Shown here in pieces: positions 1 to 64,000 of a stretch of 64,000 nucleotides of DNA; position 1 is the first letter of the stretch; each line of letters starts with the position of its first letter. Position numbers and translations under genes: made by a program. The DNA is taken from contig JAACJO010000003.1 of assembly GCA_013368445.1 (NCBI GenBank), positions 620,001 through 684,000 on the forward strand, given 5' to 3'. The DNA comes from Leucocoprinus leucothites. Its lineage: Eukaryota; Basidiomycota; Agaricomycetes; Agaricales; Agaricaceae. The notes below the pieces were generated by a model, which was not told where the DNA came from, made no database searches, and saw only the letters and a program-made list of their open reading frames with translations.

Positions 1-71
1 TGACTGTATGACCTGCTTCGCTCGTGAAATTAAGCCTCTCTCCTAACTAATCATTCTTTGTTGCTTCAAAG

Positions 72-533
72 CAACCGCCGGTCCTCCGACTCTCAATCTC
101 AGGGGCTCCAATAGCAGAGGTCCCTTCGTCGTTGCTGCAGTTGACCCCGATGCGCCAACTCCCCAGGAGCCAACCTCTGCGCAAATTCGTCATTTCCTAG
201 GCGGAAACTTCACCCCCAATGGTTCCGGTCTGCTGAGTAACTCGACTCCAGCTCTAAGCGAGTTCAGGCAACCTACACCTCCCGCTGGGTCCGATGCACA
301 CAGGTTTGTGCCTTCGAACAGTACCTCTGGCAGTTTTTTTTTAATCTGACGCCTTCCCCTTCATGAATAGGTACATCTTCTTGGTGTTCGAACAACCTGA
401 CGGGTTCAATGACCAGACGGTCGTTACCCCTGCTACTCCGGTTCAAAACTTCGACATTTCTGCATTTGCAGACGCGGTTGGTCTTGGTAATCCTATTGCG
501 GGTACCTTCATGCTTGTTGCCCCCGCAGCCTAG
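72..533 (+). CDS. PEBP-like protein, 3' part (5' end outside window)
   Basis: This is the 3' part of a phosphatidylethanolamine-binding-protein family gene. Exon 72-303 follows an AG acceptor at 70-71 with a branch-like CTAAC upstream; an intron (GTTTGT..TAG) covers 304-370; the last exon runs 371-533 and ends in TAG. The product contains the family signature VAAVDPDAPTP, followed by RHFLGGNF, then PPAGSDAHRYIFLVF and a C-terminal FADAVGLGNPIAGTFMLVA. These are the anion-pocket residues (DPDAP, the H of IRHF, HRY) of the PEBP/TFS1 fold. The first exon lies upstream of base 1 or in the unread 5' sequence. It is the close paralogue of the gene at 1141-1952, with the same intron position and phase within HR-Y. 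Fungal PEBPs bind lipids or inhibit carboxypeptidase Y; the substrate here is unknown. Confidence 0.88.
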
Positions 534-1140
534 ACGTGTGTAATACTAAGTGGTGTGGTACAATAGAAGGAAGTTACATCGCCTGTGAAATTTTGAAAGA
601 GCTTCAGTGTAGTCAGCTGTTGGCCACAAGCATTTTGCCGGTCAAGGCTTTGGCTTCAGCCAAAATATGACGTGACTGGGATTCTGAATCTGAAGAATGT
701 CTATTTATTATGTTGGCTTAGTTTCACCTCACGAAGGAGTCTGATGAATGATCCCACAACTCAGTTTCCCAGCGGCTTAAACACTTTGGTGAGCGTCCTC
801 GGGACGCAAATATCGGGTTTTGTATTCATGACGTCATTTTCAAATTCCGATTCGCCAGAAATCAAGGGACAAGGATGCCGACAGCGCCGTTTGGCGGCTG
901 GTTATGTTGACGCTGGAGGGTGCCTCCCACAACTACATCTACAAGAGAAAATAATACTATTAAGAAGGTTGGAGTGTGAAAAGTGGCGATGGCGCACGGC
1001 TGCGGGTTATGGTTATCGGTGTTAACTTTCTCAGAACGGCGCCTTCTTTTCTCATCTCTGCATTAACTTTAAGAGTATTTAATCCCTTCCAGACAGCTTG
1101 AAGCAGGTCCTCAAGCTAGTTCTCCTTACTACTAACTGAA
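534..1140. other. Intergenic region between the two PEBP-like genes
   Basis: No convincing gene here; the open frame at 672-1025 has no introns, no recognisable motif and no homology I can name. The downstream end holds a TATA-like TATTTAAT near 1076-1083, about 60 bp before the ATG at 1141, a reasonable core promoter for the next gene. Confidence 0.5.
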
Positions 1141-1952
1141 ATGCGTTTCTCATTTGGATTCTTGTCATTGATTGCTCTTGCGGTGACCGCACAAGATACG
1201 AATATCAACAGGGTAACGCAGGCTTTTGATAATGCTAATGTCAGTATGAGTCTTATCTCTTCAGTAAATAACAAGTTGTACTGACATCTCACTGATTCGG
1301 CCGGGGGATTAGATCCCTGAAGACATTTCGATTACCTTCAACCCCACCGCTCTCCTGGAGGTGACATTCCCCGAGGCTGGGGCGAATGCAATCACCATCC
1401 ACGCCGGTCAACAATTACCTCGTGATTGTATGTCCCCATTACTTTACTAGCCGGAAATCGTTACTCACTTTGTCCTGCTGGCTATGGATTGAAAAGCAAC
1501 TGCTGGACCTCCAACCTTCAGCGTTAGAGGCACTAACAGGCGAGGACCCTTCGTTGTGGCTGCAGTCGACCCTGATGCACCGACACCTCAAAACCCGACC
1601 TCAGCAGAGATTCGTCACTTCCTTGGCGGAAACTTTTTTGTTAGTGGTAATTCTGGCTTGTTGAGAAACTCCACCGCTGCTGTGAGCGAGTTCCTTCAGC
1701 CCACGCCTCCTGCCGGATCCGACGCACATCGGTTAGAACCCAAGTTTTGAGAGCTCGTTTAGAAAAACTGACATTTGAATCATACTTAGATACGTTTTCT
1801 TGTTGTTCAATCAGCCCGATGGGTTTAATGACCAGACGCTTGTCACCCCGACGACGTCGATCTCGAACTTTGACATTGCTGCATTTGCGGACGCGGTTGG
1901 CCTTGGCAATCCTATTGCGGGAACCTTTATGCTTGTCGCACCTGATGCCTGA
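1141..1952 (+). CDS. PEBP-like protein, predicted secreted
   Basis: Complete PEBP-family gene of four exons: 1141-1239, 1313-1427, 1497-1731 and 1790-1952 (TGA), giving 203 residues. The first intron must use the GTCAGT donor at 1240, because the nearby GTATGA donor would put a stop into exon 2. The N-terminus (MRFSFGFLSLIALAVTA) is a good signal peptide, so the product probably enters the secretory pathway or is vacuolar. The core has IPEDISITFNP, VAAVDPDAPTPQNP, IRHFLGGNFF, GSDAHRYVFLLF and FADAVGLGNPIAGTFML, all typical of PEBP/TFS1 proteins. It is a tandem duplicate of the upstream gene. The family binds phospholipids or acts as a serine-carboxypeptidase inhibitor; which applies here cannot be told from sequence. 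Confidence 0.9.
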
Positions 1953-3410
1953 TGTACCTCCTGTACCGATTGCTAGCTATGCGAGAAGGAGTGGGTGCTT
2001 GTGGATCTCAGGTTGGAGCCGGATATTGAATATATATTCCTTGCAAATCGCCCCCGTACAACCAAGTCTCAGCCTCAGGATGGCGCTAAGTGCAACTTCA
2101 AGGGTTTGGGTCTAAAATCCACGGACTGTCGGAAAATTGAGAAAGACATAATTTCAGCCAGTGATTTTGGGGCATGGCAAAGAGAATAAATAAGCTCGGG
2201 GAGGGATGAGGAGGACATAGGCGTAACTTGAGCGCGAGCCCTCAGCAGGGATACAAGTGGGTAGGAAAATGCACGCCTATGAAATCCGAAGTGGCTGGAT
2301 TATCGGTGCTGCTTGAGTTCCCTCATGTCGTGAATTCGTGGGACGTTGGGCTTCTCATCAATGTATGAAGGAGAACGTGGCGTAGTCGTCATAAGGAGTT
2401 TGTTTTCTTTCCCCCCCGCGCCCGGGTACACCTCCGTGAATTGAGCCCTGAGAGCACGTGAAGAGCAGAGTTGAGAAGATAGTACATTACAAAAGTACCG
2501 AGCAAACGAGCCGACCGGGGGTGTTCTGGTGCCCTTCTCCAAATACTCGACAACTGGGTTCTGGTCTTGTGTCCCGTGTCTTGTGCTTACCTCTACTTCT
2601 TATGTGTATGATCCACGGCAGTAGCGCCATCTCAAGCTTCGCGGGCCTTCATCCTGTTGTTAGCACTGAGTCCATGGTTATGATTTTCCGTAGTCATTTC
2701 AATGCCTTGACAGGTCGAGGCCGAGTAAGAGGTTTAATCAACGAGAGAGAGGGGCTAAGAGTTTGGAGTTTTGCATTGCTCGTGTGGCTTGCAGAGGCGG
2801 AAGAGGACGAGGGGGGGGGAGGTTCTAGCGCTTCCGGATCTATATGGAATAAGGCAAAATCGCTTCTGCGTCGGAGGGTTGGCTGGGCTTCGTACCGCGA
2901 TGCCTCAGAAGCAATATTATATTAACTGTGTATTCTTGCAATTGAGTTGAAATGGAGTAGTGGGGTCTGCGATAGGGAAGTAAAGAGAAGTATCAAGTCC
3001 TTTCCGCCATGCGAGCGAGCCAGATGAAGTTTGTGGCTGCGCCATCTGATCCGTCGGTGAATAGCGAGGTGCTACCGGGCATCACAGACCCATCATGCTC
3101 ATTCCTTCCCCTTTACTCTTTGGACTAATTATGGGCGGACGACCGCTAACAACTACCGGAGCTTGAATTTTGCTCATGATCCTCCTCGAGGGGTCTTTAT
3201 CAATGCAGAAGCCGGAGATGTGGTCGTGACATCTCGGGCCCTACCCTCCGAAGAAGACGCCCTTTTTGACATAACTATTATTCTCACCCTCGTTCTCGGA
3301 CCTCCGTTATCCATGTCATGTGGTGTAGCTCCGCCAGTTTGGCAATCAAAATTCACCGCGCAAATCTTTCATTCGACTTGTACTTCACTGTACCTCGTCT
3401 TGCGGCGTAG
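1953..3410. other. Intergenic region, no supported gene
   Basis: 1.46 kb between the PEBP pair and the first MFS gene. Several open frames (for example 2458-2925 plus and 2300-2542 minus) lack splice structure, domains and a recognisable fold, and overlap one another on both strands. I see no RNA gene or repeat. The last few hundred bases probably hold the promoter of the MFS gene. Confidence 0.5.
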
Positions 3411-5703
3411 ATGAGAACTACTGCACCCACCGATCCAGCAAACTCTGACACAAAAGAAGTGTCAGCACACAACCACCGAAATCCTGGCAATTCCGACGCA
3501 AATGAGGAAACGCCTGCGGCAACAACCTTCACACAGCGGAATCTGTCATTCGAGGAGAAAATTGATATTGAACACGTCCCCGTGCACGATGATCCCCGCA
3601 AGTGGTCATCCCTCAGGAAGGTAGCGTTCAATTGGGCACGGCGAAAGGCTTGTTGACCTATCTTGCAGAACATGGTTCTTCTCCTGATAGCGGGTGCATC
3701 GGTGCTTGTTGGTATATTTACCGCCATCCAAAATCGTATGTCATACTGTTTTCTACTGCTTATAGGAATCTCACCGGACGACGAATGTAAATAGCGGCTG
3801 TTGCGACGATGGAGCAAGATTTGCCTGCAACAAGCTCTCAATTTAGCTTGAGCATTGCTCTCTTCATTGTTGTGCAGGGACTTGTTCCAGTAGCATGGAG
3901 TGCGATCAGTGAAATTAAGGGAAGAAAGGTATAGTTCAAGGTTCAATCGTAGTATTGAGTTAACAAGTCAACACGGCATTCAGCTAGCTTACGTACTTTC
4001 CATGGCGCTTGCTACGGGTTCCTCTATCGGCATTGCCCTGAGCCCAAGTATTGGACTGTGCGTTTGCATTCTGTCGTCGATTTATGGAGCCTATCCTCAA
4101 GAGTCTATGTAGCGTCATTGGATTTCGATGTATTCAAGGAGCGGGGTGAGTCAACTTCCACGCTGTCCCTCTATAATATCATTAGATTTGTTCGTAGTAC
4201 CAGTGCATTTCTGGCAATCGGTGCCGCTACACTCGCTGACATTTACGACCCACACGAGCGTGGAACAAAGGTATGACCACTTACTGGCAAAAGCATGACC
4301 TTTTACTAATTGGATGGCAAGATGGGAATTTACTATATAGCGCCTTTATTTGGTCCAGTATGCAACATTAAAATATTTTCCAAACTCATTCTGACCTTAC
4401 AACAGTCACTCGGAGGTGTTCTTGGTGGTGGGCTGACATCGTGGCTCGGCTGGAGGTCCATCTTCTGGTTCTGTACCATCGTCAGTGGACTTTGTTTACT
4501 AGCGTTCTTGATGTTCTTCAGGGATACATTCAGAAAGGAGAGGAGTCTGACATACCAGAATATTCTGAAGCAACGTTTGAAGGAGAGAGCAAGGGCACTT
4601 GAGGAATTACAGGACAAAGACAGTTTGCCGAGCACTAGAACCGAAATCCCCGGAGCCGATATTAAAATCACACTCCGGGATGTTAGCCCATTTCGACCAA
4701 TCTACCTAGTTCTTCGGCGGTGGAATAATGTGGCGATGCTATTGGTAAATGGTGAAGTCAACGCTTCTGAGTTCCTGGTATTATTATTGATCCCCCCAAG
4801 GTATCATGTTCTCCTGGCAGATGATGATCACTTACACTATTGCTCGAACTCTGAGCACTTACTATCACTATGAGTCTTGGAAGATCGGTCTCACCTCCCT
4901 TGCATATGGAATAGGTGGGTACTCGGATGATCTTTCTTGAAGAATTGGCTCAAACCTCCCTCGAACATAGGTTGTATATTAGGCAGTCTTGTAGGAGGAA
5001 GGCTATCGGACCTCATGCTCCGCCGAATGAAAAAGAAGACTGGAGGAACGAGCCAACCAGAGGTCAGCCAAGTCGAACTTAAATTCTCATTTCCACGGTG
5101 ATGTTAATCGCGTCTTCTCTAGATTCGCCTCAGGAGCACGACAATCAGCATCGTTCTATTTCCAGCGTTCATCATAGCATGTGGTTGGGTGACGCAACAG
5201 CGTGTGCATGTCGCAGCCGTTGTTGTAACGCTCTTCGGTGGCGGTTTTTTCTGTGTGTACGTCAATGTCTCTGATGCCTCGCAAACTGGGGAAATTTTTG
5301 TAACACGAGGCTTTAGGATGATGTACAGCAGCATTTTGGCTTATATTGTTGACGCTAATGTTGGAAGGTCATCCAGTGCAGTGGCCACCAATAGCGTGTT
5401 CCGTGGCTTGTTTGCGTTTATGGGAACAGAGGTTGCTGTCCCTCTGCAGGTTCGTTTTCCCTTACGATATCCTATTCGTTCATATTGGTTACTGAACGGC
5501 TCAAATGAAAGGATGGCCTAGGAGACGGTGAAGCTATCAGAACTCATCTCCAGGGCATAAACTGACTAGCTTTTTCAGGTTGGATGTATACCATATGGGG
5601 CGGTCTTGTTTTAGTTTCCGGATTTCTGTGCATTTGGACTTCTTCCAGTGGGACGAAGTGGAGAATGCGTGCAGAAGAAAGAGAAGCAAAGAAAGCTGGG
5701 TAG
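3411..5703 (+). CDS. MFS transporter, DHA1 (drug:H+ antiporter) type
   Basis: A multi-exon 12-TM major facilitator gene from ATG 3411 to TAG 5701-5703, in about eleven or twelve exons split by ~50-bp introns (clear ones at 3621-3668, after 3735, around 3929-3983, 4271-4320, 4361-4405). The cytosolic N-terminus (~70 residues) ends in VHDDPRKWSSLRK; TM1 is NMVLLLIAGASVLVGIF. Between TM2 and TM3 lies the motif-A-like ISEIKGRK; the antiporter motif C appears as APLFGPSLGGVLGGG in TM5. The long central loop begins FFRDTFRKERSLTYQNILKQR, and the second half contains IITYT..RTLSTYYHYE and YIVDANVGRSSSAVATNS. This resembles fungal Dtr1/Qdr-like exporters, but the substrate is unknown. A very short exon (DGLGD, about 5512-5526) is inferred from the paralogue. 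It forms a tandem pair with 6444-8836. Confidence 0.85.
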
Positions 5704-6443
5704 TCACAACTCAATTAGATTTGCCGCACAGTCGTTGAATTACCTGGCTTAACACAATTCAGCTTTCTCAATGGGGCTGTACCCTGTAAGCAGTGACAAA
5801 CTTACATTCCCTCATCCGGCCTCGTTGAACAAAAAAGTCTTGATTAAGAAGAATGGTTTACCCACGAGTACACGAGTTGCCAGCTTCTATTGCTAATTAC
5901 AAAAGTTATACAAATTCGATCCAAGAAGTAAATCATGTTGATACACGAGGTCACCTTTTCGTTAGGCAATATCGAATCATTTGAATTTTTTCTTGAGTTA
6001 GGCGTAGCTACTTAGAACAATCGTGGGTTTCCGACGCAGACACCAGTAGAATTGAGTGTTTTATCACTCAGTAACTATATTTTTGTGGTTGGCTCTCGAC
6101 CCGAAGGAGTAAACCAATAGTCATGTTCCGGGATAGCGTCAACCGCAGGAGCCGGCGGTTAGGACCCGTGCCCCCTGCTTTGATACATTAATTTATCAAA
6201 ATTCCCGACAACATTGAACCAACCCTCTTTTCGGAACATACGGACGAAGCTGCCCACATGCAAGAGGCTCCTACAATTCCCGGCAGTTAAAAATCGCACC
6301 CGAGGTTGAACCAGCTTCCATACACACCTGCCTCAGCCTCTATAACCTCTTTCGACATTCCCCTACCGACAACCCAGTCTACTCTAGTTTTCAGCGGCTT
6401 CGTCAGATCTACCTCGACAGAAATCGACGCCTCTCTGATAATA
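5704..6443. other. Intergenic region between the two MFS genes
   Basis: No gene seen. AT-rich in its first half; the open frame beginning at 6306 is the 5' extension of the next MFS frame and could add 46 residues if translation started there. Confidence 0.5.
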
Positions 6444-8836
6444 ATGGCGAATGAAATGAATGGTGACAGGACGGGACCTTCAGCCACTATCATAGCCGTG
6501 CCACTCCAAGATGCACCTCCAGAAAATCCTAGGAGTAGTTCAGAAAGTGTAACACCGACTGTAGTTGATATCGAGCACACTCCAGTCCAAGATGATCCCA
6601 GACACTGGTCCCCTTTTCGAAAGGTATTTAAAACCGTATTATGCACTGAGAATTGAGACTCGCTGATACCGACGCCCCAATCGGGTTACTTTAGAATTTT
6701 AGTTTATTTTTAGTCTCTTCAGCCTCAATGATATCTGGGCTAGCTGGGAGCATACAGAATCGTGAGCAGCGAGCTCCATCGTGGATAGTTGTAGATTGAT
6801 GATTCGTGCCTCTCAGCCGCTGTGGAAGACATGGAGATAGACTTGCCAGCGACCAGTCAGCAATTCAGTCTGAGCATAGCGATCTTTATTCTGGTTCAAG
6901 GAATAGCTCCGCTCCTATGGACGGCGATAAGTGAAGTCAAGGGACGAAGAGTAAGCCTTCTATCCTTGACATGTAGTCGGACGACGATTGAACACATCCC
7001 AGCTCGTTTACTTGGTCTCTTTGGCCTTTTTCACAGTGGCATCGATCGCCGTCGCGCTGAGTATCAACATCGGACTGTAAGTTCCGAGATTTCCGTTAGC
7101 TCCGGAACTCACACCTGCACAGTGTCATCGCTTTCCGTGCCATACAAGCTGCAGGGTTTGTGAACGCCGTTTTTCTACGAGTCGCTGATCTGATGATACT
7201 GTTGACAGATCAAGTGCTATTATTTGTATCGGGGCCGCAACGCTCGCTGATATATTCGAGCCCGCTGAACGCGGGACAAAGGCATGTGTTCGTCCAAGGC
7301 TCTCCTGATACCCGCCGTTAATGGACCCCTTCCATAAAGATGGGAATTTATTATATCGCTCCCCTTCTCGGCCCTGTGAGTACCGTCGCGGTCATTTCGG
7401 CCGAAGCAGTGATGACGAAATTGTGACTCTTGTTCATTGTCCATTGTAGGCACTCGGCCCCATTGTCGGTGGTGCACTAACATCGGGCCTGGGGTGGCGA
7501 TCAACCTTTTGGTTTTTAACCATCGTCTCCGGGTCTAGCTGGCTAGCTTTTTTGTTGTTCTTTCGTGACACTTTTCGGAAGGAACGAAGTCTCATTTACC
7601 AGAATGTTCTCAAACAGCGCATAGGGAGCAAGACGAGCACAGAGCAGGATACGACTGTTTGTCCCGGTGAAACCAACCCAACGAGCACCACTAGTTTGCA
7701 CCATGAGGATCTTGAGAAGGCGAATGAGTATCCTGCTGTGCCGGTAGCGCCGGTAGAAGTTAAGCTATCGCTGAAGGATGTGAATCCTTTCAAGCCCATC
7801 GGGATGGTGTTGCGGCGAATCAATAACCTGGCCATATTGTTTGCCTCTGGTGAGTATTTACGCTGCATCAACGGTAGAAGGATCGGCTTTAATGTTGATT
7901 CTCAAGGATTTATGTTCGCCCTGACTTATATGATAAGCTATACGGGTGCGCGGACTCTCAGCGGTGCCTATCATTATGATGCACTCATGATTGGAGTAAT
8001 CTTGATATCGTACGGCATGGGTGGGTCATCGTCCTTCGAGTCTGCACCTGTCCGATCACTCATACATGTCTCGATATCGGCAGGATGTGTGATTGGTAGT
8101 TTATTGGGTGGTGTCTGGTCTGATTACAAGCTGGCTCAACTCAAAGAAGCTAACGGTGGAAAGAGCTACCCTGAGGTAAGAGGCTGATATTTACACGGCC
8201 ACATTACTTGTCTTACTGGGAGAAATTTGCTTGCAGATGAGGCTCAGGGCAGGTATACTCGGCATAATATTTCTTCCACCGAGTATTGTTGGCTTTGGTT
8301 GGGTATGCGAACACCGTGTCCATATTGCAGCTCTCTGCGTACTACTTTTTATTTCTGGCTTTTTCACTATGTAAGCATCGCAGAGTTTCCTTCTATGGTC
8401 TGGGTTTAACTTTTCTCTTCTTACCAGTTGGATGTATGCGAGTACGTTGGCATATATAGTTGACGCTAATAACGGGAGGTCTGCGACTGCTGTTGCTACC
8501 AACTCGACATTCCGAGGTTTATTTGCCTTTGTTGCGACAGAAATCGCTGTGCCTATGCAGGTACGTTCTTGGAGGTAAAGACTATTCACTTCGAATTGTT
8601 AATGTCGATCTATTTTTTTTTCACAGGACAATATCGGCGACGGTGCGTGATTATTTGTCAGTGTACACTGATACTGATAATTGGATGTAGGTTGGCTTTA
8701 TACTATTTGGGGGCTTATTATGGCCATTAGTGGTGCATTGACGCTCTTGGTGATGTGGAAGGGCGAGGCATGGCGTAGACGCGCGGAAGAGCGGGAATCT
8801 CGGGCTGCTGTTGAGGGAAGCTCTAGCCGGCCATGA
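6444..8836 (+). CDS. MFS transporter, DHA1 type (tandem paralogue)
   Basis: Second DHA1-type MFS gene, paralogous to 3411-5703 with conserved intron positions. I choose ATG 6444 (MANEMNGDRTG) because its N-terminus then matches the length of the neighbour; an in-frame ATG at 6306 is possible. The cytosolic part ends QDDPRHWSPFRK, then an intron to 6691/2 and TM1 NFSLFLVSSASMISGLAGS. Other marks: WTAISEVKGRR (motif A), ATLADIFEPAERGTK, APLLGP/ALGPIVGG (motif C across an intron), FFRDTFRKERSLIYQNVLKQR, and a C-terminus ending GSSSRP with TGA at 8834-8836. Introns are ~50 bp. A drug/metabolite:H+ antiporter role is family-level knowledge; the substrate is not inferable. No biosynthetic cluster genes lie beside it. 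Confidence 0.85.
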
Positions 8837-9085
8837 CCTCTGGAGTTTATCCTGTCTTGATTTTGAGTGGTTCCTCTCTTCCTTTCATTCTCGCATACTT
8901 TTGTTTTTGATGACCGCGATAGAGCGTATCGGGATAGATACACATGCGGTGATATTCTCTTAGTGATTCACTGTGGCATAAACAGATCGATTAATTCATA
9001 TTTAATGTCCTCGACTGCTCATAGGGCATCCTGTTCATCCAAACGATAGATAAGGTATATAGACTGTTGGCTAAAGTGGCCAAAT

Positions 9086-9265
9086 ATGGCTTCACCGGTC
9101 GTTTTCACTATCGCCATCGTGCTCCGCTTCCTCGCCAAGGTTGTTGTTTTCATCATCCTGGTCCTCATCTTCCCCGTGGCCCACCAGATCTTCCTAGAGC
9201 CCAAGCCCGAAACAAGCTTGCTTGCTTCCTGTCTCAGAGTCTCGATAAGACGCAGTCAAGAATAA
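9086..9265 (+). CDS. Possible small membrane protein (59 aa)
   Basis: A 59-codon frame from ATG 9086 to TAA 9263-9265. The product starts MASPVVFTIAIVLRFLAK, followed by a strongly hydrophobic stretch VVVFIILVLIFPVAHQIFLE (one long or two short membrane spans) and a polar tail. Codons in the first 40 residues strongly favour C at the third position (GTC, TTC, ATC, CTC, GCC), unlike the surrounding non-coding DNA, which is the main reason to take it seriously. No family is recognised. The tail after EPKPE loses the codon bias, so the true 3' end may lie across an unrecognised intron. Confidence 0.35.
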   Translation: MASPVVFTIAIVLRFLAKVVVFIILVLIFPVAHQIFLEPKPETSLLASCLRVSIRRSQE

Positions 9266-9898
9266 AATGCAGAATTTCGAGTTTTGAGGAATCGGAGCCT
9301 CGTTTGTGGGATTTATGCTTTGCTCATGCACTGAGATGAGTCGGTGACCGACTTCGAGTAGGGGTTTGAGGTTGTCGCCGGCTTTGAGCTGACTTTGCTC
9401 GTGTCTTGGCTGTCTCGGCTGTCAACGTTGCTCTAGCGATATGTAAAGAGCACTGTGAGATTGAGGATGCTTAGTGATGAAGATATGAGATTGTAAGGCT
9501 TACGACTAGGTTGAAGTCGTAGTAGAGGGCTGGGAGGACATCATTGGGAAGTAGCTCGGTTATTCTGATTGGTCCGATGCTGCGAAGAGCACCCTTCTTT
9601 TGGAGGCCTTCAGGGCCGGGGAAGGGGGGGGGTAGTAGCATTATAGGTCTCTTTTGATCGTCGGAAAGGAAGAATTGAAATATTTGTTTCTGCCGGATGT
9701 GGAGTAGCACTACAATCTTCTCTCCGGGGAACCCGTCTACGAGCCTGGGGTGAAAATTTGATTGTGTGAGCAGCAGCACATTCCATTGACTTCTTATTCT
9801 ACAATTCCAATAGTGTTGTCGTTGTCGGAGTAAAGAGTGTCGGACACAGGTTCGGGCTGGATTTTGCTCGACTTGCCATGATGAGGGAAGGGAAATAG
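9266..9898. other. Intergenic region upstream of SMC3
   Basis: No supported gene. The minus-strand frames here (9471-10073, 9799-10182) overlap the SMC3 start and have no motif. A G-run of nine is at about 9622-9632. Confidence 0.45.
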
Positions 9899-9930
9899 AC
9901 GCGTTTAATTGAGCGCGTGACAGTTCGCGT
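9899..9930. promoter_or_regulatory. Cluster of three MCB-like NCGCGT sites in SMC3 promoter
   Basis: ACGCGT at 9899-9904 (a perfect MluI cell-cycle box), GCGCGT at 9913-9918 and TCGCGT at 9925-9930 lie 14 and 12 bp apart, about 85-115 bp before the SMC3 ATG. MCB sites bind MBF and drive G1/S transcription in yeasts, where cohesin genes are among the targets. That they act here is inference. Confidence 0.55.
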
Positions 9931-10014
9931 CGTTGAGTCACGTCGTGTGTGGTCACAGCTGTTGACATCAGGCGTCCTTGGATTAAGCTTTGTGCAGGAT
10001 CCTTGTCGAAGGAA

Positions 10015-14361
<4,347 letters not shown>

Positions 14362-14502
14362 TTGGGAAGATTTGCATTGGGATACTTTGTTTCAAGTGTT
14401 TTGTTGTTATTGGTTGTGTGTATTAAGTATCATAATTTATGTTGTATATCCAAGAAATGCCTGGAGCAGGGGCTAAGAATAAAAGTGCAAACACATCCAG
14501 TG

Positions 14503-15200
14503 TGTTAAGATTTACAGTCAGAGTGCATATTAATGCCATGTGTCACAACACATGATTGGGTTATGTAAGACAGCAGCTAACTGGTCTTTAACCTACTTCA
14601 ATTAATGAGCTTGAGTATTCTTGAAAGTCCAGTAAGAGAAGGCCAAGATGACTAAAGGTAAGTCAAAGGTAGCATGAGGTTTGAGACAACAACAATGATA
14701 CAAGTAGATTCAAGGTGAGGTGAGTAAACACAAGTATTCCGGGAAACAAAGGAAAGATTAAACCTAAGTTTAATCTTCCTAATACAAGGTCCTTAAATAC
14801 TGACTAACTGGAATGATATCAAACTACAAAACTACAACTACAAGTCCTGTATCACAATTATGATTCTGATAAATACTAATCTGTCCACCAATGTAACAGC
14901 TATCATAGTTGGATATCCAATTGTTCAAATCCAAATGCAATGTCCATAAAACAATCATAGTCTGTTCAACAATCTCATTAGTCCATTCTTCATCATACAG
15001 TGAAACCATTCCTTCTAATTCTCTTGATGACATCTGTCCAATTATACTCATCCCAATTGACATTGAACTGTTCTTCTTCCACATTGAACTTCCCAATATA
15101 CTCCTCCCAATCAAGTAATGCTGCTTTGGACTGGGTGGCTGTGTTGGCATCTAAGATGATCAAGTCACAATGGGTGTCAATCAAGTCAACATTTATAACA
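14503..15200 (-). repeat. LTR of the C family (3' LTR of F)
   Basis: 698 bp bounded by TGTTA..TAACA. It matches the LTRs at 39408-40104, 48451-49147 and 54907-55603 along its length. Most differences from the copy at 54907 are CG in that copy and TG or CA here. The adjoining inner sequence includes the polypurine tract (CTACAAAAGGGATAA read on the minus strand). Confidence 0.9.
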
Positions 15201-15582
15201 TTATCCCTTTTGTAGGACTTGATGTCCTCATCAACATATTTATCCAAAACTCATTCAATACTATGGTCCCCCCCCCTCCCCCCCCCTTTTGTGCACCACC
15301 ACCCCTTTTTACTCTCCTCACACAATTTTTTGCACAGGAGTAAAGCACATTATTTCGCAGTTTTAGACAGTTTTTTGGGATGTATAGCTTGAGTATGTCA
15401 GAAGATATGTCTTGTGGTCATTGTCACACTTGCCAGGTGATGCTGTGTTGGAGTGTAATTGAAGTGATCACATCATTTGCCTGTTTTGTCCACATATCCA
15501 CAATGACAATGCAAAACTACTCCCTTCACTCACATTCTTTATAGCTCAGAAACCTCAAAACTGCTGTGATTGACATGCTTAT

Positions 15583-17202
15583 GTGGAAAAGCATGTATAT
15601 GAAGAATGCATGAAGGAAGCTATTGATGCTGTGAACATGGGAACTCATACCACTGGCACAGCATCAAAAGAGTTCAAGGTAAGAAATCATATACAATGTC
15701 TTTCAAACTTTGATATGACACATTTTACTAGGTCAGTGAGCAAACACTTCATGATCGTCATACAGGCCCTCATGCAGCTTGGCATGAAGCAGCTTCAAAG
15801 CAGCAGAAACTGTCTCCAGCTCAGGAGGCTACCTTGGTTGAGTGGGTTATTCATCAAGCTGCTGCAGGGAATCCAGTGGATCATCCACAGATTATTGCTT
15901 ATGCAGCCCAGCTTGTGCTGAACAAGAAGATAGGGAAGAATTGGCTTGAGTGATTTCATAAATGTCATCTGGAGCTCATTACTGCAAAACTGCAAAAACT
16001 CGATCCCAAGCATGCAAGCAACTTCAATAAACCAACCTATGATGATTTTGCTGCAAAATATGTGGAGATTCATTCTCACTATGGCAGGATTCCTCCCAAA
16101 CATATTTATAACATGGATGAGAAAGGTATTCAAATGGGCAGTGGTCGAAAAAAGCAGCAGAAGGTTGATTTCTACCTATACAACCAAACAGACCAATACT
16201 GGATTGGTAGTGACAACCTGGAGCTTGTCACAATTATTGAATGTGTATCAGCTGCAGGGACAGCTCTTCCGCTATCCTTCATGTTAGCTGAGGGTAAAAT
16301 GCCTGATCTATGAAAGATCCCTGATGGCATGATATCAAGGTATACTCTCTTTGGTCTAGTTTCTTCAAACTCTTAAGCTCATATTGAATGCTAGTATTGC
16401 CACTTCTCCAAATGGGTGGACAGATAATGAGTTAGGGAATTAGTGGATAGAAGATGTCTTTATTCCTTACACACTCAAAAACCATGTTTTGCATGATGCC
16501 CCCATTCTCCTTATCTATGACAGCCATGACTCACATGAGACTGCAGAATTGCAATGATCAGCTTATGCTGTTGAAGAATGTGATATCATTATATATTGTT
16601 TCCCCTCCAAATGCACCCACAAACTTCAACCACTTGATGTTGCAGTTTTTAATCATGTTGAACGTGCTTGGGGTGCCCATTGCAACCACCGTCTTCAGGC
16701 TGGGGTTGTGATGAATTGCTACAATGTAATCCAAGAATACATGAAGATCAGACCCAATGCCATCACTCCCAATGTCATCAAGTCTGGCTTCGAGAAGACT
16801 GGACTCTGGCCAGTCAACCAACATGCTTTCAAAGACATTGACTTTGCATACACGAAAAGCTCATCTACAAAGGCTCATGTCCCAGGCTCATTCCCCAATG
16901 ACATTCCTTCATCTGATCCCTTCATTCCAAGTGATGCTGAATCAATTGACAATTTGGAAACTGAGCCTGAGGCTGGAGATATAGCTGATGGAGAACCACC
17001 CAAGGCTTCAGTTACCATTGAGAGTCTGGTTGATGATTCAGAAAATGATAATTTGGATGATGATTTCATGCCACCTGAGCTGAATGAGGAAGGCACATTG
17101 CAAGCTCCAAGGCCAGGAGAAGAGGTAAATTATCCAGATATGGAGAATACTGTTGGGGGAGACATGCACAGGGATGGCACCCCTATTGGCTATTTGACCT
17201 GA
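15583..17202 (+). pseudogene. Pogo-like DDE transposase (decayed)
   Basis: An N-terminal helix-turn-helix (CENP-B/Tc5 type; SPAQEATLVEWVIHQAAAGN) is followed by WLE-stop-FHKCHLEL, where the family has RF..RHPEL. The catalytic region shows HIYNMDEKGIQMG (first Asp), LLIYDSHDSH (second Asp) and, in another frame, the typical HKLQPLDVAVFNHVERAW, then GFEKTGLWPVN. An intron at about 15679-15731 is likely. In-frame TGA/TAG stops occur near 15952, 16310, 16441 and 16558, and frames change between 16290 and 16700. The stops and the Arg to Cys change fit CpG decay. The tail after GLWPVN is acidic and low in complexity. Not functional as read. Confidence 0.82.
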
Positions 17203-18340
17203 AGTCACTCAATTCAACCAGGCCAGAGCTTGAGAAGCTTGGTGAGACAGTTGGGAAATTTGCAAATGTTCCTATGCCAGCAGATGAAGCAAAGTCACAT
17301 GAAGAACTTCTCTCTGATATTCACAAATTATGGGGAACAGTGTCAATTCTGGTGGAGGCAGTCCACAGTCAAGAAGCTCAGATTCATGCTGCAAACTCTC
17401 ACTGTACAATCATCAAATGGCAGCTTGAGCTCTCTCAGATCTGACTGCAGAACACAAAGAAGAAGAAAGAATGGGGGTCAACTAAGATCAAGGCTCGTTT
17501 CATCACACTGCCTTCACTCAAGGCTGTGTTTTATGCCAAGGATGCCATGCATGCAGAGAAGGAACAACAGGAAGTAATACACCTAACCAAAAAGGAAGCC
17601 CACAATGTGCTTATTGAACAGTGCATTACTGAGGAATTAGCAAGTCATGTATTCACTTCACTCACATCCTACAAGACCAAGTTTGATCTCCATGTGCTTG
17701 CCCAAGCTCTGCATCTCAACAACATTGCCACAAACACAGCCCTCATAGACCAAATTTGAGCTCATCTGAAGGAGAATGAAACAGAGCTGAAGAAAAACCC
17801 TTGCTTTCAAGGCCTCTTTTGATGTAACCATGAATCACGTACTAAAGGTATTGACTCTTTACCAGGGTCATCCATTCTCCAAGTCCCAGAGAATGCTGAA
17901 CCATCCTCCTCTGCATTGCCTCATGCACAGGATCTTCAGATGATGCCACCTCAGGGGATCCATGCTGCTGATATCACCATACCCCTGCACCATCAGCTTC
18001 TGATGTCAGTTCATAGACTGAATTATCCAATAGCTAATATATACTCATCTTCCTCAGACACTCAATGGTTGAGTGTCCCATCAGGCTCAGCAAGTGACCC
18101 TTGTGCCTTTGCATTTGGGTCAGTTTATGAAGCCACCCCCCAGGAGTATTTTTCTCAGGCTACAGGTCATTATTATATTGAGCAGAGGTAGAGGTAAGGC
18201 TTGTCAGCTATAGAGCCCTCTCATTTCAATATCTAGTCTATGTTGTTGTAATGTCCTGTGACTCGAGTCTATTCAATCATCACCTGGCTTGCATTGGCCT
18301 GATGTGATGAACATGTGACCCACGAAGGGGTGGTGGTGCA
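17203..18340 (+). other. 3' part of the pogo-like element
   Basis: Short plus-strand frames (17230-17577, 17526-17759, 17916-18191) with related composition, probably the decayed C-terminal extension of the transposase or a second product (helical, KKEAHNVLIEQCI). I cannot name a domain. Confidence 0.4.
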
Positions 18341-18365
18341 TGAAAGGGGGGGGGGGACCATAGTA

Positions 18366-19756
18366 GTCTCCATAGGGCTCCCTGGTGATGTTGGCCCAGG
18401 TGACATCATCATAGGGGTCATTGTACTCTTCTCTATAAGCATCCTGATGATTATAACCTCCATCTGAGACTCATTGGGGTCTGAGGTGGTGTTGGGTATG
18501 AGGTCAATGGCAAGGCATTTTGTAATGTATATGTTAGGTGTCAGGAGTTGGGCAAGCTGGAGAATGTGGTGGTAGAACTTGTGTTCTACTTGTGTCTGTT
18601 GAGTCAAGTCCCATACAGAAGACAACTTCATTTTGCCTTTGTTGTTGATGTTGAATGGGTTGGATTGGGCAGACTTCTTGAGCTGAAGTGGTTTGGGAAG
18701 AAGGTAAGGGGAGGTCTCTGGGTCTAAATACTTGGGGTGGATGTTTGTGAGTAAGGATAGGTTTGAGCCATCATCATTCTTGATCAGAGACTCCATTGAT
18801 GAATGTGATGAGTGGGAAGAGATGCAATTGTGGGAACTTTGCAATGGCTCATTGTTGGAGGACTTGTGTGAATTCTCGGATGGTGCAGGCTTGATGTTTG
18901 TTAAGGAAGCAGTATCGTCTGAGATGTCCAGGGGCTGAGTGTTAGCAGTAGTTGTAGGTATAACATTTGAATTGGTCCACAAAATGACCATTGACCCTAC
19001 AGATTGTGCAGTAGTCTCTTAGTGCAGGAACTTTGGGGGAGGGAACAGGGTTGGATTCTGTTTGTGGCAATCATAATCCATTATCAGATGTTCCAGTCTG
19101 TTCCTCTCTCTGAGGGGTGTCAGGTCAAGCCACATCAGAAAGTTCAGAGAGAACTCCATTGGTTCCATCATTGGGTCCATCTGGGTACTGGAGATCAGAG
19201 AGTTCAGATCCTTGTTGAGTCTTGCTAGGCTCACTTGGATCTGGAGCCTTTGGGAAAGTGTGAAGGGCTTGTTCAGCCACTGATACAATCTTCCTGATGA
19301 TAGGCAATTTGACAGTTTGGCAAAGTGAGTCAACATAACACTTGAATGAATGCAAGTGGTGGAGCAATGTGTGTTTAAGAAATAAGAGAGTAGTCCAGTC
19401 CTCCCTGAATAAGTCAAACTGGACAGCATTGAGTGAATTTTTGTGGAGAGTGGCCCTAGCTTCAGTGAAGGGGCATCATAGAGTTGGAAGGTATGAATGG
19501 CTCAAGTAGGGTCAGTGTAGGTTTCTTCTGGTGGGGAATCTTCTGTGATTGAGGAAGGGGACTGTGTAACTGCAATGGTCATGACTGGAGGGGCAACAAC
19601 ATAGCTTGCTCCTGTTCTAGGTAAGGTATATGTTGGAGGATGTGGAGATAAATGACTGGAATTAGATGTAATGTCTGATTTATGAAGAGGTGTTAGGGGT
19701 GTGTTAGATTGGTAGGTATAAGGCTCTGGTGTGGTATTTGGAATGAGGTGCTGCAT
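18366..19756 (-). pseudogene. 3' ORF of chromovirus F with zinc knuckles
   Basis: Decayed copy of the ORF that follows pol in this family (compare 40155-41556). It begins MQHLIPNTTPEPYTY at 19756, passes through a region with a CCHC-like YCTICRVNGHFVDQ near 18990-19025, and ends in a Ser/Asn-rich part. Several frame changes and stops. Confidence 0.6.
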
Positions 19757-19759
19757 GAT

Positions 19760-21008
19760 TCTGGGTTTTTCAATGAAGTTTGTGATACTGTTTATATGTA
19801 TCTAGTATCTCCTGTGCATTCTTTAGGGTATCTGCAGGCTGCCATGTCCATTCTGAATTGGGGTATCCTTTCCAGTGGATCAGATATTTGATCTTTCCAT
19901 GATGTGTTTTGTGATGGCAAACAATATCTTTGACTTCCCATTCTTCCTCTCCTTCTACTAGATTAGGTGGTGGGTTCTGGAAATGATTTCTGTATTTGTC
20001 ATTTTCAGTTACTGGCCATAGGAGTCCTATGTGGAAGCAGGGATAAACTTTCCATGATTTGGGTAATTTTAGTTTGTAGTTCACAGGACCAAGCTTCTTA
20101 GTGATTTTGAAAGGTCCTACATGTTTTGCTGATAGTTTTCTTGATAGAGCTCAAATAGGGAGATCATGTGAATCCAGCCAGACCTTCTGTCCTACTTCTA
20201 GTTTTGGAAGTGGACCTTTGACATGTTTGGTCATGGTTTGCCTTGCTTTCTCATGTAAATCTTGTGCAGCAATGCAGATATTCTTTATCCAGTCAATGTG
20301 GTCTTCAGTCACCAGGTTGTTTGTTGGTTCTTGATCAGTTGGGAAAGCTTTGAGGGGTGACCATACATCAGTTCAAAGGGAGTCTGTGATCTGTTGGAGT
20401 GGGTATGAGAATTGTGTGCAAATTTGATGAGGGGTAGTTTCTTCAGCCAGTCAAGAGCATTCTTGGAGTAGTAAGCAGAAAGGTACATTTTGATTTCTTG
20501 GTTGAAGCATTCAGTGGTATTGTTAGATTGAGGATGGTATGCAGTAGGTTGAGGATGGTATGCAGTAGGTTGTGCATGTTCTATTCATAGCTTCTTGAAC
20601 AGAGCTTGGACAGATTTAGCAACAAATCTAGGGTCTTGATCAGAGATAATTTTGTCCAGGGTTCTAAAATGTGAGAAGACATTCTTGATTAACAGATCAG
20701 AGATGTGATCTGTGGTGGCTTCTTTTCATGTTGGTACTATAATTATCCCTTTTGTGAGTCCATGGTCCACTACAGATAAAATAGAATCGAATCCATCAAC
20801 TTCTGGAAGATTGGTGAGTGATCCATAGCTATTTGTGTGAAGGGTTGCAAAGAGCATGGTCCCTTAATGGGCTGGAGTGGGGGCTTGAAAGGCTGTCTGT
20901 TGATCTTGTGTTGTTGACAGATCAGGCATCCTTTCATGTAGTTCTTGACAAAAGCTCTCATTCTGGGCCATGTGACATATTCTTCTAGTTTCCATATAGT
21001 CTTGGTTG
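19760..21008 (-). pseudogene. Integrase C-terminus and chromodomain of chromovirus F
   Basis: From right to left: GCLICQQHKINRQPFKP (CxxC of the HHCC zinc finger, 20770-21000), stretches matching the integrase C-terminal (GPVNYKLKLPKSWKVYPCFHIGLL) and a chromodomain (EWEVKDIVCHHK, LIHWKGYPNSEWTW, 19770-20084). A 21-bp tandem duplication lies at about 20530-20571. Broken by stops. Confidence 0.8.
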
Positions 21009-22165
21009 TAGGGGTGCCAAAGTTCATTTCAGTCCAGTTCAGTTATGTCTCAGCCTGAACCTGAACCTGAACTTGAACTTGAACTGAACCTATTGAACTG
21101 GTTCAGGAGGTTCAGTTCAGAGTTCAAACTAGTTTGAACCTGAACTTTTATTATTTGTCTACCAAATATTTTTAACAATAAAAAAACTATTCCATGATCC
21201 AATTCTTAGGCTCCCAGGTCAATGCTTCTTTTCCTCCATTGATAATCCCTTTTCTATAGTGATCCTTTGCAATCTGCAATGCACTAAATGTTCCCTCACC
21301 TAAAGAGTTACATGTTTGAGTGTCAGTATGGCCACTACTTGAGAAAGCTTTCTCAGATAACACTGAGGAACCAGGTATAGCTAGGTAATCTCTAGCCATT
21401 GCACCAAGAGTAGGATATTTGATAGAACTGATCTGTAAATAAAGTGAGAATATGTGACATGTTAAGCAACCAAAGCTAGACATACCCCCCACCATGTGAT
21501 AATATCACTTACAACCTCAACAGGTGTACTGAGATATTCCTCTAATTCATGGAAAACATCCAATGAACTAAAGGATGGAGTCTGAGCCAGTTGTTGACAG
21601 ACAAATCGGTCATGAGCAGAACTTCCAGTTTGACTAGAAGAGCCACCAGAAGAAGCCAAAGGCACAGATTGGCTTGAAACTGGCTTATAATAAGCCTTGA
21701 ACTAATAAGTAAGCTTAGTGAGTCAAGCAATATAGAATAGAATATAGACGTACTACTTGTTTCAAATGATCTTTTGCAGCTTCACATTCTACAGCTCCCC
21801 ACTTCTCCTCAAAACAGAGCATCTTGCAGCTTGGATCAAGAACTAAAATAACTGTAAATATAAAAAATCTGAAGACAACTCAATAGACTTACTGAGAGAA
21901 ATAAAATATACATCAGTATCAGAAATAGTTGAATGCCACTTCTGAAGTTTTTCAATACCCCCTTCAATTCCAGAACATACACGTGAAAATCAAGAATTAA
22001 ACTTGAGATGAGTCCACTTGTCAATTACATCCTCAAGCTCTGGAATAGCATGTGCAATAGATGCATATGTATCAGATGAGAATGATGACTGGACTTGATG
22101 GGGAACCTAGATAAAATAAAATACAGTGAGATGTAGAATCACAAATCAGGATAGAACTCACAGCT
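21009..22165 (-). pseudogene. hAT transposon, 3' quarter of transposase and terminus
   Basis: Minus strand. The element end TAGGGGTGCCAAAG is at 21009, followed by ~110 bp of TGAAC/GTTCA repeats (21043-21160) like hAT subterminal binding sites. Coding pieces: DVIDKWTHLKF (about 22030), KWHSTISDTDVYF, LDPSCKMLCFEEKWGAVE (about 21830), ELEEYLSTPVEVV (about 21540) and the C-terminal dimerisation motif YPTLGAMARDYLAIPGSSVLSEKAFSS (21330-21420, within 27 residues), split by short introns. Chromovirus A is inserted at 22165 (CAGCT). Confidence 0.85.
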
Positions 22166-22724
22166 TGTTAAGCGCGCAAACGCTACGGATAGGGAGCCGA
22201 CGTCAAGGACCGGTTGGACAGAGGTGTGACAGAGGTAAGGCAGGAGCCGGTTGTCGGACACGGGAGCGGGTCGTGGCCTCAACTTATGTGTTGTGCCGAC
22301 TACTGACGCTTGACCCGGATTTCAGACAATATAAGAGAGCTGAGGACGAACAGAGAGTAGAGGAAAGTAGCGTATCGCTAAGTTGATTATCAGACTGAGG
22401 AAACCAAGTACAAAGTCGTGCTACTTATATACGATGCGGAATATAGGATCGGATAAAGAAAACAAACAAAGTAATAAACGGAGAAATAATCAAAGTGGAG
22501 TCCGCAAATTTTACAAGGCTAGAAGATATAAAATTTACTATTAAACGGTTGTCAGAAAATTTCGACAAGGCGGTATGAATTAATAACATGGAAGATGTCA
22601 GAATAAGTCCGAAGGCGAAAGACCGATAAAAACCGAAGTAACCGATATGTGAAAGCGGCTATGAGTTCATGAAAATAATACCAAGTTCAAACCGTCAGCC
22701 GTTCTTGAGGTCCGGCTCGTGACA
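22166..22724 (-). repeat. 3' LTR of chromovirus A
   Basis: 559 bp, TGTTAAGCG..GGCTCGTGACA on the plus strand (TGTCACGAGC..TTAACA in sense). Adjacent at 22725-22738 is the 3' polypurine tract (AAGGGGGGAATAC in sense). Confidence 0.95.
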
Positions 22725-22853
22725 GTATTCCCCCCTTAGGGCTGAGCCCTCGAAGCCACGTGACTTGATCGTGGGAACCAATTCGAACTCCGTATAAATT
22801 CCGCTCTGAGGGAAAAATTAAGCTTTCTCACAACTTAATCCCCTTTATCTACC

Positions 22854-24108
22854 ATGGCGCCCAATTCCGCTACACAAGGATCCGACCCGATGTCTGATAG
22901 CGACCTCGAAAACGAACTTCGCAAGATGGACGAGGAGGATGCTCGGAAGGCAGCCGAGGAAGAGGAGAGGAAGAAGAGAGAAGCTGAGGAAGCCGAAAAG
23001 AAGAAGCGCGAGGAGGCGGAACGGCAGAAGAGGAAAGAAGAGTTGCGGAGGAAGATGGCAGAGAAGAAACAGAGAGAGGCTGAGGAAGCTGAGAAAAAGA
23101 GGAAGGAGGCCGAGGAAGCGGAGCGGCTACAAAAGGAAAAGGAGGAGGCCGAGCTGACGGAGCGGATTCGGCTCGAGGCCGAGAAGAAGGAGAAGGAAAG
23201 ACAGGAAAAAGAGAAGGGGAAGGGAAAGAAGAGGGCAATGGAGGTAGAGGTCGAGATAGTGGAGAGTCCGGCGAAGAAAACGAAAACGACAGAAAATGCG
23301 AAGGCGGGGACTGGGGCTCGAAGGCCTCGTGCAAAACCGACGAGCGGGCCGGCTGATACGGCCAGGTTGACTCAACGGAGTGCGGCCGCTGGTCCCTCCA
23401 AGTATCAAATTACGGAGTTGGATGATCAAGACGACGATCCGTTGTGGACGCCCGGCTCAGGTTTGGCCGGAGATGGAAGAGACGAGACCGCCGTTCTCCG
23501 AAAACGCGGAAACTATGACGCCAAGGGAGGGAAGATAAAGATGGGCGGAGACAACGAGTGCGGGCGGTGCTTGCGTCTGGGCAAGAACTGCACCGAGCAA
23601 AGTGACGCGTGAGTAGCTTCCGATTCCCTGGGTCGGCTGATCAACTGACAACATTCACAGCGGCAAGTATATGTGCGAGCCGTGCCACACTTCAAAACAG
23701 AAGTGTGCGGTTCCGACAGAGGCTGACAAACAGTCTCATGAACAAACGTACGAACTAATTGTCGAACAGAGGAAGACCCGGGCCGTCCAAACGGCTATTC
23801 TCAAGGAGTTGAAGGGGATCCGGGCCGAGTTGGGAACTCGGCACTTGGCAATGGTGTCGAGTATCCGGTCCCAGACCAAGGTCGTGGATGGGCTGGCTAA
23901 GGACTTCGAGGAGTTCTACGACCGGCTTGTCCTTGATGACAAGGTGATGGACGACGAGGCGCACGAAAAGGCACGGGCGGAGTTGGACGCTAGATTGGCC
24001 GCTAAGAAGAACGTGCCCGAGACGTCGGAAGCTGGATCTGGGGATGAGGGAGAGGCTGGAGAGGAGGAGGATGAGGGAGAGAAGGAGGATGAGAGTGGGA
24101 GTAAGTAG
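22854..24108 (+). CDS. Opposite-strand Zn2Cys6 coiled-coil protein of chromovirus A
   Basis: A spliced gene antisense to gag-pol, between pol and the 3' LTR: exons 22854-23608 and 23661-24108 with a GTGAGT..CACAG intron, 400 residues. It starts MAPNSATQGSDPMSD, has a long charged helix (about residues 20-125, repeats of AEEAEKKKREEAER type), a basic stretch (KGKGKKRAMEV, SPAKKTKT) and then six cysteines, C236-x2-C239-x6-C246-x10-C257-x2-C260-x6-C267, the exact spacing of the fungal Gal4-type binuclear zinc cluster. A helical segment and an acidic tail follow. Upstream lie a CCAAT at about 22780 and GTATAAATT at about 22792, 60 bp before the ATG. The intron joins the third and fourth cysteines, which argues strongly for a real gene. 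A role in transcription or targeting is inference. Confidence 0.8.
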
Positions 24109-24415
24109 GTCGTTTCGTCCATCCCGTTCCTCATGCTCGGCTCGCGTCGTCGTGAATCCGTTTTTTTTGTTGTCGCATATTTTACTTTTGCTCTTTGGAC
24201 TTGTGTTTGAAATGGATGATATTTCTTGGGGCCAAGTGTGAGTAAAGAAAAAAGTCCGAAATAAGAGAAAAAAGACGAGAGGGAGATGAGGCTATTGGGT
24301 GTAAGCAAAAACAAAACGGTAAGTACGGAAGTGCAAAAAATTGTCTAAGTCCAAAAGAAAACGAGTGAGCCGGTATCATAAAACGGGTGAAGAAAATACG
24401 TAGCCGAGAGAAAGT
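24109..24415. other. Convergent gap between pol and opposite-strand gene
   Basis: About 300 bp between the stop of the opposite-strand gene (24108) and the stop of pol (24416). AT-rich with T/A runs (TTTTTTTTG near 24160, GAGAAAAAAG near 24265), suitable for both 3' ends. No ORF. Confidence 0.6.
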
Positions 24416-27400
24416 CTAGGATAAAGGAAGTGGGCCAGGCTTGTCAGGATAAGCAGAATGGTAATCAAAAAGAAGTTCAGTCGCGTGTGTAAGCTCGGTA
24501 GCAGGTAACCATGAAGATTCTTCGTCAGTATCTTCATATCCCAACCAGATGACCTTGTAGAGAAGTTTGCATGCGCGACGTCGATCGATCTTCGAGTCTA
24601 CGATGCGGGCGATCTCGTACTCTGGCTCACCGTCAATGACAACGGGAGCAGGAGCCGGTTCTGTGCGATCGGAAAATGGATTGGGTGTGGTCGGCTCAAG
24701 CATGGAAACGTGGAAGACAGGATGAACAGCGCGCATGGAATCTGGAAGGCGAAGGGTGAACGAGTGAGAGCCAGGTTGAGCGATAATTTCGTATGGACCG
24801 AGGTATTTTTCGGAAAGCTTTTTGGATGGACGGGTAGTGCGGAAGAATTGAGCTTTCACGAAAACTTTCTGGCCGACTTTGAACTCTGGGGCTGGTAACC
24901 GACGTGCATCAGCGGTTCGTTGGTAGCGTTCTTGAGCAGTGGCTATTTCAGTTTTGAGAGTAGTGTGTAATTCGTCGAGATCGACTGCGAAGTCGCGTGC
25001 GCGAGCCGATGCGATATCGCGTTCAGGATGAACTGTAATGTTTGGGTGATAACCCTTGTTGGCGAAGAAGGGCGAAATTCCGGTGGTAGCACTGGGCGCG
25101 TTGTTGTATGCGAATTCTGCAAGTGGGAGTAGGTCGGACCAGTTGTTCTGCTGATAGTTGCAGTAAACGCGGAGGTACTGCTCTAGCGTTTGGTTAGTTC
25201 GTTCCGTCTGTCCGTCACCTTCAGGATGATAGCCGGATGTGAAATGAAGGCGCATGTCCAGAGCCGTGCCGAGGGAACGGAAGAAGTGTGAGACGAACTC
25301 TGAACCGCGATCGGAAGTGACATGAGAAGGAACACCGTGCTTAGAGAATACGTGAATGACGAATAACCGTGCTAGTTCTGCGGAAGTGATAGTGTCGTGG
25401 GTCGGAATGAATACAGCCTGTTTGGAGAGTCGGTCGACGATAACGAGGATGGTGTCAAAGCCAGAGGAAGAAGGGAGTTTCTCGATAAAATCCATTGAAA
25501 TCGAATTCCAAGGGCGTTCAGGAATGGGGAGTTGCTTGAGGTTACCGTATGGCTTGTGGCGCTGAGACTTGGATCGCATACAGGTAACGCAGGATTTACA
25601 GAAAGCCTTGACCTGAGATCGGATATCAGGCCAGGTGTACTCGCGTCGGATGAGTTCGAGGGTCTTGTTCTGACCGAAATGGCCAGAAAGGACGTGATCG
25701 TGTTTGTATTGTAGAACTCTGAGTCTAAGATTGTTGACGTCGGGTACATAGATCCTGTCGTCGAGCCGAAGGAAACCAGCGGAATCAACTGACCAGCGGC
25801 CTTCGGGATGAGTGATGTGAGCGGATGCGATCGGGTCTTGAGGGAGCGAAGTAAGGATATCAGAATGAAGTTTCTCGAGATCTAGTATGGTGGCAGCGCG
25901 AAGGGAAGGAGTTGAAAAATAAGTAGCTCGAACTGAAGCCGATAACTGTTCATGCGAAAATACAGGACGAAAATTATGAGGATTGACCGAAGCGTAGCCA
26001 TTATTCCCCCCTTTAGGGTAGACGTCCCATCGTCTAGTGAGAGCGTCAGGCTTGGTTCCGAGTCGGCCGGGTCGGAAACGGATGATGAGGTTGAACTGTG
26101 ATATGAACTCAGACCAACGAGCCTGTCGACGAGTTAGGATCTTCGTAGTGCAGAAGTATTCCAGGTTCTTGTGATCGGTAACAACGTCAATAGGAAGTGG
26201 GGCTCCTTCAAGGTAATGCCGCCAGGTGCGGAAAGCCTCGAAGATAGCAAGGAGCTCTTTGTCGTGAGTGTCATAGTTTAACTCGGCCGTGTTGAAGGTG
26301 CGGGAATGGAACGCAATCGGGTGGACTTCGTTGTCGTCCGCGACAATGGAAAGGATGGCAGCAAGTGCATAATCGGAAGCATCAGTCTCAATGATGATCT
26401 GGGCGTCGGGTATCCAGTGAGTGAGTATAGGAGCAGTAGTGAACGCTTCTTTGAGGGAGTTAAAGGCTTCGCGACACCGTTCGTCGAAGTTCCACTTAGA
26501 TGCTTTTCGGGTGAGACGTGTAAGCGGGACGACGATATCGGAATAGTTGTAAATGAAGCGTCGATAGAAATTGGCGAAACCGAGAAAAGACTGGATGTCT
26601 TTGACTTTCTTCGGTTCAGGCCACTCCTGGATGATTTTGATTTTGTCTTCCGACATTTTGAGACCGGCTGGTGAAAGGATATACCCGAGGTATTCGACAG
26701 AATCGGAATGGAACTCGCATTTTTCCGCTTTAGCATATAGGCCATGCTTGCGGAGCCGCTTGAGGACGTCTCGAACTTGTTTCTTGTGTGTGTCGAGGTC
26801 GTCAGAGTAGATGAGGATGTCGTCGAGATAGACTGTGACGCAGACGTCGAGGAGGTCGGAAAAGATGTCGTTCATGAACCGCTGGAAAGCTGCGGGTGCG
26901 TTGGTGAGTCCGAAAGGCATAACCAGCCATTCAAAGGATCCATAGCGGGTCCTGAAAGCCGTTTTCCATTCGTCTCCTTCAGCGATCCGAACGAGGTGAT
27001 AAGCGTGTCGAAGGTCTATCTTGGTGTAGATGCGGGCTTTGCGAGGAGAGTCGAGTAGGTCAGAGATGAGCGGGAGCGGGTAGCGATCCTTCTTGGTGAT
27101 GCGATTGAGGCCGCGGAAATCGACACAAAGTCGTAATGAACCGTCTTTCTTCCGAACGAAGAGAACGGGTGCGCCGTGAGGCGAAGAAGTGGGGCGGATA
27201 AAACCAATAGATACGTGTTCGTCGATAAATTCGCGGAGCGACTCAAGCTCGGATGGAGATAATGAATAGATAGTGCCAATGGGAGGTTGAGCACCCTCTT
27301 CAATATTGATTTTGAGATCGTAAGGGCGATGCGGTGCAAGGCTGTCAGCACGAGCTTTGCTGAACACATCGGCGAATTCATGATATTCGTCGGGCACTTT

Positions 27401-28190
27401 AGAAAGGTCAATTGACTCGTCGGAAACCCGAGCCGAATTGGCGGAAGCGGAAGGCGAGCTGAGATTGAGGCGGAAGTTTACTGAACCAGGAAGGCGCGAA
27501 GCGCGAATGTATGCAGCAGCGTTGATGATAGAAATGCGAGGAGCTGTTGCAATACCAGGAGTAGACATAGAAGTCCCAGAGGATGGTGAATTCAGAGGAG
27601 GAGTGTCAGCCGTCGTACTAGGAGCGGGTGACGATGTAGGAGCCGCTATGGGAGCGGATGCGACGCGGGCAGAAGGGGCAAGATTATCCTGCAAATGCGA
27701 TCGGAAGGATATACTGCTCGAAACCCAGTCAATCAACGGATTGTAGCGGGTGAGCCAGTTGTGTCCAAGTACCACAGAGCAGGAAGAATCAAGCCGAGTG
27801 ACGTAGAAGTCAATAGTCATAGATTCACCGGTAGAGAATGTAACAGGCAGATTCACAAGTTCAGTAATGTAACTATTCGACGATCCGTCAAATAGGCGAA
27901 GCTCGATAGGAGGTAAGGGCGAAGTCGGAAGAGAGTGAGTGCGGACGAAATCAGAATCTATGAAGCAATGAGTCGAGCCGGAATCAACGAGAGCACAAAA
28001 CGGTATCCGTTGGATATTATCGGATGAGCAAATGAGAGAAGAAGTGAGGGAAGCGATAAGAGAATTTGGGTCGGAAAGAGCGGACGCATTGAGGCGGAGG
28101 AGACTCTCTGGTGCACAGATGAGCTCAACGCGACCCCCAGTCTGTGCAGAGTCCTGAGGGTCGCCCTCTATTTTTCCGGACTCTTTTCAG
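24416..28190 (-). CDS. pol: Pol polyprotein of chromovirus A
   Basis: Open from about 28187 (reached by -1 frameshift from gag) to TAG 24416; an internal ATG at 27856 begins a 1146-residue stretch. Order: aspartic protease (ALVDSGSTHC), reverse transcriptase ([49 protein letters not shown]), RNase H (ETDASDYALAAI, NYDTHDKELLAI), integrase HHCC finger (HDHVLSGHFGQNKT, CKSCVTC), DDE core (MDFIEKLPSSSGFDTI, TSDRGSEF, GQTERTNQTLEQ), GPY/F (KYLGPYEIIAQPGSHSF) and a C-terminal chromodomain (YEIARIVDSKI, YKVIWLGYEDTDEESSWLP). All catalytic residues are present. The chromodomain places it among chromoviruses, which can integrate at methylated-histone chromatin. Confidence 0.95.
26001..26015 (-). other. 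Candidate central polypurine tract, element A
   Basis: In sense, CCTAAAGGGGGGAATAA, nearly the same as the 3' tract at 22725-22738. It sits between RNase H and integrase, close to the middle of the element. Confidence 0.6.
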
Positions 28191-29759
28191 AGTCCTTGGA
28201 CGGAGCCGCTTCGACTTTGCGGATCTTGGCCCGATTTTGTTTCTTGTGGCAATTCTCGACCTTGTGGCCTTTGCCACCGCAGAATAGACAGAGATCTTCG
28301 TCGAGGCGTCGTTTCCGCTCCTCGGGTGTCAGTTTGCCATTTTGGCCGAGTTTACTAGATAGGTCGAATTTCGGCGTAGGGCGTTGGGTACTGGATGTGG
28401 ATGGAGCGGGGGTGTTGGATTTGGTAGTCGGGCCTGCGACTGATTACGGTTGCTGTTGTTGTTGCTGTTACTGTTGTTGCCTCCTCGATTGTTGTTGTTG
28501 TTGTTGTTGCCAGGTTGAGACTGGCCGCGTGACGGATTCGGGTTGGAAGGATTGGAGGTCGAGGGCTTGTTGGGCTGCTTCCGATTCAGAGAATCGGCAG
28601 CATCCTTCTCTGCAGCGCGGGCACGAACACGTTCACGGTCACGCTCCCAGTAGCGTCCGTCGTAAACGATGGCCAAGCGATGCATTTCCTCGAAAGTAGT
28701 GGGTTTACCCTGCTCACGGGTACTGAGAGGGTCTTGGATGCGGTTCGGAAGTCCCTTGTAGTAACGATGGCAGAGGACCTCGTCGTTCCAACCGAGTTGA
28801 GAGGCGTGTTTGAGGAACTCGACGTTGAAAGTGGCGATTTTATCACCCGGTTTCATGCGAAGGGTATCAAGCATCTCGGCTGCTTCTCCCTTTGGGTTGG
28901 CAATGCCAAAATGCGTACGGAGCTCGCGGACAAATGCATTCCAATCGTCGAACCAGTCATGGAAGACACCCTGTTCTTCCTGAGTGAGGCCGACCTCGAA
29001 CCAGTCAAGCGCAACACCGGTGAGGTAGGTCATGGCAAAATCGACTTTCTGATTGTCGTGCTGGAACTGTGTGGGGTTGGCTCGGAAATATAGACGGCAT
29101 TGGATTAGGAAAGTGTTGAGTTTTTCGGGGTCAGAGCCGCTAAAAGTGTCTGGGAGGCGAGCCTTATTGGTGCGAGTCTGGTTGGCTTGTGCAGCTGCTT
29201 GGTGATCAAGATTGTCAGCGAGCCTACCCAAGGCCTCGGCTAGACGATCATTGTTTGGATCCTGTCGGGGAGCCCGGGGATGAGGTACCCGTCGAGGAGG
29301 AAGAGGCTCATCGTCGGAGGAGTGGGAAGGATCTTCAGGATCATTGTCGTCGGGGTCACCAGGACCACCGGGGGAGCCGTTATAGATGGGTTCATCGTCT
29401 TCATCATCGCCGTCGTGGCCCATAGATTGATTATCGGCGTAGTCTGGACCATCAGAGTCACCCGGTTCCGAGGGATCGGATGGATTTCTGTCAGATGGCA
29501 GACCGCCAGGTGGGGCAGGAGTTCTGGGAGAACGGATATTTCGAAAACGACGAGGAGGCGGTGGAGGAGAACTAGCAGATCGAGGAGTTTCTGGGAGATT
29601 GGGATTAAGACGACGTGAACGACGAGCGCGGATACTGATACGAGAATTGTCGTCGGTCAGACGAGAAGAGCTTGGGACAGGAGGAGGAGTGTGAGAGCGT
29701 TTCCGCTCTGGTTGCGCAACGGTGGAGGTCTTGCCCTTGATAGTACGGGTGTTGACCAT
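28168..29759 (-). pseudogene. gag: Gag of chromovirus A, one-base frameshift
   Basis: Starts MVNTRTIKGKTSTVA at 29759 and matches element B gag: a proline/acidic-rich N-terminus, then the retrotransposon gag core (LPDTFSGSDPEKLNTFLIQC to NGRYWERDRERV-like). Compared with B it lacks one base in a C-run (plus-strand G-run at 28430-28434), so the frame ends at 28329 and the zinc knuckle CLFCGGKGHKVENC, still encoded downstream, is lost. The rest of the frame to the stop at 28168-28170 is intact. Confidence 0.9.
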
Positions 29760-29793
29760 GATAACAGAAGTGCGAGTGCGACAGTAGAATCTG

Positions 29794-29804
29794 AGTCTGA
29801 TAAT
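29794..29804 (-). other. Primer-binding site, element A (self-priming type)
   Basis: In sense, ATTATCAGACT two bases (GT) after the 5' LTR. It is the exact complement of AGTCTGATAAT in the LTR, which lies 35 nt after TATATAAG, where the mRNA should start. No match to a tRNA 3' end (no TGG) is seen. Confidence 0.7.
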
Positions 29805-29806
29805 AC

Positions 29807-30365
29807 TGTTAAGCGCGCAAACGCTACGGATAGGGAGCCGACGTCAAGGACCGGTTGGACAGAGGTGTGACAGAGGTAAGGCAGGAGCCGGTCGTCGGAC
29901 GCGGGAGCGGGTCGTGGCCTCAACTTATGTGTTGTGCCGACTACTGACGCTTGACCCGGATTTCAGACAATATAAGAGAGCTGAGGACGAACAGAGAGTA
30001 GAGGAAAGTAGCGTATCGCTAAGTTGATTATCAGACTGAGGAAACCAAGTACAAAGTCGTGCTACTTATATACGATGCGGAATATAGGATCGGATAAGGA
30101 AAACAAACAAAGTAATAAACGGAGAAATAATCAAAGTGGAGTCCGCAAATTTTACAAGGCTAGAAGATATAAAATTTACTATTAAACGGTTGTCAGAAAA
30201 TTTCGACAAGGCGGTATGAATTAATAACATGGAAGATGTCAGAATAAGTCCGAAGGCGAAAGACCGATAAAAACCGAAGTAACCGATATGTGAAAGCGGC
30301 TATGAGTTCATGAAAATAATACCAAGTTCAAACCGTCAGCCGTTCTTGAGGTCCGGCTCGTGACA
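29807..30365 (-). repeat. 5' LTR of chromovirus A
   Basis: 559 bp, complete, with TATATAAG and the putative transcript start in sense orientation. It faces the truncated 5' LTR of element B across a 124-bp spacer. Confidence 0.95.
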
Positions 30366-30430
30366 CAGCTAAGACATCCTTAATCAGGTCTAAAAGGTCC
30401 CACTCCTCACACATAAGATAATAATCCATA
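30366..30430 (-). pseudogene. hAT transposase, short internal piece
   Basis: Between elements A and the pogo-type terminus. On the minus strand it encodes YYLMCEEWDLLDLIKDVLA, the L..EEW..L motif of hAT transposases, running directly into the piece beyond element A after an intron. This continuity identifies the host of the nest. Confidence 0.75.
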
Positions 30431-30489
30431 TACAGTCGAATCTCTCTTAACCGATAGGCTTCCATCACCCCCTGGCATTATCGGATATG

Positions 30490-30689
30490 TGTCACGAGCC
30501 TCTGTTCGTCCTCAGCTCTCTTATATTGTCTGAAATCCGGGTCAAGCGTCAGTAGTCGGCACAACACATAAGTTGAGGCCACGACCCGCTCCCGCGTCCG
30601 ACGACCGGCTCCTGCCTTACCTCTGTCACACCTCTGTCCAACCGGTCCTTGACGTCGGCTCCCTATCCGTAGCGTTTGCGCGCTTAACA
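30490..30689 (+). repeat. 5' LTR of chromovirus B, internally deleted
   Basis: The first 11 bp (TGTCACGAGCC) join directly to the last 189 bp (from TCTGTTCGTCC). The missing 359 bp contain most of U3, the TATA box and the predicted transcript start. The flanking target duplication is intact, so the deletion left the outer end in place. At three positions this LTR agrees with element A rather than with the 3' LTR of B. Confidence 0.93.
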
Positions 30690-30691
30690 GT

Positions 30692-30702
30692 ATTATCAGA
30701 CT
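30692..30702 (+). other. Primer-binding site, element B
   Basis: ATTATCAGACT after a GT spacer; complement of AGTCTGATAAT at 38076-38086 in the 3' LTR, 35 nt after TATATAAG (38041). Confidence 0.7.
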
Positions 30703-30736
30703 CAGATTCTACTGTCGCACTCGCACTTCTGTTATC

Positions 30737-32305
30737 ATGGTCAACACCCGTACTATCAAGGGCAAGACCTCCACTGTTGCGCAACCAGAGCGGAAACGCT
30801 CTCACACTCCTCCTCCTGTCCCAAGCTCTTCTCGTCTGACCGACGACAATTCTCGTATCAGTATCCGCGCTCGTCGTTCACGTCGTCTTAATCCCAATCT
30901 CCCAGAAACTCCTCGATCTGCTAGTTCTCCTCCACCGCCTCCTCGTCGTTTTCGAAATATCCGTTCTCCCAGAACTCCTGCCCCACCTGGCGGTCTGCCA
31001 TCTGACAGAGATCCATCCGATCCCTCGGAACCGGGTGACTCTGATGGTCCAGACTACGCCGATAATCAATCTATGGGCCACGACGGCGATGATGAAGATG
31101 ATGAATCCATCTATAACGGCTCCCCCGGTGGTCCTGGTGACCCCGACGACAATGATCCTGAAGATCCTTCCCACTCCTCCGACGATGAGCCTCTTCCTCC
31201 TCGACGGGCACCTCATCCCCGAGCTCCCCGACAGGATCCAAACAATGATCGTCTAGCCGATGCCTTGGGTAGGCTCGCTGACAATCTCGATCACCAAGCG
31301 GCTGCACAAGCCAATCAGACTCACGTCAATAAGGCTCGCCTCCCAGACACTTTCAGCGGCTCTGACCCCGAAAAACTCAACACTTTCCTAATCCAATGCC
31401 GTCTATATTTCCGAGCCAATCCCACTCAGTTCCAGCACGACAATCAGAAAGTCGATTTTGCCATGACCTACCTCACCGGTGTTGCGCTTGACTGGTTCGA
31501 GGTCGGCCTCACTCAGGAAGAACAGGGTGTCTTCCATGACTGGTTCGACGATTGGAATGCATTTGTCCGCGAGCTCCGTACGCATTTTGGCATTGCCAAC
31601 CCAAAGGGAGAAGCAGCCGAGATGCTCGATACCCTTCGCATGAAACCGGGTGATAAAATCGCCACTTTCAACGTCGAGTTCCTCAAACACGCCTCTCAAC
31701 TCGGTTGGAATGACGAGGTCCTCTGCCATCGTTACTACAAGGGACTTCCGAACCGCATCCAAGACCCTCTCAGTACCCGTGAGCAGAGTAAACCCACTAC
31801 TTTCGAGGAAATGCATCGCTTGGCTATCGTTTACGACGGACGCTACTGGGAGCGTGACCGTGAACGTGTTCGTGCCCGCACTGCAGAAAAGGATGCTGCT
31901 GATTCTCTCAGTCGGAAGCAGCCCAACAAGCCCTCGACCTCCAATACTTCCAATCCGAATCCGCCACGCGGCCAGTCTCAACCTGGCAACAATAACAACA
32001 ATAATCGAGGCAACAACAGCAACCGTAATCAGTCGCAGGCCCCGACTACCAAATCCAACACCCCCGCTCCATCCACATCCAGTACCCAACGCCCTACGCC
32101 GAAATTCGACCTATCTAGTAAACTCGGCCAAAATGGCAAACTGACACCTGAGGAGCGGAAACGACGCCTCGATGAAGATCTCTGTCTATTCTGCGGTGGC
32201 AAAGGCCACAAGGTCGAGAATTGCCACAAGAAACAAAATTGGGCCAAGATCCGCAAAGTCGAAGCGGCTCCGTCCAAGGACTCTGAAAAGAGTCCGGAAA
32301 AATAG
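30737..32305 (+). CDS. gag: Gag of chromovirus B
   Basis: 522 residues from ATG 30737 to TAG 32303-32305. N-terminal basic and Pro/Ser-rich segment, an acidic low-complexity part (about residues 95-155), the gag core (LPDTFSGSDPEKLNTFLIQC, FAMTYLTGVALDWFEVGL, TLRMKPGDKIATFNVEF, YYKGLPNRIQDPL), an Asn/Gln-rich linker and one CCHC zinc knuckle, CLFCGGKGHKVENC, near residue 490. It forms the particle and binds RNA. The stop lies inside a -1 frameshift signal leading to pol. Confidence 0.95.
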   Translation: MVNTRTIKGKTSTVAQPERKRSHTPPPVPSSSRLTDDNSRISIRARRSRRLNPNLPETPRSASSPPPPPRRFRNIRSPRTPAPPGGLPSDRDPSDPSEPGDSDGPDYADNQSMGHDGDDEDDESIYNGSPGGPGDPDDNDPEDPSHSSDDEPLPPRRAPHPRAPRQDPNNDRLADALGRLADNLDHQAAAQANQTHVNKARLPDTFSGSDPEKLNTFLIQCRLYFRANPTQFQHDNQKVDFAMTYLTGVALDWFEVGLTQEEQGVFHDWFDDWNAFVRELRTHFGIANPKGEAAEMLDTLRMKPGDKIATFNVEFLKHASQLGWNDEVLCHRYYKGLPNRIQDPLSTREQSKPTTFEEMHRLAIVYDGRYWERDRERVRARTAEKDAADSLSRKQPNKPSTSNTSNPNPPRGQSQPGNNNNNNRGNNSNRNQSQAPTTKSNTPAPSTSSTQRPTPKFDLSSKLGQNGKLTPEERKRRLDEDLCLFCGGKGHKVENCHKKQNWAKIRKVEAAPSKDSEKSPEK

Positions 32306-35300
32306 AGGGCGACCCTCAGGACTCTGCACAGACTGGGGGTCGCGTTGAGCTCATCTGTGCACCAGAGAGTCTCCTCCGCCTCAATGCGTCCGCTCTTTCC
32401 GACCCAAATTCTCTTATCGCTTCCCTCACTTCTTCTCTCATTTGCTCATCCGATAATATCCAACGGATACCGTTTTGTGCTCTCGTTGATTCCGGCTCGA
32501 CTCATTGCTTCATAGATTCTGATTTCGTCCGCACTCACTCTCTTCCGACTTCGCCCTTACCTCCTATCGAGCTTCGCCTATTTGACGGATCGTCGAATAG
32601 TTACATTACTGAACTTGTGAATCTGCCTGTTACATTCTCTACCGGTGAATCTATGACTATTGACTTCTACGTCACTCGGCTTGATTCTTCCTGCTCTGTG
32701 GTACTTGGACACAACTGGCTCACCCGCTACAATCCGTTGATTGACTGGGTTTCGAGCAGTATATCCTTCCGATCGCATTTGCAGGATAATCTTGCCCCTT
32801 CTGCCCGCGTCGCATCCGCTCCCATAGCGGCTCCTACATCGTCACCCGCTCCTAGTACGACGGCTGACACTCCTCCTCTGAATTCACCATCCTCTGGGAC
32901 TTCTATGTCTACTCCTGGTATTGCAACAGCTCCTCGCATTTCTATCATCAACGCTGCTGCATACATTCGCGCTTCGCGCCTTCCTGGTTCAGTAAACTTC
33001 CGCCTCAATCTCAGCTCGCCTTCCGCTTCCACCAATTCGGCTCAGGTTTCCGACGAGTCAATTGACCTTTCTAAAGTGCCCGACGAATATCATGAATTCG
33101 CCGATGTGTTCAGCAAAGCTCGTGCTGACAGCCTTGCACCGCATCGCCCTTACGATCTCAAAATCAATATTGAAGAGGGTGCTCAACCTCCCGTTGGCAC
33201 TATCTATTCATTATCTCCATCCGAGCTTGAGTCACTCCGCGAATTTATCGACGAGCACGTGTCTATTGGATTTATCCGCCCCACTTCTTCGCCTCACGGC
33301 GCACCCGTTCTCTTCGTTCGGAAGAAAGACGGTTCATTACGACTTTGTGTCGATTTCCGCGGCCTTAATCGCATCACCAAGAAGGATCGCTACCCGCTCC
33401 CGCTCATCTCTGACCTACTTGACTCTCCTCGCAAAGCCCGCATCTACACCAAGATAGACCTTCGACACGCTTACCACCTCGTTCGGATCGCTGAAGGAGA
33501 CGAATGGAAAACGGCTTTCAGGACCCGCTATGGATCCTTTGAATGGCTGGTTATGCCTTTCGGACTCACCAACGCACCCGCAGCTTTCCAGCGGTTCATG
33601 AACGACATCTTTTCCGACCTCCTCGACGTCTGCGTCACAGTCTATCTCGATGACATCCTTATCTACTCTGACGACCTCGACACACACAAGAAACATGTTC
33701 GAGATGTCCTCAAGCGGCTCCGCAAGCATGGCCTATATGCTAAAGCGGAAAAATGCGAGTTCCATTCCGATTCTGTCGAATACCTCGGGTATATCCTTTC
33801 ACCAGCCGGTCTCAAAATGTCGGAAGACAAAATCAAAATCATCCAGGATTGGCCTGAACCGAAGAAAGTCAAAGACATACAGTCTTTTCTCGGTTTCGCC
33901 AATTTCTATCGACGCTTCATTTACAACTATTCCGATATCGTCGTCCCGCTTACACGTCTCACCCGAAAAGCATCTAAGTGGAACTTCGACGAACGGTGTC
34001 GCGAAGCCTTTAACTCCCTCAAAGAAGCGTTCACCACTGCTCCTATACTCACTCACTGGATACCCGACGCCCAGATCATCATTGAGACTGATGCTTCCGA
34101 TTATGCACTTGCTGCCATCCTTTCCATTGTCGCGGACGACAACGAAGTCCACCCGATTGCGTTCCATTCCCGCACCTTCAACACGGCCGAGTTAAACTAT
34201 GACACTCACGACAAAGAGCTCCTCGCTATCTTCGAGGCTTTCCCCACCTGGCGGCATTACCTTGAAGGAGCCCCACTTCCTATTGACGTTGTTACCGATC
34301 ACAAGAACCTGGAATACTTCTGCACTACGAAGATCCTAACTCGTCGACAGGCTCGTTGGTCTGAGTTCATATCACAGTTCAACCTCATCATCCGTTTCCG
34401 ACCCGGCCGACTTGGAACCAAGCCTGACGCTCTCACTAGACGATGGGACGTCTACCCTAAAGGGGGGAATAATGGCTACGCTTCGGTCAATCCTCATAAT
34501 TTTCGTCCTGTATTTTCGCATGAACAGTTATCGGCTTCAGTTCGAGCTACTTATTTTTCAACTCCTTCCCTTCGCGCTGCCACCATACTAGATCTCGAGA
34601 AACTTCATTCTGATATCCTTACTTCGCTCCCTCAAGACCCGATCGCATCCGCTCACATCACTCATTCCGAAGGCCGCTGGTCAGTTGATTCCGCTGGTTT
34701 CCTTCGGCTCGACGACAGGATCTATGTACCTGACGTCAACAATCTTAGACTCAGAGTTCTACAATACAAACACGATCACGTCCTTTCTGGCCATTTCGGT
34801 CAGAACAAGACCCTCGAACTCATCCGACGCGAGTACACCTGGCCTGATATCCGATCTCAGGTCAAGGCTTTCTGTAAATCCTGCGTTACCTGCATGCGAT
34901 CCAAGTCTCAGCGCCACAAGCCATACGGTAACCTCAAGCAACTCCCCATTCCTGAACGCCCTTGGAATTCGATTTCAATGGATTTTATCGAGAAACTCCC
35001 TTCTTCCTCTGGCTTTGACACCATCCTCGTTATTGTCGACCGACTCTCCAAACAGGCTGTATTCATTCCGACCCACGACACTATCACTTCCGCAGAACTA
35101 GCACGGTTATTCGTCATTCACGTATTCTCTAAGCATGGTGTTCCTTCTCATGTCACTTCCGATCGCGGTTCAGAGTTCGTCTCACACTTCTTCCGTTCCC
35201 TCGGCACGGCTCTGGACATGTGCCTTCATTTCACATCCGGCTATCATCCTGAAGGTGACGGACAGACGGAACGAACTAACCAAACGCTAGAGCAGTACCT

Positions 35301-36057
35301 CCGCGTTTACTGCAACTATCAGCAGAACAACTGGTCCGACCTACTCCCACTTGCAGAATTCGCATACAACAACGCGCCCAGTGCTACCACCGGAATTTCG
35401 CCCTTCTTCGCCAACAAGGGTTATCACCCAAACATTACAGTTCATCCTGAACGCGATATCGCATCGGCTCGTGCACGCGACTTCGCAGTCGATCTCGACG
35501 AATTACACACTACTCTCAAAGCTGAAATAGCCACTGCTCAAGAACGCTACCAACGAACCGCTGATGCACGTCGGTTACCAGCCCCAGAGTTCAAAGTCGG
35601 CCAGAAAGTTTTCGTGAAAGCTCAATTCTTCCGCACTACCCGTCCATCCAAAAAGCTTTCCGAAAAATACCTTGGTCCATACGAAATTATCGCTCAACCT
35701 GGCTCTCACTCGTTCACCCTTCGCCTTCCAGATTCCATGCGCGCTGTTCATCCTGTCTTCCACGTTTCCATGCTTGAGCCGACCACACCCAATCCATTTT
35801 CCGATCGCACAGAACCGGCTCCTGCTCCCGTTGTCATTGACGGTGAGCCAGAGTACGAGATCGCCCGCATCGTAGACTCGAAGATCGATCGACGTCGCAC
35901 ATGCAAACTTCTCTACAAGGTCATCTGGTTGGGATATGAAGATACTGATGAAGAATCTTCATGGTTACCTGCTACCGAGCTTACACATGCGACTGAACTT
36001 CTTTTTGATTACCATTCTGCTTATCCTGACAAGCCTGGCCCACTTCCTTTATCCTAG
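32287..36057 (+). CDS. pol: Pol polyprotein of chromovirus B
   Basis: Open from 32287 in the -1 frame to TAG 36055-36057, about 1256 residues; the internal ATG 32617 would give 1146. Same domains as in A: protease (DSGSTHC at about 32443), RT with YLDD, RNase H, integrase HHCC and DDE, GPY/F, chromodomain ending PDKPGPLPLS. About ten residues differ from A, for example FEAFP for FEAFR in RNase H and LDMC for LDMR in integrase. No stop or frameshift. Confidence 0.95.
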   Translation, partial: KESGKIEGDPQDSAQTGGRVELICAPESLLRLNASALSDPNSLIASLTSSLICSSDNIQRIPFCALVDSGSTHCFIDSDFVRTHSLPTSPLPPIELRLFDGSSNSYITELVNLPVTFSTGESMTIDFYVTRLDSSCSVVLGHNWLTRYNPLIDWVSSSISFRSHLQDNLAPSARVASAPIAAPTSSPAPSTTADTPPLNSPSSGTSMSTPGIATAPRISIINAAAYIRASRLPGSVNFRLNLSSPSASTNSAQVSDESIDLSKVPDEYHEFADVFSKARADSLAPHRPYDLKINIEEGAQPPVGTIYSLSPSELESLREFIDEHVSIGFIRPTSSPHGAPVLFVRKKDGSLRLCVDFRGLNRITKKDRYPLPLISDLLDSPRKARIYTKIDLRHAYHLVRIAEGDEWKTAFRTRYGSFEWLVMPFGLTNAPAAFQRFMNDIFSDLLDVCVTVYLDDILIYSDDLDTHKKHVRDVLKRLRKHGLYAKAEKCEFHSDSVEYLGYILSPAGLKMSEDKIKIIQDWPEPKKVKDIQSFLGFANFYRRFIYNYSDIVVPLTRLTRKASKWNFDERCREAFNSLKEAFTTAPILTHWIPDAQIIIETDASDYALAAILSIVADDNEVHPIAFHSRTFNTAELNYDTHDKELLAIFEAFPTWRHYLEGAPLPIDVVTDHKNLEYFCTTKILTRRQARWSEFISQFNLIIRFRPGRLGTKPDALTRRWDVYPKGGNNGYASVNPHNFRPVFSHEQLSASVRATYFSTPSLRAATILDLEKLHSDILTSLPQDPIASAHITHSEGRWSVDSAGFLRLDDRIYVPDVNNLRLRVLQYKHDHVLSGHFGQNKTLELIRREYTWPDIRSQVKAFCKSCVTCMRSKSQRHKPYGNLKQLPIPERPWNSISMDFIEKLPSSSGFDTILVIVDRLSKQAVFIPTHDTITSAELARLFVIHVFSKHGVPSHVTSDRGSEFVSHFFRSLGTALDMCLHFTSGYHPEGDGQTERTNQTLEQYLRVYCNYQQNNWSDLLPLAEFAYNNAPSATTGISPFFANKGYHPNITVHPERDIASARARDFAVDLDELHTTLKAEIATAQERYQRTADARRLPAPEFKVGQKVFVKAQFFRTTRPSKKLSEKYLGPYEIIAQPGSHSFTLRLPDSMRAVHPVFHVSMLEPTTPNPFSDRTEPAPAPVVIDGEPEYEIARIVDSKIDRRRTCKLLYKVIWLGYEDTDEESSWLPATELTHATELLFDYHSAYPDKPGPLPLS
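32298..32343 (+). promoter_or_regulatory. -1 ribosomal frameshift signal, gag-pol, element B
   Basis: gag ends GAA AAA TAG; pol is open in the -1 frame from 32287, so the overlap is 19 nt. The slip site is GGAAAAA (A-run 32298-32302). Six bases later an 11-bp stem forms between 32309-32319 (GCGACCCTCAG) and 32333-32343 (CTGGGGGTCGC), with one G.U pair and a 13-nt loop. The geometry is that of known -1 signals. Same layout in A (about 28135-28175) and D. Confidence 0.7.
34459..34472 (+). other. Candidate central polypurine tract, element B
   Basis: AAAGGGGGGAATAA, near copy of the 3' tract AAGGGGGGAATAC (37735-37747) next to the 3' LTR. It encodes PKGGNN between RNase H and integrase, about 51% along the element. 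Confidence 0.6.
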
Positions 36058-36363
36058 ACTTTCTCTCGGCTACATATTTTCTTCACCCGTTTTATGATAC
36101 CGGCTCACTCGTTTTCTTTTGGACTTAGACAATTTTTTGCACTTCCGTACTTACCGTTTTGTTTTTGCTTACACCCAATAGCCTCATCTCCCTCTCGTCT
36201 TTTTTCTCTTATTTCGGACTTTTTTCTTTACTCACACTTGGCCCCAAGAAATATCATCCATTTCAAACACAAGTCCAAAGAGCAAAAGTAAAATATGCGA
36301 CAACAAAAAAACAGATTCACGACGACGCGAGCCGAGCATGAGGAACGGGATGGACGAAACGAC
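36058..36363. other. Convergent gap between pol and opposite-strand gene, element B
   Basis: About 300 bp without an ORF, rich in T runs; mirror of 24109-24415. Confidence 0.6.
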
Positions 36364-37618
36364 CTACTTACTCCCACTCTCATCCTCCTTCTCTCCCTCA
36401 TCCTCCTCCTCTCCAGCCTCTCCCTCATCCCCAGATCCAGCTTCCGACGTCTCGGGCACGTTCTTCTTAGCGGCCAATCTAGCGTCCAACTCCGCCCGTG
36501 CCTTTTCGTGCGCCTCGTCGTCCATCACCTTGTCATCAAGGACAAGCCGGTCGTAGAACTCCTCGAAGTCCTTAGCCAGCCCATCCACGACCTTGGTCTG
36601 GGACCGGATACTCGACACTATTGCCAAGTGCCGAGTTCCCAACTCGGCCCGGATCCCCTTCAACTCCTTGAGAATAGCCGTTTGGACGGCCCGGGTCTTC
36701 CTCTGTTCGACAATTAGTTCGTACATTTGTTCATGAGGCTGTTTGTCAGCCTCTGTCGGAACCGCACACTTCTGTTTTGAAGTGTGGCACGGCTCGCACA
36801 TATACTTGCCGCTGTGAATGTTGTCAGTTGATCAGCCGACCCAGGGAATCGGAAGCTACTCACGCGTCACTTTGCTCGGTGCAGTTCTTGCCCAGACGCA
36901 AGCACCGCCCGCACTCGTTGTCTCCGCCCATCTTTATCTTCCCTCCCTTGGCGTCATAGTTTCCGCGTTTTCGGAGAACGACAGTCTCGTCTCTTCCATC
37001 TCCGGCCAAACCTGAGCCGGGCATCCACAACGGATCGTCGTCTTGATCATCCAACTCCGTAATTTGATACTTGGAGGGACCAGCGGCCGCACTCCGTTGA
37101 GTCAACCTGGCCGTATCAGCCGGCCCGCTCGTCGGTTTTGCACGAGGCCTTCGAGCCCCAGTCCCCGCCTTCGCATTTTCTGTCGTTTTCGTTTTCTTCG
37201 CCGGACTCTCCACTATCTCGACCTCTACCTCCATTGCCCTCTTCTTTCCCTTCCCCTTCTCTTTTTCCTGTCTTTCCTTCTCCTTCTTCTCGGCCTCGAG
37301 CCGAATCCGCTCCGTCAGCTCGGCCTCCTCCTTTTCCTTTTGTAGCCGCTCCGCTTCCTCGGCCTCCTTCCTCTTTTTCTCAGCTTCCTCAGCCTCTCTC
37401 CGTTTCTTCTCTGCCATCTTCCTCCGCAACTCTTCTTTCCTCTTGTGCCGTTCCGCCTCCTCGCGCTTCTTCTTTTCGGCTTCCTCAGCTTCTCTCTTCT
37501 TCCTCTCCTCTTCCTCGGCTGCCTTCCGAGCATCCTCCTCGTCCATCTTGCGAAGTTCGTTTTCGAGGTCGCTATCAGACATCGGGTCGGATCCTTGTGT
37601 AGCGGAATTGGGCGCCAT
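36364..37618 (-). CDS. Opposite-strand Zn2Cys6 coiled-coil protein of chromovirus B
   Basis: Counterpart of the gene at 22854-24108: exon 1 37618-36864, exon 2 36811-36364, 400 residues, same six-cysteine cluster (C-x2-C-x6-C-x10-C-x2-C-x6-C) spanning the splice junction. The few differences from A (for example AERHKRKEEL for AERQKRKEEL, DPLWMPG for DPLWTPG) leave cysteines, splice sites and frame intact. Upstream (37619-37747) carries the same CCAAT and TATA-like boxes. It is transcribed toward pol. Function unknown; DNA binding is inferred from the cluster only. Confidence 0.8.
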
Positions 37619-37747
37619 GGTAGATAAAGGGGATTAAGTTGTGAGAAAGCTTAATTTTTCCCTCAGAGCGGAATTTATACGGAGTTCGAATTGGTTCCCA
37701 CGATCAAGTCACGTGGCTTCGAGGGCTCAGCCCTAAGGGGGGAATAC

Positions 37748-38306
37748 TGTCACGAGCCGGGCCTCAAGAACGGCTGACGGTTTGAACTTGGTATTATTTT
37801 CATGAACTCCTAGCCGCTTTCACATATCGGTTACTTCGGTTTTTATCGGTCTTTCGCCTTCGGACTTATTCTGACATCTTCCATGTTATTAATTCATACC
37901 GCCTTGTCGAAATTTTCTGACAACCGTTTAATAGTAAATTTTATATCTTCTAGCCTTGTAAAATTTGCGGACTCCACTTTGATTATTTCTCCGTTTATTA
38001 CTTTGTTTGTTTTCCTTATCCGATCCTATATTCCGCATCGTATATAAGTAGCACGACTTTGTACTTGGGTTCCTCAGTCTGATAATCAACTTAGCGATAC
38101 GCTACTTTCCTCTGTTCTCTGTTCGTCCTCAGCTCTCTTATATAGTCTTAAATCCGGGTCAAGCGTCAGTAGTCGGCACAACACATAAGTTGAGGCCACG
38201 ACCCGCTCCCGCGTCCGACGACCGGCTCCTGCCTTACCTCTGTCACACCTCTGTCCAACCGGTCCTTGACGTTGGCTCCCTATCCGTAGCGTTTGCGCGC
38301 TTAACA
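37748..38306 (+). repeat. 3' LTR of chromovirus B
   Basis: 559 bp, TGTCACGAGCC..CGCTTAACA, complete, with TATATAAG at 38041-38048 and the putative transcript start AGTCTGATAAT at 38076. Confidence 0.95.
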
Positions 38307-39142
38307 ATATGACAGCTTATCAGGTTTGAAAAAGGCAGGAAAATAGATATTTTATTTTATTTTATTTTATTTTTGAAACAATATATGGGTGCCAAAGGCA
38401 GCGAAGTCAAGTCTTCAAAGAGAAATAGTCAGTGAGAGAAGTGACCTTGAGAGAAATATAGTCTGAGTGAGGCGGACTTCACGAGTGCAGGCCCTTAAAG
38501 CATTATCAAGCTGCTGGCTGAGCTTTGAGTGCTCGGAGTGAGCCAGGTATTGTTGAATAGTTGTCTGAGCATGAAGATAATCATGATGGGTCAGAACATC
38601 CTCTGACTCACACCATCTGGCATCCACACCAGGCAACTCCCCTCCAGCGGCAGCTAACTCTGACCTGTTCAGCAATAAAATCTTCATCTTATGGGTTCAT
38701 GAGTGCATCTACAGACATTCAGTCACTGAAATTGGCTGCTTTCAATTGGCCAAGGTGGTCTCAAGGGCTTCCCTTCATGGTTGAACTTGTTTCTCCAAGA
38801 ATTCAATAGAAATGGCTGTCATTAATGTGAGGGCTGACTGTACAATGAACATGTGAGGTAGACTAGTGGACGCTCAGATTTTTTTTTTTTCATTGCCAGC
38901 ACTAGTTAATACAAAAACTGTAATTAAAGGGTGGCCCCAGTGCATAGAAACCAGGCAGGGTATGGGTGCCCCACAGGCGCTATTGGTTATGGTACCATGA
39001 AACACCTATCAATTATCAGATATTGAAGATTATTGGTTATGGGGTCCAAATCCCCGCAAACCAAGTTGGTCAAGGCTTCCAACTATCGGATACAATAGAT
39101 TGTTGGTTTTGACAGCTATCAGTTATAAGAGCTTTGACTGTA

Positions 39143-39407
39143 CATCTTTCCCTTCAACTTGGGAACTGATCCAGATTCATCAGCATTCTTGATGAATTTA
39201 TTGACAGCCTATTTCTCTAAGTAGATAACCTTTACTTAATTTTTGATCTAAAGAGAAACTCACCTTTCTTAAAGTAATAAAACAGTCTACCAAGTCAAAC
39301 ATAGATCCCCAATGGGTACAAACCCATTTCTTGAGTTCTAGCTGAGGTAGTGATTCCTCTTTGCAACAAACTGCAAAATGACCTAAAACAATAACCAATG
39401 ATCAGTA
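39143..39407 (-). pseudogene. hAT transposase, internal piece
   Basis: Minus strand: CKEESLPQLELKKWVCTHWG followed by SMFDLVDCFITLRK (the hAT RW.S...M..R motif), an intron (39198-39245 region, GTGAGT..CTTAG), then NKFIKNADESGSVPKLKGKM up to the pogo-type terminus. Its 5' side is an intron end, in which chromovirus C is inserted. Confidence 0.8.
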
Positions 39408-40104
39408 TGTTAAGATTTACAGTCAGAGTGCCTAGTAATGTCATGTGTCACAACATGTGATTGGGTTACATAAGACAGTGGCTAACTGGTCTTTAACCTA
39501 CTTCAATTAACAAGCTTGAGTATTCTCAAAAGCCTGATAAGAGAAGGCCAAGAAGACTTGAGGTAAGTCTAAGGTAGCATGAGGTTTGAGACAGCAACAA
39601 TAGTACAAGTGAATTCAAGCCAGGGCGAGTAAACACAAGTAGTCCAGGAAACAAAGGAAAGATTAAACTTGCATTTAATCTTCCTAATACAGGGTCCTTA
39701 AATACTAACTAAGATGAAACCATATCAAACTATGAAACTATAACTACAAGTCCAATATCACTATCACGATACTGATAAATACTAATCTATCTGCTGATGT
39801 AACAGCTATCATAGTTAGATATCCTAATATTCAAATCCAAATGCAATGTCCATGAAACTCTCATCATTTGTTTATCAGTCCGTTGGTCCATTCCTATCAA
39901 ACAGTGAAACCATTCCTTCTGATCCTAGTAATGATATCTGTCCAATTGTACTCATCCCAATCAACATCAAACCTTTCTTCTTCAATATCAAACTTCCCAA
40001 TGTATTCTTCCCAATCGAGTAGGGCTGCTTCAGACCAGGTGGCTGTGTCAGCATCTAGAACAATCAAGTCACAATGGGCATCAATCAGGTTGATGTTTAT
40101 AACA
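39408..40104 (-). repeat. 3' LTR of chromovirus C
   Basis: 697 bp with TGTTA..TAACA ends; very similar to 48451-49147. TATTTAAG lies 34 nt before the putative transcript start in sense orientation. Confidence 0.93.
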
Positions 40105-40154
40105 TTATCCCTTTTGTAAGACTTGATGTCCTCATCAGCAACTTTATTTGAAAC

Positions 40155-41578
40155 TTATTCAGTAGTCTCCATAGGGCTCCCCGGTGATGTTGGCCCAGGC
40201 AACGTCATCATAGGGGTCATTGTATTCTTCTCCATAAGCATCCCGATGGTCATAGCCTCCATCAGAAATTCATCAGGATCTGAGGTGGCATTGGGTATGA
40301 GGTCAATAGTGAGGCATTTTGTAATGTGCATATTGGGTGTCAGGAGTTGGGCGAGCCAGAGAACATGGTGGTAGTACTCGTGTTCTACTTGCATCTGTTG
40401 AGTTGAGTCCCACATGGAGGATGACTTCATTTTGCCTTTGTCACTGACATTCGACAGGTTGGATTGTGCAGATTTCTTGAGTTGGAGAGGTTTGGGAAGA
40501 AGGTAGGGGGAGGTCTCTGGGTCTAAATACTTGGGATGGATGTTTGCAGGTAAGAATAGGTTTGAGCCATTGTTGTTCTTGATCAGAGACTCCATTGATG
40601 AATGCAGTGAGTGGGAAGAGGTGTAATTGTGGGAACTTTGCAACAGCTCATTGTTGGAGGACTTGTGCGAACTCCTGGGTGGTGCAGGCTCGGTTTTTGT
40701 TGAGGAAACAGTATTTTCTGAGATGTCCAGGGGCTGAGTGTTGGCAGTATTTACAGGTGTAATGTTTGCATTGGTCCACAAAATGACTGTCAATCCTACA
40801 GATTGCGCAGTATACTCTTGGTTCAGAAACCTTGGAGGTGGGAATCAGGTTGGATTCTGTTTGTGGCAATTGTAGTCCATTATTAGGTGTTCCAACTTGT
40901 TTCTCTCCCTGAGGGGTGTCAGGTCGATTCACATTAGGAAGTTCAGAGGGTACTCCATTGGTTCCAACATCAGATCTATCTGGGTACTGGAGGTCAGGAA
41001 GTTCAGATCCTTGTCGAGTCTCGCTAGGCTCACTTGGATCTAGAGCCTTTGGGAAAGGATGAATGGCTTGTTCAGCTGCTGATATGATTTTCCTGATGAT
41101 AGGTGATTTGACAGTTCAGCGAAGTGAGTCAGCATGGCACTTGAGGGAATACAAGTGGTGGAACATCATGCATTTAAGAAATAGAAGAGTAGTCCAGTCC
41201 TCCCTGAATAGGTCGAACTAGACAGTGTCGAGTGAATATTTGCGGAGAGTGGCCCTAGCTTCAGTGAAGGGGGTGTCATAGAGTTAGAAGGTATGAAGGG
41301 CTCGAGTGGGGTTGGTGATGCTTTCTTCTGATGAGGGATCTTCTGAGATTGGGGAAGGGGGCTGAACATTCTCAATGGTTGTGACTGGAGGGGTAGAGAC
41401 ATGGCTCTCTCCTGGTCCAACACAGATATATGATGGAGGGCATGAAGGTAAATGATTGGAATTCGACATGGTGTCTAGTTTGCAGAGGGGTGTAAGAGGT
41501 ATGTTGGTTTGGTAGGTGTAGGGTTCTGGGGTGGTGTTTGGAATGAGGTGTTGCATGATTCTGGGTTTTTTTCAACAA
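40155..41578 (-). pseudogene. Sense 3' ORF of chromovirus C with zinc knuckles
   Basis: Lies downstream of the chromodomain in the same orientation as pol. Begins MQHLIPNTTPEPYTY (41556). A later part encodes YCAICRIDSHFVDQC (C-x2-C-x4-H-x4-C, a zinc knuckle) followed at once by CKYCQHSAPGHLRKYC, then a Ser/Asn-rich region that in another frame runs to 40155. Stops and frame changes at about 41280, 41215 and 40650. The position is that of env or a second gag-like product; the double Cys-His motif suggests nucleic-acid binding. Same ORF in F (18366-19756). Confidence 0.65.
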
Positions 41579-42724
41579 AGTTTGTGATGCTGTTTATATG
41601 TGTCTAGCATCTCCTGTGCATTCTTTAGGGTGTCTGTGGGCTGCCATGTCCATTCTGAATTTGGGTATCCTTTCTAGTAGATCAGATATTTGATCCTTCC
41701 ATAATGTGTTTTACAATGGCAAACAATATCTTCGACTTCCCATTCTTCTTCTCCTTCTACTAGATCAGGTGGTGGGTTCTCAAAGTGATTTCCATATTTG
41801 TCGTTCTCAGTTACTGGCCATAGGAGTCCTACATGGAAGCAGGGATGAACTTTCCATGTTTTGGGTAATTTTAGTTCATAGTTCACAGGTCCAAGCTTCT
41901 TTGTGATTTCAAATAGTCCTATGCATTTTGCTGATAGTTTCCTTGATGGTGGTCGAATAGGGAGGTTGCATGAATCCAGCCAAACCTTCTGTCCTACTTC
42001 TAGTTTGGGGAGTGGGCCTTTGATGCATTTGGTCATAGTTTGCCTTGCTTTCTCATGTGAATCTTGTGTGGCAATGTGGATGTTCTTTATCCAGTCAATG
42101 CAGTCTTCAGTCACCAGATTATTTATTGGTTCTTGATCAGTTGGGAAAGATTTGAGAGGATGACCATACATCAGTTTGAAAGGTGTTTGTGATCTGTTGG
42201 AGTGGGTGCGGGAATTGTGTGTGAATTCAACAAGGGGTAGTTTCTTTGGCCAGTCAAGAGCATTTTTGGAGCAGTAAGCAGAGAGATACATTTCGATTTC
42301 TTGGTTGAAGCATTCAGTGGTACCATTGGATTGAGGGTAGTATGCTGTAGATCATGTGTGTTCTATTTCTAGCTTCTTGAACAGAGCTTGGACAGATTTA
42401 GCAACAAATCTAGGGTCTTGATCAGAGATAATTTTGTCTGGGGTTCCAAAACATGAGAAGACGTTCTTGGATTAACAGATCAGAGATGTGATCTGCAGTT
42501 GCTTCTTTTCATGTTGGCACTATAATTATCCCTTTTGTGAGTCCATGGTCCACTATGGACAAAATAGAATCGAATCTATCGACTTCTGGAAGATTGGTGA
42601 TAAGATCCATAGCTATTTGCACAAAGGGTTGCAAAGAGCATGGTCCTTTAATGGGTTGGAGTGGAGGCTTGAAAGGCCATCTGTTGATCTTGTGTTGTTG
42701 ACAGATTGGGCATCCTTTCATGTA

Positions 42725-44315
42725 CAGTGGCTCAAGAAACTGTCCCAATGTTTTCGTATTTTGGACATATTTGCTAATACCAGGCCAGATATATGGTGTA
42801 GCATTCTGAAAATATTCACACAGGTACCTTGACATATTGGGAGCATATATTTCCATGATCACATGATCTTGTAAGTCGATGAATTATTAATGAATCACCA
42901 AAAATATCTACTCATTGGGACAGTTATTTGACCCCCTGTTAGCCTCCCAGTATCTAGCTTGTAACATGCCAGGAGAGCATCAGAGCAGGCATGGGAGTAG
43001 TAAACAAGATCATATGACCTTTGTTGACACATTGAGATGTTACAACTGTCTTTCTTCCTGCCACTACATCATGAAAGCTATCTTCTCTATCCAATACTCT
43101 CAAGTCACTTCTTTTCTCAAAGATGGCTACTCCTTGCACCAGATTGAACATAAAACTGGTCTAGGCAAGTCTACTGTTGGGAGGATCAAGAAAGAAGTTG
43201 ATGGGGACAGGGAAAACAACAAGGGAGGACATCCTTCCAAGCTTTCCCCTCATGATAAAAATGCAATAATTCACTAAATAACCTCTGGAAAGCTAGACAA
43301 TGCTGTCCAGGCTATAAATTTCATCAACTCTACTCTGTCTGACCCTGTCACACCCCAAACTGTCAGAAATGCCCTTCAGGACAATGGATTTCACTCTGTA
43401 ACCAAGATCAAATGACCTCTACTCAAAAAGCAGTTTTGTGAGGGATGCCTTGACTTTGCACATGAACATAGGAATTTGGACAGTGGAGGACTGGAAAAGG
43501 GTGTTGTAGACAGATGAAACAAAGATCAACAGGATTGGGTCAGATGGAAAGGTGTATACCTGGAAGGAGAGGAGGGAACCACTGTCAGATAGGACTACTC
43601 TCCCTACTGTCAAACATGGAGGTGGTGGTAACATGATGGTGTGAGGGTGTATGGGCTGAAATGGGATATGAAAGCTGATAAAGGTTCAAGGGAATATGGA
43701 TGCAGTGCAATACTGCAAGATTTTGGACAATGGGGTCATGAAAAGCTTTGAAAAGTTGGAGATGGAGGAGGAGGAGAGGATATTCCAGCAGGCTGATAAC
43801 CCAAAACACACCTCAAAACTGGGGCAACAATAGTTTGTGGACAACAACCTTCAAGTTCTATCATAGCCTACACAATCCCCTGACCTGAATCCCATTGAAC
43901 ACCTCTGGACCTACCTGAAGGGCCAGCTGAAGGCATATAAAAGACCACTCAAGGGAGTATTTGAATTGGGGGAGAGGCTAGTAGAGGAGTGGAATAATAT
44001 TCCAGCAGAAGGTGCCAAAGGCTGATAGAAAGCATACCCAGAAGGATTGAGGCAGTTATCAGGGCAAGATGAGGTCATACAAAGTATTGAGTAGGTAGAT
44101 GACAGGTGGTCAAAAAACTGTCCCAATGAGTAGATATTTTGGTAATTCATTAATAATTCATCGACTTACAAGATCATGTGATCATGGGAATTTATGCTCC
44201 CAATATGTCAAGGTACCTGTGTGAATACTTTCAGAATGCTACACCATATATCTGGCCTGATATTAGCAAATATGTTCAAAATGCAAAAACATTGGGACAG
44301 TTTTTTGAGCCACTG
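42725..44315 (+). mobile_element. Tc1-like transposon with ~200-bp inverted repeats
   Basis: 1591 bp, ends CAGTGGCTCAAGAAACTG and its complement CAGTTTTTTGAGCCACTG, with TA duplications at 42723-42724 and 44316-44317. The inverted repeats extend about 200 bp (42725-42937 and 44100-44315), far beyond the ends. Inserted in the integrase region of element C; removing it joins CCTTTCATGTA to GTTCTTGTC as in element F. Confidence 0.92.
42915..44083 (+). pseudogene. Tc1-like transposase (decayed)
   Basis: Helix-turn-helix region (GYSLHQIEHKTGLGKSTVGR), then DDE pieces: the ADNPKHTSK motif near 43790 and SPDLNPIEHLWTYLK near 43875-43920. At least six stops and several frame changes (for example TGA at 43414 and 43519). 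Not functional. Confidence 0.85.
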
Positions 44316-46737
44316 TAGTTCTTGTCAAAAGCTCTCATTCCAGGCCATGTGACATATTCTTCTAATTTTTGTATGGTTTCGGTAGTACCAGGGTGTCCTG
44401 CTGCTAGAGCATCATGTACTCTTTGGAGTAAGTATTTCTTGAAGGGGTTATTGGTGGGTAATGTGAAACATCTCTTTTTGTCAATGTGGGGTGAGCTGTT
44501 GGGTTTTGTTGGAAGTGAATCTTTGATTTCTGGATTGAGGATATCAATGTCCACTGCTGGGAAGGGTGATGTATCAAACATATGGGGAGGGATGGCCGCT
44601 TGCGGTTTCTCTTCTTCTTCTGTGACATGGTCAGGTCTACATGAGAGTGCATCAGCCACGACATTTTTGATGCCAGCAATATGGCAGATCTTGACTTTAT
44701 GGGCACTGATGAGGGCGGACCATCGAATTGTTCATTGGGATAACTTTGATGGTCTAGCCTAATGGATGATATTGTCATGATCTGTCCATATGATGGTTCT
44801 GTGAGGTGAGCCATCAATGTAATATCGCCATTCTTGCAATGTGCAGATGATTGCGAGGAATTCTTGTTCAGAGGTATGATAGCACTTTTTGGTGGGGGAA
44901 AATCCTTTTGAGTGGAAGAAACATGGGTGCATGACTCTGTTTGAGTCTTTTTGAAGTAAAACCGCATCAGATGCGTGGTTAGAGGCGTCAGTTTGTATTT
45001 CAAAAGGTTTTGTCAGATCAGGGGTTATGAGAACAGGTTCCTGTAGGAATTTCTTTTTAAGAGTGTCAAACAATGATTGAGCTTCTGAATTCCATTGAAA
45101 TGGTTGATTTTTGCGAAGGAGAGCATTGAGGGGGGCTGTGTAGTGGGCATAATTTCATATGAATTTTCGATAAAAGTTGCAGAATCCAATGAATTTGCAG
45201 ATATCTCATGGATTCTTGGGTATGGGCCAATCCACTATTCCTTTGAGTTTTATTGGGTCCATGCAAACTTCATCAGGTGAAATTATGAATCCTAGATATG
45301 CCAACTTTTCTTTTTCAAAATCACATTTCTCTGCTTTGAGGTAGAGATCATGCTTTTTAAAGAATTCAAATACTTGGTGGGTGATTTCTTGTAGCTCTTG
45401 TTTTGTTTTTGTGTGAATCAACACATTGTCCATATATATGATGACCTTATTTTGATGGATGAGAGGAGTGAGGATGGTGTCCATCATGTTCTGGAATGTT
45501 GCTGGGCTATTGCACATTCCAAAGAACATTACAGTAGGTTCGAATAATCCTTTGTGGGTACGAAAAGCTCCTTTCCATTGATCTCCATCAAAAATGCGAA
45601 TTTTATTGTATCCAAGTTGTACATTGAGTGCAGTGAAGTATTTTGATCCTTGAAGTCGGTTGAGGATTGATTGGATACTAGGGATTGGATAGGCATTTTT
45701 GATGGTGTGTTCATTAAGGTATCGGTAATCTTGGCATGGTCTCAGAGATCCATTTTTCTTGGATACAAAGAAGAAAGGAGAAGCCATTGGTGACTTCAAT
45801 GGTCTGATGTATCCCTTTCATAGGTTTTCTTTGATGAATTTGTCGAGTTCGAGTGTTTCTCCATATGACAGTTTGTAAGAGGGAAAAGCTTTTGGTTGGA
45901 ATGATGGTTTCATCTCGATTTTGTGATTGTAGGTTTGAGATGGAGGGAATCTTTTGCTTTTCTTCTCATTGAAGAGATTGAGGAATTCATGAAGATAGTT
46001 GGGTACTATTTTGGTAGGATCAGTTTCTTTCTTTTCTCTGTGTTGTTGGGTGAATGTCTGAGAGTGTGATGTTTTGGCATTGAATTCTATGAAGTGTTGT
46101 TCTGACAGGTTGAGTTCATCCAAGCTAATTGCATCAGGAAATGCTGAATCAAGTAATGCTGTGAATTCCTGGTTTTTGATGTAAGATCACCAAGAAAGGG
46201 TTTTCTTGGTCCAATCTATGTCTGGGTTGTGTTTTGAAAACCATGGAATTCCATAGATTATTCTGGGTTGTCCTAGGTTTGTGATGATTGTGTTGGTTTT
46301 GATTCATTTTCTGTAAATGGTAGTTTTGATCACTACATAATCAGTGATGGATGTGTTTTCTACAACTGATCCATCTCCATTCCTAATGGCGAGGGGTTTC
46401 AGGAGTTTTCTTCTCAGAAGTTTCCATTCATTGATGAGATCTTGATCGACAAGATCGGCTCTAGCTCCTGAGTCAAGGAGTGCTAAGGTATCCATGGTTC
46501 TCTCTGGTAGGTGCACTTTTAGGGGAAGATAAAGGGTGTTGGATTGCATAGAAGTGAGGGAAACTTCATTTAAATAAGAAAGTCAAGTTGGTGTCTTTGG
46601 TCTGGGATAGCTATCATTCTGTAGTCTGTTCAAGAAATAAATAGGTCCATTGGAATCTGGGGTTGAAGAGTGAGAAGGTAAATAAGAGGGTGTGCACTGT
46701 CTAGTAGAGGGTTTTGATGAGTTAGATGTGGATGCTA

Positions 46738-48198
46738 ATCATCTGAGGCAAAATCCTGGATTTCTCGATGGACGAATCTGGGTTGATCGGCATGTTCATT
46801 ATAGATATTTACAACTTCTTCATCATCTGGGATGCTTTGGACAATTTCATTGAGTTGCATGCTTTGGAAGCATCTCTGTACCTTCTTGTCATTATCATGT
46901 GGTTTCCTAGGCAATATGGGTCACTTATGCTTGGCATTCTTGGATTGGGAACTTCTGGGGATTTTTGAAAGGCATGCTTTACATTTGGGACAATCTCTGG
47001 CATCCTAAGGCTTTCCTTTTGACGTGTAGAAAGGATTGTGTCAAACACTTGTAGGATTGATTGTTTAACATTTTCTTGATGATCATTGTCATTGCTTTCG
47101 CTTTCATCAGACAATGAATCATCATTTTGTTGGTAACCTTGAGAAATCACAAAGTTCTGAAGTAATGCTTCCATAGCATTGATGTCCATTGCATTCAGGT
47201 CCCAATGAGGTTGGAGCAGGATGTAGCCTTGACCCTGGTGATAATTGTGCCTTTTTGGTTTTGCCATCTTTCTTCTGAAGTATCCCTGGGGGTGTCTTCA
47301 ATAATAGTCTGCCTCTATTCTTTCAGTTTCCTCTGCCACACAGGCTGCTGTGAACCATTCCTCCAAATTGTTTCCTGGATGTTTTGAAATAGCACAGATT
47401 GCAATGCTCAGGTCAAGACCTTCTCTAAATTGATGGATGAGTTGTTGAGTTTCTCAGACTCTGGCTTGGTTAGCCAGGATTCGGAACTCCATGATGTAGG
47501 TCTCAACAGGTCTTTGCATTTGTTTGAGTGCAAGCCATTTTCTGAGGAAGCTTTCTCCTTTGTTGAATGGTAGGACTGATTGATCCAAGGCTTGCCAAAA
47601 TGCATTGGCAGTACTGAAGGTAGGTACTCCATTTTGCATGTGGTGGGTAAGGAAGTCTCTCCTCCAGAAACTTGCTCCTTCTCCCATGTTGTATAATGCA
47701 CAGATGATGGTATCATGGTCTGAGGGGAATTGATCTTGGTTGGCCAAGAAGTATAACATGTGTTGTTCTTTCCATCTTCGATAATCCTGAGCAGTGCCGT
47801 TGAATTCTTTGGATAAGTCATATTTGACTCCTCTATTGTAGTGTTGGGGTTGTTGTTGTTGTTGTGGTTGTCCAAAGAATCCTCCTAAGATGAGGCTTTG
47901 GGCATTCACAAACAACAATTGATAGGTGTTATTCAAGTATTAGTTTGATTATACATTGTTGTGTATCAGGTGTGATATTAGTTCTAAAAATAGAATCAAT
48001 AGAGTTGGATGAATTTGGGTTTTCATCAGATTCATCATCTGAATAGTTTTCAGTTTGATCATTGATCTTGCTGATCCACAATGGTGATTCAGGTTCTTCT
48101 GATGATGTTAGTCTACTAGTCAGATGCTCATGGTTGGACTCTTCTGATTGGCTGCCTTTGTAGTTTGTATGCAAGGAATCAGGTTGGTTCTTTGGCAT
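46738..48198 (-). pseudogene. gag: Gag of chromovirus C (decayed)
   Basis: N-terminal Asp/Asn/Ser-rich frame (48198-47932), then capsid-like KEFNGTAQDYRRWKEQ, GEGASFWRRDF and MEFRILANQ (47936-47457), and a C-terminal part with KRHNYHQGQGY and DPYCLGNH (47267-46809). Frames change at about 47935, 47455 and 47290. Confidence 0.75.
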
Positions 48199-48436
48199 GC
48201 GCCAAGGGTGATGTATAACTCTCAGGCATGATTCCTAATCAGAGGCTTGCCGGTTATAGATCTGTTCAGTGTTCTGCTCGGGTGTAGCACAAAGAAATAC
48301 TAGTCCAAGGATTTCTTCGAGTGTAGTGTGAGGCAATACTAGCTCGTAAGAGATGTCAGATGGCATAGCAACTAGGCAATGAGAACCAAACGCAATGGGT
48401 TTGTTGTGGGGATACTACTGGGATCGGCATAGTAGG

Positions 48437-48448
48437 AAGTTTAATCTT
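48437..48448 (-). other. Primer-binding site, element C (self-priming type)
   Basis: In sense, AAGATTAAACTT two bases (AT) after the 5' LTR; exact 12-nt complement of LTR sense AAGTTTAATCTT (plus-strand 48702-48713), 34 nt after TATTTAAG. Confidence 0.6.
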
Positions 48449-48450
48449 AT

Positions 48451-49147
48451 TGTTAAGATTTACAGTCAGAGCACCTAGTAATGTCATGTGTCACAACACA
48501 TGATTGGGTTACGTAAGATAGTGGCTAACTGGTCTTTAACCTACTTCAATTAACAAGCTTGAGTATTCTCAAAAGCCTGATAAGAGAAGGCCAAGAAGAC
48601 TTGAGGTAAGTCTAAGGTAGCATGAGGTTTGAGACAGCAACAATAGTATGAGTGAATTCAAGCCAGGGCGAGTAAACACAAGTAGTCCAGGAAACAAAGG
48701 AAAGATTAAACTTGCATTTAATCTTCCTAATACAGGGTCCTTAAATACTAACTAAGATGAAACCATATCAAACTATGAAACTATAACTACAAGTCCAATA
48801 TCACTATCATGATACTGATAAATACTAATCTGTCTGCTGATGTAACAGCTATCATAGTTAGATATCCTAATATTCAAATCCAAATGCAATGTCCATGAAA
48901 CTCTCATCATTTGTTTATCAGTCTATTGGTCCATTCCTATCAAACAGTGAAACCATTCCTTCTGATCCTAGTAATGACATCCATCCAATTGTACTCGTCC
49001 CAATCAACATCAAACCTTTCTTCTTCAATATCAAACTTCCCAATGTATTCTCCCCAATCAAGTAGGGCCACTTCAGACCAGGTGGCTGTGTTGGCATCTA
49101 GAATGATCAAGTCACAATGGGCATCAATCAGGTCAACGTTTATAACA
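48451..49147 (-). repeat. 5' LTR of chromovirus C
   Basis: 697 bp, same ends and length as 39408-40104. Confidence 0.93.
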
Positions 49148-49152
49148 CAGTA

Positions 49153-50900
49153 TGTATATAGTGCATAAACTAGTCAAGTACCTGGGTAATAAAGGCTAAG
49201 ACCTTGCCAATTACATCACCTGCATCAAATGATATTGCATTATCAACATCCTCCTCTTCATTGATAGCATCTAGTGCTTCCCAATCAGCATCATCATCAT
49301 TAGACAAAGCAGATTTTGATGAAAAGCAGGTTGGACAGATAGTCTCAATGAATGTTTTTGCACCAAGCTGAATAGTATGCTCAATGCACCTACACAAATT
49401 AAGTTAGACAATATTATTATTAAATTATAAAACCACTTACCATACTCTACATTCACAAGCAATCCATTCAGATGTAGGTGTGTTGAGTGTACATTGAAGA
49501 ACTTGAAGTGCTTTATCATTTGCTGGTGCATTGTCAGATGTAATCCACCCAATCTAATGTTAGATCAGTAAAATCAACCAAAAAAGAATAAGGAACGCAC
49601 CTTTGCTCAAATCTTATATTTATCAACTATTTTGAGCACAACAGAAGCAAGATTCTCACCACCATGGTTCCCTTCAATAGATGGGAAACCAATGAGATGA
49701 GACTTGACCTTCCAAATATGAGGCTGGTCAGGAGGAGAAGCAATATAGTGAACTGTCAATGACAGATAGGCTGTCATGTTTTTCTGAGGTCCATGCATCA
49801 AAAGTACATGAAATCTGCCTATGCTGATCCTTTAAAACTACATTAGAACAGAAAATACACAGCAAATTTTGAGCACAGACCTGTAAAAGTACAGATAAAT
49901 GGCTGACAACAATGTCTGCCTTATGATGAACTTCTTCTGAGATCTTTGTATGGTGAGGGATATCAGAATCCTTAGTGGCAGGACACTGGAAGGTAAGAAG
50001 TGCTTGAAATGAAGCCTTTTCAAGAGTAGTAAAAGGCTTCATTGGAATCAGATATATATGCCACACTAAAACACAAACCAAGACATACCTGATCATCATC
50101 TATGATCCAGTGAGTCAAATGCTCAAGCAGACCCTCCTTTGACCATTTTGCAACAGATGGGGCAAATGATTCAAGTGTCATCTGCCCCCTTTTTCTTTCT
50201 TCAACTGAAACTCCCACAATACACTCAACTTCCTTTGTAGTTGTGGGATGGATATCAAATCCAAGTTCTTGAGACTGCTTCATGAAAAAGATACCATGAG
50301 TCTTCCAATTCTTGGTATCAGATTTCAAGGCTTAACACAATTATATTATACACCCAAGCCAACCAAACATACTGCCCAATATGTTTACAGAGAGATGTAA
50401 CACTACCTGTCATCCATTGTGTACTCTCCTTCTTTCCTGCCTTCTCCACAAGATGACTGATAGAAGCAATCCTCAGCAAAATGAGCAACTGTCAGGCAAG
50501 GTCACTCACCAACAAATCTGGCACCAGCAACCCTTAAGTAACTTCCCATCCTTCATGTGTTCTTCAACATGGAAACACCCTCAAATGTCAGCAGTTCAGT
50601 TACTATTACCACAATGGGCATGCTTTCACTAAGAAAAAAGCTTGAGGGCATGAAACAATGAGTAATGAACCACATACCATTGATTCAGCAGTCTCTTTGT
50701 CATCTTCATCATCCTCATCATTGTCTATAGATCCCTTATCCACTCCAACCCCCGTGCCAGTGTCACCAGCATCATCTGCATTCTGTTCATCACTGTAAAT
50801 GAGCAGGACATGCTTTGGGGGCCAGGACTGATGAGTTGCAATACCCTTTTGTTTCTTTGATCCTGGGGCTGCTTCAGCTAAAATACAAGGTATTCAGGAT
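49153..50900 (-). pseudogene. hAT transposase, 5' half
   Basis: Minus strand, from right to left: an acidic N-terminal exon (50700-50830), a Cys/His-containing stretch that may be a BED finger (50480-50640, frame broken), VEERKRGQMTLESFAPSVAK (50160-50230), HLTHWIIDDDQ then an intron, ISCTFDAWTSEK (about 49810; conserved hAT core), a one-base shift, AYLSLTVHYI, KSHLIGFPSIEGNHGGENLA, GWITSDNAPAND (about 49545), CIEHTIQLGAKTF (about 49390) and an acidic segment ending ..AFITQ before the intron that holds element C. A TGA replaces Arg after DKYKI. Confidence 0.82.
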
Positions 50901-50959
50901 GATCACTTACCTTGAAGGCTCACCTCATGCACTAATTCATCCTCTGAAAATGTATGTTG

Positions 50960-51160
50960 TAGTTCTGGTGTGTTGTGCATCATTGATGTGTGCTGTTGTG
51001 TATTGTCAATGTATGTCATTGTGTGTCATTGATGTGTATTGTTGTGCATCATTGATATGTGTTATTATATGTCATGGATATGTGCCATTGTATGTCATTG
51101 ATGTGCACTGTTGTGTGTTGTTGATGCATGTCATTGCATATCATTGTATGTTGTTCCAGA
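50960..51160. repeat. Degenerate minisatellite, TGTGTCATTGATGTG-type unit
   Basis: About 200 bp of imperfect ~20-bp units built on TGTCATTGATGTGTATTGT. A shorter stretch of the same units recurs at about 61330-61378, on the other side of element D. Confidence 0.75.
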
Positions 51161-52159
51161 GTAGTGGTGTTATGGCCCAAACAGCATTAGTCATGAAATT
51201 GTTAATTTTGATGATATAGTCAATATATTGGGCAACTGTATAGACATTAAGGAGCCCTACTGTAAGACCCTAGTGTAACACACATGCTCACAAAAGCATA
51301 GCATGTTTGCAAAATGACCATTAATGATCAAGAGTAACAAGAGGCTATGGGATGATGTCAAGACTTAGCAAACACAGTTGGGATGTGTACCCTATGACCC
51401 TTTGTGATCTTAGCCTGTAACCTGGGTATTGATCCAGTCGAAGTCTTTCTTGAAGGAACAATGACGGACTAACTAATCAGAGATCAAAGGCTTAGCCTTC
51501 GGATCCGGACAGGCACTTGTGCACATTTGCAGAAGTCCTACCTTTTTAAACATCACTACAGCAGAAGTAGACCCTTTTGTGAAAGACAGAGAAATTCTGC
51601 ATGGGCACTGAATGACCCACTTGATTATAGAATCAGATTAGTGGAAACTAACAGGACGTGTCAGCACTTGACTACTACTTAGTAGACATTGTTACAGTCA
51701 GAAACAAGCTTTCACGGAATAAGACAACCATCAGCAGTGATAGAGATCTCATGATATCAGAGGAGCAGGAGTAAGCACGCCTTTGCGAAAGGATGCATCA
51801 GCACTTAAACCCCAAAGAAAACCCAGAGATACTCCTATTGGACAACCTTTCAATAAATCTTCTTTTATTATCAACAATGTGTATGTGTCATCCATGTAAT
51901 TACTCCTTTAGTACTTTTGCAAAACCAATATAAACCTTTTTTGAGTGTATAGTCTAGCAAGGAATCTCACCTGCTAAGGCTACGCTTAGAGACTGTCCCA
52001 CACAACATATCTGAGTGAGTAGTAAAAAGTGTATTGAGTGCCCTTTGGTCATAGACCATTAAAGAATTGGAAAACACCTTTCGAGAAAGAACATTACTGT
52101 GAGATTCATATAAGTTCAGAGTGTGAAGAAGTCTGGGAAAGACTTATAAGCTGTATATT
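51161..52159. other. Unassigned sequence left of element D
   Basis: 1 kb with no gene. It is moderately CpG-poor and could be a remnant of another LTR (TGTAAGACCC at 51261), but I find no matching end or target duplication. Confidence 0.3.
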
Positions 52160-52759
52160 TGTCATGATCTGCGATCATGACCTCTCCAATTTGATCTCCA
52201 ACTATTTTTTTCGATTTCCAATTTCTGCGATTTTTTATTATCTATCATTTCTATAAATATTTCGCAGCCTGTCTCCACTCATCATTCTATCATCCTTTCA
52301 TTTCTATAAATATTTTGCAGCCTGTCTCCGCTCATCATTCTATCATCCTTTCATTTGCACTCATATTTGTTTCCACCATTCCATTTATATTTGTTGTTCT
52401 CCATCATGTCGCATTTGTCATTGTCTATTTACTTTTTGTTTATCTGTTTATTTGTTTATTGTCGCATTGTGAATTTTGCGATATTTACATGTTATTTGTC
52501 CAATTTCATGTTATCTTAAATATGTCGCTACTAGCTCATGTATTACCCATTCTGAATATCAACTAAGATTCCACTCTGAATTCTCTATCTGTTATTCCTT
52601 CAGTGTTGAATTCCAATTCACACCGTCTGTCATCTTCCTCATAGACCAAATCGGTCAACACGATATCGGAAGGGTGCAGCACATACACTAAAGCCAACGA
52701 CCGACCTCTCCATAACTTTTGCACGCTTTGTAAGCACCGGCATTTCGCAAATCTTGACA
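52160..52759 (+). repeat. 5' LTR of chromovirus D with 53-bp duplication
   Basis: TGTCATGATC..TCTTGACA, 600 bp. It exceeds the 3' LTR by 53 bp because 52247-52299 is tandemly repeated at 52300-52352; each copy contains CTATAAATATTT. Confidence 0.93.
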
Positions 52760-52761
52760 GT

Positions 52762-52772
52762 ATATTCAGAAT
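52762..52772 (+). other. Primer-binding site, element D (self-priming type)
   Basis: ATATTCAGAAT after a GT spacer; exact complement of ATTCTGAATAT at 52549-52559 in the LTR, which is followed by CAACTAAG as the equivalent site in A/B is followed by CAACTTAG. Confidence 0.7.
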
Positions 52773-52799
52773 CTCAACTTTCGGTATCGTTTTCTTAAT

Positions 52800-54380
52800 A
52801 TGTCTACAACACTTACTTGCAATACTGCTTGTACTCATGGTATTTCTGTCCAGAATCATCCACTTCCCTCTCAATGCACACCTTCTACTCATGGTAGAGG
52901 TGGTGCTCCTTCTACTCCTCGGTTTTCAGGTCCACCTCAAAATGGGTGTGAAGCTTTGTGTAGGACTATTCATGAGTCCGAAGAAGATGAACCCCAGCCT
53001 GAGCACGACCAGGTCAGTGTTGACCACAACAAAGATAACAAGGAAGAAGAGGAGAATAACGCACAAGAACCAGAGGGCAATACCCAATGTTTCGAACCTG
53101 AAGATTTGGGTCAGGATGATGAACATTTGGATAATGATGGTGCTGATGCAGGAGGTGGAGATGGCGATGGAGGTCCTCCTGATGATGATCCTGATGATGA
53201 AGGTGACCCAGAGGATGAGCCTGACAAGCCTCCTCATCACCGCCATTGTCAAAACCCAGACCCTGAAGAACGATTCCTGAACATTATGGATTGTTTTGCA
53301 ACTAATCTCGAAAACTGCAACCATACTCCCCAGCCTGTCGTTAAAATGGAACGCATTCAGGCTAAAGAGCCTGACACATTTGATGGCTCCAAGCCTCAGA
53401 AACTAGACAAGTTCCTTTTTCAATGCTGCTTATACTTCAATACTAATCTATTGCAATTCACTACAGAACGTGCGAAGGTTAGCTTTGCAATGACCTTTCT
53501 CAAGGGACCTGCTCAGCAGCACTTTCAAACGGTTCTTCAAGTGGAGTATGATTGGGACATCATTTCCTGGTTTCAGGATTTCCAATTATTTGCGGATGAG
53601 TTGTGCAAGAATTTTGGGGCCCTTGATCATGAGACAGAGGCAGCAGAGGAGTTGGAACACCTTTGCATGGGTCATAACTGGACTATAACCAAGTATAACA
53701 TTGAGTTCTCATGACTTGCTAGTATCTTGGGATGGCCCAAAAACATCCTAGTTTACCACTATTATTGAGGCCTTCCAGATCACATTTCCGACATCATTTC
53801 CAGCTCTCCTACTGGCAAGCCCTCTTCCCTTGCTGCTATGCAATGTCTCGCTATGCAAATCGACAACAACTACTGGTCCCATGTCCACGAAAAGAAGCAT
53901 ACTGGTGAAAAACCAGGTCAGTCTTCAACTTGTCCTGATACACAGAACCAGCAGAACCAGCAGAATAAAAACAAGGGGAAGAACAACAACAACAATTGCC
54001 AGCAGAACTCATCGCAGCAGTCCAACACACTTTCCAATCCTCCTTCCAACAATCCTAAACCATTCCAGAAATCATCGAATCCTTCTTCCTCATCACAACC
54101 CTCCAATCCTCTCACTGGAAAACTCAACAAGGACAGTAAGCTGACTGCTCAAGAACGTCAGTGTCGCATCGCAAATAGACAATGCTTATACTGTGGTGGA
54201 AACCACATGATTTGTTACTGTCCTCGCAAGAACAAGTCTGGTAATACTAATAATAATTCCAATTCTACTTCTTCTTCTTCTAACATGAACAAGCCTAAAG
54301 GGCGAAAAGCCAAGGCCGACACAGACTCCAAGGATGCTTCGCAACCTTTGGGCTCTCAATCTGAGAGTTCGAAAAAATAG
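52800..54380 (+). pseudogene. gag: Gag of chromovirus D (TGA stops)
   Basis: One frame from ATG 52800 to TAG 54378-54380, interrupted by TGA at about 53712 and 53764, both where A/B-like proteins have other residues including Arg. Contains an acidic region, the gag core (EPDTFDGSKPQKLDKFLFQC, FAMTFLKGPAQQHF) and a degraded zinc knuckle CLYCGGNHMICYC. Confidence 0.88.
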
Positions 54381-54415
54381 CGAGCAATCCTCAGAACTCT
54401 GCACAGGCTGAGGAT
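54372..54415 (+). promoter_or_regulatory. -1 frameshift signal, gag-pol, element D
   Basis: A-run 54372-54377 before TAG; 8-bp perfect stem 54387-54394 (ATCCTCAG) with 54408-54415 (CTGAGGAT), 13-nt loop nearly the same as in B. pol continues in the -1 frame. Two stem pairs differ from B yet remain paired. Confidence 0.65.
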
Positions 54416-54906
54416 CACGTTGAACTCTCCCGTGCTTCAGAGAGTATTCAACTCAACGTGTCCGCTCTTTCTGATCCGAACTCTCTTCATATTTTGCTTA
54501 CTTCTTCTTTGCTTTTGGACAAATCTTCTTCATTTCCAATTTCACTTACTGCGCTCATTGATAGTGGTTCAACTCATTGCTCCATATACAATTCGCTTAT
54601 TCATAAATATCATGTACCCACTATTCCAATTCCTCCCATAGAGTTGCAATTGTTTGATGGTTCATCTAATTCATTCATTTCAGAGACTGCGAAAATCCCT
54701 ATCTCATTTCCAACTGGTGAATGTATAAATCTGGACTTCTATGTCACTCGGCTTGATCTGTCTTGCTCTGTGGTTCTTGGACATAATTGGCTTGCCTGCT
54801 ACAATCCATTGATTGATTGGGTTTCAGGTCAAATCACTTTCCGATCTACTCTGCAATCAGATCTTGCTACTCCTTCTGTCTGTGCACCTATCTCTGCCAA
54901 ATCACC

Positions 54907-55603
54907 TGTTAAGATTTACAGTCAGAGCGCCTAGTAACGTCACGTGTCACAACACGTGATTGGGTTACCTAAGACAGCAGCTAACTGGTCTTTAACCTAC
55001 CTCAATTAATAAGCTTGAGTATTCTCGAAAGCTCAGTAAGAGAAGGCCAAGAAGACTTGAGGTAAGTCTAAGGTAGCGCGAGGTTCGAGACAACAACAAT
55101 GATACAAGTGAATTCAAGGCAGAGCAAGTAAACACAAGTAGTCCGGGAAACAAAGGAAAGATTAAACTTGCGTTTAATCTTCCAAATACAAGTCCTTAAA
55201 TACTAACTAGACGAAACGATATCAAACTATGAAACTACAACTACAAGTCCGAAAATCACTATCACGATTCTGATAAATACGTATCTGTCCGCCGATGTAA
55301 CAGCTATCATAGTTAGATATCTAATAGTTCAAATCCAAACGCGATGTCCATGAAACCATCATTGTCTGTTAATCAGTCCTGTTAGTCCATGACAATCAAA
55401 CAGCGAAACTGTTCCTCCTGATCCTCTTGATAACGTCCGTCCAATTATATTCATCCCAATCGACATCGAATCGTTCTTCTTCCACATCAAACTTTCCAAC
55501 GTATTCTTCCCAATCTAGAACCGCGGTCTCGGTCCTGGTGGCTGTGTCGGCATCTAGGATGATTAAGTCACAATGAGTGTCAATCAGGTCGACGTTTATA
55601 ACA
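54907..55603 (-). repeat. Solo LTR of the C family, young copy
   Basis: 697 bp TGTTAAGATT..TTATAACA flanked by TCACC (54902-54906, 55604-55608). It retains many CpG sites that are TpG/CpA in the other three copies. Formed presumably by LTR-LTR recombination after insertion into D. Confidence 0.93.
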
Positions 55604-57174
55604 TCACCGGCTCCTGATACAATCTCACCAGTTCCTGATTCTTCTTCTTCTTGACCTGACGTTCAACTGATTGGCGTGGCTGCATTTGCACATGTCTGTC
55701 ATCAACCTGGCTCTATGCGTTTTGGTCTGGATCTCCGGCACTCATCTGTGGCTGGAGCTGCTTCTTCTTCACAGGATCCCATCGACCTTTCTAACGTTCC
55801 TTCAGAATATCATGAATTTGTGGATGTTTTCAGTAAATCCCATGCTGACAGTCTTCCACCTCACCGACCTTACAACTTGCACATTAATCTCAAGGAAGGC
55901 ACTTCTCCTCCTGTCAGAACAATTTATTCGCTTTCGCAGGTTGAGCTTGCTGCACTCCGAGAATTCATTGACGAAAATCTTTCCATTGGTTTTATTTGAC
56001 CTTCTAATTCTCCTCATGGTGCTCCTGTTCTCTTCATCAAAAAGAAAGATGGCTCTCTTCAACTCTGTGTTGATTTCCATGATCTTAACCAAATTACGAG
56101 GAAAGATTGCTACCCACTACCACTCATTTCTGACTTGCTGGACTCTCCACGAAAGGCTGGTATCTATACCAAGATTGATCTCCAACATGCTTATCATTTG
56201 GTTCATATTGCTGAAGGTGATGAGTGGAAAACTGCATTCCGCACTCGCTATGGTTCATTCGAGTGGCTTGTGATGCCTTTTGGTCTCACCAACGCTCCTG
56301 CTGCCTTCCAGCGATTCATGAACAACATTTTCAAGGATCTTGATACATGCGTAACCGTTTATCTTGACAATATTCTCATATATTCGGAGGACATTAATTC
56401 ACATTGCAAACACATTCGCAAAGTCCTTAAAAGGTTGTGCCAAAACAGCCTTTATGCTTGCGCTGATAAATGTGAGTTCCACACTGACACAGTCGAATAC
56501 CTCGGCTACATTCTTTCTCCAGATGGTCTGAAAATGTTAGAAGAAAAGGTAAAAACTATCCAGGACTGGCCTGAACCGAAGAAGGTCAAGGACATACAAT
56601 CCTTCCTTGGTTTTGCGAACTTCTATCGTCATTTCATTTATGGTTATTCTGATATTGTTGTACCACTAACTCGCCTCATGTGAAAACACATACAGTGGAA
56701 CTTCGACAAAAAAGCTCGTAAGGCTTTTAACTCCCTCAAGGAGGCCTTTACACATGCGCCAGTTCTTACCTATTGGATTCCCAATACACAAATTATTGTG
56801 GAAACTGATGCCTCTGACTATGCCCTGGCAGCTATACTCTCTATCATCGCTCCTGATGGAGATATTCACCCTATCACTTTTCATTCCCGTACATTTTCCA
56901 CATCTGAGCTCAACTACGACATCCATGACAAGGAACTGCTTGCAATTTTTGAAGCATTCCAAATCTGGTGCCATTATCTCGAAGGTGCTGCACTTCCTAT
57001 CGATGTGGTCACCGATCATAGGAACCTTGAGTATTTCTCTACCACAAAGATACTAACACGCAGACAAGCCAGATGGTCCGAGTTCTTATCACAGTTCAAC
57101 CTTGTTATTTGATTTAGACCTGGTAAGCTTGGAACAAAACCAGATGCCCTAACTAGATGTTGGGACATCTACCC

Positions 57175-57188
57175 AAAAGGGGGGAATA
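57175..57188 (+). other. Candidate central polypurine tract, element D
   Basis: AAAAGGGGGGAATA, same place in pol as in A/B and matching the 3' tract at 60335-60347. Confidence 0.58.
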
Positions 57189-59065
57189 ATGGCTATGCCA
57201 CAGTTAATCCTCACAATTTCTGACCTGTTTTTACTAATGAACAACTTTCTACTTCTATTCATGCTTCATATCTTTATACACCTGCACTGCACGCTGGTCT
57301 TATTATGGACATTTCGCAACTTCGCACAGACATTCTTTCTGCTATTTCCACTGATAATTCTGTTTCTGATCATTTCACTCATCCAGAGGGTCGTTGGTCC
57401 AAAGACTCCGAGGGTTTCTTGTTACTTGACGGTAGAATCTATGTTCCTGATACTAACAATCTTTGTTTGCGCATTTTGCAGTACTATCACAACCATGCAC
57501 TCGCTGGCCATTTTGGTCAAAACAAAACTCTAGAACTTGTTCGCCATGAGTATATGTGGCCAAATATCCATGACTTTGTCAAGGATTACTGCAAAAGTTG
57601 TGTTACCTGTTCATGATCGAAAGCTCGATGCCATCGTCCCTATGGAACTCTCAAGCAACTTCCCATACCATTGCGACCTTGGGATTCAATTTCTATGGAT
57701 TTCATCAAAAAACTTCCAAAGTCCTCAGGGTTTGACTCAATTCTGGTCATTGTGGATAGGCTAACCAAACAAGCGATTTTCATTCCAACTCACGATACCA
57801 TTACTTCCACAGAACTCGCTAAATTCTTCGTCATTCATGTCTTCTCCAAACATGGTATCCCTGCTAATGTTACCTCTGATCGCAGTTCGGAATTTGTTTC
57901 GCACTTTTTCCAATCACTAGGAGAAGCTTTGGACATGAAGTTACACTTCACATCAGGTTATCATCCTGAAGGTGATGGTCAGACTGAACAAACTAACCAA
58001 ACTCTTGAACAGTACTTGCGCATTTATTGCAACTACCAACAGAGTAATTGGTCTGACCTATTACCTATAGCTGAGTTCGCTTTCAATAATGCTCCTTCTG
58101 CTACCACTGTTATCTCTCCGTTCTTTGCTAATAAAGGTTACCACCCCAATATCACAGTTCACCCTGAGAGAGATCTTGCATTAGCTCGTGCTCACGACTT
58201 CGCTGTGGATTTAGATGAACTACATTCAACTCTCAAGTCGGAAATCGCTCATGCCCAGCGTCGCTATCAGGCCAATGCTGATGATTGCCATCTTGTTGCA
58301 CCTGCATTTAAGATTGGTGATAAGGTTTTCATCAAAGTGCAGTACTTCCACATGACGAGACCTTCGAAGAAACTCTCCAAAAAATACCTTGGACCCTACG
58401 AAATTATTTCCCAACCAGGTTCACATTCTTTTACTCTTTGACTTCCTGACTCTATGTGTGCTGTTCATCCTGTATTCCATATTTCCATGCTCGAACCTTT
58501 CACCCCCAGCTCCATTCCAAATCGTGTCGCATCACCACTACCTGCAGTGGAGGTTGATGGAGAACCAGAATACAAAGTTGATCGCATTGTTGATTCAAAG
58601 ATCAATTGACATCGACACACTTGTAAACTCCTTTACAAAGTAGTATGGCTTGGTTACGAAGATACAGACGAAGCAGAGTCATGGTTACCTGCGACAGAGC
58701 TTGAACATGCCATAGACCTAGTTTCCGACTTCCACCACATGTACCCCAATAAACCTGGACCTCTCTCTTCACTTTAAAACTACTCACTATCATTTTCAAT
58801 CTTTTACAGACATTCTCGCATATTCTTTGCAACACTCCTTTTCATTCCAAGTCAATATTCCAGTCTTTAACATATCATTTTCGATTTCCTCTTCTTTTCA
58901 CACCACACTCACTTCATTCCATCAAGATATCATTTATTACAAACCAAGAAAAACATCCAAGTAGTATACAAATATTCTTCACTAAAAGCAGCGATGACGA
59001 TGATGAACAACAATTTTCATAGTCCTTTTCACTATAGTCCTTTTCCTTTCTACTCCCTCCTTCCC

Positions 59066-60267
59066 TCATTTCCAATACCCATGTCCCACACCATCCTTCA
59101 ATCCCTGCGCCATCGCTAGCTTCGCCTCCTTGATCGCCACAAGCCTCTCAAGTGTCCTTCCATGTGCCTGTAACACCCTCATAGTCTCCCTCAATGCCAA
59201 CACCTGCTCATCCAACGTGCTAACCTGCTGTTGCAACATAACCTGATTTTGAAGTTGTGCCTGCATATTTTCCCTTGTTGTGATCTCCAGATTGTCCACT
59301 GCTGATGATAATTGTGCAACTTCTTGTGAAAGACTTGGGGAATGACCAGAAGCCCGCAATAGTTGGGGTGGAAGGGGCTGAGGAGACTTCATTGTGATTT
59401 TAGTAATGTTGCCTCACAAATCTGCAAACAAACTTACCACCATCCTAGTATCCTGTTCAGTGACGATTGCAGGTGACCTGATCTCTATCGCTCCAAATGT
59501 ATCATCATCCACAGTGGGTGGGATTTCAGGCAGATTCCACTGTGGAGAGGATGACAGTTGAGTGGACGGAGGTGGTGCGAAACTCAATCCCCAATTACTG
59601 GAGCTCAATAGTGATGGTTGACTCATGGGAGGCACTGTTATTTTTTGTTTTTTCGATGTTGTTGTTCTGATCGGCGACAAGCTCACTCCTTGACTAGAGG
59701 TCTCCTTCTTTGGATCATCCTGTAGATCGTAACACCCCTTCTTTGCTTGCACACAATATGTACATTTCCCTAATCCACACTGCAACTTACACTCCCACTG
59801 CCCAGCAATGCATTGCAAACACGTCATGTAACTCTTTCAGTAAGGTAGCCCATCAGTCGGGTTCTGCTGACACCGTTCTTCTTCCAAGCGAAGCTTGACG
59901 AAGCCCTACTTGATGTCGCAACAGGAACAGATACATGATCCATTACTTCACGTGATCCTGACGTTGATACCCTCGTTGGCGCTCTCCCCTTACCCTTCGA
60001 CGATATCTGTGACTCTTCCTCTTCATCATCATTATCATCATCACTTTGGACTATCTGTCACAATCTAGTGGTCCTCTGTGTTGCAGTAGAAGCTGAATTT
60101 GTTGTTGCACTGTTGCTGGGTTGACTCATCATCATTCCCGACACCGCAGCCATCGCTGGCTGTATGTTCGCTCCCTGTTTGGTGTTCCAATGTTGAATCT
60201 CGGCCATGAGTTCGTCATTTGTCATTGCGCTTAGGTTGGGGGTTTTCTTCAAGGAGCAGGGAGCCAT
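59066..60267 (-). pseudogene. Opposite-strand Zn2Cys6-type gene of chromovirus D (broken)
   Basis: Antisense to gag-pol between pol and the 3' LTR, starting MAPCSLKKTPNLSAM at 60267 in an ACCACCATGG context. A TGA stop follows QRTTRL (60058), after which the frame continues with an acidic and Ser-rich part. A second frame (59827-59414) has the cysteines C-x2-C-x6-C-x8-C-x2-C-x6-C (MTCLQCIAGQWEC, then CTYCVQAKKGC), the Gal4-type spacing. The last piece (59392-59066) is a coiled coil rich in Gln/Leu ending GHGYWK. Gene order and start agree with the gene of A/B although sequence has diverged strongly. Exact splicing is unclear. Confidence 0.65.
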
Positions 60268-60347
60268 GGTGGTAGGAGGCAAGATGTTCTTGATAAGGGA
60301 TCAAGGATCAGTAAGTCCTCGAGGGCTCGGTCCTAAAGGGGGAATAC

Positions 60348-60894
60348 TGTCATGATCTGCGATCATGACCTCTCTGATTTGATCTCTGACTATTTTTTTC
60401 AATTTCCGATTTCCGCGATTTTTCATTATCTATCATTTCTATAAATATTTCGCAGCCTGTCTCCGCTCATCATTCTATCATCCTTTCATTTGTGCTCATA
60501 TTCGTTTCTGCCATTCCATTTATGTTTGTTGTTCTCCATCGCATCGTGTTTGTCATTGTCTATTTACTTTTTGTTTATCTGTTTATTTGTTTATCGTCAC
60601 ATTGTGAGTTTCATGATATTTATATGTTATTTGTCCAATTTCACGCTATCTTAAATATGTTGCTACTAGCTCATGTATTATCCATTCTGAATATCAACTA
60701 AGATTCCACTCTGAATTCTCTGTCTGTTATTCCTTCAGTGTTGAATTCCAATTCGCACTGTCTGTCATCTTCCTCATAGACCAAATTGGTCGATGCAATA
60801 TCAGAAGGGCGCAGCACATACACTGAAGCCAATGACCGACCTCTCTGTAACTTTCACGTGCTTTGTAAGTGCCAGCATTTCGCAAATCTTGACA
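60348..60894 (+). repeat. 3' LTR of chromovirus D
   Basis: 547 bp, TGTCATGATC..TCTTGACA, single copy of the 53-bp segment. Confidence 0.93.
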
Positions 60895-60899
60895 ATATT

Positions 60900-61479
60900 G
60901 CATCTAGTATCCAGGAGTGGTGCTAGTCAGTGTCAGTTGTATTGTGATAGTGCCAAGTGTTAGCAAAAGTGATGATTTGTGAATACTGGTCTATTACACT
61001 TCTGCATTCTAAGGGACTTGTAGTTGTGCAGCATCGCATAACAAGGATTGTCAAGTATCTTTCGCGAACTGGCCATTCCATTACAAACTGGTCTACAGAC
61101 AACTCCCATTATCTCTCATTATTAATCTTTGCATTTTCGCAAAACATCCTTCTTTATTGATTAACCTCCCACAAACTTGTATTGAGTTTAGGAGTGTTGG
61201 TTGTTATTGTTATTAACATTACCTATCATTCACTATCTGACTACATTCCCTTTATTACATTAACAATCACATTTCTGCCTCTTCAGTGGTATATGGGGAC
61301 AGTGCCAGAGTAAAAGGATCGGGAATGGGGTGTGTTGTGTGTCATTGATACATGCCATTGTACATTGTTGATGTGTGGCAAAATATGTGGTCAGAATGGG
61401 GTCAGACTCCCCTTTGGCCTTCCAAGTCAACTGCTGGACATGTTGACCACCAGCACAACATGCAGGTAGTTTATTGGAA
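60900..61479. other. Unassigned sequence right of element D
   Basis: No gene seen. Continues the sequence interrupted by D at ATATT and contains minisatellite-like units at 61330-61378, then joins fragment E. Confidence 0.35.
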
Positions 61480-64000
61480 AGCCCATGAGGCTCTTTGTGT
61501 GCTGATCAATGTAGTGTTGCCATTCTTGCAATGCACAGATGATTGTGAGGAATTCTTGTTCAGAGGTGTGATAGTGTTTTTTGGTGGGGGAAAATCCTTT
61601 TGAGTGGAAGAAACAAGGGTGCATAACTCTGTTTGAGTCTTTTTGAAGTAAATCTGCACCTGATGCATGGTTAGAGGCATCAGTTTGTATTTCAAAGGGT
61701 TTTGTTGGATCAGGGGTAATAAGGATGGGTTCTTGTAGGAACTTTTTCTTGAGAGTGTTGAATGATGACTAAGCTTCTGAATTCCATTGAAATAGTTGAT
61801 TTTTGTGAAGAAGAGCATTGAGAGGGGCTGCATAATGGGCATAATTTCATATAGATTTTTGATAGAAGTTGCAGAAACCAATGAATTTGCAGATGTCATG
61901 TGGATTTTTAGATATTGGCCAATCTGCAATTCCTTTGAGTTTCACTGGGTCCATGTGTACTTGGGTGAAATCATGAAGCCTAAGTATGCCAATTTTTCTT
62001 TCTCAAAATTGCATTTCTCTGCTTTGAGATAGACATTGTGTTTTCAAAAGATTTTGAATACTTGGTGAGTGATTTCTTGCAGCTCTTGCTTGGTTTTTGC
62101 ATGAATCAACACATCATCCATGTACACAATGACCTTGTTTTGGTGGATGAGGGGAGCAAGGATGGTGTCCATCATATTCTGGAATGTTGCTGGACTGTTG
62201 CACATTCTGAAAAACATGATGGTAGGTTCAAATAACCCTCTGTGTATGCAGAAGGCTCCCTTCCATTGGTCTCTGTTGAAAATGCAAATGTTGTTGTGTC
62301 CAAGTTGTATGTCTAGTGCTGTAAAATATTTTGATCCTTGGAGTCAATCAAGAATTGACTGGATACTGGGGATTGGATAGGCATTTTTGATGGTGTGCTC
62401 ATTAAGGTATTGGTAATCTTGACATGGTCTCAGGGATCCATTTTTCTTGGATACAAAGAAGAAAGGAGAAGCCATTGGTGACTTTGATGGTCTGATGTAT
62501 CTCTTTTGCAGGTTTTCTTCAATGAATTTATTGAGTTCAAGGGTTTCTCCATATGATACTTTGTAGGAGGGAAAAGCTTTGGGTTGGAATGATGGTTTCA
62601 TCTCAATTTTGTGATTGTAGGTTTGAGATGGTGGGAATCTTTCACTTTTCTTTTTGCTGAAGAGGTCGAGGAATTTGTGAAGATAACTGGGTATGATCTT
62701 TGTAGGATTGGTTTCTTTCTTTTCTCTATGTTGTTGGGCAAATGTCTGAGAGTGTAATGTTTTGGCATTGAATTCAATAAAGTCTTGTTCTGACATGTTA
62801 AGTTTATCCAAGCCAGTTGCATTGGGAAATGCTGAATCAAGTAATGTGGTGAATTCCTGGTTTTTAATATAAGATTGCCAAGAAAGAGTTTTCTTGGTCC
62901 AATCTATGTCTGGGTTGTGTTTTGAAAACTATGGGATTCCATAGATTATCTTGGGTTGTCCTAGGTTTGTGATAATCACATTGGTTTTGATTTGTTTTCC
63001 ATAAATGGTAGTTTCAATCACTATGTAATTGGTGATGGATGTATTTTCTACAACTGATCTGTCTCCATTCCTGATGGCAAGGGGTTTTGGGAGTTTTCTT
63101 CTTGGAAGTTTCCATTTGTTGACAAGATCTTGATCAACAAGATCAGCTCTGGCTTCTGAATCAAGGAGTGCTAAGGTATCCATGGTTCTCTCTGGTAGGT
63201 GCACTTTTAGGGGAAGATAAAGGGTGTTGGATTGCATAGGGGTAAGGGAAACTTCATTTAAATAAGAAAGTCAAGTTGGGGTCTTCAGTCTGGGGTAGCT
63301 ATTGTTCTGTAGTCTATTTGAGAAATAAATAGGTCTGTTTGAGTCTGGTGTTGAAGGGCAAGAGGGTAAATATGATGGTGTGCACTGTCCAGTAGAGGGT
63401 TTTGACAAGTTAGATGTGGAAGCTAATCATCTGAGGCAAAATCCTGGGTTTCTCAATGGATGAATCCAGGTTGGTCAGCATGTTCATTGTAGACATTTAC
63501 AACTTCTTCATCATCCAGGATGCTTTGGATGATTTCATTGAGTTGCATGCTTTGGCAGTGTCTCTGAGCCTCCTTGTCATTATTGCATGGTTTCCCAGGC
63601 AATATGGGTTGCTTATGCTTAACATATTTTGATTGAGAATTTTGGGGGAGTTTTGAAAGGTGTGATTTATGTTTGGGACAATCTCAGGCAAAGCATCTGG
63701 TTTGCTCACATTTGAAGCACATTCCTTTCCTAAGGCTTTCCTTTTGGCATGAAGAAAGGATTGTGTCAAACACTTGTAGGGTTGACTGTTTAACATTCTC
63801 CTGATGATTGTCATTGTCACTTTCACTCTCATCAGACAATGAATCATTGTTTTGTTGGTAGTCTTGAGAAATCACAAAGTTCTGAAGTAATGCTTCCATA
63901 GCATTGATGTCCATCATATTTGGGTCCTGATGAGGTTGGAGTGGGATGTAGCCTTGACTCTGGTGATAATTGTGCCCTTTCAGTTTTGCCATCTTTCTTC
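61480..64000 (-). mobile_element. Chromovirus E (C family), partial, runs off the window
   Basis: Minus-strand relative of element C. From right to left: gag C-terminal (KGHNYHQSQGY, 63684-63992) with a damaged knuckle CFKCEQTRC, protease (LALLDSEARADLVDQD, the G of DSGA now E, 63130-63200), RT ([20 protein letters not shown], 62430-62480; YMDDVLIHAKT at about 62110) and RNase H (61471-61700). Numerous stops and CpG-type changes. It starts about 400 bp further upstream in pol than where F ends. Confidence 0.88.

What the first reader, a model, noticed from the sequence alone, without database searches (positions are those of the whole stretch)
22854..24108. Spliced opposite-strand Zn2Cys6 gene carried by a chromovirus
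Seen: A and B each hold a two-exon gene antisense to gag-pol, between pol and the 3' LTR, with its own CCAAT/TATA-like boxes and a 300-bp convergent gap. Removing the intron brings six cysteines into the exact Gal4-type spacing (2-6-10-2-6). Known: Zn2Cys6 proteins are fungus-specific transcription factors. Inference: the element encodes its own regulator or tether, possibly acting on LTR or host promoters.
Basis: partly seen in the sequence, partly recalled or inferred. Interest (0 to 1): 0.87.

Follow-up and report, generated by a model that had tools for sequence, protein, structure and literature searches.

The report
Antisense zinc-cluster gene in mushroom retrotransposons
Jumping elements in the mushroom Leucocoprinus leucothites carry, back to front beside their own genes, a spliced gene for a protein that looks like a DNA-binding regulator, and selection has kept its sequence over long times, which suggests that the elements bring their own control protein.

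Summary
Element A (LTRs 22166-22724 and 29807-30365, target duplication CAGCT) and its inverted relative B each carry a two-exon, 400-codon gene antisense to pol: exons 22854-23608 and 23661-24108, a 52-nt intron, a 307-nt convergent gap. The host is Leucocoprinus leucothites. The gene is a regular part of this chromovirus clade: 86 of 93 related pol ends have an antisense Cys-gene match just 3' of pol. Eleven of 35 loci examined keep a full-length spliced frame. Between diverged intact copies dN/dS is 0.07-0.19; the six cysteines are kept in 146 of 150 cells; an intron sits at the same place at 47% protein identity. A second family (element C) has its own version. Corrections: 2-6-10-2-6 is not Gal4's spacing (2-6-6-2-6); Pfam Zn_clus scores below cut-off (13 against 21 bits); the halves resemble, weakly, the canonical halves in swapped order. 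Against: the young pair A/B shows no constraint. Unexpected: in 88 of 91 pairs of 14 chosen loci the antisense gene is more diverged at third positions than pol, and it recombines between lineages. Antisense accessory genes are known (Grande, Retand, Boty brtn), so: new variant of a known kind. Self-regulation is the best explanation, untested: no RNA, zinc or DNA-binding data.

The parts
22166..30365 (-). Element A, chromovirus with both LTRs (pol on the minus strand), TSD CAGCT at 22161-22165 and 30366-30370
   Evidence: LTRs 559 nt, 3 differences between them, identical 5-bp flanks; domains
22166..22724 (-). 3' LTR of A
22718..22805 (.). Polypurine tract (by inspection) plus promoter-like block, 92% identical between A and distant copy L045 where the LTR is 68%
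22738..22750 (.). Palindrome AGGGCTGAGCCCT beside the tract, candidate operator or extension of the tract
   Evidence: 2 matches in the window (one in A, one in B), 0.01 expected; seen in aligned copies incl. L045
22793..22799 (+). TATA box of the antisense gene, 61 nt upstream of its ATG
   Evidence: sequence; kept in L045
22854..23608 (+). Antisense gene A, exon 1: E/K-rich long helix, basic stretch, first half of the Cys cluster
23559..23591 (+). First Cys half CGRCLRLGKNC (residues 236-246)
23609..23660 (+). Intron, 52 nt, GTGAGT...CTGAC...CACAG
23661..24108 (+). Antisense gene A, exon 2: second Cys half, helix, acidic tail
23674..23706 (+). Second Cys half CEPCHTSKQKC (residues 257-267)
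24109..24415 (.). Convergent gap between antisense gene and pol
24416..28186 (-). pol of A (protease, RT, RNase H, integrase, chromodomain), stop-to-stop frame 1256 aa
28329..29843 (-). gag frame of A (504 aa stop to stop; 550 aa in B)
29807..30365 (-). 5' LTR of A
30490..38306 (+). Element B, inverted relative, TSD ATATG, 5' LTR with an internal deletion
36364..37618 (-). Antisense gene B: exon 1 37618-36864, intron 36863-36812, exon 2 36811-36364; its protein reads the same as database protein P0001 (NCBI D9756_004556)
59066..60267 (-). Degenerate antisense gene of element C: Cys spacing 2-6-8-2-6 with one extra Cys, predicted intron 59437-59378 after the cluster, exon 2 open to its stop

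Best explanation
This is an accessory gene that belongs to a clade of Ty3/gypsy chromoviruses in Leucocoprinus leucothites. It is transcribed against gag-pol from its own promoter between the polypurine tract and the ATG, spliced once, and encodes a nuclear protein: long charged helix, basic stretch, Zn2Cys6-like cluster, second helix, acidic tail. Being antisense, its intron is not an intron in the genomic RNA that is reverse transcribed, which explains how a spliced gene survives retrotransposition. The most likely work of the protein is to bind DNA, probably as a dimer, and regulate transcription of the element itself (its LTR or its own promoter), as retroviral HBZ does and as is proposed for antisense proteins of plant elements. 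Shown: gene anatomy, residence in the mobile unit, presence across the clade, long-term purifying selection, conserved cysteines, splice signals and promoter block. Inferred: expression, nuclear location, zinc and DNA binding, dimer, direction of regulation.
For: Element A has a TSD and LTRs differing at 3 of 559 sites, with the gene inside. Searching with pol instead of the gene: 86 of 93 pol 3' ends (at least 68% identical over at least 214 aa) have an antisense Cys-gene match within 2.5 kb 3' of pol on the other strand: 40 A-type, 21 L045-type, 25 C-type (gene places). Of 35 loci examined (32 fetched, plus A, B, C), 11 keep a two-exon frame of 391-402 aa with six cysteines and the intron in place. 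NG86: A/L028 dS 0.692, dN 0.048, ratio 0.07; A/L033 0.118; A/L038 0.159; A/L045 0.136 with dS saturated. Cys kept in 146 of 150 cells in 25 copies against 75.8% mean residue retention. PPT-promoter block 92% A/L045 against LTR 68%, gap 52%. Helices 15-122 and 272-343 predicted. The second half carries K at the position of Gal4 K18 (recalled as a DNA-contact lysine). C family: 43 matches, 26 without a stop in the matched stretch, dN/dS 0.21-0.28 among three copies over 138-140 codons. Papers: Grande gene23 is nuclear with its own promoter (PMC7264820); Retand TRP28 antisense proteins probably bind DNA (PMC11963269, passages).
Against: No RNA evidence. Zn_clus below Pfam cut-off (13.1 of 21 bits; 9.0 for P0003; none for P0004). 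AlphaFold confidence mostly under 50 over the cluster. A/B: 7 nonsynonymous, 1 synonymous in the gene against 10 and 22 in pol (Fisher p 0.006). Seven of 93 pol ends have no gene match, and the copy at C4:1216290, with an open pol frame of 1257 aa, has matches only to residues 1-77 and 343-402 of P0003 in one 136-aa frame, so it seems to lack the cluster. 24 of 35 loci have no full-length frame by my finder. No binding site shown.
Confidence: 0.5

Rival explanations
1. The protein is an accessory factor of the integration step or of the incoming complex: a nuclear chromatin tether that works with the pol chromodomain, not a regulator of transcription.
For: Chromodomain in pol; long helices plus Zn2Cys6-like module and acidic tail suit a bridging protein.
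Against: A separate antisense unit with its own TATA block gives no obvious route into the particle; pol already has a chromodomain.
Confidence: 0.17
2. Anti-silencing or host-manipulating factor: it binds host or element chromatin and opposes silencing or changes host promoters.
For: The gene is more diverged at third positions than pol in 88 of 91 pairs of 14 chosen loci, which could reflect pressure for variety; Zn2Cys6 proteins are fungal regulators (recalled).
Against: The protein itself is conserved (dN/dS 0.07-0.19), which is not typical of an arms race; no host target known.
Confidence: 0.12
3. The antisense RNA is what matters (dsRNA or transcriptional interference), and the protein is incidental.
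For: Convergent arrangement with pol; antisense RNAs are proposed to regulate other elements (PMC7264820).
Against: Codon-periodic divergence (A/L028 95.3, 93.3, 71.6% by codon position), low dN/dS and kept cysteines show selection on the protein.
Confidence: 0.06
4. A host gene captured once and now decaying as a passenger.
For: A/B pair looks unconstrained; 24 of 35 loci lack a full-length frame; one copy with open pol seems to lack the cluster.
Against: Lineages at dS 0.4-0.7 and beyond keep full-length frames; 86 of 93 related pol ends have the gene beside them; a second family has its own version; no host homologue in 3 database searches.
Confidence: 0.05
5. On the separate question of the divergence excess: it comes only from chance recombination with older element lineages, with no functional meaning.
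For: Clear mosaic copies, e.g. L027 matches L028 at 55 of 57 informative sites at 22250-22999 and A at 153 of 168 at 24000-27749, with a mixed stretch between.
Against: The excess falls on the same block in 88 of 91 non-independent pairs among 14 chosen loci.
Confidence: 0.5

Closest known systems
brtn of Boty-like retrotransposons in Botrytis cinerea (Zhao 2011, seen only as a cited title and in passages of PMC8365987, PMC4227169, PMC5987419)
   Same: Fungal element with gag-pol ending in a chromodomain and one additional antisense gene
   Different: Ascomycete; protein sequence not held here, so homology, splicing and Zn cluster could not be compared
Grande gene23, RIRE2 and Retand antisense ORFs of plants (PMC7264820 parts 1-2 of 3 read; PMC11963269 passages)
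   Same: Antisense gene between pol and 3' LTR, own promoter and nuclear protein in Grande, TRP28 domain that probably binds DNA in Retand
   Different: Plant elements; no Cys6 cluster reported in what I read; Retand is a non-chromovirus lineage
HTLV-1 HBZ (PMC7264820 and PMC11963269 passages; details recalled)
   Same: Antisense regulator gene at the 3' end of a retroelement, nuclear; spliced (recalled)
   Different: bZIP protein (recalled), promoter inside the 3' LTR, human retrovirus
Gal4-type Zn2Cys6 transcription factors (PF00172)
   Same: Two C-X2-C-X6-C halves followed by a predicted long helix; lysine at position 8 of one half
   Different: Linker of 10, halves look swapped, Pfam score below cut-off, gene is in a retroelement

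Membership tests
Antisense accessory genes (aORF) of LTR retrotransposons | Frame between pol and 3' LTR, antisense to gag-pol | tested here: met
   A and B; orientation to pol in fetched loci
Antisense accessory genes (aORF) of LTR retrotransposons | Present in most copies of the family | tested here: met
   86 of 93 pol 3' ends found by a pol search; the search scored 148 of 381 candidates and I used 93 of its 150 matches
Antisense accessory genes (aORF) of LTR retrotransposons | Conserved as coding sequence | tested here: met
   dN/dS 0.07-0.19 among diverged intact copies; not seen in the young pair A/B
Antisense accessory genes (aORF) of LTR retrotransposons | Own antisense transcript | not testable with these tools
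   no RNA data; conserved TATA block only
Chromovirus (chromodomain Ty3/gypsy) | RT, RNase H, then integrase and C-terminal chromodomain in pol | tested here: met
   PF00078, PF17917, PF00665, PF00385 above cut-off
Gal4-type Zn2Cys6 family (PF00172) | Profile match over the curated cut-off | tested here: not met
   13.1, 13.2, 9.0 bits against 21; none for P0004
Gal4-type Zn2Cys6 family (PF00172) | Six cysteines C-X2-C-X6-C-Xn-C-X2-C-X6-C | tested here: met
   2-6-10-2-6, kept in 146 of 150 cells
Gal4-type Zn2Cys6 family (PF00172) | Basic DNA-contacting half first, second half after it | tested here: not met
   swapped order scores 12-16 bits better in 4 of 4 A-type proteins, but in absolute terms swapped sums are only -2.7 to 2.0 bits; 2 C-type proteins undecided (one slightly each way); 12 of 14 canonical halves classed correctly in leave-one-out, 7 training proteins; weak AlcR match also crossed
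Gal4-type Zn2Cys6 family (PF00172) | Binuclear zinc and sequence-specific DNA binding | not testable with these tools
   model unreliable over the cluster, pLDDT mostly under 50

The most novel reading that the evidence does not exclude
The antisense gene is the specificity cassette of the element, comparable with a phage immunity region: element lineages with nearly the same pol and LTR carry old, strongly diverged versions of the regulator and exchange them by recombination, because each version sets which copies repress or activate each other in one nucleus. The protein would use a circularly permuted Zn2Cys6 cluster, a new version of a main DNA-binding module of fungi.
Probability: 0.1. 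Interest if true: 0.86.

Novelty: new variant of a known kind. Interest (0 to 1): 0.62.

Why it matters
The function of antisense accessory genes in LTR retrotransposons is an open question; the review read here states that their functions are not known (PMC7264820). Here is a case in a mushroom where the protein has a recognisable DNA-binding-like module, a conserved intron, several intact and divergent natural versions in one genome, and a compact conserved promoter block to test against. That makes the question directly testable. If the protein regulates its element, fungal retrotransposons carry HBZ-like control of their own; if the cluster is permuted, a very common fungal DNA-binding domain has a form that profile searches miss, so such genes may be hidden as hypothetical proteins.

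Tried and rejected
Tried without result: three protein searches for relatives outside the species gave P0001-P0003, named as L. leucothites, and P0004, one JGI protein of the C type from a 3,929-base contig; the tool needs short exact words, so distant relatives in other mushrooms are not excluded. Two scans of viral contigs found none. No Rfam match at 22000-38500 at gathering scores. NCBIfam gave only a TolA match for P0001, far below its cut-off. AlphaFold did not settle the cluster; I did not run a fold search on it. Rejected: that the real gene is one of the minus-strand frames. In L028, L033 and L045 the plus frames have 0 stops and higher identity in both exons, and most minus frames have stops; but one minus frame in exon 1 shares wobble positions with the gene, is nearly as conserved, and in the broken copy L021 even more conserved (84.3 against 81.2%); exon 2 decides. 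Rejected: host gene nearby, because it lies inside LTRs with TSD. Considered CACGTG and CCAAT as promoter boxes: not kept in L045. Selection of rows: one search counted cysteines in 25 copies, leaving out 10 of 35 loci (A as reference, B, L023-L026 and L046 as near duplicates, L048 and L049 as fragments, C as another type); the third-position comparison used 14 chosen loci of 35, and its exceptions include the close pairs A/L026 and L033/L037; one search used 93 of 150 pol matches (at least 68% identity and 214 aa) and most but not all gene rows. The exon finder allows one intron with a limited set of splice patterns, so 11 of 35 may be low. The Fisher test of silent sites uses a number of pol sites derived from dS.

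Full report
WHAT IS THERE. The window is C3:620001-684000 of a 47.0-Mb genome. It is Leucocoprinus leucothites: the protein of copy B reads the same as database protein P0001, NCBI D9756_004556, on a contig of the same length (taxonomy). Element A runs from 22166 to 30365 with pol on the minus strand, 559-nt LTRs that differ at 3 sites, and CAGCT on both flanks. Element B is an inverted relative with TSD ATATG and an internal deletion in its 5' LTR. Pol has RT, RNase H, integrase and chromodomain. Between the 3' LTR and the pol stop each holds a gene antisense to pol: in A, ATG 22854, exon 1 to 23608, 52-nt intron, exon 2 23661-24108, then 307 nt to the pol stop. Copy B is the mirror image with 8 codon differences.

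IS IT A GENE OF THE ELEMENT. The 35 loci below were found through the gene, so I also searched with the last 256 residues of pol. Of 150 matches (148 of 381 candidates were scored) I took the 93 with at least 68% identity over at least 214 residues; 86 of them have an antisense Cys-gene match on the other strand within 2.5 kb 3' of pol, 85 of these within 850 nt: 40 A-type, 21 L045-type, 25 C-type (gene places). Seven have none. One copy with an open pol frame of 1257 aa, C4:1216290, has matches only to the two ends of the antisense protein.

IS IT CODING. Searching the whole genome with the spliced A protein gave 112 matches, exon by exon and as a lower bound. I examined 32 fetched places plus A, B and C. 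In 11 of 35 a two-exon frame of 391 to 402 aa with all six cysteines and the intron in place is intact; six of those are A, B or close copies of A (L023-L026), and L045 and L046 gave identical genes. Nei-Gojobori ratios between diverged intact copies are 0.07 (A/L028; 117 synonymous, 44 nonsynonymous in 400 codons), 0.118 (A/L033), 0.159 (A/L038) and 0.136 with saturated dS for A/L045; the highest among diverged pairs is 0.188 (L033/L038). The youngest pair goes the other way: A/B has 7 nonsynonymous and 1 synonymous change, while pol of the same pair has 10 and 22 (Fisher p 0.006); A/L026 is 0.60. So constraint is clear over long times and not visible between fresh copies. The six cysteines are the only ones in the A protein and are kept in 146 of 150 cells over 25 copies, against a mean residue retention of 75.8%. 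Intron sequences differ at 6 to 13 of 52 sites among five lineages while donor and acceptor stay, and L045, about 47% identical in protein, has an intron of 52 nt at the same place with GTAAGT and TAG. Frames on the other strand are less conserved in both exons of L028, L033 and L045; in exon 1 one of them comes close, and in broken copy L021 it exceeds the gene (84.3 against 81.2%), so exon 2 is decisive.

PROMOTER BLOCK. Between A and L045 the 88 bp at 22718-22805 are 92% identical, against 68% in the LTR, 63.5% in exon 1 and 52% in the gap. This block contains the polypurine tract (named by inspection), which the element needs, but also the TATA box 61 nt before the ATG. A palindrome AGGGCTGAGCCCT lies beside the tract; it occurs twice in the window, once in A and once in B, with 0.01 expected. 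Whether it is an operator or part of the tract is open.

THE PROTEIN. AlphaFold on three sequences gives two long helices, 15-122 and 272-343, and low confidence over the cluster. Pfam Zn_clus scores 13.1 bits against a cut-off of 21; the matched range puts our first half on the profile's second half. In the PDB search AlcR matches weakly and crossed: our second half to its first, our first to its second. With half profiles from seven canonical proteins (12 of 14 halves classed correctly in leave-one-out) swapped order beats native order by 12 to 16 bits in four of four A-type proteins; the swapped sums themselves are only -2.7 to 2.0 bits, and two C-type proteins are undecided. The training set is small. 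UniRef names P0003 with a Zn(2)-C6 fungal-type domain (name cut off). Hence: a Zn2Cys6-like protein, probably with swapped halves, not a tested member of PF00172.

A SECOND FAMILY. Element C (about 52-61 kb; pol 74% identical in protein to A over residues 220-1252) has a degenerate antisense gene at the same place: ATG 60267, a Cys6 cluster with 2-6-8-2-6 and one extra cysteine, a predicted 60-nt intron after the cluster, and a second exon open to its stop. The genome holds 43 matches to a 140-residue stretch of it, 26 without a stop in the matched stretch, and dN/dS is 0.21 to 0.28 among three copies. So two element families have different antisense genes with a similar cluster and different intron positions.

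AN UNEXPECTED PATTERN. Copies with almost the same pol have strongly diverged antisense genes. A/L028: gene dS 0.692, pol dS 0.098, LTR 95.7% and promoter block 100% identical. A/L033: 0.421 and 0.060. For the distant copy L045 the excess is small (third positions 0.431 against 0.360). Third-position divergence is higher in the gene than in pol in 88 of 91 pairs of 14 chosen loci; pairs are not independent. Copies are mosaics: L027 matches L028 at 55 of 57 informative sites at 22250-22999 and A at 153 of 168 at 24000-27749, with a mixed stretch between, probably from a further lineage (Fisher p 7e-36). Recombination is clear; why the same block is so regularly the oldest is not explained. A reading by analogy with phage immunity regions is my most novel case and is speculation.

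HOW IT MOST LIKELY WORKS. Inference: the gene is transcribed from the block next to the tract, spliced, and makes a nuclear regulator of the element. Because the intron is on the strand opposite to the genomic RNA, it survives reverse transcription; this follows from the anatomy. Zinc binding, DNA binding, expression and direction of regulation are untested.

WHAT IS KNOWN. [quoted passage not shown] function unknown; Grande's protein is nuclear and has its own promoter (PMC7264820, parts 1 and 2 of 3 read). Retand antisense proteins with TRP28 probably bind DNA (PMC11963269, passages). Brtn was seen only as a cited title and in mentions; Boty gag-pol has a chromodomain (PMC4227169, passage). 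Ten full-text searches listed no paper whose title or abstract start reports a Zn2Cys6-type antisense gene in an LTR retrotransposon (at most 20 rows were listed per search); most subscription papers are not held. Two fungal surveys searched for terms (PMC3411680, PMC2864245) have no 'antisense' in the main text; the second marks additional ORFs of unknown function.

VERDICT. A real, selected, spliced antisense accessory gene that is a regular part of its clade; a new variant of a known kind; regulator role plausible, about even.

Noticed in passing
window 40155-41115 and 18269-19018, minus strand: Another gypsy family carries frames downstream of pol on the pol strand; the one at 40648-41115 has CCHC-like knuckles (CAICRIDSHFVDQC...CKYCQHSAPGHLRKYC).
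   Followed up: no
window 30490-30689: The 5' LTR of element B keeps its first bases and its last about 190, with the middle deleted; TSD ATATG flanks the element.
   Followed up: partly
L036, L039, L043: A further antisense-gene lineage with a three-residue deletion just before the cluster; beside it L036 has only a 32%-identical pol match and L039 none.
   Followed up: partly
G000 C4:1216290-1217772: A copy with an open pol frame of 1257 aa whose antisense gene seems to have lost its middle, cluster and intron included.
   Followed up: partly
window 22738-22750 and 37722-37734: Conserved palindrome AGGGCTGAGCCCT next to the polypurine tract, possible operator or tract extension.
   Followed up: partly
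window 14503-15260, 39408-40164, 48451-49207, 54907-55663: Four copies of one repeat block in the same order; which element they belong to was not checked.
   Followed up: no
window 42723-42963 and 44078-44317: Inverted repeat, 181 nt at 95% with a further 63 nt at 79%, about 1.2 kb apart, beside pieces of a gypsy element; possible inserted DNA transposon.
   Followed up: no
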